A stretch of DNA of 64,000 nt, from NCBI RefSeq assembly GCF_011397635.1, contig NC_064769.1, positions 15,021,207 to 15,085,206 on the forward strand. The letters are read 5' to 3'. The notes beneath the pieces were generated by a model, which saw nothing but the letters and a program-made list of their open reading frames with translations, searched no databases and was not told the DNA's origin. Positions 1 to 64,000 of the stretch are shown here, in pieces (within the stretch, counting starts at the first letter, position 1; each line of letters starts with the position of its first letter). The translations under genes were made by a program, and so were the position numbers. This stretch comes from Epinephelus fuscoguttatus (Eukaryota; Chordata; Actinopteri; Perciformes; Serranidae).

Positions 1-3000
1 GATTTTAAAGTTTTGTCATACAAAAACGTTAACATTCACCCTTTTATTGCTGTTTAAGTAGGTGTACATTAACTGGTTTTGAGCCTTCTGTAAGTATTTT
101 TAAACACATAGGTCTTCCTCCTTGGCTCCATTGTGGTGAAGACACCTACAGATAACATCAGCTTTTTAGTGGGTTAAACTAACAATAGAGTTTCTCCGCA
201 TCAGCAAAAGCTGCAGAGGAGTTAAGGTGAAAGTGCAGGAGTAGGTTTGCCACCTACTGCCACGAATTTAGATGATGAGGTTAAAGTGGAGCTGCTTCAA
301 TCGCTGCCAAAACTATGAAAATAGAATCCAGGTTTTTGTTTTTTAAATGATTCTCATATATTTATTTTTGTATCATATGCTGGACTATGTTTAGTCTAAG
401 TGATGTACATAATAATGAAAAAGATGAGAGGAGTTGTGGGGAAAAACAACTGACTGAAAGATTAATAAATATATTGCATGTAAGACAGTGATATTTGAGG
501 TTATATATGAACTCTGCCCTCTCCCCCACAGACTCCAGACTTCTCCCTGGTTAACGACAATGTAATAGCAATCCACTCAGCAGTAAGGCAGGCAATGACC
601 AATGATTGCCGGACATCAATACAACAAGCTATGAGTACTGCAGACTTAATGGGCCTGAGAGAGGAAAGCCCGACCTTGTGATAAATGGACTATGGACGAT
701 TACGGCACACTTCACATTAACTGTCTGGAAGGCCAATGCAATTGCACTCAACAAAAAGGAAACGGTTTTGCTTCGCTTCCTAAGAAGCAGTTGTGGTGAA
801 GCAGCCTGACTGACAACTTATCAGGGTAAAAAAAAAAAAAAAATCTCAACATAAGCAAAAGTCAAGACATTATAAAAATAAACACCAGAGGCTGCATTTA
901 CACTAAAGCACTGCTGTAAAAACATTCTGAATGTCATCACTCTATTAAAAAGGTGTTCCTAGGGGTTATCAATGTTATTGGTTAGAAGACTACTGCTGAT
1001 ATTACTGTACCTTATTGAAGGGCCATTAGCAAATCTATACGTATTCATTACAACAGTGCTGTGGTTAACATGCAGTTATATTCAGGAAAAGATCGTGTTT
1101 TGGCTAAAACCACCTATGTTTGGGGGCGCAAACGTTGCTGCAAATGCAGCAATGTGTTACTAAAAGTCACCTGCGTTTGGGGGCACAGCTGCTGGAAATA
1201 CAGCCATGTGTCACTAATGAACACCCTGTGTTGTTTTTTGTTGGTGTCAAGCAGTGGTCTGCAGCTTGGCAAGTGCCCAGATGTCACGGCATCCACCATC
1301 CCCTCCCTCTTACGATGACTACGTCGCCGCAGAACAACAAACAGAAGTAGCAGGAGCCTTCTGACCTATATCAATCATGCCGATAACCACTATTTTTGCG
1401 TATTTAATTAAGTGATGCATTCAAAAACCACATATCTGAGTGCAAGAGTTCCCCATATAGCTGCAACAGTAACCCAACATAATTAGAACACTCCTACGTG
1501 TTGCACGCCACAAAATCTTATCTGAGTTTGACCACTTCTCTGTAAGTTCTGTTAAATCAAGATAATGATATTATCTTCCTGCAAAGGGAAATTTTCTTCA
1601 ACTAAATGTATCAAGTTCTAAAAAGGCTGAAAGGAGCACATACTGCACACGGTACCAAACCAAACAAAAATGTACCATTGTCTAATAAGGTATCAGTTGT
1701 GGCTAACGACTTAACGTTTTTGCTGCCTTTTGTGTTTTCAGCTGGGATAGCGCCACAAAAAGCAATTTGTTTTCATCGAGACATCACTGTGTTTCCAGCC
1801 ATTATTGTGCCACCAAAAAAGGTTGGTTTTTACTGAGATATTGCTGCATTTCCTGCCAGTATTGTGCCACAAAACTGGGTAATCTAAGCCTAAACATGAC
1901 CTTTTCCTGACCATAAGTGACTTTTGTGCCTAAACCTAACCACACGTTAACCACAGCATTGAAGATTCAACAAATCCTCTGCATAATAAAGTACATGTGT
2001 AACATTTCCATGGTCTGCAGAAATGAAAAATGCCAACATTTATTCTGGTGATGGGTTGTAAGATGTGTTCTTTTTTGCTGCTTGTTCTCGTGATAATAAG
2101 GAGGCTGACATGTGAGGCCTCAAGTTGATTGCGTTGATTTGTAACACCTGTCGTAGTTGGTATAACTGCCAGTCAGGCAACTGTAGTTTGTTGATCTTTA
2201 TAAGTTGAAATAAATGCATTAGATTAATCAGTGTGCAGCTAGCCATTAACCTTTTTAAAAGTTGCCTCATTAGACAGTGGTACCAGAAGAGAGACTTATT
2301 TCAAAATGCTACCTCAGTAAAAATCTACACATGGGAATCTTAAATGTTGGTGTTGGTTTGCATGGCATTATTATAATATAGCCAATATTTTGTTGCCATA
2401 TGCATGTATGTGGAGGTGAGGAAAATATTATGTGCGCTAACATGCAGCAGAGCAGGCAATAACCTTGGCTGGGAAGCATGCAATTATCACGGAAGCCCTT
2501 GAAATGAGTCTAGTGCCAAAAAACTGTGGCTTCTGGGTTTTTTTCCATGTTCAGTGTTAAGTGATTTCAGTCCATTACATTTATCCTCATTCGTTAATGT
2601 CAGCCAGTTTAAAGTGGATAGTATGTTGAGGAGCCAACGTAGTACTATGAAGTCAGACACATTGGCAGAACCGAAATGAAACCAACCGATTAATATCTGC
2701 TCTGGAAACAAATGGAAAATTAAAAGCTCTGCACTTAATGGTGAAAGAACTGGGGTTAAGAGCACTAAATATCCCTGCAGCAAAAGGAAGTGACAGAACT
2801 TAAGACCTATTTCTGTTTGTGTGGCCTTCTAAAGTTGGCAGATCCCAGACTAAACTGTGCCACAGCTGAAATTATGCCTCAGTAACGTCTCGAAGGCCTT
2901 GTTCTGTTAAGTTGCATGCAAGAGACCGCCGTGCCTAGAAATACTGCCGCCACAAAGCCACAGGGCAGGAGGGGACTGTCCGCCTCAGATTTCTAGCCCA

Positions 3001-6000
3001 GACTCTTGGGGTGTGTTTTTGCCTCAAAATGGCGGGGGTGAAATTAAAGGCAGGGTTTACATGTAATTGCACATGGATGTGCCCACTGCCCACGGCTTTG
3101 ACCCCAGCTCCTGCGCTCTAATGAAGGGTTGAGAGATTGAACACGGCAAACCCTGGCAAAGTAATGGCTGCAGTCATGCCGGCCAAACAGATTTTGTAAT
3201 GTGCTTATAGTACTAAAGCACGGGGCCCTTATCATTATTCTATCCGGCCATTCTCATGTAACCATTAGTTCCCTGCTTTGAATGAGACACTATTATGCTA
3301 CCACACAAACTGCATTACAATCAATTATGAATGATCTTAGGAGACTTTATACATGTAGGCATTTGTGAGTCTGCACTGGATTTATATTGCATTAAGATTA
3401 ATAATGAATATTTTGATATGATCATGCCCTGAGTCAAGTTAGTTAAATGCTTTGTATACAGACAGCAAGCAGATCCTGTACAAAGCTCTGTAAATAAAAA
3501 AGATATATATGTCTTTGTGTACTTCAATTTAATGCTACTTAATGCTCAGTACATTTCAGGGCAAATATTACTATTTACTACATCTACTTGACAGCTGTAA
3601 CATTGGTTATTGGTTGCAGGCTAAGATTTTGTATAGTATTCATCCTAACAAATAAAAGATAAAGTAATATAGATAAAAAATATCCAACTGTATATAAAGC
3701 AGCACTAGTTAATATTAATTAAATAATGTGAAATATAATAATATAGACTGACAAGGGACATTCTAAAGTGCATTTTGGCTGTACTTTCACTTACTTTGCT
3801 TTGTTACTGGATACTTCTACAGTGTGGTATTGCTACTTTCACTCAAATAAAGCATGTGAATACTTCATCCAACCACTGTCAACGTCACACAGACACTGTA
3901 GGCCTATACTGTATAAAGTCCAGCGCAGGCTGTAGTTAAGCAGTGGAAACTTTCCCCGAGGAATGGTTTTACCAGCTGTGAGGCTCTAAGGGAAGGAAGG
4001 CTTTATTGTACAGTACTTTCAAATAAGGGGTTGCAGCTTGTAGCTTTATACTTAAATAATATAGGTTTATAATAGCAGGAAATCACACATGGGGTGCATT
4101 GATGATTTAGGGGAGACGTACAGCTCCTGATGCTGGAAAATGGCAGCTGCAGACAGCTTTAATTACTGTCCTGCTGACAAAGATGACAGGAAAGTTCAGC
4201 CACGCTCAAACCAAAAAAGTGGTTGCCTACAAAGTAGTGAGGGTGGTCCTGCAAAAGTGAAAACCCTCCACCCATGCTCCTCTTCAGTAGTCTATGAATA
4301 CACATAGACATAGACTCACTCTGACCACATATTATGGGTTTCTACTTGCTGATGGTTTCACATTTGGCTCAAAGTTTATGTAAATGCAGATGCGAGCCCC
4401 ACATCACTGTAGTTTGCTGAAAAACCCAAGGTTTTTCCAACCATGTTCCCTGTCTGTTAATCCAGCTGCCTTTACGTGGACCCACTCTGTGATTGGTCCC
4501 AGATTTGCTGTGGGTCCAGAGTAACTATTTGGCTTTCTCCCTGAGATTTTCCCATTGCTGCTGGCACTGTGCGACCTGCAGGAAACGACTGAGAATTGTG
4601 ACTGTAACAATGCTTATGGACAAATGCCAGACCACAGCTGTTTATTCAACCACACAAAACATTCCTCGGGGTTAATAACCACAGACACTGGAAGAGATCT
4701 ACTATTTAATGATTTGGTCTGTGACACAGTACAATATGTGCTTAGTTTGGGGAAAAATTGCAAGCAGCAAAATGTGTGGCACTGTATAAAGAAAAGCAAT
4801 AAGATTCTTAGTGTTTGAGTCATATTCACATAGTGCACGGTGCTCATGACTCAATTATTCTTGGTGCAATTTCTGGATTTTTGTTTGGAAATAAAGTTTA
4901 TTGTTTCAGCCACATTTTGGTCATTTTATGTTTAGTTTCAGTCAAGGAAGTCTAAAAATCTCTGCAGTGTTGATTCCACTTCGTCACATCTCTTTCAAAG
5001 AGTCATCATCTGTCTTTCTGCCTCCCAGACTCTCTGAGTCCCTCTCCTTACTGCCAGCCCTGCCCATCCTTCCTGGATATGAGGTCACGACAGAAGGACC
5101 AGAACAAAGGATGGACTGCAGTCATCTTAACTTAAACTCTTACTGCATATTGTACGCTCGCCCTTTCTCTTTTTTGTCCATGTCAAGCAGGAACGCAGCA
5201 GGGAAATTCAGCTATTACTGTTCAGACTATAGGCTTTTGTTACTGTTAGCGCTATTTAAAATGTGTAAAGTAAATCTACAGGACAGGGCTTTTGTTGCAT
5301 TGTTGAAATTTGTCCAAACTTTGTACATAATATATTACTGTGCATTTAATTTAGTTACTAGAGAGTATGGAGTTAGTTTTTCAAGTCTTTAATCTAATTC
5401 TTATTTAATTGTAATTGTTTTCTTTATTTGCGTGCTTTCTTTCCTTCTTTTAATTACCAAAACACATTTTCTGAATTTTGTCTTGCATACCAAGTAAATT
5501 ATATTATATATATATATTCATCTATTCCATCCATTAATGTAAGAAAGCTAACATTACTTATATTTTATATGAATCAAAAATCCAAGTGAGCTAGTATATT
5601 TTAAGATAGCTAGTCTGAATTATTTTTAGCAGTTAGGGACTGTTCGTTATATATGAGGGGGGAGGTGTGGTGCAAAAAAAAAAAGGGGAGACATGTCAAA
5701 TAATGTTTTAAGCACCGGGGAGGAACCTGTGTTTTCTATTTAGGCTTCGGGGAGGGGTATACACATTTAAATGTCTTATTTTGTATTTATTTTATAACAG
5801 AATCTTAAAGAAAACATGTGGGCGGGTTTAGAAGATATGTTTTCTTTAAAGAATTGCCAAAATGACACCATTTCTCACCGTGTATCTCCTGCCATTGTTG
5901 TTTAGAGGGCTGTGTGACATCAGAGAGCGTAACTGAGAGTACATCAATCTGGTATGAGTTCACAGGTGGTAAGTTATGGGTTTGACTGCCGTTCCAGTGC

Positions 6001-6435
6001 ACTTTCACACGTAGATGGTTGTAAAAACATGGGTTACGGGTTGCCTGGAACACACCATAATTTATGGTGGAGGGAGGGTCCTGCATTTTCTCTAAGTCAC
6101 TAAGGGAGGCTCAGGGAAAAATATATGTAGCTTTGGGGAGTGTAAAAAAAACAAACAAAAAAAACAACTAAGTGGCACTTGGCCACCCCCTCCTCTGACA
6201 ACTAACAGTTAAAGAACATTCCCTTAGCTAATAGCTAACTAGCTAACTTAGCTAACCCTCGGCTAGCACGCTAACATTAGCTAAATTACATTATTCTCAC
6301 TCACACTCAAAAGCCTTTTAAGCAAAGGAACAAAATTCACTTTTATGAGCCAATTTCTGACTCATATATGTCAAGACAAATGACAAACTTGAGGAGATAC
6401 AGTTAGCTTAATGCCTGAACAGATGGGTACATGTC
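1..6435. other. Intergenic region left of s1pr3
   Basis: No gene can be supported. AT-rich with short chance ORFs. It holds a degenerate tandem pair at about 1108-1210, a motif block at about 1745-1960 that shares a conserved stretch (in reverse) with the MITE at 6436-6721, an A-tract at 829-843, short TA runs near 5500 and a GCTAAC-rich patch at about 6225-6290. Confidence 0.7.
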
Positions 6436-6721
6436 ATTGGTTCGACAGCCCATTGTTCCGACCATATTTAAGTCATTGTTCCGAAGTCCGTTCCGAAATC
6501 ATCATGATGCCCTGTGGTTAAGGTCTGGTTAGGTTTAGGCACAAAAACCACTTGGTTAGGGTCAGGAAAAGATCATGGTGTGGGTTAAAATGAAAAAGAA
6601 AGTGACAAACTCATAAGCCGTGAGCCTGCTCCGCCTCAAGCCGGTCGCGGCGCACCATACGCCGGCCGCGAGCCGTTCAGCACCGCGGACAGTCGGACTA
6701 ATGGGCTGTCGAACCAATGGG
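6436..6721. mobile_element. MITE with 20-bp perfect terminal inverted repeats
   Basis: Left end CATTGGTTCGACAGCCCATT and its exact reverse complement at the right end. No ORF. The inside has the GGTTAGGTTTAGGCAC block seen in many fish repeats and a CpG-dense patch (6620-6680). Superfamily is not assignable: no clear target-site duplication. Confidence 0.8.
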
Positions 6722-6939
6722 CAGTTCCCGAACAGATAAGAAATGCTAACTAGGCTTATTGTTTGTCATTTCCACACAACATAGTGGAGAGGGAACTTAG
6801 TTAATATAGAAACTATACTTTTAGGACTCTGTAACATATTCCTGAGGGACTTTTAACATGTCTGGGATATTATTACCGCAACATTATGAGTTTCCACATA
6901 CCTCCTGCTTCATGAATTGAACTGACCCTTCAGCCGTCC

Positions 6940-7189
6940 CTGCTGCTCCCTGCCCGGGCTGAGGGAGGGGGGAGAGGGGGGAGTGACTTCCATCCAACCG
7001 TCGACATCTCCGGAGTCTAGAGATCAGTAAAAGATGAGAAGCTGCTCTCCTCCGCTGAGCCGAGGGACACGGGACTAAAGTTCAACATTTAACCGAGAAA
7101 ACACGGAGAGTCGACTACTCAGCAATGAAATGTATGTCTCTCAGTGTGCGGTGCACTTTCAACTAAACTCTGGCTGCGAGCATCCCACG
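6940..7189 (+). promoter_or_regulatory. s1pr3: Probable s1pr3 promoter and non-coding first exon
   Basis: GC-rich, G-tract-rich DNA runs from about 6940. A good donor (CCACG|GTAAGTT) ends a putative 5' UTR exon at 7189. A matching acceptor (CTTCCACTGCAG) lies at 7644, 77 bases before the start codon. A non-coding first exon followed by one coding exon is the usual S1P receptor gene plan. The transcription start is not visible from sequence and the left boundary is a guess. Confidence 0.5.
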
Positions 7190-7644
7190 GTAAGTTGCGT
7201 TAAAGCTGTCATCTGGGGGGAAAGTAAACTGCTCGACTCGGCATAAATCAGCTAATTACATCGAATTTACTGTAAAGTGGAATTAATAATGTCTATTGTA
7301 TGTGATTGCGACAAAAAATACATTTAAGTTAATGTATAAAAAGCCGAGAAAATGGTTAATTTAAACTTTTAAATGTGTTTCTGGTAGTTTGGGCAACGGT
7401 CCAAGGTTCCTTTGTAAACAAACAAACAGCATGTTGTGTGTTTGAAGGTGTAGACTGCATGTTTGAACGGGTATTTCAAGTCTTAAAAACCTCCTTTTTT
7501 CCATAGGAATGAAGAAAACTAGATTATTCAGTTAAAATCCATCATATAAAGCCATCAATTTTTGTATTTGATAAATATAATATTGAGATATACTTTGGCC
7601 ACTTCCTGGAATAACACTTAAATTCATCACATCTTCCACTGCAG
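7190..7644 (+). other. s1pr3: Predicted 5' UTR intron of s1pr3
   Basis: Begins GTAAGTTGCG and ends with a pyrimidine-rich CTTCCACTGCAG. AT-rich, no ORF, no repeat recognised. Inferred from splice-site quality only. Confidence 0.5.
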
Positions 7645-7721
7645 TTAAACACGGTGGATCTGCTGACACTGGACTCCTTGCTCACTCCTGACATCCAGTG
7701 TCAGCAGCCGGTGCTTTGAAG

Positions 7722-8867
7722 ATGATCAACCCTCAGATATACCTCCACTACAACTACACAGGAAAGCTGGACCACCGGCCCAGCGTTGGTGCAAGCCCTG
7801 GCACCGTGGACACCAAGACCATTGTGTTCCTCATCATATGCAGCTTCATTGTCCTGGAAAACCTCACCGTGCTGGTGGCCATATGGAGAAACCACAGGTT
7901 CCACAACCGCATGTACTTCTTCATCGGCAACCTGGCTCTGTGCGACATGCTGGCTGGAGTGGCCTACCTGGTCAACCTGCTCCTGTCAGGAGAGAAGACC
8001 CTGCAGCTCTCAACTGCTCTCTGGTTTGTCAGAGAGGGAAGCATGTTTGTAGCGCTTGGTGCGTCCATTTTCAGTCTCCTGGCTATTGCTATAGAGCGAC
8101 ACCTGACTATGATCAAAATGAGGCCTTATGATGCCAACAAGAACTACAGAGTGTTTCTGCTCATAGGGACCTGCTGGCTGATCGCCATATGTCTTGGAGC
8201 TTTGCCTATTCTGGGCTGGAACTGCCTGGACAACCTCCCTGATTGCTCCACAGTCCTCTCTCTCTATTCCAAGAAGTATGTAGCTTTCTGTATCACAGTT
8301 TTCATGGTTTTGCTCTTAGCCATGTCAGTCCTTTACGCCCGTATCTACATCTTGGTGAAGTCCAGCAGCCGAAAAGTGAGCAAGCACAGAAACTCAGAGC
8401 ACGCAATGTCCCTTCTGCGCACTGTCATCATTGTAGTCGGGGTCTTCATCGCGTGCTGGACACCCATCTTCGTCCTGCTCCTGGTGGATGTGGCATGTCA
8501 GCAGCGTTGTCCCATCCTTTACAAGGCTGACTGGTTCATTGGACTGGCTGTGCTCAACTCAGCCATGAACCCAATCATTTACACCCTGGCCAGCCGCGAG
8601 ATGAGACGGGCCTTCCTGGGTCTGGTGTGTGCTGTTTGTTACAAGGGGAAGGCATCTGTGACCGGCAGCGCTAACAGGCAGTCTCTGGAGCCCAGCCGCA
8701 GCAGGAGCAAGTCGTGGAGCAGCCAGAACAACCCCAACCAGAACCATCAGAGCTCCAGGCAGACGGAGCTGGAAAAGGGGCAGGGGACCAGCACAGGCCA
8801 TGGCGAGGTCTCAGTGGTGGCAGGAGGGGCTGCTCAGGCCGTCATTGAGAGTGACAGGAAAGACTAA
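7722..8867 (+). CDS. s1pr3: Sphingosine-1-phosphate receptor 3, class A GPCR, single coding exon
   Basis: Seven-transmembrane receptor for the lysolipid sphingosine-1-phosphate at the plasma membrane; in other vertebrates it couples to Gi, Gq and G12/13. The ORF is 381 aa from the ATG at 7722. The reading frame is open further back only to a TGA at 7689-7691, with no ATG, and the chosen ATG has A at -3. Visible features: N-glycosylation motif NYT at residue 11; TM1 about 33-55; [16 protein letters not shown] loop and TM2; REGSMF at 104-109, holding the Arg-Glu pair that contacts the lipid head group in this family; ERH at 125-127 in place of DRY, normal for S1P receptors; CWTP at 245-248 in TM6; NPIIY at 283-287 in TM7; Cys303 and Cys306 as likely palmitoylation sites. 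The Ser/Asn/Gln-rich tail has a basic [10 protein letters not shown] patch. Identity with human S1PR3 is strong through the TMs (family knowledge), and location beside shc3 supports subtype 3. Which teleost duplicate it is cannot be told. Confidence 0.96.
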
Positions 8868-8903
8868 ATGATTGGAGCAAGATATCTACAGGAGGGAAGT
8901 GAG

Positions 8904-9190
8904 CACTGGTGGACTCAGGGGACCACCTATTTTGGTGCCCCCATGCTTGAACAAACACTGCAGAAGTGTCCTTTCAGATGCCTCTATGGAGGATAAAACA
9001 TGAGTGCCCTCTAGGGTGACCCTCCAGTGGAGAAAACGCAATAAAGTGCCCTCCAAGGTGGCCTTAAAATTAAGAAAAAATGATGCAGTGCCACACAGGC
9101 TGCCTTACATGCTAGAAAACATTCTGTGCGCTGGTGCCCTTTTTATTCTCATTTTACCTCTGTCCTTAAGACAGCCTGAGTCCACCACTG
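8904..9190. repeat. Short inverted-repeat element in s1pr3 3' UTR
   Basis: Ends CACTGGTGGACTCAGG and CCTGAGTCCACCACTG pair at 15 of 16 positions. It starts 37 bases after the s1pr3 stop. An AATAAA at 9040-9045 lies inside and could be used as a poly(A) signal. Confidence 0.55.
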
Positions 9191-10435
9191 AAGGTGAGGG
9201 TGATGCTATTGTTTAAGCTCACGAGCTTGTGCAGTGGCCAGAATTGGTGACGAAAAGGAATTTGAGTTGTGACTGAATCAGAGTGAAGGATATCTTAGAC
9301 TGCAGGGCAGTGGTTTCTCCTTTGTGCTTGATATTGATATATATGCATCATCCATACTTGGGAAGCGCATTAAAATGGCCACTCTTGGCATTAGACTGAC
9401 TAATTTATGAGGCCAATTTGTTCAACAACACAATCAATATCACCCCTTTGTGAAATACAGGTCATATTTCAGCAGAGGCCAGTGAGAAACACGTATCTCC
9501 AGATTTGGTCATTTTATGGTTAAATCTTTTTTAAGAACATTAATCATCTAAAAAACCATTGGATCATCTGAAAAATATGCATCGTCACAAAGCTGGAAAA
9601 AGGCAGTTTTTCTTAGCTTGTGCAAAGTGGATATTTCAGAGTACGTGGTTTTCACAGGTCAGTGACAGTTTGCAAATGAATGGTGCTCTAACCCTCTAAA
9701 GAAAAAACATTTACCTCCGTGGTTACAGATGTGACCGTCCAAGACAAACAAGACGTGAAAACTCACATGCGATGAATTAAAGTGCAATTAATTTACTGCA
9801 AAATGATGTAATGAAGAATGATTGTAGACAATTATTAGTGTAATGACCAACAATTATTTATTATTCAACGTAGTCTGTTCTGTAATTTTGTATTTACTCA
9901 GCATTACTACAGTATACTGTGCAGTTACTGTAATGAAAACTGCATTATAAGTCGTATATGTATATAAATGAGCTAATAGCACATGCTGAACCAGCTACTC
10001 TTTTCCTTATATAAGAAGCCTCATGTTCAAACTGCATCCGTTATCTGTTGTGAATTAATGTAGCTCATGCAGTGCATTCAACATCATTAGTTTTAGATAA
10101 TACCAGGGCTCCACCTGCTGGTTAACAGTGGTAGTACATGCAAAACATGCTGCATGTACAGTGCAGAATCTTTTCACTGTATGTTTGTTAAATATAATTA
10201 TTCCAGAAGTAGAAAAGCTTGTATCAACTTAAAAAGCATGAAGCTGGTAAACTGAAGGAAGAGGCATGTGAATGCAGCATGTGAAATAGAAATAGTTTAC
10301 GACGTGCAGCTATTTAAATGATGCAAAATATTAGCTTTGACACAATAAAGGTAAAAAAACGTGTAAACTGAATAAGGATGATTCACCTGATCACTTCGTG
10401 TTGCAGTGTCTCCCTCATTCCTTTGTGAAAATTAC
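9191..10435. other. s1pr3 3' flank
   Basis: No gene seen. AT-rich. It probably holds the rest of the s1pr3 3' UTR; another AATAAA is at 10344-10349. Confidence 0.55.
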
Positions 10436-11034
10436 TTAAAGGGACAGTGTGTGAGATTTAGGGGGATTTAGAGGCATGTAGCAGAGAGGATTGCAGATTG
10501 CAACCAGCTAAAACGTCTCCCAGTTAGAATTCCTTTCGTGTTGATTGTTTAGGAGGTTGTTAGCAGAAGCCAAATTATCCACAGAGGTCTCCTCTTCAAA
10601 TCGGTGTTTCTCCAACTCTGTTCAGCTCTTTGCAGACAGGCCGCTAGCCCAGCACCTACTGATGTGTGCTCCCCTTTTTTCTCTGGTAACTCCAGGTCCA
10701 GATGTTCAGGACGTTTTTACCAGGAGACGAATTATCTGCAGAGGACTCTTCCTCTCCAAAACAAACGGATCTTAATTTTTTTACTGATTTTAACCAGTAA
10801 AAACACTGAAAAGCAGTTTCACTAAAAAAAAAAGACATGGCGGTGCAACATGGCGAACTCTGTAGACGGTAACCTACTCCGTATGATGATACAAACATCT
10901 CATTCTAAGGTATACAAATACATGCCAATTCTTATTATCATGTGATTATACACTAAAGAAAACATACTTATTAAATTATATTTGATTTCTGCCAATATAT
11001 CCTCCTAAATCCTACACACTGAAGCTTTAAAAGT
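10436..11034. mobile_element. MITE-like element, terminal CTTTAAAG / GTGTGAGATTTAGG motifs
   Basis: The left end (ACAGTGTGTGAGATTTAGG) and the reverse complement of the right end (TTCAGTGTGTAGGATTTAGG) are alike, each next to a TTAAA-type end. The inside includes ACATGGCG and GCCAATTCTTATT blocks shared with the copy at 26355-26670. Confidence 0.65.
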
Positions 11035-12142
11035 TGACTCGCTTAAATTACAAATACATATATATTATTTTCTCACGTTTGTTGTGGTATCAAGCCATGC
11101 AGGTAGTTTTGATTTTGTATGTCCAGGTCCATCCACTTTGGAGATTTCTGCAGCTACCACAATACAATAGAGGTGAATTAATTTTTGAACGTGTTGCTTA
11201 CAGCATTGAACAATAACTTTAAAAATATTCACCTTCAACATCTTTTTCCTGACACAGCATCCCTGTTACTCCGAAGATCTCACTGTGAATAGTTCTCATT
11301 AGAAGTCTGTTCTGTCCAGGATAATCCAGAATAACAAGAACAGTGTTTATGGATGTATTTTTAAAATCTAGTTTTCAATGCCTTCAGCATGAGTAATTAA
11401 ATTCCATTCACCTCTACTGTATGGGGATGAAGGCAGAAGTCCCAGAAACAAGTATCTCAAAATCTGAGCTGAAATAAACCAAACCTATCTGCATGACAAA
11501 ATGTAATTAGAATTTAAAAACTGTGGTGACACTATTGCTTAATGCTGCATCTACCATAAACTGAATGTTATTACAGCAGATACAAGAGAGATTCTACACA
11601 TTCACGGTTTTATTGCCAACAGTCATACAGAATAATGATAAACCCATACAACCAAAAGATTAAATCTGTAAACATTATTTGGACTTCTTTGTTTTTATTT
11701 CCTTTTTTTCAACTATACCTGTTCCAAAATAGTGAGTTTCTGTGTGATTCCCTCCGACAAAGATTTTTATTTAGAATCTGGAAATGATACATTTAGAATA
11801 TATAATAGAGAGGGAGGGAAAGAGGGAGGGAGAGAAAGGAGACAGATAGAGAGAGGAAACAGTAGTCTCAAGCAGCAACACGCAGCAGGGCAAAACACAA
11901 CCTCTAGTGAACAGGCATGCCCCATTGAAGATCAGCTATTGCACTTTGAAGAGAGAGAGAAAGAGAAATAAAAATACCATTTGTACAAATAAAAGGCACA
12001 TTTTCATCAACAGAAATCTGGAAAGAAGCCATGTTCTTTTTGTGTCCCACTGTGTTTGGTTGTAGAATTTCTTTACGCCTCACAGCTAATCATGTTATCA
12101 GAGAGATTCAAGTATGGAGTTGTTTCTGCAATATATATAGAA

Positions 12143-12145
<3 letters not shown>

Positions 12146-12213
<68 letters not shown>
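12146..12213. repeat. (AT)n microsatellite
   Basis: About 34 nearly pure AT/TA units. ORFs read here as Ile-Tyr repeats are artefacts. Confidence 0.97.
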
Positions 12214-12214
<1 letters not shown>

Positions 12215-12287
12215 TGTCCTTAACTTTTCTCATTTTGCCAAGGTAATTCGATACCAAATTGTAACCCATTCTTTTAAGGGGTGTGCA

Positions 12288-13886
12288 TAAGAGCGACACC
12301 ACACCTGTCATAAGCATGGAGTCTGTGTGAGTGTTTATGACTGTTGTCATTAAGTGTGTCATTCGGCCAATTATATGTAATTTCTAATGGTAAGTTTGCC
12401 TTGCTTGAGATGTCTTTGTTATGACAACCTGACATTAACCAAGGCAACATAACCTGACATAAACATGCCATAGCAGGCCTAGTTATCAAATTGAAACTAT
12501 TTAGCTTTATGTGTTAACAATACATTAAACCAGTGGTTCCCAACGTTTCTCCTTAATGGACTCCTTTTCTATCACTGAGTAAACTGACACACCCTAGCAT
12601 ATTTTATAAATATTTCATATTATATTTAAAGCATAACAATAACATTGCAGGACAAGTGATAAACTGTACAAGTAACCCAAATAGTGAATGCAAAAACTGT
12701 AGTAAGTTTGTGTAAAATGATCAATTAGGATGAATTTTGAACTGATTTTTTCCTGTGAAAATTGCAAGAGATGAGTTTTCTTATATTTTTTTGCAACTAT
12801 TTGTAGAATTATCTGCATTATGCATTTAATTGTTGTTGTTTTGGCTATTGGCTCCTTTTTTGACAAATTCAGCCCCTCCTTTAGCCCTTTGCCTGTTTAG
12901 CAAAGAGCAACGGCTCTGTAAGTACAGCTTGCGTTCAGGTCTTCCCTGTGCCCTTATCCTGTGAGATTTGTTTTTTAAGTTTGTGTCTTGAATGCTGAAC
13001 TATAGGTCTGCTTTTTATATTGTCAAGTGTTCTTACTCTCCCTAAAGTCAAGTAGACCTCATGACCCCAGTGAGGCTTTGACGGCCCCTAGTGGGGGTTG
13101 GGACCCCCACAATTGCAGCAATAATGTGTGGTCATGAGACTATTACGATTTTGTCATGAACATTCTCTTCGACTTCAACTACAGTGGTATAATTTGTATT
13201 TGTCATAAAGATGCCATTAAGTTATAATATACTGTCAAATCATTTTCTAATGGTTACATTAATAATTTCCTTGACCTCAACTTCAGTGGTACAATTTAGA
13301 CTTATTATGTCATTAAATGTTATTATACTGTCAAATACATTTACATACCCTAATGAAAGCAATACACAAGTAAATTACTTGTCCCTCTTCAAACAGACGA
13401 TTTCGACATATTCTCAGCAATTGAAGTGAAGGAAAATATTCATGACAGTTATAAAAGCATTTGACAGTGTAATAACACTTCATGATATTTTAAGGACTAG
13501 TCCAAATTGTTAATACTTTCTTTCAGTTTAATATTTCAGCCTGCTATGCCATGTTTATGACAGGTTATGTTGTCTTGGTTTAAGGTTTAGGATGCACTTC
13601 TAGGATGCACTTAGGGTTTAGGATGCAGATAGTTGATTGTTGAGTGTTATTTCTAGGTCGTCAAATACGGACAACCTTGGGTTGGTAGTTGGACTGACAC
13701 TCAACAATTAACTGTCTTCCTCAAGAATTCCATACTGAACCTTTAATGTCAAGTTGTCATAACAAAGACTTATCAAACAATGTAAACTTTGCATTGAAAA
13801 TGAAATAAATGACTGTATGACACTAAATGACAACAGTCATAAACATTCATAAAGACTCCCTCATGTAAATGACAGGTGTCATGTCA
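12288..13886. mobile_element. Foldback repeat with long inverted arms
   Basis: The left arm 12288-12480 is the approximate reverse complement of 13541-13583 plus 13745-13886. Examples: TTATGACTGTTGTCAT left against ATGACAACAGTCATAA right; CATGCCATAGCAGGCC against CCTGCTATGCCATG. About 160 bases are inserted in the right arm (13584-13744), itself with a small inverted repeat. No coding frame. Confidence 0.75.
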
Positions 13887-15974
13887 GTCTCAGACACACT
13901 CCTCCAAAACAAATTTGCTTTTCGGAAATCTAAATCTCAAAATAATTCTTTACGTTAGTAGAGTGCTTTAAAAAAACAAAAAAAAAATTAGCGCATTATT
14001 CCTTCTCCCAAGATATTAGATTTGATGAAATTATGTCACAAAGAATTGGACTAAAAGTTAATGGCGGATAACTGTTAAGAAAAAACCCCTCTATGATTCT
14101 TTGTGCCCTTTCCTTCTAACCTTTCTCTGAAATATGCCAACATATTCCTCCTCTCGTGCACTCTCACTCTCATATAGACACAAGGAATCAAGGAAAGTCC
14201 TCTCAGCTTAAACCAAAATTAATCTGGTGATGGACCCCCCCCCCAATACTGCTCTTTGCTAAAATGTGTGGTTGTGAGATGCATGTACTGTACACTCCCT
14301 CTTGCAGCAAAATACAGGCACGTTATATTACATTGCATCTGTCTTGTCAAACTCATTGAACACATGCTGATTTTGGTTCAATTGAAGTGGTCCAGTGCAT
14401 ATCAAATACAATGCCCCATTCATTTGGTTTCCATCAGAGTACTGACAATAGTAAGGATGAGAGCATTTTAAGAGTCTGTTGCTGTTGTGTACGATTTCTG
14501 TTAGCCATTTCAAATGTTTGCTTCCCACTCTACAAAAACAGTCTGTGTAACTCTAAATACAGTGAACTGTTCTGAGGAATGATTGTGTACAGTGGACTGC
14601 AAAATGCAAATTAACTCGGACCTGTCAAGCAATAATGTGTTTTCCCCTGTACTGTAAAGCAATACACAGCCAGCATCTTCTGCTACGAATAAGTGATAAC
14701 ACAGGATAATTGACGTGAGTGACAGGGGTGAACAAGTATTTCTGTGATGACATCTAGTGGCAGTACAGCAGTCTTGCCATGAGATATCCACACACTGAGA
14801 AATAAAATCTTTTTCGTTTAACATCGATAAGTGACGGTGATCCAATATTAAACATTCTGTATTGAGTGCACTGTGTGTTCGTCTAATTCAGTCTCTTCAA
14901 TTAAAAAGTGTAAATGACATCTAAACACAATTCGTCTTGGTACTGACACGGATGATCTATCTGATCTAACTTTCTGATTGTGCTATTCAATTGTGGTCAT
15001 TCAAATAATCATAGCTTTTAAAGGTTCACAAAAAAAAAAAGAAAATGCTAATCAAGAATGTGAGAATATCCATTGCATGACTCAAGCCCCGAAACTAATC
15101 ATTGACTACACACCAAAAAGAAGAATCCAGAGAGAACCAATTCAGAAATAATCACTGGTTGAAAAGCATAAATATTTTTACAGTGTCAGCATACACAAGC
15201 ACCTCTTTCAAATAAAGGGGTATCAAGGTCTACGAACAATGTCCACAAGAACAGTTGATTTTTAAGTCATGCGACTGCAGTGACACAAGAAAATACTTCA
15301 TAAAAAAAGTTTATCTTTAAAGCCATTGACAGCACTATGAAGGATGTCTGTTTGCACCCCGACACTTTGTGATACTGCAAAGCAAAACACATTCAGTTCT
15401 AATCCCCGATAAAAGCAGATTTCATATAGTGACTAATTGAGTGAGCTGTCACGCTATTGGTGAGATTAAAGGACATTTCTCCTAAAGTAATTCCTTATAA
15501 ACAGCATTTGTTGTCCAAACTGTTTTTGTTTCAGCGACCTCTTAGCCAACGGTTCTTGTAGAAATGTGGTTGTGCTTGACAGACAAAACTAAAATTTCAG
15601 GTTTTTTTATTCTAAAATACTCTTGTTAACACCTCTTTGAGGTTTGATTTGCACTTCATCTAAACTACAAGAACAATTGTCTTTTTTTTAATCTTTTAAA
15701 ACACCAAATCAAGATATTATGTCCAAATGCACCTATGTCTTCTCAAAAATATAGCATTTCAGTCATCACAACAAAATAATAACAGTTCTATAAATAATTT
15801 TTTTTGTCTTAAACAAATCTTGCATCTTCCAGTGCCTCCAGTAAAGTAATCTCCCAAAAACACTGTCAGCGCATAGAGCCGTCAAGCATCTTCTCTTCGT
15901 GGTTCATCTTCAAGTTTCAGGATGGAAGGAGAGACTGTCCGGAGCTTCCTATTTCCCATCAGGCATTGCAAGCA

Positions 15975-16103
15975 TCACTGTTTCCTTCCAACGGGCTGTA
16001 GGAGACACAGTTCACTCCCAGCGGACACAATCGGCAGATTGTTGTCACGGTGATGGCCAATAAGATGGCTAATGCTGTCAAATATATGATCTTTTGTCCG
16101 TAC
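15975..16103 (-). CDS. shc3: shc3 exon 12: end of SH2 and stop codon
   Basis: 129 nt encoding [18 protein letters not shown] through [11 protein letters not shown] and TGA. Acceptor TTTTTCAAAG. The 3' UTR continues to lower coordinates; an AATAAA on the minus strand at 15611-15606 is one candidate poly(A) signal. Confidence 0.95.
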
Positions 16104-18746
16104 CTTTGAAAAAGAGAAAGGGTTGTTAAATGTCAGCTGTGGCCGCATAAGAAGATTAAGTTCAGCAAGGTTGAGTTTTTCTGTCATTGACCCCTTCACA
16201 AATCATTTCTCTCTACAATATCTCCCTGACACAAACTCTACGCATCCTTTAACCCATCTTACCGTGCCCTCAGGGTCCACCAACAGTAGGTGTTTGGCAA
16301 GTCCATTGTGCATGCCCGTCAGTACGTAGGACCCTGGGTTTGTCGTGCTCTTACGAACCAGGAAGTCCCCGTCTTCTTTCAGCAGTTTTTCAGCGTCACG
16401 GCGGCTCATTTTGCCATGGTACCACGGCTGGCCCTCCAGCTCCTCCTGTGCCCGGAAGGCCACTGAACGCACAAGAAGAGGACTCGAGTTGTCCACCGAT
16501 GCTGCCTTGTGAAGACTGGAGACCTGGGACTGGGTTTGCCCATGGGACAGTGGATGGGACTGCGACTGAATGGCATCCTCAAAAGGCTCTGGTATAGGTA
16601 AGGGCAGTGCCAAAATGATGAATTAAGAGAGGAAGGATATCTGTAGTATAATTTTTAAATCGGTATCTTACAGCCATCAAGACTTGTAAACTATGCTAAT
16701 CCATAAAATCAACTGCTAGTATGAAAACCTTAACATGTTTCTCAGAAACACAAGGTCATCATTTCTTTACCTTTCTTCATAATGGTAAAAATGTATATTT
16801 ATTTTTTTAGTCTGTCTGCACACTCAATTTTTATATCTGTATGCACATACAGTACATCTGTATACTTACACTGTACATCATATAATTTGTTAACTAATGC
16901 AGTGATATGCAGATGACACACTGTTGTATATAAGTAAACCTGACATTTTCACTTAAGGCCCGTTTCCACCGCAGGAACTTTGGGGTAATTTTACGGGGCC
17001 GGGGCCATTGGTGCATGTCTCCACCGCCTGAACCACCCCTGAAGGACAGAGTTCCAGAACTTTTACAGGGGCTAAACAAGTCCCTGCCTCGGAGTAGGTA
17101 CTCAGAACGGCCCCGAGAGACTCCTGGCTGGGGCTTGGGGATTACTTGGTGCTGACTGGATATACTCAAGGCGGGATGTGACGTTTTGTAATTACTATAT
17201 TTATTGTAGATTAGCTGGGCTAAACGTTAGCTGTTAGCCGTTAGCCATTAGCAGTGTCTGTAATAACTCAGTAACTCAATGTACGGTCCATGAAAAAAAA
17301 TTTTTTTCCAGCGGATATCTTAGTTACAACATGATTGAGCTAGCAAAGCAGTTTTGTGTTGCTATGTGTGGTATTTGTTCAGTTTTGGGAAATCACAAGC
17401 CTCCTGTTGTCGGATACGACATGAAACTACTCCAGTTAGCTCAATCATGTTGTAACTAAGACATCCGCTGGAAAAAATATTTTTTTCACGGACCGTTTAT
17501 TGAGTTATTGAGTTAATACAGACACCGCTAACGGCTAACAGCTAACTACGTCCCTACGCCCCTACTTCGCCCCGCTCAAAATGGTCATGCAACGATTACG
17601 TCACATCCAGAGCCCGGTAACTTTACAGGAACCTTCCTCCTACTCAGCCCTCTCAGTGGAGACACAGCAGTTGAGTGCCGGGCGACAGGACGTTCCTGTA
17701 GTAGTTCCTGCCCCCAAATAGTACCAGGAACTTCTTCAGTGGAAACGGGCCTTTAGTGTCTTGATTTGTTCTCTATGTTCATACATTGACTTTATATACC
17801 AAGTTAATATTATTCAGGGCCATGACATAGGGCAGGGTTAGAGTATGTTATAGCCTTTCCCAGCATGTACTGGGTTAGAGGCAGGGAGACATACTGGACA
17901 GGTGCCAGCCTTTTACAAAACTAACACAAGACATTCACTTTAACCTCACACCTACACAAAACTCAGCAGCTACCCTGACACTTAACAAGTGTGTAATGAG
18001 ATTAAATATCTTGGCCATTATATTGTCAGTGATTTCTCTGATGATAAAGATATCCATGGACAGTGTTGCAAGTTGTATGAGCAATGTAATATGCATGCTC
18101 GCAAATTCAGCATGTGTTCAGTTAATGTGAAGATAGCTCTTCTGTGAGCATTTTGTACCCTGCTGTATACTGCAAGGACTTAATGTGGCCTTTCATGATG
18201 GAATGAGAGTGCTTCACTTCCACAGTGGTGTAGTGCCAGCCAAATGTTTGTAAATGTTGTGCCTACCTGCCCTGCTTTAATACAAAATCATATATATCGA
18301 TATATGTGCAGGCTCTCTGTCTCAGAAAGGCTTTAGCCAACCCTGAGCTGAGCTCAGTCAGGATTTAATCGAGACTGGCTCTCCAGCTTGTTTGGGGGCG
18401 CATTCATTCATCTTCTAACCGCTTCATCCTCTTGAGGGTCGTGGGGGGGGCTGGAGCCTATCCCAGCTGACATCGGCCGAGAGGCAGGGTACACCCTGGA
18501 CAGTTCGCCAGACTATCACAGGGCTGACACATAGAGACAAACAACCATTCACACTCACATTCACACCTACGGACAATTTAGAGTTACCAATTAACCTAGT
18601 CCCCAGTCTGCATGTCTTTGGACTGTGGGAGGAAGCTGGAGTGCCCGGAGAGAACCCACACTGACACAGGGAGAACATGCAAACTCCACACAAAATTTGT
18701 CTTTTTGTATGAACACGCATAATGTAGTGTTGGGTATTTCTTGTCT

Positions 18747-18787
<41 letters not shown>

Positions 18788-18987
18788 CTTATTTTTGTAC
18801 ACAGACGATTGTCTGTTTTTATGTGGTACGCTCTGGACTTTTCTCTGTGTCCTTATTAAAGTCATTATTATTGTTACAATAAACAAGGGACCAGAGAGTG
18901 TTTAAAACACATCTTATGGATATGAGACAGCAGGCATAAGCCTCTCTGCATAATCTCTTACTCAGTCATATCATTTTATATATACTC

Positions 18988-19020
<33 letters not shown>

Positions 19021-22000
19021 CAAATAGAACTTTTATTGATACAAATGCATGGCAATCAAATTGTCTTTTTTGCTGAGGAAGGTTCCTAACTGAGTGAAAT
19101 GACCCGTAAGTATCTAAGAGTCAGCCATGATAAGAGCTGGTTGAATTCTCTAAGGTGCTTAAATGCTTCTTTTTTATTTCCTTCAGGGTACACTAGACCA
19201 TTCTTAGCAAAAGGAAAGGAGATAATGCTGCCCCACAGTTCCTTATGACAGCAACATTTAAAATTACCTGCGTCAATAACATCCACTGTCATATAGTTAC
19301 AGAGCCTATAGTGCAGTCTGATTGTTTTAGCACCATGGTTGTCTTTTCCTACGTCCTTTACGTCTCTCCTTGACCTCATGATGTTTTCAATAAAGGTCAA
19401 AGAAGAGAATTGAGGAAAAGACATAGGATATTTTTTTTACTATTCCTCCACAGCTGGATTTTATTAATAGAGAAACAAAGTAAAATGTGACTGTTACCAG
19501 TTAAAGACCTACAGTAGGTTGACAATGACACCTGAACCTAGATTTCATAAAAGAACAGTTAACTTTTGAAATGTATAGTTCACTGCTCACGTGTAATTTG
19601 TATCATGGATTCCTCATACATGGTTACACACATCGTCATGTAACCGATCTTTCATGTATAATAATAGCAAAGCTAAAGGTGGAAGTTGAAAGGAGGAAAG
19701 AATAAAGCTGTACACTAGCATTAACACTGCCTACTATTGTCCTCACACTGATACGGTGTTATTATAATGCCACAATGAAGTCACTGAGAAGAACAAACCT
19801 CTATAATTAAGAACTCGAATTACAAAGTCATTACAATGATATTCTGAAAACGAAGCAAAGATCCTGTCGAGATACTCATGCTTCAACAAGTGATTCTTAA
19901 TCCAATATTCATATCACATGACCACAGAAACTAAAACAATAGCATGGACCAACCAAGACTTACTCATGTCGAACAGGTCCTTCTGTGGGCTCTCTTTGGC
20001 TGCAGCTGCCATGCCCTTTGTCACATTCTCCGCCTCTGCCTGGAGTGCTGCAAGCACCTGGGCGTCAATCTGCTGGGTGTTCACATATGCGGGCATCTCT
20101 CCTGTTTTTGGTGCCTGACCTTTACTCTCGGGCAGACTGCTTATATCAAATGATCCTATGGTAGACATTTGGACAAACAATCACAGCCATGGTGATAAAT
20201 TGATGAAATTCTGCTGAATTAAAACATAGTTTATGTATTTACGTAGAGGGAAAGCATGGATTTTCTCACCCTGTTGTATGAATATGGGCTTTTTTTCATC
20301 TCCCCAGTTTTCCCCACAATGCCGCCCTTGGTAATATGTCTGATCTACTGAGCCTGGCCCCATCTGATGACATACAGACATAGTTATAAGTTAAAAAAAG
20401 ATTGAATTATGTTTTTCAGATTATGCCCACATGAGAGCTAAAATTTCTGACACTGATCCACATAAACTGAGTTGTACCTGGCATCCATCTGATGCTGTGT
20501 TCTGATTGGTCAGCCGGGTGTCGATGAAGCCTCCAGGGGGAGGCATCTTGCCAGGGATGTTGTTATAGTAGGGATGTTCTGCGGACTCCTCCTCTTCCTC
20601 TGTCCACGGTAACTCCTCCATGTTTAATACCCTGAGGGAAAACATAGTTTGATTGTGAAACTCAATACTGTCTGTGTATGGGCTTGTGTTAGTGAATGTG
20701 TACTTCAGTGAATGATATGTGAACTCCTCACCTGTCATGTGTGGAGGACAATTTGCTTGAGGGACACTGCAGGTACTGCTGGAAGCGAAGGTCAAAGGCC
20801 TGGCCGATGGTGCTGATGACGTCCTGGGCCAGTCCATCAGAGCACTCCAGGATGTGACACGCTGATGAGGGCCAGAGTGACACATTTTAATGAGCATGTT
20901 GATGTGAGATATGAGACACTCTTTAGAGTATTTAAGGAGTGAACACCCACCTCTTCTGTTAACAGGATCCTTTGCTACATAGGCAACAAAATCTGTTGTG
21001 TCCTAAAGACAAAAAAAAAGGCACTTTATAACTGTTGTAACAATGTCCAACTACAACATAACACAATACCTTTATACCAAAACCTTTATTTTCTGGTTAG
21101 GTCACTGTTATTACACATTGGTTATTAGAGCCAGAGCACGGTACAAGCTCTATGTATTTGGCAATATTTGCAGAGTTGTGGTGTCTATTTATTTCAGCCT
21201 ACCAGACATAAAAGAGATAGGAAGCGGAGAGAGACCACAGCGAGGGAGCAGGCCCCCAAGAAGTGCACTGACCTTTGAAGCCATTTGAAGCCAAGCTATT
21301 TTCATAGTAGCCAAACAGTGGAATTACAACTCCTAAGTCTGTCACGTGAAACCATTGGGCCCAAAAAGGCTTTTATCTCCCATGAACTCTCACTGGAAAA
21401 ATATGTCTATAAATCAGTGGATACATTTTTTTGAGCATCACAACCCCCAGGAAATGACTTGTTTGACTATCAGGATTTTTAATCCATTCAGTTTGATAAC
21501 GCCCAGAAAGTCTAACAGAGCCACATGCAAAAATCATTTCATCCCCATTCAAGTTAGCAGAGCGCTAAACTGGAAGTAGGCAACTTGGCCGTTGAGAGTC
21601 TCAAGTGCACCTGCTCTATGGGCCCAATGATGAAGAAGCAGCGCCAATCATCTGGATGATGTTATTACGTCAGAAACGGATAAAAAATAAAGTCTGCATT
21701 AAGAGAAAGGATTAAAGTCAAAGTATTTTCATGGGAAAACTTGAAAAGGGCAGGGAGATGCGCTGAGCTCACCTGCAGGCTTGTGTCACAAGCAAACACT
21801 GATAGTGCTTATGTAATAACTCTGTCTGCCAGAGGGGGGAGACAAAAGTTGTGCACTCCAGCTTTAATATCAGCGATGGTGAGGTTAAAATTCTTATTTT
21901 CTAAATAAGGAATAACTAATTGATAATGTAATCCAAATTGAATATTTGATTATCAACATTGCTGCCATGTTCAAAGAGGGATAAACATCTTTTGGAACAG

Positions 22001-25000
22001 TCTTTGGTGAACAATGTACTGCAGTAAGACTGGATAAAGACTACTAAAATATTCACTGTGTATAAACTGTTTTCACAATATCTGCTACATGCTTCTCTGC
22101 AGTGTATAAAAAAATTCACTGAATGGAAATGTGTCATAAAAAAAATACAAATTAATCAAGACAGAATGGCAATATGACCTTTGACAAATTACAGTATCTC
22201 CCATGGGCAAAAAATATACATATTTTTATTGTATCAGTAAATCAGGCCTTTTTTTTATGAAGTACTTCATGTTGTAATTATCACAAGACACAGATGCCAG
22301 TTACTCTAACAAAGGTCACTGAGTTACTTACGGGGTCTCCACCTGATGCAAAGGAGATGGACTGCATGTGATGGTTGGCTATGATCTGTCAACAGCAAAG
22401 GTATACAGTACATATGAGTTAGTAAATGCCTCTTTATACACACAGGTAGATACAAATGTGCATGCATGCCTCTACAAAGATTGTACACTTTTAAATGTTC
22501 ACCAGAATTTCATTTGTGTATCTGCCTTTGCCTGCTAATTCCATGAGAGAGAAGAGTCCTGTATCTAACATATCATGAGGCAGCCATATTGGAAATATTC
22601 AGCTCTTGGAGTTAGATGAGACAAGTGATAATTGTTCAGTTTAACTTTTCTTGAGCTACAACTCAGAGATTAGGACCAGAGACAGGTAGGATTGGTTGAG
22701 CCGGATCTGAAGATTATTCTGAAACACTCTCTGCATTATTACCCACTGATGCTCAATATATCAGGAATATTATCATGTCTTGTTTGAGTTACTATGTGTA
22801 GGATTTGAATTACATTTCACTTTGGCGCCATCTGCAGGCAGTACAAAGAAGAACACTGGGTCTGACAGTATTACACACTGTGACCACTGACCACCTCCAC
22901 CGCAAAGAAAACTTCTTTATTACCCATAACTGGCTAAATATAGTTATGTGCATGAGGGAAGTCAAGTTGCCAACCTCCTCTGGTTATTCCAGCAACATCT
23001 GGAGAGGTCATGTGGTCTTACTTGTCTTCTTCTTTGTACTGTTCTTATACTGCATAAACATCCTTACACAAACATCCTTAAATCTATTTATAAAAAAATC
23101 TTGTCACTTTAGCAACAGCTAAAAATAAGATCTCCTGAGTTGCATCAAGCTAAATTTGGCAACAAACATCCTCTGATCACTTTTCTGATCACACACAATG
23201 GAGATTCATTCTTGAACTTAGTGACACATACTGCCTATGTGGTAAATACTCTAAAATACAAGGTCCACTTATTTAGCTATTCACTGAGCTTTCGAGCATG
23301 TCCAATACTCTTCTTCACTGGATCTGTTTTTCAGTGTCTTTTTTTGTTGCATCTGCCCCCAGCATTACTTACTACACACGCTACATGTGGTTGCTGGGAT
23401 GTTTGTGCAGACTCCTCTAATGTAATAATGCTTTTTCCTGACCACAGCATTATTATTGTATCATTTATATTTATCACATGTGGCTCACAGAACCTATAAC
23501 TTTGCAAAGGTTGCACATTGACCTGTTTGCAGTCAGGGGTCATCAGGTTGAGGCTACTGGTGGAGATATTTAGGTTGATGGACATGCCAGCAAACTGCAG
23601 GTTGCTCTTCCCGAGGATACTGGACAGAGCTTTGGACGGTGGCTGAGAGGATCCGAGGAGGACACAGACAGACACAAACACAACAAATTATTGCAACAAA
23701 GTCTCTTTTTAATAATTAAACAGTATTGCTTAAAGGAATAATTTAACATTAGTTGGAAAAAACTCCTTTGCTTTCTTGCTGAGAGTTAAGATGAGAAGAT
23801 CGATGCCACTCTCACATGTCTATGGTAAATATGAAGCTACAGACTGATAGCAGACAGAGCTGATTAGCTTACTTTGGCTTAGCATAAAGACTGGAAACAG
23901 GGGGGAAATGGCAAACCTGACTCTGTCCAGAGGTAATAATCCACCTCCAAGCTCCTCTGAAGCTCACCAATTACTGAAGATTACTGCCATCTTTGTTTGG
24001 GGGATAGGGGATGTGTAAACTGCAAAGTCCTTTTTTGGTATTTTCACAACCTAAAGTTATATTTTTATTGAAGAATATTGAGGTCAACATGGTGTGAGAT
24101 TACTTTGAATCTCTTTTTGGTGATTCCAAGGCAAGATATGAGAGAAGACTCACCCTGATCAATCTTCATTCAAGCCATAAATTGTCTCACATGGCACAAC
24201 GACCTTTGCATAAAGTGTAGCATGAGTAAAGCATTTTAAACCGACCAAGCCTAGGCCTAATGACTAAATGCAAGACCAAGCACATGGGCTTGGACGAATG
24301 TTATTCCATTATTATATAACTTATTACTATGAAATTAATTTATTATTCTCACCTGGGAAGAGCACACGTAAGTGTGATTTCACTTGTGGGACCAGGGTCT
24401 GTTTTGGTTTCGTCAGTGTTAGCATGAGCCCTCTTGATGGCCAACACCAGCAACTTTTTCCTTCACATTTCTTCAACTGGTATGATATAAAACTTGGAGA
24501 CTTGGATTTGTCTAGTCGTATTAATCAAACAACCACTAACCCAGCAGCTCCTCTGCATGTTGGCGTGTTAATGTCATGAAGAAAACGATATTTACTTTCT
24601 GCATTTCTGAACATTTCTCTGCATTACTACAAACTAGAAGTGGTCTTTTCCCAACACCACTGTCAACAGACCAAAAGTTGACTTAGCGGATGGACATGCT
24701 ATTTCTTGCCCGAATGCAGTGTCTTCTTGGCGTCTCCACTGGCCTCCAGCCAAGAAATAGTCTGGCACATAATCATAACCGGCGCAATGTAAAATCAGAA
24801 TTTTTACATTTTGTTTTTGTACAGATTAAACAAACATAAAACAGGTTAGTTACTGAGCTGAAGAGACAATGGTGAGCGAATTTTGTTACCTTTGGAAAGA
24901 GCCAGGCTAGTTGTTCCCCCTTGTTTCCAGGCTTTATGCTAAGCTAAGCTACTGCTAGCTATAGCTTCATATTAACGATTTTCTCTGCAAATAGGTGATG

Positions 25001-28000
25001 AAGCATTCCCAAAATGGCAAACTAGGCCGCAAGTGACTTAAGAACGTGTCAAGTTTGTAAAAAACACCCTTTAATTTGAAGTACAGTGAATTTCTGGTGC
25101 ATAGCTTTTATTCCAAAGTGTTCCTGTTGTAGAGTGAGTGACTAATGGATAGCTTCATGACAGAGACAGCAAACTAGCTCGACAACTTGACCAAACGCAA
25201 GTATGACGCTGATTACATCTAACTGTGTGGACCTTGACCTAATGACTAAGGAGAAATCTGGACCCTGTGGCTGGACCAGTTGGGAACCGCTGCTTTGAGG
25301 AGTATTATCCACTAATGTGTCTTTTCACCACTAGGAAAAGAATACAGATGAAACATTATTTTTCCGTATTTTTTATCAATTACAGTTTAGGCCACCCAAA
25401 TTTAATTTATTAATGAGGAACTGTGAAGTGTTGCACACTCAAAATACAGTTGCAGGCGCTGATTTTGATGAAGAGACGAAGCAAAGAGGCCAGATAAAAT
25501 TAGCCAAAATCCATTCAAAATTCTTAGTATGAATCTGATGTCATCGTGGTGCGATTGTCACACAGCCAAAATAACATTATCTTATATGTTACATCTATTC
25601 TGAGAGAGAAACTAGCCGGCGCTGATGCTGTGTTATATACTCTTCCCTGACATTTGAACAAGCTCTAGAGAGCAGAGTAATGCTTCATTTCACACCCCAC
25701 ATTAAGACACAGTCTCCTCACACACTGTGGACACACACCATGTACATGCACACGCGAGACAGACGCTCACACACACATGCACACGAGCACACACACACTA
25801 GCTCAGCCTCCTGATCACAGATATTGTGCACTACATGAGTCACTAAGCACTGTGCGCGGTGTGCAATGCATCGTGGGCTGGAGCTACGCCCACGCACATA
25901 CAGTCCCATACCTCTTCATCTCTCTTCTCTCTCCTCGGCCTCTCTCTCTCTTCTCCAAGTACAATCTCTCTCTCTCTCTCTCATCAAATCTACCTCTCTC
26001 TATCGTTTTCTGTTTTTCCTCTCTTTTTACATGAAGCAAGGATGAGAGAAACTTACAGAGGCGATGCTATATATAGAAGGGTAAATGAATATCTAATGCT
26101 GTTTCCTCTTTTTTCTCTCTACTGTACCTTTTACTAACATTCATTTTCTCAGCTCTCTCAGTGTGGGCATCACTCCATCTCCCTCCCTCCTTCCCCTCTC
26201 TGTCCATCCATGTACCTTTCTCTTCCGCAGAGCTCCTTTGGTCCCTGGAACGGCCTCACACACCAGGCTGATGGCTTCCCTAGAGACAGAGAGAGAGAAG
26301 GGTGAAGCCAAGATGGTGACCATAGACAGCCACAGAGTCACTATTATTTTGCCATTAAAGGTCCAGTATGTAGGATGCAGTGGCATCTAGTGGTGAGGTT
26401 GCAAACTTCTCATGTGCCAAGCGTGTAGGAGAACTACGGTGGCCGACGCAAAAACACGAAAGGGCAAATGGCCTTATTTAGTGCCAGGATTTAATTTGTC
26501 CATTTGGGGCTACTGTAGAACAACATGGCGGACTCCATGAGAGAAAACCCACTCTATATGTAGATATAAACGGCTCATTTTAAGGTAATAAAATCATGCC
26601 GATTCTTATTTTCAGATGATTATCAATGAAAGAAACATAGTTACGAATATTTAATACCCATAAGTTGAGACTGTATTTGCGGTTACTCCTCATGATTACA
26701 TACAAACTAGCGACTCTGTGAGGATGTACATGGGCACAAAAGAACTCTCAGCTAAATGCTGAAATCATCGCGCACACATACTAATGGCTCATTTAGGCTC
26801 AATGTTAGATAAGGAGACAGATGGAGACTGACAGAGCCTTCTGTCTGCCATCTATTGGCTGTATCCATGCCATCATAAAGGATGCATGGAGGTATGAGAG
26901 CAGCAATTAAAATGGATGCATCTATTTTCATACGTAATAGTAGAGTAAGTGAGTTTTAACAATGACAATGCTAACATAATAAGCACATATTCACAAAGCC
27001 TCATAGTACAAAGAGTTGCTCCTAGTGACGAAATTCTAAGAAAATTTGTACAATTATGATGTTTTCTAAGAATTTCGCCTTTAAGTTAAAACTAGATCCT
27101 GGTAAAGGTAAAAGTTATTCCCAAAGCATCTCAGCCCTTGAGAGAGCTTGTCAGGTGAAAAACTGTTAGGAGTAGGCAGCAGAACTTTTAAGAGGTTAAA
27201 GAGTTTCATAAGCAGAGCAGAAGATAATGGAAACAAAAAGAGGTAGGAGACATATTCTCCAAATACTGGATGAAGTGTACTCACTGTGAACCGATCACAA
27301 CACTAAGATATTTGAAACTGGAAAATGCAACAGTGCAGAAGTGATGACGTGGGTTTGTCACAACCTTCCATCAGCACAATGATTACACAAACAACGAAAG
27401 CGCTTCCTCAGACTCATAATGTGATGCAGTTCATTTCATTTCATTTAGGAATTTTCCTAAATCACTCCTAAGTTAGGACTCCTTGCTAAAAATTTTTGGC
27501 TAAATTTGAAGTCCTCAGAGTGTTTGTGAATATGGCCCTTGATGGTCAGTAGGTATAGTACATGTTCGGCATGCTAGCATTAGCTAATTAGCACTCAGCT
27601 AGCAGATTTAGGAGCAGATTTTATTTTAAGGTACAGAGATGGTATGTGTTTTTTCTTTTAGTGGTTTCTGATCATCTCTGGATTCTTTTGGATTTTTCCT
27701 GTCATTACTTATCATTATTACAGCTAGTTGTATTTATTTCTCTTCTGTTACACCTTTGCATAATCTGATGTGAGAGTTACTAGACTATTCAGCAATCCTT
27801 GGAAACTAAAATCTTGGCTTAATGTACAGTAAAAAGTTTGTATATCCTAATCTTAACTTACTGTATTCCGTGTTTTCCTTTATTTTATATCATTATTGTT
27901 TTATTTATGAATCTATCAGTTTATTTGCTGGTGCTGCAATTGGTTTTGATTTTGTGTCTAGTAACATACGGAGGTTAAAATATAACTTATCCATAAATAA

Positions 28001-31000
28001 ATGAGACAAAAGACAAGAAAAGGGTTTAGTAATACACTCAAGTAAAAGAGAAAGATTATATTTACAGTGTGCTTGAACTCTACAGGTTGTTACACATAAA
28101 ATGAAATCACCTTGGCCACAAGAGACCCGAGTCAAGATTCAATATGCAGTGCAGAGTGTTTTATATGGTGCCATAGGGAATATTACAAATGCACTGCACC
28201 TCTTCAAACCATGCAACTGTATCCGGTACACAGTGCTACACATCACAGAGTGGAATCTAAAACTGTCTTTAAGATGTGAAGTGAACCGTTTGATCTGCAG
28301 CGGCCATCACCACGCTATCATTTTTACGTATAAGACAACAATGTGTGGATTAAACAGAGGCTAAAGATAGAGCTGCTTTGATGCAGAAAAGTCAAATTCC
28401 CCTCTGAGACAAAGTGAATATCAGCTTCATGACAGAAACAGAAATGTTAATTTCTGTATCCTTTCGACGTGGATAAATCACGCACAGCAGTAGGCTCTTT
28501 TAGAAAAGGGGAAATCTAATAATAGCAATAGCATGAGACATAACATTTTCTCTCTGTTTGTGTATCTCTCTCTTTATTAGAGGGAAACAGAAACCCACGT
28601 ACACACAGTGAGAAAGACAGAGCCTACTGCTGTGTGGCCTTGCAAGCTAACATTAGCCTGGACTGACTTCAGGAAGTCAAGCATAAAAGCGGACATGACA
28701 CAAACCGATTCACTGCTGGCCTTTGCCTCACTGCACATTGGTCAATGATTTCAGAGATACACATGGAGTCACAGAAAATTCCATGCAAACAAATTGTGAT
28801 AACAGGCACCCTAAATGCACTCTCAATATATTCTATCAAAATCCTATCACATTTCAAAATGTTTTTATTTTAGAAGAGGTGGATTGCAGATTAAACTTAA
28901 TTTGCTGCTTGAAGCCTAAATATAAGATTGTATCTGCTAAGGCAAAAAAGTTTGAACTGACAATACAGTTCACAAAAGGTTTACTGACAGTGGGATTCTG
29001 ATAGTTTTTGCCTTTGCTCTACATGTGTTGCCCTTCTCATCGCTTTTCTGCTCCCAAATTTGCTCCTACTCCCTTTGCCTGCACAAGCTACAGAGTCATC
29101 AGTAGGCCTCGGTGTGTTTACATCCACCTCTTTTGTTCACATTTTCAATTTGCACATAAAAAAACTGATTAAAAACACCACAAATTCAAAAAATCTCAAA
29201 ATATCACTAAAAAAGCTTTACACTTGAGGTAGATATAAAAGTTGATGTATCGATAAAAAGTAAATGTGACTGAGTGCAATGGAAACAGATTTAGCTGTAA
29301 CAGAATTGTAATATTCGTTGTTAAAAACTTTCCATTGTCCAGTTTGCTTGTCTGCTGTGTTGTTTTATACATCCACTGTGTCCGTCATTTGAGGTTTGAC
29401 TGGCGCTCTTTTAATTACATCATCTTCTTGTGCCCTCTTCTGCAGTAGCTCCTGACTGAAGAATTAGCGCCTCCCACTTATTATCTTAATAAACCAAGTC
29501 CCAATATCTAAAGAACAGTGGTGGATGTAACAGCACATAAATTTGCAGTTTTCTTTTGCCAGTTTTCTGAAAATTTGGTTAAAAGTGCTTTTACCAATAG
29601 GTACCATGCTAGATAACGCGTTTGGGTGGATATGCTAATACAAGTTAGCAAGAATAAATGATAGGCAATTAGGCCTATTGGCGACTGAAAGTTACTGTGG
29701 CTAATTTGGTAATTGCAGCATTTAATGCTGATGAGATACATTCAAGTTTCGGCTATTTGTTTTACGGACCTGATGCAAACTCTGTCTATGCTCCTGCCTA
29801 GGTTTGTGTCTGTTTTAAAGTGTAAACTTAAGCAGATGCACAATTTTAGAGATCAAGAGACTGACATTTGCTGGGTTTCCATCCAAATGAATGAAATCAG
29901 TAAGGTGAAATGCAAATTTATGTGACTTTTCCAACAATTTCTGTTATGCAAATATTGGGATTGGTTCATCAAGAAAAGCAGTAGGTGGCACTACTTCTCC
30001 AGTTAAATGCTGCTGTTCTCTTTGTACTTAGTAACAATTAGATGAAGATGAAAATTAAAAGAGTCAGTCAAAAAATATCAAATGAAGACAAACAACTGAA
30101 GAATAATAACAGAGAGCACATTGGACAATGGAAGTAGAGAGTTTTGAACAATTAATAATACAGCTATGTGTTCTTGCAAGAGTTCTGGAAACAGCCCTGT
30201 GTGCCCTGCAGGCGCATACTCATAAGTGTGTTGTTTCCAAATCTTTTCAAACTTTTGGCATTTCCACCCAGATTTTTTTTAATTGAAAATGCACATAAAA
30301 CAGGTGGGTGGAAACTAACCTACTGAAATATAATTTCTTGATCTTATAATGTGAGTTTATTTAATGTGGAATTTAGTCTATAAATTCAAGTTCACGTATA
30401 TCAGCTGAAATAACAACTTGTGTTAGTATAATTGGGGATTAAGGGTTTAATAATAGTCATTTCCTGACATGATTTTTAATTCAAAATGTTGGAGTTTCTC
30501 ACTAAAGCTTAAAAAATGTAAAAAACTCATAAGAAATAATGTTTGACAGTTAAATTGGTTCTTTTTGTAAACAAAGATGCATCAGTCTTATGTATGTGTT
30601 GTATAAACAATAAAGCATCACATGGAATAATAACTAATGTTCTGGGATTTGTTTTTAAGGGAATCCATGAAAAGTCAGAATACCAAGTGTGGACATACCT
30701 TGTAATTTGTGATCTTGTGGTGAAATCCAGGGATCTCATTGACCGAAGGACTTCTATACAGCCAAGATACTGGAAAGCAAAAATGTCAAAAGTTATATTC
30801 AAGACTAGAACATCATCTTGTACAAAAAACAAAACAAAAAAACAACAAACCTAATTTGTTTGTGTTACCGATCCAAACTCACTAAATTCAAATAACGGCA
30901 GTCCTTTAACATATACCAATGGTTTCCCTCTCTGGGATTAATCCCAGAGAGGGAAAGTTTGACTAGACCAAAGCAAATCAGGGACTTGCTGACATCACTG

Positions 31001-34000
31001 TCACAAGTGGTTTTTGACCACTGGTAGCGCTATGGAGCAGTGTTTTGTGAGCAAGTCCCTGATTTGTTTCCATCTTGCACACATATGTATGTCTGAAAGT
31101 GTGCAGCAGAGCAATATAATTTCCTGTCGCCAGTTTCATGCTAATCCATCGATCAACACTCTCTGGCAGTAACACGTCAGGATACAAAGAAGAAGTCTGC
31201 TAACTATCAAACATAGAGTAAACAATCTAGGATTAAAAAAACCTTAAAATTAGTTTTGAAAATGTTTTATGAGCAAGAAAATGCAAACATGATTGTTAGG
31301 CCTCAAGAGCACATACAGTTTATTTTTATGAGAACAGATCAATTTTGTTATTTATAATAAAAGTCCATTGCTAAGCTACCCATTACCCAACAATGAACCA
31401 ACCAACTCAATTAACAAATTACTTAAAATGTGTCCTGCACAAAAGGGTGATTCACACTGACAATTGACATTGCTGCCTTTCAGTGGGTCACTGTTGTTAA
31501 AGCTGTAGTTGGTAACTTTTATTTAGAAAAAACCCTTTTGTGATATTTGCTGAAACTGTCACTATATCCTGTCCAAAGTACACGAAACAGACATGGAAAA
31601 AAATCACATTCCTCCTCCTTATAGTGCTTCTGATGGCATTTGCTAGAATCTACTGCGTGCGAAAGAAAACAACCAATCAGAGCCAAGGAGCAGCTGTCAA
31701 TCATGTCAATCACTGCTTGTGAACTGCAGTCAAACTGAGCAGCGCTGATCAAATATGAACCAACATTTTGTTACTGCATTGCCTATTTCTCAAATGTTCT
31801 TAGAAACATATTTTAGTGTACTGTTTAGCTGTAAAATGAGAAAGTTGATCTTGCCATTGGGCGGTGCTTTGTTTTAGCTCAACTGTTTTCAACATGGCAG
31901 CCACGTCACAAACACTCTTATTGATTGATGTAATTGACACAGACCCCCAGGAAAGCTGCTTAGCCTTGCAGCAAATCTTCCCAGTGGCCACTCATGGTAC
32001 TGCAGCAAAAAAGTCCCCAGGGGCCCCAAAAGCATCTTGCCAAACCACCACTGTCAAAGACACGTATGTAACACGGTTGACAGGACACCTCAAACTGCAA
32101 AGAAGGTCAATTATGAATCTCTCTATTATAAATGTTTGAGCCATGGTGGTTTTATATTTGTAAAACTTTCCTCAAGCTGAGAAAAGCGATTTAAAAATCT
32201 GTGACATCATCATAATGTAAAGACTATGAGTTGAGCGGGAACTCACAGGAGGGGCCAGTAGGAGAAACATTACTGCACATATTCAGTGGGCCACATACCG
32301 TCAAAGTAAACCTGGGAGCTAGAAAAACTTTTTTTGGCATATGCACCTGGCGAGCAACTCCATTGGAAAGAACAGGCATCATCTGGATTGACAGCTGCAT
32401 TAGAGACTCCTCAGCTCTGATTGGTTGTTTGCCATCACCTGCTGTGGCTTCTTACAAATGCCACATAATCGGTCATTTTAGTTAATATTCTTTCATTGTT
32501 GCAAGCAGACCTAAAGCTAATCAGCAAATGTGTTTCATGATTTCAACATGTAGCAGGAGTTCACAAAGCCAGTGTCTGACATCAGCTTGATGCAGAGTTG
32601 GGATAAAAAAAATTAAGCAATTTGGAAACCGCATCAGTGTGTTACTATGCCACATGAGGTGACTGTAGTCCTCCCATCCCATAAAACAATCTTCAGTACC
32701 AGCCACCTACTCACATTACAACACCTCCTCTGATTAATATCGCACAGACTGAGAACATTTTGTGCTGACGAGTTCCTATCGTTATCAGAATCACATTCAT
32801 AATCCGGCTGTAAACAAAACAGACATCCAGACACACTTACATTTCTATTTCCACTCCTTTTCAAAAAGTTATATTAGAATCATAACTTTCACATTATGAG
32901 GCTGCTTCTCTCCAGTGAGCGTTTTGCAAGCACCAGCAAACAAATACCGTTTTGTCAACATGACGTTTGCAAATTTTTAATGTTATCTATTTTCAGAGCA
33001 GTGAGTTTGAAGTGCACAATTCAGCGGGGCCAAAAATATATCAAACAGTTCTAAAATTGGTACAGACCTATTCTGAGCACAATGTTTTCTCTCATGCTGT
33101 ACAACAAACAAGTACATGGTTCACACAGTAAAACTGAACTTCAAATTAATTATGAAAATCAATGGGAGGCCAGCTCTGAAGAGCTCATAAATGATCCCAG
33201 TGAATAACAGCCTCTGAGTGAGCGCAGACACACACACACACACACACTGCTGGCTCTATACCAGGCAAAGACCTGACACATTAAGTCATATATCATACTG
33301 GCTACAGCTGCTGCTTACTGGAGTTTTGATGCTGTACTCACAACTTAAACATCTAGTTTGTTTCCACATTGTTCCTACAGTTTAAGGCAAGTTAGATTTA
33401 AGAAGTTTCAAGACTTTTTTAAATGCCATCCAGGATGAAATTGAAGGACCAGTTTTACAATGACCAAAATTGAAGGAGAAAACCAAATATGAATCTACAT
33501 CATTCTTTTAATGTAATGTCCAGATCTGGGAAAAACAGCATTATCCAAATGATAAACACTTATATCCACTGATGAACTGAATGTGGTGACAGAGACATGT
33601 GCTAGTTTTTCTTGTGAGGCCACTATGTTTGGATAGTTGTTGTTTTATTGTGGATTTTTGTATTAAATGTTGTATTTGTTGCATACTAATGTGTTCCGAT
33701 TGGCTGCTACCTTGGCCAGGTCTCTCTTGTAAGAGATTTTCAATCTTAATGGGACTTCCTGGTTAAATAGGAGTTAAATAAATAAATAAACAATCAATCA
33801 CTTAGGGTTGGGGACAATTTTGCTTGTTTATTCTAACATATAACATGATTTTTCTGTGTTGTGGTGGAGATGAGGGTGGTACAGAACTTAAATGGGGAAC
33901 TGTATGTGGCATTTGTTGGCAAATTTGCTTGGCATTTTTGTGTTCCTCACTCTGCTTGTGGGATTCCACTGCCTTGATGAACTTTTCCAGAAATACAGCC

Positions 34001-36759
34001 AGCCTTGTATGCATTGCCTTCTACCTGTTTCAGCCAAAATCTTGGTTAAATGGCCAATTTCCACTGAATATGAACTTCCCCATGTCATCCAGGGTACAGT
34101 GACAGCTAGCTAGCAGACAACACCCCTGCCAGAAACAAAATATGAGTGAAGTTAGTTCCGCTATCTTGATCGGCATGACTTTATGTGAGAGGTAATTGGT
34201 AATTTTTTGTTTGTTTTTTTTTAAAGTAGAATTGTAGTAATAGATGTAACCAATTATTTTGAGATTTTATGATGCAACTTCAGAAATAAAATATTCCTAA
34301 AATCCTGCTTCCTATGTCTTAGCATTTTTAAGGCCTTAAACAGATTTATTTAAGATATTTTAATACCAATTAAAGCCTTAGTTTTAGATAAATTCATAGA
34401 TTCCTTTTAGAACTTTTTAATGATACACGGGAAACCTTATCCACATATAAAACATGGCTTAGTTTAACTCGAGTTAAAGACGTCAGAAAACTTCTTGTTG
34501 TTTCATAATGTGTACTGTTGTTACTTTAGAAATATTATATCATACAGTCCAGTTTGTTCAGTCTAGACAGAATATGTCAGGTCAAGAGGATAAAGCACTG
34601 AAATTTAATTAAGAGGCGAAATGAAGTAGGTTGTTGAACTGTATTAATAGATGTTGAATAACATGAAAAAATGTGCACCAAAAATGCAGGATAAACAGTC
34701 ATGGATGACAACACAGGCAGCAAATAATTAGAATATACTAACCACGGCAAATAGGATGCTGATAACAGTAATTAAAGCAGCTATAATATAACAAGGGATC
34801 ACATTGTGATAGGGGTCGCCAAGATCTGCAGTTCCTCTCAGCTCCATGGATCTTTATTGTGGTTTTTAGTTAAGTTTTAGCCATTTGTTGAGGACTTTTT
34901 TTTTTGCATAAACACACAGCGGCCGTGGGCTAAAAGTGTGAGCGTAAACAGTGTCACTGTCAATCAATGTCCCTTTAGAGTAATGGTGCATGATGCGCGC
35001 GGACTGACCACATGATGCTAATTAAAAGTGCTGTGAGCATAACACCACGTTGAACTCAATACACACAGGATCTCAAACCACAGGGAAAGCAGAGGGTGGG
35101 GGAGCACGGACTGGACCCATTTCCCCTCTCACAGTGTGGAAGCTTTCAGCAGCATTGACTGGACAAATAAGCGCTCCTGTCCTTAATGCAGTTAATGGAA
35201 TGTCACGCTGGTCACAGATACTGTAGGCTTTGTTCAGACAAGTTGTAGTAGGTGTCATATGATGGCAATCATACTGTGTAACTTGATTTGGAATATAACA
35301 GATTTCATCTTGCTCTTCTGTATGCTCATTCAGCCCTCCTAAAATCAAATGCTGCTTTTTGTATAATGTGCTGCATGAATAAAAAAGGAAGATGCACACT
35401 CTCCTGCTACGTTATGGTTCCAGTGAAAATGGTTTGCTCCATTTTTTCATTCACTTTACACCTTGGAGAGCCAGGGCTCAGCATCATCACTCCTCATGCT
35501 AGTGACTCATTGCCGGCATGATGACATTCATAGCTCTCGTAGTTGTGCGCCAACTTGTGCCCCTTTAAATGATGTATGATGGCCGAACGTTAACATGAGA
35601 CACGGATGAGACGAGACAAACATGCACTCTATGTCGATTTTTTGTCCTATTCCACCATTTCACTATCTGCAAGCTAAAACAGCTGTAGAGCTCACGGAGA
35701 TGCACAATGTACAGAAATAACACATCACCATGGTTACAAAAGCATAACGCTGTGGCTCCACATATACCAGACGGACTGTATGAATTAAAATGTTTACATG
35801 ACACTGATAATTGCTGTTTTTGTTTTCCCATCACAGGTTTTTCCTCTGCTTTTCTCAAATGCTGACCTTCTCTATTTCCTGAATTATTCAATGTCTTTTT
35901 TCTGGTCACTGCTCCTTCACTCAGCCTTCTGCTGTAGCCAACCTACATACACCCACTCAAGGGCATGTTGTGATGTGCCAATGAAACTACATTATCTCTC
36001 CTTTATCGCCCTCCTCCTTGCAGGTAGCTGAGCTTGAGTCATTGAAAGAAAAGAGAGAATGGGAAAAGATTTGGGAGAAGACAAAAACAGAAGTGAGACA
36101 GAGAGACCACCAACCTTCACAATGTATGTCACTCCTGGACCAGAGATCTTCTCACTTGAGTGTAGCCATCCTCTGGAGGGTTTGCTCACCAGTCCACCAC
36201 CTCCACCTGGATTCCAGTCCTCTCCACCGGGCTGGAGCTCGTCCAGCCGGCTCTTCTTGCTCATGCTGACGGCTGGCTCCAGCTGCGAGCAGGGGGTTGA
36301 ATGGGAGGCCGAGCTGCACAGAGAGCCGCCCACACCAGAGGCTGCTGCCGCTGTTGCTGCTGCTGTCGCCGCGCTGGGGCTCGGGCCACTGGAGCTGCCT
36401 GAGCCCGATCCCCCACCCCCCTGCAGCTTAGACACAGCCAGGTCCTTGACAGCCGAGGGCAGACCCTTGATGCCCAGCAGGCTGCCTGAGTTGCTGAATT
36501 TCAGGCTGGACACCTTGTTGATGAGGGTGCAGAGGGTGGTGCCTCCATCTTCCAGGTGGTCAGAGCCGTGGCTGGTGGGGGTGCTGGAAGCGGTGGTGGT
36601 GGAGGAGGGCTGGACCTCAGTCGGGGGTGTGTAAGATGTCTCGGCTGCAGACTGGGGGGTGGCCGAGACCTTGGGGTTCATGGAAAGGCCGTGGAGAAGC
36701 TCATCGACGGATGTTACTGACTCATTCCTGAAGCGGTTGTATTTGGTACGGTGAAGCAT
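15975..36759 (-). CDS. shc3: SHC-transforming protein 3 (N-Shc), 12-exon gene
   Basis: Phosphotyrosine adaptor that links activated receptor tyrosine kinases to Grb2/Ras, mainly in neurons. Exons on the minus strand: 36759-36115, 30769-30699, 26279-26216, 23642-23523, 22385-22332, 21002-20951, 20861-20732, 20631-20478, 20363-20270, 20155-19964, 16588-16263, 16103-15975. They sum to 2031 nt, 676 aa plus stop, with all splice phases compatible. Order of domains: long N-terminal CH2 region starting [10 protein letters not shown] (residues 1-200, with Gly/Ser and Ala runs); PTB domain about 200-378; CH1 with YYN and YVN Grb2-type sites, ending in a DLFDMKPFEDA motif; C-terminal SH2 about 581-671 with FLVRK at 601-605. 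The motifs [17 protein letters not shown] and RKSTTNPGS favour SHC3 over SHC1, 2 or 4. The gene converges on s1pr3, as in human 9q22. UTRs and alternative promoters are not resolved. Confidence 0.95.
16263..16588 (-). CDS. shc3: shc3 exon 11: CH1 end and most of the SH2 domain
   Basis: 326 nt. Starts by completing KPFEDA, runs through a Ser/Gln-rich linker with KAASVD, then SH2 from [17 protein letters not shown] holds the conserved phosphate-binding Arg604. Ends LLLVDPEGT in phase 0. Acceptor CTATACCAG, donor CACG|GTAAGA. Confidence 0.95.
16956..17752. mobile_element. PIF/Harbinger-like MITE with nested inverted arms
   Basis: Ends AGGCCCGTTTCCACC and CAGTGGAAACGGGCCT, flanked on both sides by TTA, the usual Harbinger target duplication. 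Nested arms at about 17220-17345 and 17437-17545 are near-perfect reverse complements (CAATCATGTTGTAACTAAG). Lies in the last intron but one of shc3. ORFs inside are chance. Confidence 0.85.
17985..18260 (+). pseudogene. Fossil of non-LTR retrotransposon reverse transcriptase (thumb region)
   Basis: The plus-strand frame reads [20 protein letters not shown], then [15 protein letters not shown], resembling the YLGHxI...DDxDI...ARKF...S region of fish LINE reverse transcriptases, and is broken by TGA and TAA. No intact enzyme. Lies in an shc3 intron. Confidence 0.6.
18395..18700. repeat. Common teleost interspersed repeat (LINE 3' region type)
   Basis: Contains GGCTGGAGCCTATCCCAGCT, TACACCCTGGACA, CATTCACACCTACGG and GGAGAACATGCAAACTCCAC, phrases that recur across fish genomes. 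It follows the reverse-transcriptase fossil at 17985 and may be its 3' part. Confidence 0.65.
18751..18782. repeat. (TA)n microsatellite
   Basis: About 16 TA units, then TTATATCTT. Confidence 0.95.
18989..19021. repeat. (TTGA)n tetranucleotide repeat
   Basis: About eight TTGA/GATT units in a row. Confidence 0.95.
19964..20155 (-). CDS. shc3: shc3 exon 10: CH1 region with YVN motif
   Basis: 192 nt. Contains [10 protein letters not shown], the second Grb2-type site (YVN), then an Ala/Glu-rich stretch and DLFDM, the adaptin-binding-like motif before SH2. Donor ATGA|GTAAGT. Confidence 0.93.
20270..20363 (-). CDS. shc3: shc3 exon 9: CH1 region
   Basis: 94 nt encoding [20 protein letters not shown] and a further 11 residues. 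TYYQGRH resembles the SHC3-specific CH1 segment. Acceptor ATGTCATCAG, donor CAGG|GTGAGA, exits in phase 1. Confidence 0.9.
20478..20631 (-). CDS. shc3: shc3 exon 8: CH1 region with YYN motif
   Basis: 154 nt. Contains an acidic run ([12 protein letters not shown]) directly before [14 protein letters not shown], the tandem-tyrosine YYN site that recruits the Grb2 SH2 domain once phosphorylated. Acceptor TTTTCCCTCAG, donor CAG|GTACAA. Confidence 0.94.
20732..20861 (-). CDS. shc3: shc3 exon 7: end of PTB domain
   Basis: 130 nt encoding the [16 protein letters not shown] segment and the C-terminal PTB helix ([15 protein letters not shown]). The long open frame visible at this place is a different frame; the real frame is fixed by the phases of both neighbouring exons. 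Acceptor CTCATCAG, donor GACAG|GTGAGG. Confidence 0.94.
20951..21002 (-). CDS. shc3: shc3 exon 6: PTB domain
   Basis: 52 nt encoding [17 protein letters not shown]. Acceptor GTCTTTAG, donor AGAG|GTGGGT, phase 0 in and phase 1 out. Confidence 0.94.
21260..21710. repeat. Interspersed repeat, copy 1 of a three-copy local family
   Basis: Shares ordered blocks with 45075-45480 and 48480-48675: AGTGGAATTACAACT, TTTCATCCCCATTCAAGTT, CTGCTCTATGGGCCCAA. No coding frame. In shc3 intron 5. Confidence 0.75.
22332..22385 (-). CDS. shc3: shc3 exon 5: PTB domain
   Basis: 54 nt encoding [18 protein letters not shown], nearly invariant across Shc proteins. Acceptor TTGACAG, donor CCCC|GTAAGT, phase 0. Confidence 0.95.
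23523..23642 (-). CDS. shc3: shc3 exon 4: PTB domain
   Basis: 120 nt encoding [20 protein letters not shown] through NLMTPDCKQ. The [10 protein letters not shown] variant is typical of SHC3. Donor CAAACAG|GTCAAT; phase 0 at both ends. Confidence 0.94.
23735..24985. mobile_element. Foldback repeat with GCTTAGCATAAAG arms
   Basis: The block AATATGAAGCTA...GCTTAGCATAAAGACTGGAAACAGG (23846-23900) is repeated in reverse at 24900-24975 (CTTGTTTCCAGGCTTTATGC...TAGCTTCATATT). This is a very common teleost repeat motif. Lies in shc3 intron 3, which otherwise shows nothing. Confidence 0.7.
25950..25984. repeat. (CT)n-rich microsatellite
   Basis: A CT run inside a longer pyrimidine-rich stretch (25915-26035). 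Confidence 0.9.
26216..26279 (-). CDS. shc3: shc3 exon 3: PTB domain
   Basis: 64 nt encoding [21 protein letters not shown]. The acceptor follows a CT-rich tract (GTCTCTAG); donor AAAG|GTACAT; exits in phase 0. The matching open frame on the plus strand is only a shadow. Confidence 0.94.
26355..26670. repeat. MITE fragment related to 10436-11034
   Basis: Starts TTAAAGGTCCAGTATGTAGGA; shares CAACATGGCG...CTC and GCCGATTCTTATTTTCAGATGATTAT with the other copy in the same order. The right end is not clear. In shc3 intron 2. Confidence 0.6.
26671..29870 (-). other. shc3: shc3 intron 2, non-repeat part
   Basis: AT-rich with no exon, RNA gene or recognised repeat that I can support. ORFs here are short and without family likeness. 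Confidence 0.7.
29871..30322. mobile_element. MITE with GGGTTTCCATCC-type ends
   Basis: The left end TGGGTTTCCATCCA and right end GGTGGGTGGAAACTAACC pair imperfectly. No ORF. In shc3 intron 2. Confidence 0.55.
30699..30769 (-). CDS. shc3: shc3 exon 2: PTB domain
   Basis: 71 nt encoding [11 protein letters not shown] and the following [10 protein letters not shown], a highly conserved Shc PTB stretch. Acceptor TTTGCTTTCCAG, donor AAG|GTATGT, exits in phase 2. Confidence 0.94.
30923..30956. repeat. Perfect 34-bp palindrome
   Basis: Arms of 17 bp, TTTCCCTCTCTGGGATT and its exact complement, with no loop. In shc3 intron 1, 154 bases upstream of exon 2. Confidence 0.95.
30974..31066. repeat. Inverted repeat, 17-bp perfect arms
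   Basis: CAAATCAGGGACTTGCT at 30974-30990 and its exact complement at 31050-31066, loop of 59 bases. Looks like a very small MITE. Confidence 0.85.
31067..33600 (-). other. shc3: shc3 intron 1, left part
   Basis: No exon seen. 31495-31860 reads like a dispersed fish repeat (AAAGCTGTAGTTGGTAAC start). A (CA)n run lies at 33227-33246. Confidence 0.6.
33690..33795 (+). repeat. 3' tail of a non-LTR retrotransposon
   Basis: Contains CTACCTTGGCCAGGTCTCTC and TTAATGGGACTTCCTGGTTA, then a TAAA tandem tail. Such a tail is typical of fish LINE 3' ends. Confidence 0.7.
33796..36114 (-). other. shc3: shc3 intron 1, right part
   Basis: No exon or RNA gene recognised; AT-rich, chance ORFs on both strands. 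Confidence 0.65.
36115..36759 (-). CDS. shc3: shc3 exon 1: start codon, CH2 region, first PTB residues
   Basis: Encodes residues 1-215. The ATG at 36759 gives the Shc3-type start [12 protein letters not shown]; an upstream in-frame ATG at 36804 adds 15 residues of no family likeness and is not preferred. Low-complexity runs: Gly/Ser around 114-124 and Ala around 130-140. Met166 (36264) sits where shorter Shc isoforms start in mammals. The exon ends in [11 protein letters not shown], the first PTB strand, in phase 0. The donor is AAG|GTTGGT, weaker than consensus. Confidence 0.92.
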
Positions 36760-36968
36760 ACCCTTCTCTCTCTTGCTCTCTCCCCTCTCTCCACCAACCG
36801 ACACGCACAGCCTGCCTCTTTCACAAGTGTGCTGGCAGACGTGGCTGAGCCGTGCTGATTACCCTCTCCTGTAACATAGCAGCAGCGGTACAGGCAGCAA
36901 ACGCCTTTTAGCAATCACAGGCCACCTGACTGTAATTTTCTCTATTGAGGTTACAGTGGTGGTTGTGT

Positions 36969-36970
<2 letters not shown>

Positions 36971-36995
<25 letters not shown>
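36971..36995. repeat. (GCT)n / (CAG)n triplet run
   Basis: Eight GCT units followed by GCC and GCT; reads CAG in the shc3 direction. Confidence 0.9.
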
Positions 36996-37000
<5 letters not shown>

Positions 37001-37189
37001 CGCCAAAGTCCAATCTGCTCTCAGTAAAATCCAGAGCTGCAATCCAATCCGTCAGAGAGAAATATATAGACACAATCCATGGAAACACAGCATTGAGGCA
37101 GAGGAAGAAGAGGATGGAGAGGAAAAGGTCTCTAAAAGGCTGCCAGTGTTGTGGTGCAGCTTGTTTGGTTTCCAGCGGTGATGCTGCTG

Positions 37190-37209
37190 CTGCTGCTGCT
37201 GCTGCTGCC
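37190..37209. repeat. (GCT)n / (CAG)n triplet run
   Basis: Six to seven uninterrupted units, probable shc3 5' UTR. Confidence 0.9.
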
Positions 37210-37313
37210 GATTTCTAGCCTCAAAAATCCAAAAACTAATATAACAGAGAAAGGTCTATGTTGTCGATGATCACGGATACTGCGAGGGAAGAGCAAATAC
37301 TCTCTACTGACTG

Positions 37314-37342
37314 CTGCCTGCCTGCCTGCCTGCCTGCCTGCC
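37314..37342. repeat. (CCTG)n / (GGCA)n tetranucleotide run
   Basis: About seven CCTG units, probable shc3 5' UTR or promoter. Confidence 0.9.
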
Positions 37343-37440
37343 GGCTCAGTGCTAAAGCATGACTCACTGATCTGAGAAAACCTTCTCAACAAAAGGCTTG
37401 CTGAACACTGCAAATCACTTCCTGTCGGAGGGAGAAAAAA

Positions 37441-40050
37441 AACCTCCCACTTACAGCACACTGGAACCAATCAATTTTTAAATTCCCCAGTCTGATATTT
37501 ATTCTCTGTAATTTGTTTTTCTGGGAAAAGGAAATGAGGAATGAGAGGTAGCTTGATTATTTAACTCAGTGACATAATTATTGAGAATAATTTGCTTGAA
37601 TTCTCGTTACACGCAATTAATATCTTATTAAATGGATGAACTGATAAAAGTTGTGATAAAAGGGTGATAAATGCAATAAACTAATTACAGAAATGATAAT
37701 AAATAAATAACGAACACAAGCATCCATTGAATAAACAGCTACAATCAGAGTGACTGCCAAAATCTTCTCTAACAAAAAATACAGACGTAGTTGATTCAAG
37801 AATAAAATCTCTATTTATGTTTCATAAAGATGCCATTTTCCTAAAATAAACCTCTATACAGGGAATCATTGAAAGCTAGAATACAGTAACATTTTGGTAA
37901 GACTGGAAATACGCAACATCATTCATATATTGTCCATGTTAATTTATAATAGCTGCAGAATATGGGCAGACATCACTCCTGGTTCTCAGTTATGGACTTT
38001 CAAAAACCTATGACTGCTTAATACACTTGTTGTTTCTGCACAAAATATTAATAATCAGGCATTAATGCAAAGATTAATGATTTTTTTCTATTAAATTGTT
38101 TTGAGAGCATTTGTCTAATGTGTAGCACTAATTTTCTATCAGTATTCTGCAACAAAGGAATCAAAAATTCAGTTCCCAACAAGGAAGCGGATACAATCTC
38201 ACAGCTTGTCTAAAATACCCAGCAGTTGGTCCAGGTTGAATTACATGAATGGCACAAATAAAAAAAAGAAACACAGCATGAACGGCATGTTTCTCAGGCA
38301 GATGAGTCAATGAAACAACCAAAAGGATAACACAAAAAGCCCATGGGTCTCCTTAAAACCAGCAGCAATGAAGCATCTTTGTCTCCCCGGTAGCGGCAAG
38401 CACACAGCCAGACACCATTCATGTAAAATGTCCTCAGGAGCATCTAGCAAAGCCGAAAGACTGACACTCATTCATAAGCAGCTTCCGCTCTCACTCTGCT
38501 GCAGATTTCGCACTGCAGTCCCTCCCAACATCTCTCTTTCCTGCCTGGCAAATATAGAAAAAAAAAAAAAAAAAAAAAAAAAAGACAGCACGTCTGCTTT
38601 CTCTCCTCAGAAAAAAAAAAGGCAAACACAGAAGCAGGGAAGAAAAGGCAGGCCCTCGCAAATCAAAAGAGGAGGCAAGAAGACAAAGGAGAAGAAGAGC
38701 AGAGGACAAAAAGCATGCAATATTTAGTCTTTTATGTGAATGAAATAGCAGGCTGGCATACCAATGTTTCTGTGAATGGAAGCAAGGCCTTTCTGCCTCT
38801 GCAAGGCAATCCCTTGGGATGGCATGGTCTTATCCAATGAGGAGCCGGCTGGATGACTCATTCAGGGGAGGCTTGCAGAATAGTGGAAGAGACCATTCCA
38901 GACGCAGGTGTACATTTTGTTTTCTCACTGCTGCCCTTTCAAAATGATACGTACATCATCAGATTTGAGATGTTGGCATGATTTAATAAGATGGTGTTCT
39001 GTTTACAAAATAAGAAACAAGAAAAATATCCAGTAAAGGAATTAGAAATAAAAATGCCACCCCCCTCTGGTTTTGATTGTCACCATTATCAGGTTTTTTT
39101 TCCACATTCATGTGAACAGTTACCACCTACACATTTAATTAGCAATTTACTGTTTATATGTATGAGGGCACATAGTACAAATGTACTAGAACAACAAATG
39201 TATTTTGGATTGATAAATATGGTTAGACATATATTTGGACATTTGTCTTTAGAAAAAACATAATGTGCATCAAATTTGATTTTATCATTAGAATGACATA
39301 CTGTATGCTAATATCAAATAATGTACCTTTTTTTGGAAATTTTAATAATATATCATAAAGTCTATTGGAATATTATTACCCTCTGAGATAGTTATGATTA
39401 ATGATTCGTTTTTTTCACTGCAAGCAAAAATATTTATCAGTTATTACCAGTTTGTGCAACAGTATTTGTTACCTACTGGTTTTGCTAGAAGAAAAAGGAG
39501 AAATTAAAATTATTTAAACAAGAAAAGACTACACTGAAGCTTTGATATCATACAAAATTTTAAAAACCATCATCATCTTCCAGTTTTACACTCTTGTCTT
39601 GTTGTTATTATTCCTAATAACTTGAATCTACGCCACAAACTCAGAAATCACTATTCTAGAGACCAAAAATAATGCATGAGAGTATAATAATGTGATCAGT
39701 GCAAGCCGAGTCAGTACCGTATGGAAGGAGTGCCAGTATCAAAGTGAAATAATCAAATTGAATTTTAATGTGCTGGTATTCATTTTCAGTTTGAATGTTT
39801 GGGATAGCACTACTGCCAAAAATCCAATTAGAGCTATATACTCCACAGTAAAATAATTTTCAGTTATCTTGCTAAATAACCCTGTACAACCCTGCTCGTC
39901 CAACTATGAGTTTATTCCCAAACAGGTTATGTTAGAACGAAATAGCAGTCACTCTGATACCATGCTATGCTATATTTTAAGACAATGTTCTCCTCCTTCA
40001 GTTCTAGCCTCAGTCTTCTTTTTTTAAAGATTATTTTTGGCCCTTGATTG
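37441..40050. other. Intergenic, upstream of shc3
   Basis: No gene supported. Contains an A-tract (38558-38583) followed by a purine-rich stretch to about 38715; otherwise AT-rich. Confidence 0.65.
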
Positions 40051-40057
40051 ATAGGTC

Positions 40058-40204
40058 AGTGGTAGCGTAAATGCAAGGATGACATGCAGCAAAGGGCTGC
40101 AGGTCGAAATTGTACCTGTGGCCGATGCAGCAAGAACAGAGCCTTAGTTCATGGGGCGCCTGCTCTACCATGTGATCTACTCGGCATCCTACCCTCAGCC
40201 TTTC
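40058..40204 (-). mobile_element. tRNA-derived SINE-like element
   Basis: The minus strand reads GATCACATGGTAGAGCAGGC then GCCACAGGTACAATTTCGAC, positions matching tRNA-type A and B boxes, followed by GCAGCCCTTTGCTGCATGTC, a phrase recurrent in fish. The B box is degraded. Confidence 0.6.
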
Positions 40205-40695
40205 CACATGACTTTTTTTTAAACAACCAACAGAGTCACTGAGCTTTTGTTTGTTAGCTAGAACTTTACACAATCTGCCAGCCACAGTTTTTCAGCAGTC
40301 AAAATCAATGATCGGCAACTAGAAATAAGAAGCCGGCTTTTGTCTACCTCTGTCAGATGTAAAGGTGTTATTTTTCAAATTTTGAAAGGTAGGAGAGATG
40401 AGTTTGAAATGGTCGACAGACATATCAACAGTATGTAAGGGGGGAGGGGCTCATGGAAGGGTCAGGATGAATCCTGCTGACATTTCTTCTTGCACCACAA
40501 GCAGGTCAACAGTTTTGTCTTTTAGTGAAATATAATAATAATGACATGTATTGCCATGAAAAGAAAATTCATGACTAAATGCATGTAAAACTAGTAACTT
40601 TTCCAACAGTCTCAGCTCTAGTTCATGTTCAGTGCTAATTAGCAAAGGTTAGCATGCTAACACACAAAGGCAAAATGATGAACAAGGTAAACATG

Positions 40696-40976
40696 GGCAG
40701 CTGTGGCTCAGGAGACACAGCGGGTCGTCTGCTAACTGGAAGATCGGCAGCTCAGTCCCCAGCTCCTCTTATCCCAGTTGTATCCTTCGGCAAAGTACTG
40801 AACCCCCTGCTCCCGATGGCATCAGTGTGCGAGTGCGTTTAAACTGAGTAGCATATTGCACCTTGTATGGTACAGTTGGCCACCAGTGTATGAATGGGTG
40901 AATATGACTCTGTAAGCGTAAAAGTGCTTGGAGTAGTCAGGAAACTAGAAGGGCGCTATACAAGTGCAAGTTCATT
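40696..40976 (+). mobile_element. SINE-like element (GTGGCTCAGGAG family)
   Basis: Starts GCTGTGGCTCAGGAG (A-box-like), then CGGCAGCTCAGTCCCC (degraded B box), GAACCCCCTGCTCCCGATGG, GAATGGGTGAATATGACT and GGGCGCTATACAAGTGCAAG, in the order of a well-known teleost repeat. ORF here is chance. Confidence 0.65.
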
Positions 40977-41459
40977 AGACATTATACTTGGTAAACATCT
41001 GCATGTTAGCTTTGTCACTGTGAGTATGGTAGAATGCTGATGTGAGGACTAAGCCCTTGAGTCTCACTGAGCCACTAGCATGACTGTAGACTTATAGCTC
41101 AGTTATGCTCTCTGCATGAATGGTTGCATGCCGATGAGCCAACGCGGGATCGTCATGAGAAAGTGTTTGGATCTTTACGGTTTCTCCTCATGGCAAACCA
41201 ATATTCTCCCAAACTGTAGGGGGCACTACATCGAAAACGCACGTCTCAAGCATGGTTCTCTGCCAATCCGCACCCACATAGTTCCAAAATGTCGTATGGA
41301 CTGGTGAAAACCCATCACACAGAACCCCTGTGAAGGACCATGTCTGATGGTGTAACATCACTTCGACCTTGCGTACACTTATAACCATTGCGCATGCATC
41401 ACGCATAAGTCAAGCATTGGTATTGTTAGTTACTGCAATTTACACAAAATATTTTAAAC

Positions 41460-42145
41460 TAGGGCTGTTAAGCAATTAAAAAAATATTTAATTAATTACT
41501 TGCTCTGTGATTAATTAATCTAAATTAATCGTATACATCAACTTAAAGTAACTTAAGTATTTTAAAAAATTCAATTCAAATGAATTTTGGCAGATGTATC
41601 ATAGTAAAGCTGCTGGATTTTAGACAGAATTGTCCCCCTGTCCTCTACCACCAAAACTCGACTGCAGTCCTTTGCAGTCCATTTTGCAAGGGAGTTAGTT
41701 AGTCCGTCACAGGTAGACTTACTCAGTTTGCTTCTAAATGCCTGGTCTAGTGCAGCTTGACAAGGCTGGCTGCTAGCACTATAGCATCAGAGGCTGTGCT
41801 AGCTCGGACCTCTAGGTTTGCTGCTACTGTAAATGCTTCGTGTTGAGGTGATATTTCAGGCTTGCAGTACTCTGATGGTATGCAAATTCCTTACTGCAGA
41901 AATTGCAGAGAAAGGTGCTCATACCAAATTTCATCTGGGCGTATTCTAAATGTTAATGTTTCATTCAGGGGGCCAAGCAGTGTCGTCTCATCTGCCTCCA
42001 TCATGTGACAAAGCCACTGTGGCCTTCAGTGGCACACCGGGTCAAAAGGCACCACAGACCACGATTAATCAGCGTTACATTTTTTAACATGTTATTTTTT
42101 CTGTGATTAATTAATCAAAATTAATGCATTATTTTGACAGCCCTA
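41460..42145. mobile_element. hAT-like MITE, TAGGGCTGT ends
   Basis: TAGGGCTGTTAAGCAATTA at left; the right end GACAGCCCTA preceded by AATTAATCAAAATTAATGC pairs with it. AT-rich subterminal ATTAATTAAT blocks on both sides. No transposase. Confidence 0.75.
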
Positions 42146-44442
42146 CTTAAACATCATTGTTTCCTACACTATTGCACTATTATCTCAATGTGAGAGTGAG
42201 AAATTCTGCTTAATACACCTGAGGAAGAGTGTGTGGATCTATGGCTGACTTGGAACATGTAGTAGACCTCAAGTGCTGTGTGGACATGGGGATAGAGGAT
42301 CAAAAAAGCACTAGTCACTCTGAAGGCCTACCCATCGTTTCCTTGTCACAGCGCAGAGAAACACAAGGGGGCTCAGTTGAAAAGGAAAGGCGGGATTATC
42401 TGGAGTATCTTCTGCTGCTGGAATGAATGGTGGTGGCTGGTCACTGGGGGCATTTCCTGTGTAGCTTAGGCCACAGCATGGAGCTTCCTGTCACGTATGA
42501 TAGGGTCCATCTGTGGTTACAGCTGATGTAAGCATCACAGGTTGAAGAGCATCTAATAAAAAATAAATAAGATGCCACAAACCGGATCAGGATTATCCTC
42601 TTTGAATGAAATTCTTGTAAACATCTTAGCAACCCACAAGTAAGTGACTTTCAAAATAAGAGCGCACTGCTCATGTCAACACTGACAACATAAATATGAA
42701 TCTGTCTTTTGCTTATTACATAAATCTTGTGCATTGACTAAAAGAGCATTTACAAAATAAAAGGTGACACAGAAGTTGTCAAGATGACCATGTGAAGTTC
42801 ATAGTATTTTATAGATGTACTAATGACTAATACTGAGTAAGAACATGTGTTTCACTGCAGTTAAATATATGATTTAATATCTGTTTTCTATCTCATTAAG
42901 AGTGAATGAGAAAGGAGAGACAGAGGAAAAGAGCATCCATTGGCAAGGAAAGCAGCAGACACTTCTCCACTTGACTACTGTTGCCAGGTTACCAAAAACA
43001 TTCAAAAAAGCAAGAGTTATTTTCAGACTAGCTCGAAGCAAAATAACCAATGTTACAGAAAGGGCAGACACAGGCAACTGGTAAAATGTGACCATTTTTT
43101 GTTATTATTATTTTTTAAATACATTATTCACCGACAGCAGACAAAGGGTTAGGGTTGGTTGGCTCCAGGGATTTGGCTCATAATTTAGGTTTGTAATATT
43201 TGAGGAGACTTTTAACATTCACAATTAAAAATGAACCCCAGTCGCCCACCCAGAATCTAAAAGCACCAGTGCCAAACCAGACCTGGAAGACTGTTGGGCT
43301 TTTGTCTTCAGCTGGTATAACTGGTATAGTTCATTGGGTTGCTGCAATGAAAATGTCAAACCTGCTTCCACAAGGTTTTGTGAGGAAATAAAATCACTTC
43401 AACAGAAGGAAAATAATGCTTTCATTTGTTCAAGCAGACCATCACTCTGATTACAGTGATTGAGGCTACTCTCACACCTGCATAGGTATCCCAGTAGCAT
43501 TCATAGGTCAAACTTCCACAATCACACTTACAACTCATCAAAAGCAGACAACTTCTCAAACAAGTTAGTTTTTCTCTCCACAACACACAGCTATGTTAAG
43601 AGGACCCTGTCATGTACTGGGACAAACCCCAATAGAGCAGAAGCAGGAGGACTTGTAAGAGACACCACGCAAGCCTTAGACATGTGTTGATCACCCACAG
43701 ACGATAAGTCAAATGATCCAATGGCTCTTGCGCAGCACAACAATATTTCTGAAAAAGTATTTATGATTATGATTATAAATAGGCTACTGCATGTGAAATG
43801 ATGAGGCTGCCAAAATCAAAGCGGAATATATAAAAAAAACAAACAAACAAAACAAGCCAATATGACCTCAGAAAGACGCTGGACTCTTATATTGGACAGA
43901 CTTTAAATTTCGGTTGGAATGAAAAACTGGTTGACAATATTTTAAATGTTTAATGACGTTAGAATTTAACATAGCGTGGATATAAACATTATGACATTTT
44001 GCAGAATTGCTTTTTGTTCTCCACACCTTGCTGACAAATGTCATTATTCTACATTAAGATGATGTTTGGTGAGACAGTTGGAAGACACTGGATTTTGGTT
44101 ACTGTCAAATTGACGCTGGCATTGTCCTGACACTGAAGTTTGGTCGCCTGACGACACAACCTAAATTCAACCAAATATCAACATCTAACAGCGTTGGTGG
44201 CCAGCTAGGTGGTGCTACATTAAAAGTTAGGTATCATCAAAACTGACTTCAATTTATCCTGGGGGTCATTAATGTTTGGACCAAATGTCATTAAAACCCA
44301 TTTAATAGTTGTTAAGGTATTTCACTAAAAATACAAATGTGAACCTCTTGATATTAAAAGAGGAAAAAGTCAGGGGATCACCAGACTCTTTAGGGTTCAT
44401 CCTCAGGAGGCCAGGAATGTCTGTAATAAATGTCACAGCAAT

Positions 44443-44957
44443 CTAGTGTTGTCACGATACCAAAATCTTTGTTTCGGTACCAATACCAATATGAATTTCG
44501 ATACTTTTCAATACTCTTCGGTACTTTTCCTAAGGAAAAGTCCTTTTGGATACAAACCTTTAGAACAATAAATAGTAGGGGTGTAACGGTGCCAAAAAAA
44601 TCATGGTTCGGTAAGTACCTCGGTCCGGACGTCACAGTTTGGTAACTCGAATGTCCCACCAAGTTTGTTTTGTCTCGTGTTGTCTCCCTTTGCGAGGCAG
44701 ACTTTCTCGTCTTTTTTCACAGGCGCCAGCTGCGAATGTTGATACAGGTGTTGTCATACACACCACTTGTGCAATCTGTGCTCCAATAGGAACAAGAAAG
44801 GTGTTTGTATGCATAATTGAGTAAAATAAATTAACTAAATTAATGAATTGAATCAATTTCAAAGAACCGGTATTTTCCAAATGCAGTATAGTACCGTTTG
44901 GAATACTCTAGTACCGCGGTACTATTTTAGTACCGGTATACCGTGCAACACTACAGC
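44443..44957. mobile_element. Nested hAT-like elements, TAGTGTTG ends
   Basis: The left end TAGTGTTGTCACGATACC pairs with the right end GGTATACCGTGCAACACTA. Inside, from about 44577, is a second, truncated element beginning GGGGTGTAACGGTGCC with GGTTCGGTAAGTACCTCGGT. The nesting dates the inner insertion as younger. Confidence 0.7.
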
Positions 44958-45074
44958 AATCCATCCAATAGTTTTTGAGACATTTTAGCCTGGGCGTCAG
45001 TGGCTGACTAACCATCTGACCGACACTGCCATACTCTGCTAAGAGGCTACAGTTAGAAATCCAAAGTCAAGTAT

Positions 45075-45480
45075 TGAAGTCAAGCCCTGAAGAACAGTGC
45101 CGGGTTTCAAAGCCAATTTGACATAGTGGCCAAACTGTGAAATTACAACTTCAGGGTCCATCACCTGCCATGAGGCCCAAAAATACCTTTTCCTATAAAC
45201 TTATACTGTAAAAGAGACATCTGAAAATCATCGTATAAATGGGATTTGATCCATTCAGCCTAATAACATTTCAAAAATTGTACAATTAAATAATTTCATC
45301 CCCATTCAAGTTTGCAGAAGGCTAAACTTAGCGAAGTTAGCCCCTTGGCCAGCTGAAGTCTCTTGTGTGCTTGCTCTTTGGGCCCCCAAAAGTGGGAGGT
45401 CAAGTTACTCTATAGGTGACAGTTTAACTTTTTTGACTTCATGTGCCACTGAGCAACTTTCATTGGAATGAATGGGGCCC
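45075..45480. repeat. Interspersed repeat, copy 2 of local family
   Basis: Same block order as 21260-21710: GTGAAATTACAACTTCAGGG, TTTCATCCCCATTCAAGTTT, TTGCTCTTTGGGCCC. Confidence 0.7.
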
Positions 45481-46871
45481 TCCAACACTGTATCCAGTTC
45501 TCTTTATACATCCACGATCAAAATATGCAGAAGACATTAGAGAAATCTTAAATAAGACTTTTTTGTGGATGGAATGAGGAGAACTAAATGGTCAGGCCAT
45601 GTACATTTTCATAGTTTTCTGCATTATAATATTCAAAATGGGAACAAGACTGCACTAACAATAATACACTCACTTTTTAATTTCTATTTTTGTTGCAAAA
45701 ATAAGACTTTATAAAGTAAAACTGCAAATGACTAAATGCAAGTTCAGTTTTGATTAAATAAACCGTCCATAGCACCTGTTTGCTGTCAACTCATTGCTTT
45801 ATTGCTCCATTATTGCACTGTGATGCTAAAACACAACCATCTACTTTTTTAACTGTGAGTTACATCACATTACCATACCGTATACAGTTAGTCTATACAT
45901 ATTAAATGGGCCAGGGACACCTCTAGATTTGACAAAAATATAAATAAAAGTTACACAACATTTGGTTAACAATATGTTCACACTGAATGGAACCGAGTGT
46001 CATTTTTCTTGCCCCACATCCATGACCTAATATGAGCCTGTTTGTGACCACATTTCAATAACATCGCCGCCTGTGGTTATACAATTGTGTGTCATGTTTC
46101 TTAAAAGCTCAATGAAACACGATCAAATGAATAGCAAAGGAAAACAATATTGATAGCCTACTTGAAGAGAGCAGAGTGATGTAAGAATTTCCTGTGTGGA
46201 CAATGAGTAGCCTTGAGAGCTCATTTTCATAATCATGTCCGGGGCATCATTTGAGCTTTCTGTGAATGGTTCATTAAAAAAGCAGCAGAGGCAGCAGATG
46301 CAGGAGGATCATATAATACACATCTAGTGTATTCATGGGGGGGGGGGGTCTGTATAGCTCTATAGACACATTTACACTTTCCAATCCATTTTTGTACGTC
46401 AGCTAACAAAATACTGCTTATAGAACGACCCACGCAACAACCTGGCATTTTAATTAAACCTCTTTAAGGATACAGCACACCTCATGAGTTTATTGTTACT
46501 GTAATATTAACACAGTACGAGTGCAGTAAAAGACCTGTGGAATACGTCAGAAAGTACTGGTAAAATAAGTCTTTCCGAAAAGTTTGAGAATAAACTGGTA
46601 TCTATTTGATTTTCTATTTTCTTATGTGATAGACATATAGGCTAGTCTAAATCTATATGTGTTGGTAGTGTTTAAATAGGCCAACTACATATACACTGTG
46701 ATTAGGCAACCAGCCCAAATGACCCATGTTTTCTAACATCTTAGTATAAACTATTTTGTATTTTCTAATGTATGAAAAAGTGCATTTTTTGTATGCTGAC
46801 CAGCTGTCATTTATTGCCAAAAATATCCCAAGCAAAATTAAAAAGTTCTGCACCTTTCAGGGCCAAGGGTT

Positions 46872-47575
46872 GTGGTTGCTGTAGTTTGCAAACACTTTGA
46901 ATTTCGGGCCACATTGACTCACACTGCCTCTGCATCACTTCAGCATATCCTGGTACGATGCAAGACCAGTCTAACACGGGGAAGATACACTTGGAAGCGC
47001 AACCAGGTACTTAAGTGCTTGGCAGCTGAGCTTGAGACCAAGAGGGTACCACCAACACCATGTCTCTCAAACCTCAGGATAAGTTCAAACGGTTTGCATT
47101 GTTTATCTGGGAGGGAGACAAACAAGGAGCAAGCCTCTTGCCTCCCAAGTCAAGCCTGTAGCATGGAGCCAAAGACTGGGAAGTGCGCACTGACCTGGAC
47201 TAGTGTCTCATAGTTACACCCGAGATAGCAGCGTCCAACTTATAACCAGACCTGGTTCTCTGGTCGATGTCCTGTCAGCGCGTTTTCCTCATAGAACTAA
47301 CTGTCCCTTAGGAGGATGCCAGGAGAGGCGTTTGAACGCAAGAGATTGCGCTAGGTTGAACTCATAACTCAAGCAGCGACTAAAGACTAAAGGAAAGCTG
47401 AGGTGCGACTGATCGTGGTGGGTTGCAGAGGCTTCGTCGCTAGATCCACCACTACGCTCCTCAAGGAAATCGGAATTAATCGGCAGGCCCAGAGGAAAGT
47501 GATGTAGGATCTGGCCAGTATAGCTAAGAGGTGCAGTCATTGGCTATGGCTGAAGAGAAAGGATCCCATCTGGGC
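46872..47575 (+). pseudogene. Degraded non-LTR retrotransposon, C-terminal ORF2 region
   Basis: The first frame has RGRYTWKRNQVLKCLA; after 47305 a second frame reads AEVRLIVVGCRGFVARST, then LLKEIGINRQAQRKVM and HWLWLKRKDPIW. This GRYTWRH...VGCRGF...LWLKR series is characteristic of the C-terminal part of fish retrotransposon polyproteins. In-frame TAG, TAA and TAG and a frame change show it is dead. Confidence 0.75.
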
Positions 47576-47954
47576 CCCTAGGTGACCACAGATGAGCTAA
47601 CCTTCTGACACACACCCAGGCCTGATCAGCCTGTGGTGAGCGTGCTGCAATAAAGGTATCTTGTGATAAACGCCTTCCTCTTTGTAACACCAAGTCCTAA
47701 TCTGAATATGTCATGGATGTCTAAAGAGAACTGGTTACAGTGTTGGGCGAGTCCCAGTTCATTCTAAATGTTGCTCAGTGGAGCATAAAGCAGTATGTAT
47801 AGCTGCAGCTGGAGCAGCCTACCAGCTACTTAACTCACCCACTACACTTGCATGTCAATCCACGATTCCTTCACCCCTTGGTCTAGAAGTGGAAGCCCTG
47901 AAGAAAATGCTACATTAGCATTCAGTTAGCTATGAAGTGTTAGGCTAAAAGTAG

Positions 47955-48345
47955 CTGCATAGATCAGCCTCTCATTGGGCAGAACGAGCCACCTGCTGAA
48001 GTCCCGCCCTACCACCTCCGGCTGTGTAGCAGTTTTCAACCATTTTCAACACATCCTTTACTAACTTTGTGGTGTTTGGTCTTGCGGGGATGTAGCCATT
48101 TTTCTGCCATGGTTCACGTCCTGTAGGCGATATTTTTGTGGGTGTGTTACACCAAAACCTGTTTCCCCCCCCGGCAATATTTCTGCAAGCGCACCATTGC
48201 TGTGGCACCGCCCAGAACAATTGTGATTGGTTGAAAGCAATACAAGCAGCCGGGGAGTTTTTTTCTCCAATCTTAAAGTGAGAGTCGGCCCAGCCAGACC
48301 TTTCTTTTCTTGAGAAAGGTCTGGTGAGCGAGACTAGGTTAAAAG
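47955..48345. repeat. Dispersed repeat, probable MITE
   Basis: Includes GAAAGGTCTGGTGAGCGAGA and ACAATTGTGATTGGTTGAAAG, phrases I associate with a common fish repeat. Ends not defined; ORFs on the minus strand are not supported as genes. Confidence 0.45.
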
Positions 48346-48479
48346 AGGGGCAATTACGGTATGGGTTAGGCAAATGGCGAGGGTTACATCTCCTTGCTTA
48401 CAAGTTGCATCACGTCTTCATGTATGACGAATTATACACATTTATGAAGCCTAGAATAGCTGCAGGATAAAATTATGTT

Positions 48480-48675
48480 ACACTCATTTAAGGTTACGGA
48501 GGGCAAGTTAGCTGCTCGGCCAGAGGAAGTTAGCCGCTCAGCTCGCAAACGTCTGTGGTGCACTTGCTTTATGGGCCCAACGATGCAGAAGATCTGGATA
48601 ATTTTATAACTGAGAGGTCTAAGCTTTTGGCTTCATGTAACTTCAGTAACTTTCATAGTAACGATCAGGGCCCCA
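48480..48675. repeat. Interspersed repeat, copy 3 of local family (partial)
   Basis: Shares GCACTTGCTTTATGGGCCCAA, the GAGGTC...TTTTGGCTTCATGTAAC run and AACTTTCAT with copies 1 and 2. Confidence 0.65.
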
Positions 48676-51600
48676 CCTCTTATACCTCGATCTGCCAAAA
48701 CACTAAAATCACTGGCGAGTGAAGGGAGTATCATCATTTTATTACACTGCAATGTTCTGCTGGGAAACCTCAGGTCCTGCCATTGATGTGGATGCCACTT
48801 CATGTGCCCCACCCACACAGGTACCCTAGCAGACCAAGTACCCTCCCTTATAGCAACAGCACTCTGCTATGGCAATTGCCCCCCCCCCGTAGGACAATGC
48901 ACCACGCCATGATCTATGCTCTTAACACTACAATCCCCCCAAAATAGGACATTTCTGCAATTCATTAACAAACTTTATATAAAATAATTTTGAAAAATCT
49001 TTAGAGACATAAAGCAACAGGTCGATATGACTTTTATATTATTTTACATAGACTAGCTACACAAAAAGACGTCAAAACAGTATAATTTGAAAATGTTAGC
49101 ATAATTACTCACCTGTGAACTGATTAACGTTATCTTGACGCGAGATTCTGGTCACATGAGCTAAATTATCCAATGACAGCCTTTGTGCAATTTAAAGTAA
49201 AAAGCTAATCGAGTTGTCACTTCTGTTGAAGACTTTATCTGAAAATATGTCTGGCAACTAATTATATTCGGACAGGTATAATGACGACTACTATGAGTAC
49301 AGGTGAGCAGCTGTGTCACTAATACCATTGACTTTCTTGCTGCAAACATGGCTGCTAAACAGATGTACATTTGCCAAAACAACCTCTTAGTCTTCAACTT
49401 TGAAGCCTTGTTTTTTTGAAGGACGGGAAAAAAATAGAAACACTTCTTATAAAGCATAAATTTTACCTTTGAGTCGCTTGGTCGCTTATCTTAGTTTGTT
49501 GACAAGAATGAAACAGGCTCATTGCGGCCATTGCTAGGTAAAACCTCTACTACAGCTGCGGTCACCACCTGTCAGTGCCAGTGTGTTTCCCGCCCTCAGG
49601 GGGCAGTAATGAGCCTATTAGTACACCAGTGTGAGTCGAAGAAGACGTCGCACTGCATAACTCTCTTGGGCAAGCGACACAAAGATGAGATTTGTGCTTT
49701 ATCAGACCTGTTTTCAAACGGCGTATTTCTGTTTTTAAGAGTCAAGACTTCAAGGATGAAATTTGACTGGTTGGTTTGGTGAATGTACTTCCGGTTAACC
49801 GCCCGACCTCCATTAAAGACCGGAGCACAGCTGCTTCCCTATGGTGCTTCTATATTAGATGCTAATAAAGCATCTCTAACCATTTCGCTTTCCAGGGGAG
49901 CATTTCTCATATTGACAGAACCTGTAAAATTAACCTATCTGACAAACTAAAGAGGATAGCGAGCCATGCACCGCTGCATCTAGTAAACCAATTAAATTGC
50001 CAACTTCGTCAAGTCAGTTAAATAAGAAAAGAGAGATGTAGAGAACACACTACCACACTTACTAGTCATTTTCTAATCATAACTGTTTGTGATTTTTAAG
50101 GTATGGAATTAGTACTGTTCCTGTATGCATATTTAGCTGACCACTATTAGTGCAGCTGTTATAATTTTTGTTAAGGCTGTATACCTCACAGCATGCTGAC
50201 TTAAACCTGCCATCAAAGTCTAAATATAGTCATTTATTTATTTATAATTTAAAATTTTATTTATTTTATTTATTTATGTATCATTTATTTTAATTAGGCC
50301 TACCAGGCATGTTGTTCTGCCTAGGAAAATGGAAAATAGGGAAATATATTCCATGAGTGCATTTGAAATCTGGGAGTGCAGTAGTCCCAAGGATGGATCC
50401 ACAACATAAGGCATGACTCATGTACTGTAGGTAATAACTCTTATAGGCCCCACATACACCATTAGCTTTCAGCATACAAAATGCGCTGCTGGTTTGTTTT
50501 AAAACAATGTTCATGATTGAACTAGCAAATTAACTGTGCAAAATTAGCTGTATTTTCTCAGCATAGAAGCTAGTTTGTATAAAGATCTTAGATCCTACTC
50601 ATCCTGCTGCTATCAAACAACACTACGTCCCAAAGTGCCTCAATTATCTTAAAAAAAAAAAGGAAGATATTTCTGTTTCTGACCTATAATGGGTGACAGG
50701 GATTTGCATTAGGTTCACAACACTGATTTCTTACATTCAGTAGGAAGAGAACTGTCTTGTGACATCATGCCAGAATCAGCAAGTTGGCCTTGTGATACTG
50801 CTGTTGTGTGGCCAGAAATAAACCAGTTAAACCAGTATTCGGCAGTACCTTTTGAAAAAAGCACCTAATTTACATAACAATGTGTAAATAACTTTGCTGC
50901 CATGACTTTGAGTCATGACGGAAGTAATAAACAAAGAACTATCTTCTTTTTTTTTTGCTTGTGCTCCTTTACTTAGTCACACGAGGGCGCTATAGCTCAA
51001 GTTTTTGGTAAAGCCATGAACAATATAAAGGCATTACAATGCAATACTGAGCTTCAGAAACTTTTTTTTTTCCTCAGTTGCAGTTTTGTTATACAATAAA
51101 TATCTTAATTTTGACATTAGGTTGAACTTTTTTCTCATTATTCCAAGTTGCATTAAAGATAGAATATTAAATAACCATTCCTCTATGAACATATGAGGCC
51201 TAAGCATCTCAGATGAAGTCTACAACCTACATCTAGAAAGGAAATAAGCTGTCAGTTAAGGACATCGTACCCTCTGAAAATATCATAACTGGCTTCCAAG
51301 AAGAAATGCTCGGCAGAGGTCGGTTAATAATTCAGATGGTAGAAAGTGTTCTGGTGTAAAAGGCTGACATGGCACTGTGCCACTCTGGTTTTGATCCTGC
51401 AGGGGTAATAACTTGTTTATAAATGGGTCAAACAGGTCTGTGAATATTTAATCTATCACCTGATGTAAAAATATAAACATGCATTATTCACACATGGCAA
51501 AAATGTGATGCACTTTTCCTTAAGTCAATGTAAGCAACAGATAAACTCCATTTATTTGTGCTTCAAAAGCAAGTAGGTAGTTTTAATGTGAACAAAAACT

Positions 51601-52379
51601 AACTGCAGACAGCAGCAGTGAGGTACAGACTGTAAAAATCCAAGCTATGCCAAGGATGGCATTTTGGACGCTGGGGTTTCAAGCTGAATTTCACTCCTGG
51701 TGATATGATCTTGCTTAATGTCAAACATCAGAGGTATACTGTCATTGGAAAGAACTCTGCTTCCCACAGTAACCTTCTTCAATCCGGCAATCGAAATCCT
51801 GTGACTAAACTCGGGCTTTGACTCTCTGGAAGGAAAAAAATAAATGCCCAATAAATATTAAAGACACTGTATAATCTCAAGTGAAAATGTCAAACTGCAA
51901 GTATAGCTCTGAAGGACCGTACTGAGGCTTTAGAAGGCAGCAACGGAGCACACATCTGAGACCTCTGTGAAAATAACTATAAACAGGCCACAGATGCTCC
52001 ATCACTTACAAATTCAGATCAGTGCTCCTCATACACCATCAGTTTTATTGTTCCATACAAGCACTGCTTTCAGGATGTTCATTTTCATCAATAAAAATAG
52101 AAATTAATGCATGTTTAGAAGACAGGCAGCCCATGTGTCCTCAGACCGATGACCCTCATCTCCTCGTCAGTTTTTGGAAGGAGTCCCAACACCATCATCA
52201 CAGCCAGGTGAGCCCCCTCTGCAGAAGGCAGGTGCTGTGAATTCTTTGCTGCACGCTCCATCAAGCTTCTCCGTAAGAAGTGACACTGAGACATCGTATT
52301 CCGTCTGTTTATGATAGTCTCAGTGTCAAAAGGTGTGGTTCAGCCAACACAAGTGAAGCTCATGATGTCTTAAGAGGGC
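48676..52379. other. Intergenic, downstream of sema4d
   Basis: No gene supported. The right part may be 3' UTR of the alternative sema4d transcript. A minus-strand ORF at 51838-51645 follows a good acceptor but does not fit the exon chain in phase. Confidence 0.55.
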
Positions 52380-52400
52380 TCAGTGGCCGTCACAGCTTTC
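52380..52400 (-). CDS. sema4d: Alternative sema4d exon D: last six codons and stop
   Basis: Acceptor TTCCTTCCACAG, then ESCDGH and TGA. 3' UTR would follow; an AATAAA on the minus strand at 52049-52044 is a candidate poly(A) signal. The short length makes this the least certain exon of the chain. Confidence 0.45.
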   Translation of the reverse strand, partial: ESCDGH

Positions 52401-55400
52401 CTGTGGAAGGAAAAACAGAGTTGTACTGTGCAACTAGGGGAGGATAGACACATGAAGTGTTAAGGATTGATCTGTAGTGTGCTAAAATCTCACCAAATAC
52501 ACTTAGATGCTTTCAGTCACTATCAGAAATGCAAATTATTTTTAAATGTTGATAACAGAGGTTAAAGTAGCCTGCTTCTAGACCTCTGAATCTGCCACCA
52601 CATCTAAGATTTTACCAGTAATTCAAAATATAATGAAAAATGTATCTGAATAGCTTAAGTTAAAGGGACATTTCAGCCCAAAATTAAAAAAATACTTATT
52701 TTTCCTTTCACCTGTAGTGTTATTTATCAGTCTAGATTGTTTTGGTGTGAGTTGCAGAGTGTTGGAGATGTCAGCCATAGAGATGTCTGCCTTCTCTCAA
52801 ATATAATGGAACTAGATGGCACTCATGTGTAACCCGGTCATGATTTCTGGAAAAAGACATAATTGAGAGGAGGCAGACGTCTCTATTGCTGATATCTCCA
52901 ACACTCAGGGACTCGCACCTAAACAATCTAGACTGATAAACAGCACTAAATGTAAGATGGAAAAAAATGGAAGAATATTTTTGGGGTGAAAGTGTCCCTT
53001 TAAGCTAGTTTACCACTTGGAAACTGCTTTGCAGGGAGGGAGCTTGCATTGCAGTAGTAGATCTGCATTCAAATGAAACAAAGAGAGACTGGATCTGAGT
53101 CTGTAAACTAAAACCAGTGTTATTGTAGCTATTGTCCTCACTGTTTGCCCTGCATCTCTCTCTGCATCTGTCTCTTTATGCATCATTTGGTCATGTGGAT
53201 CACTGTAAATTATTTATGTTGATCTGTTCTGCACACACGAAATCTGTTGCACGTCTGTCCGTCCTGGAAGAGGGATCCCTCTTCAGTTGCTCTTCCTGAA
53301 ATTTCTACCTTTCTACATATACATACAATTGAATTGAACTGAACTGAATTAAACTTTTATGCATGTTTCTCCAGGCCTTTACAGCTACAGGTACAGATGG
53401 ATGACGAAACATTATAACTATGGAGACAGAATCCCCTTTAATGTTTAAGTTATAGAAAATAAAATCTAAATAGAAAAAAACACGATAATTAATTGTGAAT
53501 TAAAATCTACTGTAGATTGATCTAATGATGACCTGCTCCCCTTAAGACATTCAATATTTTAGTCAGAAGCCTTGTGAGATATTAGTAATCTTTAGTTATC
53601 TGTAACACAGTTAGCTGGATATGGTTAATAGATCATGTTGAACACAAAATGTAGTTAAATGTAATTGCAGTTAACAAAAAAGCTGCAGGAACAGCTGGTA
53701 ATTTAGTGTAGTAACTCTGATAAACACCTTATTCAGACCGTAGAAAACACTGTTAAGTAAAGATCATCTGGAAAACAAACTGGCACTGAGGGTTCAAACC
53801 ACTCGCCTACAGCCAAACATGCAGAGCAGGTTAAAACTGGTGCCCATGATGTAAGTCTACCCAGGCGACTGCACAATAACTATTATAAAGTTGTGAGAAA
53901 ACACACTCACATGCACGAACACAGACCTACCCAGGCCTTTTCCCATCTCTTTAGCAGTTGTTCGTGCTCTGTGAGCGCACCTCTCCACTGGTTCAAATCC
54001 CTGGTAGGAATGCTCTCCTCATCTGTCAAATAACAACGTCTTTTACTGAAATAATGGCAACTAATCCCAGGCACTGTATTAACCCTCTACATGCATTACT
54101 CAAAGTATATCTCACATTGGAGACATAATAGGTTTCAATACTGAAAATACTTATTGTCAAGGTAGATGTGTCCATAAAGTTCTACACACATTTTCAGAGC
54201 CATACAAGCATCACGTGCAGATACCTCCAATAGTGAGGTGAAGGTCAATCTCAGATATGTCATTTCCTGTGCTGGCCTCTGCGACACAGTGGTAACGAGC
54301 GTCCTTGATCAGCGGCCCCTCTCGGAGCCAGCTGCTCACTAGAACCTCCCTCTGACCCAGCGGCAGGCGGTACTCCATTATGGGGGTGTCCAGAGTGTGC
54401 CCGTTTATTAGCCAGTGAATGTGGACATCACTGGGACCTGAGGGACAGAACAGGACTTCATGTTGACCCCCCCGATGGTCACATAGACGTACTGTACATG
54501 AGATAGGAATACTTGCCTGAGATCCATTTGTGGAGTTCGAGTTTCAGCAATAAGCTCTAGAGGCGACTAAATAAACATGCAGTGTACAAGTGTGCATAAT
54601 GTCTGATCTCAGCTGTTATTCAGTGCATCTTCTACAAGGTGGAGTTGCTGATGAAGCCAGATTTACTGAGCGGTGCATTAGGGCTGCAACTAACAATTAT
54701 TTTCATTGTCGACTAATCTGTCGATTATTTCTTCGATTAGTCGACTAATCATTTTATCGAAAAATGTGTTGGAAAGTTGAAAAATGTCAGTCTGTCTCTC
54801 TCAAACCCGAAAATTATGTCATCTAATATCTTGTCTCGTACTCACGAGAGGTTAGTAGTTCACCATCATGGGAGAGTGTGTAATGCTGCCAATATGTAAG
54901 AAGCTGCAATAAGAGTACTTTGGGGTTCTTTTATAGTACTTTTCTATAAAAAATGACTCAAACCGATTAGTTGACTACTAAAACAGTCAACGATTATTTT
55001 AATAGTCGATTAGTCATTGATTAGTCAACTAATTGTTGCAGCCTTTGTAAGATTACCAATTTTTAAACTTTTTTTTTTTGCATATGTTTTCAGTATTTGC
55101 CAGATGTGGGACCAACTCATTGTTTTCTAAGTCACAACAAATAAGTCTCAAGTCTTTGCACTTATGTCCCAAGTCAAGACAGGCAAGTTCCGAGTTAGCC
55201 CCAAGTCCTCATCTTTGGGTTTCGAGTCCAAAACAAGTCATAATGCACTCTTCACTGAATGTAATGTCATTTTAACAAAAGAATAAGATATGAAATTTGC
55301 AAAAATCATGCATACTTTAACTTAGTACATTTTTTGTTTAATAAGGGTGACTGAACTTAAACATAAAAAAGTGGAAGGTATCAAGTATTTTCAAATCAAA

Positions 55401-58400
55401 AAGCTCAAGTCCAAGTGAAGTCACGAGTCATTGGTGTGGTGCAAGCTGAGTTGCAAGGCTTTTTTTGGTCACAGTCATCAAATTTGTGACTCAAGTGTGA
55501 CTTGAGTCCACACCTCCGGTATTTTGCAACAGGATCCTCAACTTTCCGTCACATACAGTAGCTTTTTTTATTGTCCCTTTCGCTGTTATCCTCACTACGT
55601 AATGATGATGACTGGAGTCAAACATTTAAGAAAACAAACCAGTGTTGAAAACATTTGACAAGATTTATTTAGCCTCCCTACCAAGAGCAATAGTCCCAAA
55701 ATGTCCCCTAGATTTATGTACATCTTCAAATGGTATTTTTCCCAAATATACAAATATATTTACACTTGTTTACAGGCACAAAAAATGATCCAGATAAAGT
55801 ATTGAGATGTAAGACATTTGAGCTTACAGTAACACCCTGGATAAAAAAAAAGGACCCACTTCGAAATTTTACATGTTTCACGTCAGACCGCTGTTACATA
55901 ATACTATACACAAAACTGTACCTTTCATTACATAGAATTGAGAACTGTGAGACCACCGAGAGGTCGACAGTTCAATATCGAAACTTATCTTTTTAAACAT
56001 TCACTCATTAAGGTATCTTATGTGACACCTAAAACGGAGATGAACAGTTCTCCATGAGTCAGACGCCTTGAAGCAAAGCAGGCTTGTTTTAGACACACAC
56101 ACACACACACACACACACTCCCGGTTAGTTCATGTTGGGAAATGGTAACATGCAACATGCAGAGAGGAGAGAGTGAAAAAGGGGAAGGTTAAAAAGTGAG
56201 AAGGAATCGATTTCCAGTTCAGGAGCTGAGTCACAGACACCACTCACCCAAGGCGAGACAGAAGAGCAGGAAGGCCTCCTGGGCGTGAACCCCCCAGGCC
56301 TGGTCCTTCAGCAGGGGAGGCAACAGTCTCACCTCTGCCTCCCGCGCCCCGACACTGTGGGGCTTGGCGGAGGAAGAGGTGGAAGAAGAGGAAGAGGAGG
56401 AAGGGAGGGCAGAGGGAGTTCCAGAGGACAGGGAAGATGAAGTGTCGACAGGAGAGGAGGCTGTGAGGGAGGGAGTGATGGGAAAAGAGAGTATTGAGGA
56501 AAATGGGAAATCTAAAGAAGGGGCAACATGCAACACAGAAAAGAGGGAGACTAATGGACTTAAAAAAAAAAATAACCTACTGCAATAAATAAAACAAATG
56601 AAGATGATAACAATTACTTACACAATAGACAAAATGATATTTCCACAAATGTGACTCATCTTAAATAATAATCCTCTGAAAATGTTCTACAACTGAAGGT
56701 TTGATTAAAAATAATGATAAAAAAGATTGTTTCCAGGGCTGTTTCAGAAAAAACTTGATGATTGATACCAAGCATCACGTCATACCGCACATATTTCCGT
56801 TATTAATAGACAACGTAAGGGAAGATGACTAGTACAGGTTAATACACAGGACCATCAGAGTTGTATCCATATAGGAATGTCGACTTTACAGGAAGGAAAG
56901 CAAAATTAAATACAGACAAAGTCAACACTGTCACTCAAAGACGACTCTACACGAGACAGTGGTTTGATTTATTCCAGCATTTTTCTAATCATGCAAGTCG
57001 TTGCTTGTCCCCTTCTCTTTCCGTGACCTTCAAACCCCACATCGCCACCTCGCTGGGTGAGATTAAGGCCCACATACCAGGTGGTGCAGATGGCAACACT
57101 GCACAAAGCTAGGCTAGAACGTACTGAGCAAATCTTCCCTGAGAAATTACTGTAACGTTGAAGCATTCACCCAAAGTCCAATAGCTGACACGTTGCTTTG
57201 AAATAAGATAAGCTTCAAGAGATTATTTTTAACCCAGGCTGTACAAAAAAACACGACTCCAATTTGGAAAACATCAAGGTAACTTACCAATTTGGTAAAC
57301 AATGTTTCCAATTTGGAATTTAAGAAATAGCTTTTCTTGCTGGACTAAGCTGAGAGGGTGCAGCTTCTGTGAATATAGTTTTTTGCTTTATCATCATAAG
57401 CCAGAAATCAGACAACAGGAGATAAATCTCTACAGGCAAGCGGGACGCCTGATTTAAGCTTTGTGATGATTATTATGTGATGCTGTACACTGAACATACT
57501 TTCATATAGAGGAAACCATTTACTTGTGAGTCGTGGGAAGATGCAGCAAGAGTGTGACCCCCCCCATAAATAGTCTCTATGTTGAGAAGAACGAGCAGAT
57601 CAGAGGCGTCTGGCTAGCAGTAAGGCTCGTCTGCATCTGCAAACTGAATGGGCTGAGATTCACAGTCCACATCGAAGGGTTTCTCCTGGGACGGGCTGTC
57701 GTCTCCGAAAGTGTGAGAGGGGATCCCGCCGTTGCCACACTCCGGCTCAGTCTCGTACCCGGTGTCGCGGAGCGCCCGGAGGTTCTGAGTGGTCTGGCTG
57801 CCATTCTGCGTCGGCTGCTCCGTCATGTTAATTTTGTCAGTTGCGGATGCTTCCATCAGACCTGCCTCACAGGCCAGGTACTCGGGCTGATGGGCGCTCT
57901 TGTGACTGCCCAACAGAGCGGCTCGCACCCGCAGGCATGGAGCTGGAAGATACTGCATGTAGCAGTTGTACGCCAACGCAGCCAGGAAGAGGAGGAAAAA
58001 CAGGAGGAAGAGGAAGAGGAGGGCGGTGCTGTTGTTGTGTTGCAAATACTCAGCCGCTGGGTCCCTGCTGTCTGGGCGGGGAGCGTTGGAGCTTGAGGGA
58101 AGGTGCGGCTTTGGTTGGAACTTGATTGTGCTGCTGGGTGGCGGGGTTAGTGATGAGTCAGTTTGGGGTGGGGAGGTGAATTGGACTGTGGCTGTGAAGC
58201 TGGGAGGGGCGAGGGCCGACGTTAGTAGGGCTCTGTCTGTCTTACCATTACCTTCAGCTGCGTGTGTGCTAGACGGCTCCCGGCTGCCGAGGGTGGTGGT
58301 CACGTGGCCCGCCTGGTGAGGGGCTCTGGGCGGCAGATCCAGAGTCAGGACGTATCCAGCCAGGAGGCGGCTGAAGTTCTTTCCAGCGGCGGGGGCCCAT

Positions 58401-58623
58401 TCCACTGACCAGCACTCGTAGTGACCTTGATCCTCTGGAGCCACGCTGTAAATAAGGAGACCATTTTCACCTATGAGGTGGAAGCGAGAGGCCTCGGTGA
58501 GAGCAGAGCCGTTGGATTTCCACATCACCTGGGCCAGATTGGAGTGCACCAGGCACGGCAGCTCAGCGGAGCTCCCTAGTTTCACTGAGACACGCTGGTA
58601 GTCCTTCAAAGACAGACGTGACG
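52380..58623 (-). CDS. sema4d: Predicted alternative 3' end of sema4d encoding a secreted, two-Ig isoform
   Basis: Inference from splice sites and phase. Chain: 58623-58252 (or -58246), 56460-56248, 54437-54225, 54022-53931, 52400-52380. From the first donor the added sequence is 539 nt, and with the one donor-side base it makes exactly 180 codons including TGA. The tail has a Ser-rich linker (SSPVDTSSSLSSGTP), an Ig-like domain (EVRLLPPLLKDQAW, C...HIHW...YHCVAEA), a charged helix-like segment (HEQLLKRWEKAW) and ends ESCDGH. There is no hydrophobic anchor, so the product would be soluble. These exons could instead be the 3' part of another minus-strand gene, but no start exon was found between 56460 and 57614. 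Confidence 0.62.
52660..53002. mobile_element. Palindromic (foldback) MITE, TTAAAGGGACA ends
   Basis: The left arm TTAAAGGGACATTTCAGCCC...ATCAGTCTAGATTGTTT is matched in reverse by AAACAATCTAGACTGAT...AAAGTGTCCCTTTAA. Arms about 150 bp each. A single-arm relative is at 63490 to the window end. Confidence 0.85.
53140..53300. repeat. Recurrent fish repeat segment
   Basis: Holds GTTGCACGTCTGTCCGTCCT and GAAGAGGGATCCCTCTTCAG, phrases I recognise as multi-copy in teleosts. The second is itself a palindrome. Confidence 0.5.
53931..54022 (-). CDS. sema4d: Alternative sema4d exon C: charged helical segment
   Basis: 92 nt, phase 1 in, phase 0 out. Encodes EESIPTRDLNQWRGALTEHE then QLLKRWEKAW. Acceptor TTATTTGACAG, donor TGG|GTAGGT. 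No domain recognised; likely a short amphipathic helix. Confidence 0.55.
54225..54437 (-). CDS. sema4d: Alternative sema4d exon B: core of second Ig domain
   Basis: 213 nt, phase 1 in and out. Encodes PSDVHIHWLINGHTL, YRLPLGQREVLVSSWLREG, RYHCVAEAS and IDLHLTIG. The Trp of HIHW and the Cys of YHC fit Ig core positions. Acceptor CTGTCCCTCAG, donor GGAG|GTATCT. The continuous frame with Ig-fold spacing is the best evidence that these exons are real. Confidence 0.68.
54679..55046. mobile_element. hAT-like MITE, AGGGCTGCAACTAAC ends
   Basis: Left GGGCTGCAACTAACAATTAT with TCGACTAATC repeats; right GACTAATCG-type repeats and AACTAATTGTTGCAGCC. No ORF. Sits between alternative sema4d exons A and B. 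Confidence 0.8.
55085..55520. repeat. CAAGTC-rich repeat element
   Basis: Many GACTCAAGT/AAGTCTCAAGTC motifs between ATGTGGGACCAACTCATTG and GACTTGAGTCCACACCTC. A common fish DNA-element type. ORF at 55078 is chance. Confidence 0.65.
56094..56118. repeat. (CA)n microsatellite
   Basis: About 12 AC units, close to alternative sema4d exon A. Confidence 0.95.
56248..56460 (-). CDS. sema4d: Alternative sema4d exon A: Ser-rich linker and start of second Ig domain
   Basis: 213 nt, phase 1 in and phase 1 out. Acceptor CTCCCTCACAG, strong donor TTGG|GTGAGT. Encodes a poly-Ser linker, then EVRLLPPLLKDQAWGVHAQE and LLFCLALG, an Ig B-strand with its cysteine. A second donor (GAG|GTGAGA) exists inside but breaks the phase to the next exon. 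Confidence 0.62.
56461..57613 (-). other. sema4d: 3' UTR of canonical sema4d transcript and flank
   Basis: No coding exon seen. An AATAAA on the minus strand at 56973-56968 is a candidate poly(A) signal for the membrane form. For the alternative form this is intron. Confidence 0.5.
57614..58623 (-). CDS. sema4d: sema4d canonical last exon: Ig, stalk, transmembrane, cytoplasmic tail
   Basis: 1010 nt, 336 codons including TAG after a split first codon. Numbering from that split Ala: Ig cysteines 24 and 71 with Trp35; stalk about 95-198 rich in Ser/Thr/Pro; TM about 199-221; juxtamembrane [10 protein letters not shown]; tail ending FADADEPYC. Within the stalk lie two tandem donors in phase 1 (exon ends 58252 and 58246) that would remove the TM and tail. 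Acceptor TTTTGTAG. Confidence 0.94.
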
Positions 58624-61600
58624 CTACAAAACAGAGAGGAAATAATGACTTTTGGGCAGTTAAAGTTTGGCCTGAAAACACACCATAATCAGTGTCTACT
58701 AAGCACTGACATTGCCCACTTTTTCCTTTCATTGTCCATGTTATAAAGCGTCTTTATTAAGCTGTATATGAGCGTGTTGAACCTTACCTGAGGGACACTT
58801 GTCTGCGTCACCATTCAGGCTCTGGATTAGCTTCCTGGAAAAACAAACAAGCTTTATTTTCATGGCGATCTAAAATATGCAAACACTTTGAAATGAGCGT
58901 GAGACAGTCAGGTCAAACAGGATGGCCTATCAGTAAAGATGTCACTCCACGGTGGTTTTGCTTTCGCTAGCCAGTGTGATAATGCATGAGTGGAGCACCG
59001 GTATGTAGAAAAGCTTGATAGTGAGTTACCTAAGCCGTTGGCTGGGAGCGTCAAAGATATTGACACAGGCAGCAGTGTGAGGGTCCCAGGCGCAGTACGG
59101 GTCTCGAGCCAGGACACAGTCGGCGCAGGACAGATAGCGGCCGCAGAAGGCTGTGGGGGACTGGACTACACCCGAGTCTGAACCAGCGTACAGGGAGCGT
59201 GTCTGTGGAAGCACAAGGTTGTTAACATGACAAAAACAAAAGAAATACACTTACAGATCACTTTGGAATTTTACTCAGTTCCCAAAGATGAACCCTTAAT
59301 CATATACAAGTCTACAAATAACTTAAAAAAAATTTAAATCAGCAAATTGCCATCTGCAGAAGCTGTAATGCGAACTCCAGATAACCACAAACACACCACA
59401 GTAGAGATAAACGTGTTGTCTCATCTGCTGTTTGTGCTTTTTAACAGTCATGCCATCTTTCTTGTAACTTACTATCGTAAGCTTTTTCACAGCAGAGTGA
59501 GCACATCAGAAAAACATGCAAAGACACTTGCAAATGTGCGTGAGGGTAAATAACAAAACACCTCTGTGGAAAATACCACACAGTCAGCAGCACCACAAAC
59601 TAAATCCTCCAAAATAATCACACAGTTGAATCAACACCTCTCTTAAACACTTAAAATAAAACTACAAACACAGACACACTGCCTGTCTGGGTGCAGTTTG
59701 TATCTGCTGAGCTCAAAACACATTTTCTATTGAGCCACAGTGTCTCTTTAAACAGTTACTAACAGAGTAAAGTCACTGACCTCAGAGGACAGCAGCAAGT
59801 TCTTGATGGACTCAGAGTTCTTCAGGAGCTGGACCTCCTCCACAATGTGCACGTCTCCTTCATACACCACCGACTTGTGCAGGACTCCCTTATCTGAAAG
59901 GTGAGAATGGTAAAATGACATTTAGTCGAGAGAGAAGCTAGAAATGGGCCTCTTCAAAACAAAAGATTACAACACGGGATGTACTGAGTGATCCGTCCAC
60001 ACAGCCGAATGTCATCAGCTTCTGATCAGCTTCTTTCCCTTGTTTGTTTACCCACATCATTCTCCATCTATGCCAGCTGTCATTGGCGGTGTAAACAGAC
60101 GCACTACTGCCAGGTGTTAAGCGGCAGGCAGCTTGATGCAGCAGTTCTCCTAACACTTGCCTTGTTTTTCTTATTTTGTTTATGCAGCACTTTATGCAGG
60201 CTTGTTTGCCCTATATATAAATTTATTTATTTGCATCTTTTTTGGAGACAGTTTCTATTTTTTTACTCCATTATTTTAGTTTTACAAACAAATTTAATTA
60301 TTTATGAGGGATATGGATCAATAAAGATTTGTTGTAGCCATGTTTTGCTGTTGAGACATGGCTTTTAAAAAGTGTACAATTATTTTGAACTGTAACATTA
60401 AAACTGTCCATCGGCCACTTTCTATCTCTTCATTTCCAGAGTTTGACACCTTTAAACGCAACTTGTATTATGAAAAGGCAGCTCCTCTGAGAGGATTTGT
60501 GATTTACATTTAATGCGTTTTTATTTGTTTGAATATTTACAGTATCTTTAAATATCGTCTACTTTGTAATTTAATTTAAAAAAAAAAAAAACCATATAAA
60601 ACAGTTGTGATGCAGGCAGCTTTTTTTGTAACACAAAGCTCTTTAATTACATACATCAAGAACTGCTGACTAGAATAAATATTACATGGGGGCACTATAT
60701 CTGCACACCAGTGCTATAAGATCAGCATCAGGAGCTAATTAACTTGATGAGGACAGCCTTATTTGTAACAGTATCAATTTCAAATTTTTCTAAGTAGTAA
60801 AAGTAAATGGTAAAAAGTCACAACATCTTCGACTTTACATACTGTAAAATAAACAAATGTTGGACTAAAATTAATCATAATAGAGGTGAATTACACTATG
60901 GGAGAGCATTTTAAAAGTATGTACTGAACAGATCACCGACTAATTCATAAAAATAATGTATGGTTGATAAACTCTTCTTAATATTTACATGTTCCAGAGA
61001 CTGCAATAAAATAATAAAATCTATTTAATAAACATTTAAACAGGAGGATAACTTGGATTAATAACTGACGTGTTGTTACCTGTTCCAGTGAAGATGACAT
61101 CATAAATGTTCTTGTCAAGCGCGCGGACCCTCTCCACGACAATCTGAGTGTAATTGACGTCTTTGGTGATGAGGCGAGGCCCGTTGCCGATGGGCAGGAC
61201 GGGATCCTCCAGCAAGGGGTGGTCCTTAACAAACTGGAGGGTCTTGTCTGGCAGGTGGAGAGAGCTGCTGATGTTCTGCTGTCGCATCTGGTTGTTAATA
61301 CACTGAAGGCAGACAGGAGACATCAAATAATTATTGGAAAGTATGTTCACATCCAATTTATTCATTTTCTTTCATATCCTGGCTAAATAAAGCATTTCCT
61401 GGTCTCGGACTACACAAAACATTTACACTGAGCTCAGTCCTAATCATTGGAGCTGCCTTAAAGTGCACTTACTGCTCCAGGACGTGGAGAAGGAGTCATG
61501 CCGTTGTATCGCACCCACTTGGTGTGGGACTGCTCCACTGTGGCCTTCTGCATGTACTTGCCCTTGGAGAAGACCTCTTCCACAGCTGTCATGTTGTAAG

Positions 61601-62762
61601 CACACACTGCTGACAAGCCGACATTACCCCTGGCGGACAAGGATGTGGGGGAGGGGAGAATAGTACATTTAGGGACCTGCATTACATTGAAATATCCCTC
61701 CTTTTCAGACAAATACTGATCCCTCCCGAGTCACTGACCACTGAGAGGTGAAGACCCCGTAGATGACTGTGTCCTTCCAGTCTGCCCCCTTCAGGATGAA
61801 GACGTCATGTACCACGTTGAAAACAAAGTTGAGCTCGGGCATGGAGCACACCAGCTTGGCTTTTAGGAAGGACGTCCATTTCTTCTGCAGAGTGCGCTGT
61901 CCCCCGAGGTCACCCTGTGGACAAGAGCTTTATCTTTATCACATTGTGGAGAGAGGGAGATGAAAGAGGCTGAAGGAAAAAGAAATGAGAAGAGGGAGGG
62001 AGAGGAATTGGCAGGCGTATGAGCGTGTGTGAGGGTGTGTGAGGGTGTAATTTCCACTGGGGATGAGGGGGAACACTTTTCAAAATCTTCTTTTTTTTTT
62101 TCCCTGAGCTGTGTTCAGTTATTACCTTTCGCTCAAAGCAAGAAGTGCTTCAGGTGTAGGTAGTTTTAGGGAACAAATGCTCTGTTGATTATGTGATTTA
62201 GGTAAGACTGAAGAAATCCTTCATGTTTTTGTGTTAATTATATACTGATTCAATTAATAAAACTATTTATAAAATGATTTAACGGATTATTAAAAAACAC
62301 TTATGGGAAGCTATTTTGTGGCATACTATATTTTTTAAACCTTGGGAGAAGACAAAAGTTGTTTTTTTGACAAATGTTTCACTGCTGCAACCATGTTTTT
62401 GGTGTCTTATAAGTCTATGTTGGCAGGGCACTCATAACTTACTAACTGTAGTTGATCTGAATCATGATATAAGAAAAGAGATATAAGATAATAGACGGAG
62501 GGGGACAGAGGGATATACACAGAGAATACACGCGCACACAGACAGCAGGTGGATGAGGGCTAAAGAGGGATGCTGCTGGTATGTGCAGATGGTACGTGAC
62601 GTGTACTGACCTTACAGACGCGCGCCACCCTGGGGATCAGCAGCTTGCCAAAGAATTCGTACTCCACTGACACCTCGGTGAAAAAGTAGTAGATTTTATC
62701 ATCTTCGCCGTCGATTCGGTTTCTCCCCTCACTGATCACGTCGGCAAAAACAAAACTGGGCT
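57614..62762 (-). CDS. sema4d: Semaphorin-4D (canonical membrane form), 3' part of gene
   Basis: Transmembrane semaphorin; in vertebrates it binds plexin-B receptors (and CD72 in immune cells) and guides axons, vessels and lymphocytes. Minus-strand exons: 62762-62611, 61914-61739, 61629-61473, 61302-61080, 59893-59781, 59202-59030, 58834-58788, 58623-57614. All phases agree and give 682 residues; the signal peptide and first half of the sema domain lie past the right edge. Domain order: sema domain ([37 protein letters not shown]); PSI ([15 protein letters not shown]); C2-type Ig; Ser/Pro stalk; TM ([20 protein letters not shown]); cytoplasmic tail with [12 protein letters not shown] and a KPFDVDC end. 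The TM-flanking [20 protein letters not shown] and the tail are SEMA4D hallmarks. The gene also has a predicted alternative 3' end (52380-58623). Confidence 0.94.
58246..58253 (-). other. sema4d: Tandem alternative splice donors in the sema4d stalk
   Basis: Reads GAAG|GTAATG|GTAAGA on the minus strand. Either donor leaves phase 1, so use of the second adds only two codons (Gly, Asn). Both fit the acceptor of exon A at 56460. Confidence 0.55.
58788..58834 (-). CDS. sema4d: sema4d PSI-to-Ig linker exon
   Basis: 47 nt encoding [15 protein letters not shown], including the last PSI-region cysteine. Acceptor TTTTTCCAG, donor TCAG|GTAAGG. Too short to show as an ORF; supported by phases on both sides. 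Confidence 0.9.
59030..59202 (-). CDS. sema4d: sema4d PSI-domain exon
   Basis: 173 nt encoding [20 protein letters not shown], then [19 protein letters not shown]. The cysteine spacing is that of a plexin-semaphorin-integrin domain. Acceptor GCTTCCACAG, donor TTAG|GTAACT. Confidence 0.94.
59781..59893 (-). CDS. sema4d: sema4d: end of sema domain
   Basis: 113 nt encoding [20 protein letters not shown] and [12 protein letters not shown], the last blades of the propeller. Acceptor CCTTTCAG, donor GAG|GTCAGT. Confidence 0.93.
59894..61079 (-). other. sema4d: sema4d intron
   Basis: 1.2 kb, AT-rich; plus-strand ORF at 59988 has no family likeness. No repeat recognised. Confidence 0.75.
61080..61302 (-). 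CDS. sema4d: sema4d sema-domain exon
   Basis: 223 nt encoding [45 protein letters not shown] and IYDVIFTGT. Contains the N-glycosylation site NYT. Acceptor CTGCCTTCAG, donor ACAG|GTAACA. Confidence 0.94.
61473..61629 (-). CDS. sema4d: sema4d sema-domain exon
   Basis: 157 nt encoding [20 protein letters not shown], then [20 protein letters not shown], ending SPRPGA. A typical class 4 semaphorin block. Donor GGAGCA|GTAAGT. Confidence 0.94.
61739..61914 (-). CDS. sema4d: sema4d sema-domain exon
   Basis: 176 nt encoding [20 protein letters not shown] through the hydrophobic [13 protein letters not shown] to VFTSQW. Acceptor CCACAG, donor CAGTG|GTCAGT, phase 2 out. Confidence 0.93.
62611..62762 (-). 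CDS. sema4d: sema4d sema-domain exon (first seen in window)
   Basis: 152 nt encoding [33 protein letters not shown], and IPRVARVCK. Acceptor CTTGCAG needs one base from an exon outside the window; donor AAG|GTCAGT, phase 0. Confidence 0.93.
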
Positions 62763-64000
62763 CTGCAAGGAAAGCAGAGAGGAGAGAGAAATGTATTGGT
62801 GAAAGGGGGTATCTGAAAGAAGAGTCGGATGATTGATCTGTTATTGTAAAAGCCTCATTATATTCCTGCTCCTAAGGGTGCTATTGCACATAATTCAGTA
62901 GAAACCTTTAGAAACTTCTTTTGTACCTTAAAAATAAGACACAAGGGATGGCATGATCCAGTTTTTTTGATCCAGCTCCCTTAATACGGAGTACAAAGTC
63001 TGATCTGATACATTCACTGACCCAAATGTTGATTAAATATGTATCTGACACTCTGATGACAGCTGTAGACCCCTTAATTTGACACACCTTATTTTTCATG
63101 AGCTGCTTGAACCAATTACCATTGGTCCAAAGGTTCAGAAATATTAAGTGTATAAGCTTCAATTATTGATGTGATATGAACGAAAGTTTAACTGTAGAAT
63201 TTGAGCCCCGAAACCGACGTGACACGAGAAGATGATGATGAGATCTATCAGTTAAATCCACTCGCAGTTGTACAGTGGTGTTTCAGAGTGGAGTATCTGT
63301 TACCTCATACACAATTTAAACTATTTCATTTTGGCCTGATATTAAGTTACTCACAGAATTAACCTTAAGTAGTGGCCGCTGATATGACCTGCTGTCTGTA
63401 GCGTTATGTCATTTTAACTGGTTAAAGTGACAATCACACTCAGTAATATTACTTGTGTATGTGAGCAAATGCTTGCACAGTAGGATGTCTTAAAGGGACA
63501 GTTCACCACGAAATCAAAAATACATATTTTTCCTCTTTCCTGTTGTGCTATTTATCAGTCTAGATTGTTTTGGTGTGATTTGCCAATTGTTGGAGATACC
63601 GGCTGTATGATGTCTGCCTTCTGTCTAATATAATGGAACTAAATGGCGCTCGCCTCATGGTGCTCAAAGCACCGAAAAAATACATTTGCAACACTCAACA
63701 GCAATGTCTCTTTCTAGAAATCATGACTCAAGTGTTACTCAAAATAATCCACAGACTCACAGACTGTGAGCAGTTCCATGTTGAAATGTATCTTTCTACT
63801 GAGCTACACCCGCCAAGCGTATCATTGCACAGAGGGAAGCATGCATCTACTCATGGACGAGAGGCTCATGGTCGGGACAGATGATGTAAACATTAAGTGC
63901 GTCCTCCTTGGCCGAGGTGTAACATTAGCTAGCTTAGCGGCGCTATATGAGCCATCTGTAGATGCGCTCGAGATCTATGGGACATATTTATGAGCAATAC
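62763..64000 (-). other. sema4d: sema4d intron, continuing past the window
   Basis: No sema-domain exon found. From 63490 a repeat starting TTAAAGGGACAGTTCACCAC runs to the end, related to the palindrome at 52660-53002. Confidence 0.7.

Follow-up and report, generated by a model that had tools for sequence, protein, structure and literature searches.

An alternative 3' end of sema4d in Epinephelus fuscoguttatus, shared with other fish and mammals, predicts a semaphorin 4D without membrane span and with a second Ig-like domain

Introduction

Soluble SEMA4D in patients is read as the shed ectodomain, and for human Sema4D a Cys in the stalk has been reported. Soluble SEMA4D is raised in rheumatoid arthritis serum, according to a passage of PMC6016892, and the regulated shedding of semaphorin 4D in platelets is the subject of a title cited in PMC8957939. 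Among other semaphorins, Sema3A is a disulfide-linked dimer through a Cys of its C-terminal tail, and Sema2a and Sema2b are disulfide-linked dimers as well, the class 2 disulfide lying in the sema domain (as stated in a section of PMC6695400).

An alternative ending of Sema4D is already catalogued in mouse, in other mammals and in many fish. We take the transcript NM_001142287.1 to be the human form with this tail. It appears as a SEMA4D transcript in a primer table (Table 2 of PMC11595178), an excerpt of PMC8921602 gives primers for a mouse Sema4d splice event, and 13 predicted splice variants of Sema4D are mentioned in part of PMC6016892.

In this study, we analyse a stretch of 64,000 nucleotides of Epinephelus fuscoguttatus (the window), in which a preliminary description had proposed an alternative 3' end of sema4d for a form that has a second Ig domain and no membrane anchor. 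We report that comparison with fish and mammalian proteins supports this reading, and we give the features of the predicted product and the two splice routes that may lead to it.

Results

The canonical gene and the alternative exon chain

The upstream sema4d exons of the window (Table 1) encode part of the sema domain and PSI. The sema part is identical to the Acanthochromis model P0013 at 281 of 292 residues, and P0013 matches the SEMA4D structure 1olz at E 1.9e-234. The canonical last coding exon closes with TAG at 57616-57614 (-); its membrane and cytoplasmic part shares 78% identity with Chanos P0092, and the membrane span reaches a hydropathy of 2.9 (19-residue mean, Kyte-Doolittle). No Cys is found in the canonical stalk of the window or of Chanos, the two fish stalks examined.

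Table 1. Features of sema4d in the window, in window coordinates
Feature	Position	Strand	Length	Basis
Upstream sema4d exons	62762-62611, 61914-61739, 61629-61473, 61302-61080	(-)		AG/GT borders and open frame
Upstream sema4d exons, continued	59893-59781, 59202-59030, 58834-58788	(-)		AG/GT borders and open frame
Canonical last coding exon: Ig1, stalk, membrane span, cytoplasmic tail	57614..58623	(-)
Tandem 5' splice sites in canonical last exon, 6 nt apart	58252/58251 and 58246/58245	(-)
AATAAA, candidate polyadenylation signal of canonical transcript	56968..56973	(-)		hexamer scan
Alternative exon 1: Ser-rich linker and start of Ig2 including B-strand Cys	56248..56460	(-)	213 nt
Alternative exon 2: remainder of Ig2, core Trp and F-strand Cys	54225..54437	(-)	213 nt
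Alternative exon 3: predicted helix, three conserved Trp	53931..54022	(-)	92 nt
Alternative exon 4, coding part: ESCDGH and stop TGA, conserved terminal Cys	52380..52400	(-)	21 nt
AATAAA, candidate polyadenylation signal of alternative transcript	52044..52049	(-)		hexamer scan

Four minus-strand exons past the canonical stop had been proposed to form one open chain, entered in phase from a donor inside the canonical last exon, and the sequence bears this out. Each exon is preceded by AG and followed by GT, except that exon 4 ends in TGA instead, and the frame, which follows the sema and PSI parts of sema4d, stays open to this stop. Two internal donors fit, 58252 (AAG/gtaatg) and 58246 (ATG/gtaaga); they share a frame, their products differ by Gly-Asn, and from either the count of new residues is 179, as had been described. 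The tail holds the expected Ig-type residues, with Cys 68 and Cys 122 (tail numbering) on either side of a Trp, and a third Cys at 176. It also lacks a membrane anchor, as predicted, its highest 19-residue hydropathy mean being 1.5 as against 2.9 for the canonical span (Kyte-Doolittle). One AATAAA, at 56973, follows the canonical stop and precedes alternative exon 1, and another, at 52049, lies about 330 nt past the alternative TGA; as candidate polyadenylation signals the two lend weak support, because a scan found ten hexamers AATAAA or ATTAAA within 51500-58700.

Homologous tails in fish and mammals

Protein searches with the tail, as the preliminary description had suggested, found matches among fish and mammalian Sema4D. 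We found 101 annotated Sema4D models that close with this tail, every one named as from a ray-finned fish, and the fish consensus tail retrieved Acipenser (sturgeon) at 51% and Zalophus (sea lion) at 42% (E 2e-26). With the Zalophus tail as query, 190 of 1614 candidates matched at E up to 0.001; among the 120 matches listed, 112 are named, all of them mammals, and they include mouse "isoform 3" and "isoform 4 precursor", rat, pig and gorilla. In a single comparison, the tails of sea lion P0106 and the sturgeon two-Ig protein P0104 share 48% over 178 residues (E 1e-49). P0106 and fish P0013 share 55% over 716 residues, tail included, and the window tail is 36-41% identical to four mammalian tails. 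Since fish and mammals both have homologues of the tail, the chain is more than a product of chance. The comparisons of P0106 with P0104 and P0013 also settle that the mammalian isoform with a different C-terminus, which the earlier authors had mentioned, is homologous to the window tail; their term "hidden" has to be dropped, as annotations of this 3' end already exist for numerous fish and mammals.

The fish entries are for the most part computational gene models that draw on each other. Many fish models lack the very short last exon, 38 of 107 aligned fish rows being gapped at the terminal Cys.

The four exons might instead form a downstream gene apart from sema4d, starting on its own and encoding an Ig protein. 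They lie beyond 56973, where the canonical transcript has its candidate polyadenylation signal, and stretch over a few kilobases, and short stand-alone tail proteins would fall outside our protein searches, which admitted candidates of 0.55 to 1.75 times query length. Against such a gene, precomputed Pfam assignments give sema and PSI for every listed fish, sturgeon, sea lion and mammal row, so that all 225 proteins retrieved, each of which matches the tail profile, are also listed with both domains. Moreover, the first exon starts in the middle of the linker with a phase-1 acceptor that suits the sema4d donors, and the fused frame is present on short contigs: eight entries (P0168, P0177, P0185, P0186, P0191, P0199, P0200, P0201) each hold the whole frame of 726-745 residues, on contigs that at their longest reach 3.1-4.1 kb and are probably cDNA-derived. 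We regard a separate gene as extremely improbable.

Two splice routes into the tail

The tail can be reached in one phase in two ways, through the internal donors (Ig1 and Ig2) or by skipping the canonical last exon (Ig2 only). Exon 58834-58788 ends in phase 1 and can therefore join either 58623, as in the canonical transcript, or 56460 directly, where the acceptor is also in phase 1. Both routes are found in fish and in mammals. For Labrus mixtus both tandem-donor products are modelled (P0001 and P0002, identical except for GN), and the skip form is modelled in Acanthochromis (P0013). We scored the presence of Ig1 by simple patterns, as we did the selection of two-Ig proteins (70 of 105 fish-query and 6 of 120 other proteins). 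Ig1 is kept in 61 of 68 full-length fish tails and missing from seven; among the matches listed for the mammal query, 6 of 111 full-length tails keep it, 103 do not, mouse isoforms 3 and 4 being among these, and 2 are unclassed. The extra Ig domain of the preliminary description thus holds for the internal-donor route, which adds Ig2, and fails for the skip route, which swaps Ig1 for Ig2.

The main alternative product in this species could be the skip form, a variant of the reading proposed here in which Ig2 replaces Ig1. The shared phase at 58788 and 56460, the prevalence of tails without Ig1 among the listed mammal-query matches and the existence of P0013 speak for it; the majority of fish tails, which keep Ig1, and the fact that six of the seven fish tails without it are UniRef-only models speak against it. 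We consider this variant rather unlikely, though a serious contender.

Ig2 and the C-terminal segment

Profile searches detected Ig2 unevenly. On the tail alone Pfam I-set (PF07679) scored 12.6 bits, below its cut-off of 23.7 bits; exon 54437-54225 alone matched no Pfam family at 0.1, and P0013, a one-Ig fish model, gave no Ig by Pfam at 0.01. Precomputed Pfam assignments place I-set in some one-Ig mammal models (P0107, P0148, P0151). When the tail profile was compared with the PDB, the best matches were Ig proteins (60 of 2006 matches listed); the match to titin, E 1.5e-17, is a whole-chain figure that sums five repeats, and the best single stretch among the matches listed is in LAR (0.0013).

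A class 3 origin of Ig2 was also considered and is unsupported by the PDB matches listed, Sema3A being absent among these 60 of 2006.

A structure model of P0013, built with 30 of the 225 proteins as input, places seven strands between residues 625 and 716 (block pLDDT 63-90); its mean pLDDT of 59 is poor overall, with fair values for Ig2 and low ones for the helix. Foldseek with this model ranked semaphorins and plexins first, a ranking that by itself says nothing on Ig2, because the aligned residues were not given. Judged by the conserved Cys-Trp-Cys and the modelled beta-sandwich strands, the tail segment is an Ig-like domain. Behind it the tail closes with a stretch rich in Trp and a single conserved Cys, through which a covalent dimer could form.

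Conservation of the tail

Segment-wise protein conservation served as measure of constraint on the tail. Ig2 with the C-terminal segment shows roughly the same degree of conservation as Ig1, in fish, in mammals and across the two groups; for Ig2 and Ig1, identities are 75% vs 76% between fish and 38% vs 34% between fish and mammals. Between the window and Epinephelus lanceolatus P0004, 95 of 98 residues of Ig1 and 99 of 99 of Ig2 are identical. In ungapped rows the B-strand Cys is present in 96/96 fish and 120/120 mammal-query proteins, the core Trp and the F-strand Cys in 100/100 and 120/120, and the terminal Cys in 67/69 and 111/112, the mammal-query counts being those among the matches listed.

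In single comparisons over greater distances Ig2 falls somewhat behind Ig1 in identity: 64/99 vs 71/98 in Esox P0069, 55/99 vs 68/96 in Anguilla P0084 and 60% vs 73% in Chanos.

These figures bear on the possibility that the isoform is rare splicing noise without a protein role and that soluble Sema4D comes from shedding only. Shedding is documented (title cited in PMC8957939), and the open-access literature searched yielded no study of the isoform's function, secretion or dimerisation. Noise would decay, however, and the tail, with its nearly invariant hallmark Cys and Trp, has been kept about as well as Ig1; we judge this explanation improbable.

Discussion

Taken as a whole, the evidence is best explained by a real and old alternative 3' end of sema4d that lacks the membrane span, and we hold this with high confidence. 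We propose for the canonical last exon the role of a composite terminal exon. Its cleavage and polyadenylation, with 56973 as candidate signal, would give the membrane protein; use of the internal donor 58252 or 58246, or skipping of the canonical last exon from 58788, would lead on to the four alternative exons and to a transcript that ends close to 52049, the other candidate signal. Its product would keep sema and PSI and carry Ig1 and Ig2 by the donor route or Ig2 alone by the skip route. Because the membrane span is absent it should be secreted without shedding, and nonsense-mediated decay is not expected, since the stop codon is in the final exon. The exon chain, its frame, its homology to annotated fish and mammalian isoforms and its conservation come directly from the sequences, and the splicing choice, the expression in this species and the secretion are what we infer.

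The terminal Cys may further make a disulfide dimer, taking the place of the stalk Cys of human Sema4D. More tentatively, and with less than even confidence, we suggest that a dedicated secreted Sema4D made by splicing has been kept in bony vertebrates beside the membrane form, dimerised by the conserved C-terminal Cys behind a Trp-rich helix, that in fish like this one it is the covalent Sema4D dimer, given the lack of Cys in the two canonical fish stalks examined (window and Chanos), and that part of the soluble blood SEMA4D now ascribed to shedding is this protein. If true, soluble SEMA4D would have a further origin outside sheddase control, in a conserved splice form that is secreted, has another Ig domain and may bind or dimerise differently.

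Among the closest known systems is the alternative isoform of mammalian SEMA4D (mouse isoform 3, P0214, and isoform 4, P0213; the 738-residue gorilla P0176), whose tail is alignable with that of the window along its length. Sema, PSI, the Ser/Pro-rich linker, Ig2, the Trp-rich segment and the WESC end are shared. The mammalian isoform differs in that the models listed mostly skip the whole canonical last exon and have one Ig, and in an extra Cys of Ig2 (ETC) that is absent in the window. Among teleosts, the isoform X models of semaphorin-4D, for example X5 of Epinephelus lanceolatus and X2 and X4 of Labrus mixtus, have the same tail and the same tandem-donor products; in E. lanceolatus, the nearest relative, the last exon differs from that of the window, as its model P0004 ends in WVGKL instead of WESCDGH.

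The semaphorins of class 3 in vertebrates and class 2 in the fly are likewise secreted sema-PSI-Ig proteins; unlike these, the form predicted here would arise by splicing of a class 4 gene. In Ig heavy chains, polyadenylation versus splicing at a composite terminal exon decides between anchor and secretion. The proposed switch in sema4d would resemble it in this competition, with the order reversed: in sema4d the membrane form would come from the proximal end and the secreted form from the distal one.

Results

Reading frame and surroundings of the alternative 3' end

The exon chain of a predicted alternative 3' end of sema4d is confirmed in the window. The four minus-strand exons that the preliminary description had placed 3' of the canonical stop agree in their coordinates with the sequence and with a scripted check, and internal exon borders of sema4d are AG/GT throughout. 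An in-phase join to the canonical last exon at an internal donor, as proposed, was likewise reproduced: the frame is open via 58252 or 58246 to a TGA ending at 52380, and its translation yields a tail of the predicted 179 residues. This tail carries Cys at positions 68, 122 and 176 and no N-glycosylation sequon; a scan of it revealed no membrane-span-like stretch, in line with the claimed lack of a membrane anchor. Transcripts with the stop codon in the last exon are not expected to decay; since the TGA lies there, the alternative transcript should be spared. Candidate polyadenylation hexamers at 56973 and 52049 suit the canonical and the alternative end, respectively, although the 7.2 kb scanned contain ten hexamers of this type.

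Features in and around sema4d (window positions)
Feature	Position	Strand	Remarks
Seven upstream sema4d exons	62762 to 58788	-	sequence and scripted frame check
Canonical last exon	58623 to TAG at 57616-57614	-	sequence and scripted frame check
Alternative exons 1-4	56460-56248, 54437-54225, 54022-53931, 52400-52380	-	sequence and scripted check
Inverted repeat, intron of alternative end	52656-53003		109-nt arms 52696-52804/52859-52967, 83% complementary
Inverted repeat, intron of alternative end	54736-55033		16-nt ends 54736-54751/55018-55033, 94% complementary
Intronless 391-residue frame	7692-8867	+	rhodopsin-type 7tm_1, E 1.3e-41
SH2 domain exon	16203-16622	-	E 2.1e-15
Ser-rich open frame	35992-36858	-	no Pfam match

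The two intronic inverted repeats look like small mobile elements. The intronless frame presumably encodes a sphingosine-1-phosphate receptor, whose gene is a neighbour of SEMA4D in mammals. Between it and sema4d lie the SH2 exon and the Ser-rich frame, which together resemble an SHC-type adaptor gene, probably shc3.

Homologues of the tail

Sequence comparison indicates that the alternative end is more than chance. A query of residues 505-651 from the joined translation (E up to 0.001) matched 101 of 286 candidates, all ray-finned fish by name and most called semaphorin-4D. Epinephelus lanceolatus (P0004) was 100% identical across 96% of the query region, which points to a grouper or close relative as the probable source of the window. 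A consensus fish tail (106/288 candidates, E up to 10) newly reached Acipenser (51% identity) and Zalophus, a sea lion (42%, E 2e-26), whose tail served as the next query and matched 190 of 1614 candidates; among the 120 matches listed, 112 carry names, every one mammalian (carnivores, ungulates, bats, rodents, primates and others), including mouse semaphorin-4D isoform 3 and isoform 4 precursor. These protein searches admit candidates of 0.55 to 1.75 times the query length, and short stand-alone tail proteins fall outside. Homology to the mammalian alternative C-terminus, previously left unconfirmed, is settled by pairwise alignments running through the entire tail (sturgeon/sea lion, fish/sea lion) and by 24 invariant columns in a ten-sequence alignment.

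Each of the 225 proteins retrieved matches a profile of the tail, as does the window; of the 226 sequences, 180 do so at full length (68 from the fish queries and 111 from the mammal query, besides the window). Residues were counted in 107 fish and 121 mammal-query aligned rows, a few proteins contributing two. In ungapped rows the B-strand Cys is kept in 96/96 fish and 120/120 mammal-query rows, both the core Trp and the F-strand Cys in 100/100 and 120/120, and the terminal Cys in 67/69 and 111/112, this last position being gapped in 38 fish and 9 mammal-query rows.

Ig-like domain of the tail

Pfam I-set scored 12.6 bits on the tail alone, under the cut-off of 23.7, and a Pfam scan of the Acanthochromis protein P0013 at 0.01 gave no Ig match. 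A profile of ten tails searched against PDB had Ig proteins as top matches; the top E-value (titin, 1.5e-17) is a sum over five repeats; among the single stretches shown, LAR scored best at 0.0013. In the AlphaFold2 model of P0013 seven strands lie within 625-716 (block pLDDT 63-90; the rest of the model is poor). Because profile matches, modelled strands and the invariant Cys, Trp and Cys combine, an Ig-like domain, as originally proposed, is the fair reading.

Mean pairwise identities of the Ig domain of the canonical last exon (Ig1) and of that encoded by alternative exons 1-2 (Ig2) are similar: 75.7% and 74.6% in a set of 70 two-Ig fish proteins to which the window was added, 85% and 80% among six two-Ig mammals, and 34% and 38% between fish and mammals. 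Ig2 is therefore conserved about as tightly as Ig1, although single distant comparisons favour Ig2 less than the group means do: the window shares 71/98 (Ig1) and 64/99 (Ig2) residues with Esox, 68/96 and 55/99 with Anguilla, and 48/96 and 45/98 with sturgeon. Against Chanos, identity is 60% in Ig2, 73% in Ig1, 78% in the membrane-plus-cytoplasmic part and 89% in the sema part.

Two routes to the tail

The tail can be reached from either of two donors, 6 nt apart, inside the canonical last exon; Labrus mixtus models cover both products, differing solely by Gly-Asn. Mammalian two-Ig models have their join at an apparently equivalent position (QTE/ASSP in squirrel P0160, compared with AAE/ASSP in the window). 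Alternatively, the whole canonical last exon may be skipped, 58788 and 56460 both being phase 1. This product is modelled in P0013 and in most mammals among the matches listed, both mouse isoforms included. By a simple sequence pattern, Ig1 is present in 61 and absent from 7 of 68 full-length fish tails, and present in 6, absent from 103 and unclassed in 2 of 111 mammal-query tails. Four fish models (P0098, P0099, P0100, P0101) end shortly past the first alternative exon (LALGEW.. or LALGKL), predicting Ig1 plus a mere fragment of Ig2. One 1071-residue Chanos chanos model (P0092) has both the canonical membrane and cytoplasmic regions and, fused to them, the alternative tail; it is probably a prediction error.

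Transcript evidence

Eight entries with source code lgn among the sea lion-tail matches listed have whole frames of 726-745 residues, on contigs of 3.1-4.1 kb at the longest. These are most likely cDNA-derived, since the exons of the gene spread over >10 kb even in the fish window. Short contigs of this kind were not seen in the fish rows of two fish-tail protein searches. We take NM_001142287.1 to be the human form with the alternative tail. This accession is given as a SEMA4D transcript in a primer table of PMC11595178, and PMC8921602 describes primers that target a splice event of mouse Sema4d.

Discussion

The interpretation as a predicted secreted isoform with a second Ig domain is supported and extended by these comparisons. 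The isoform is already in public annotation and hence not new; full-text searches of open-access papers turned up no study of its function.

At its C-terminal end the tail has a Trp-rich segment, modelled at low confidence as a helix (AlphaFold2, residues 730-754 of P0013), followed by a conserved lone Cys. According to PMC6695400, human Sema4D dimerises via a Cys of the linker that connects its Ig domain to the membrane, and Sema3A via a Cys of its C-terminal tail. In the two canonical stalks inspected, of the window and Chanos, no Cys is found. A disulfide dimer via the terminal Cys of the tail is thus a fair guess by analogy.

We propose that the canonical last exon acts as a composite terminal exon. 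Polyadenylation there would give the membrane form; use of an internal donor, or skipping of the exon, would give the secreted form. The immunoglobulin heavy-chain switch makes a similar choice, but in sema4d the order would be reversed.
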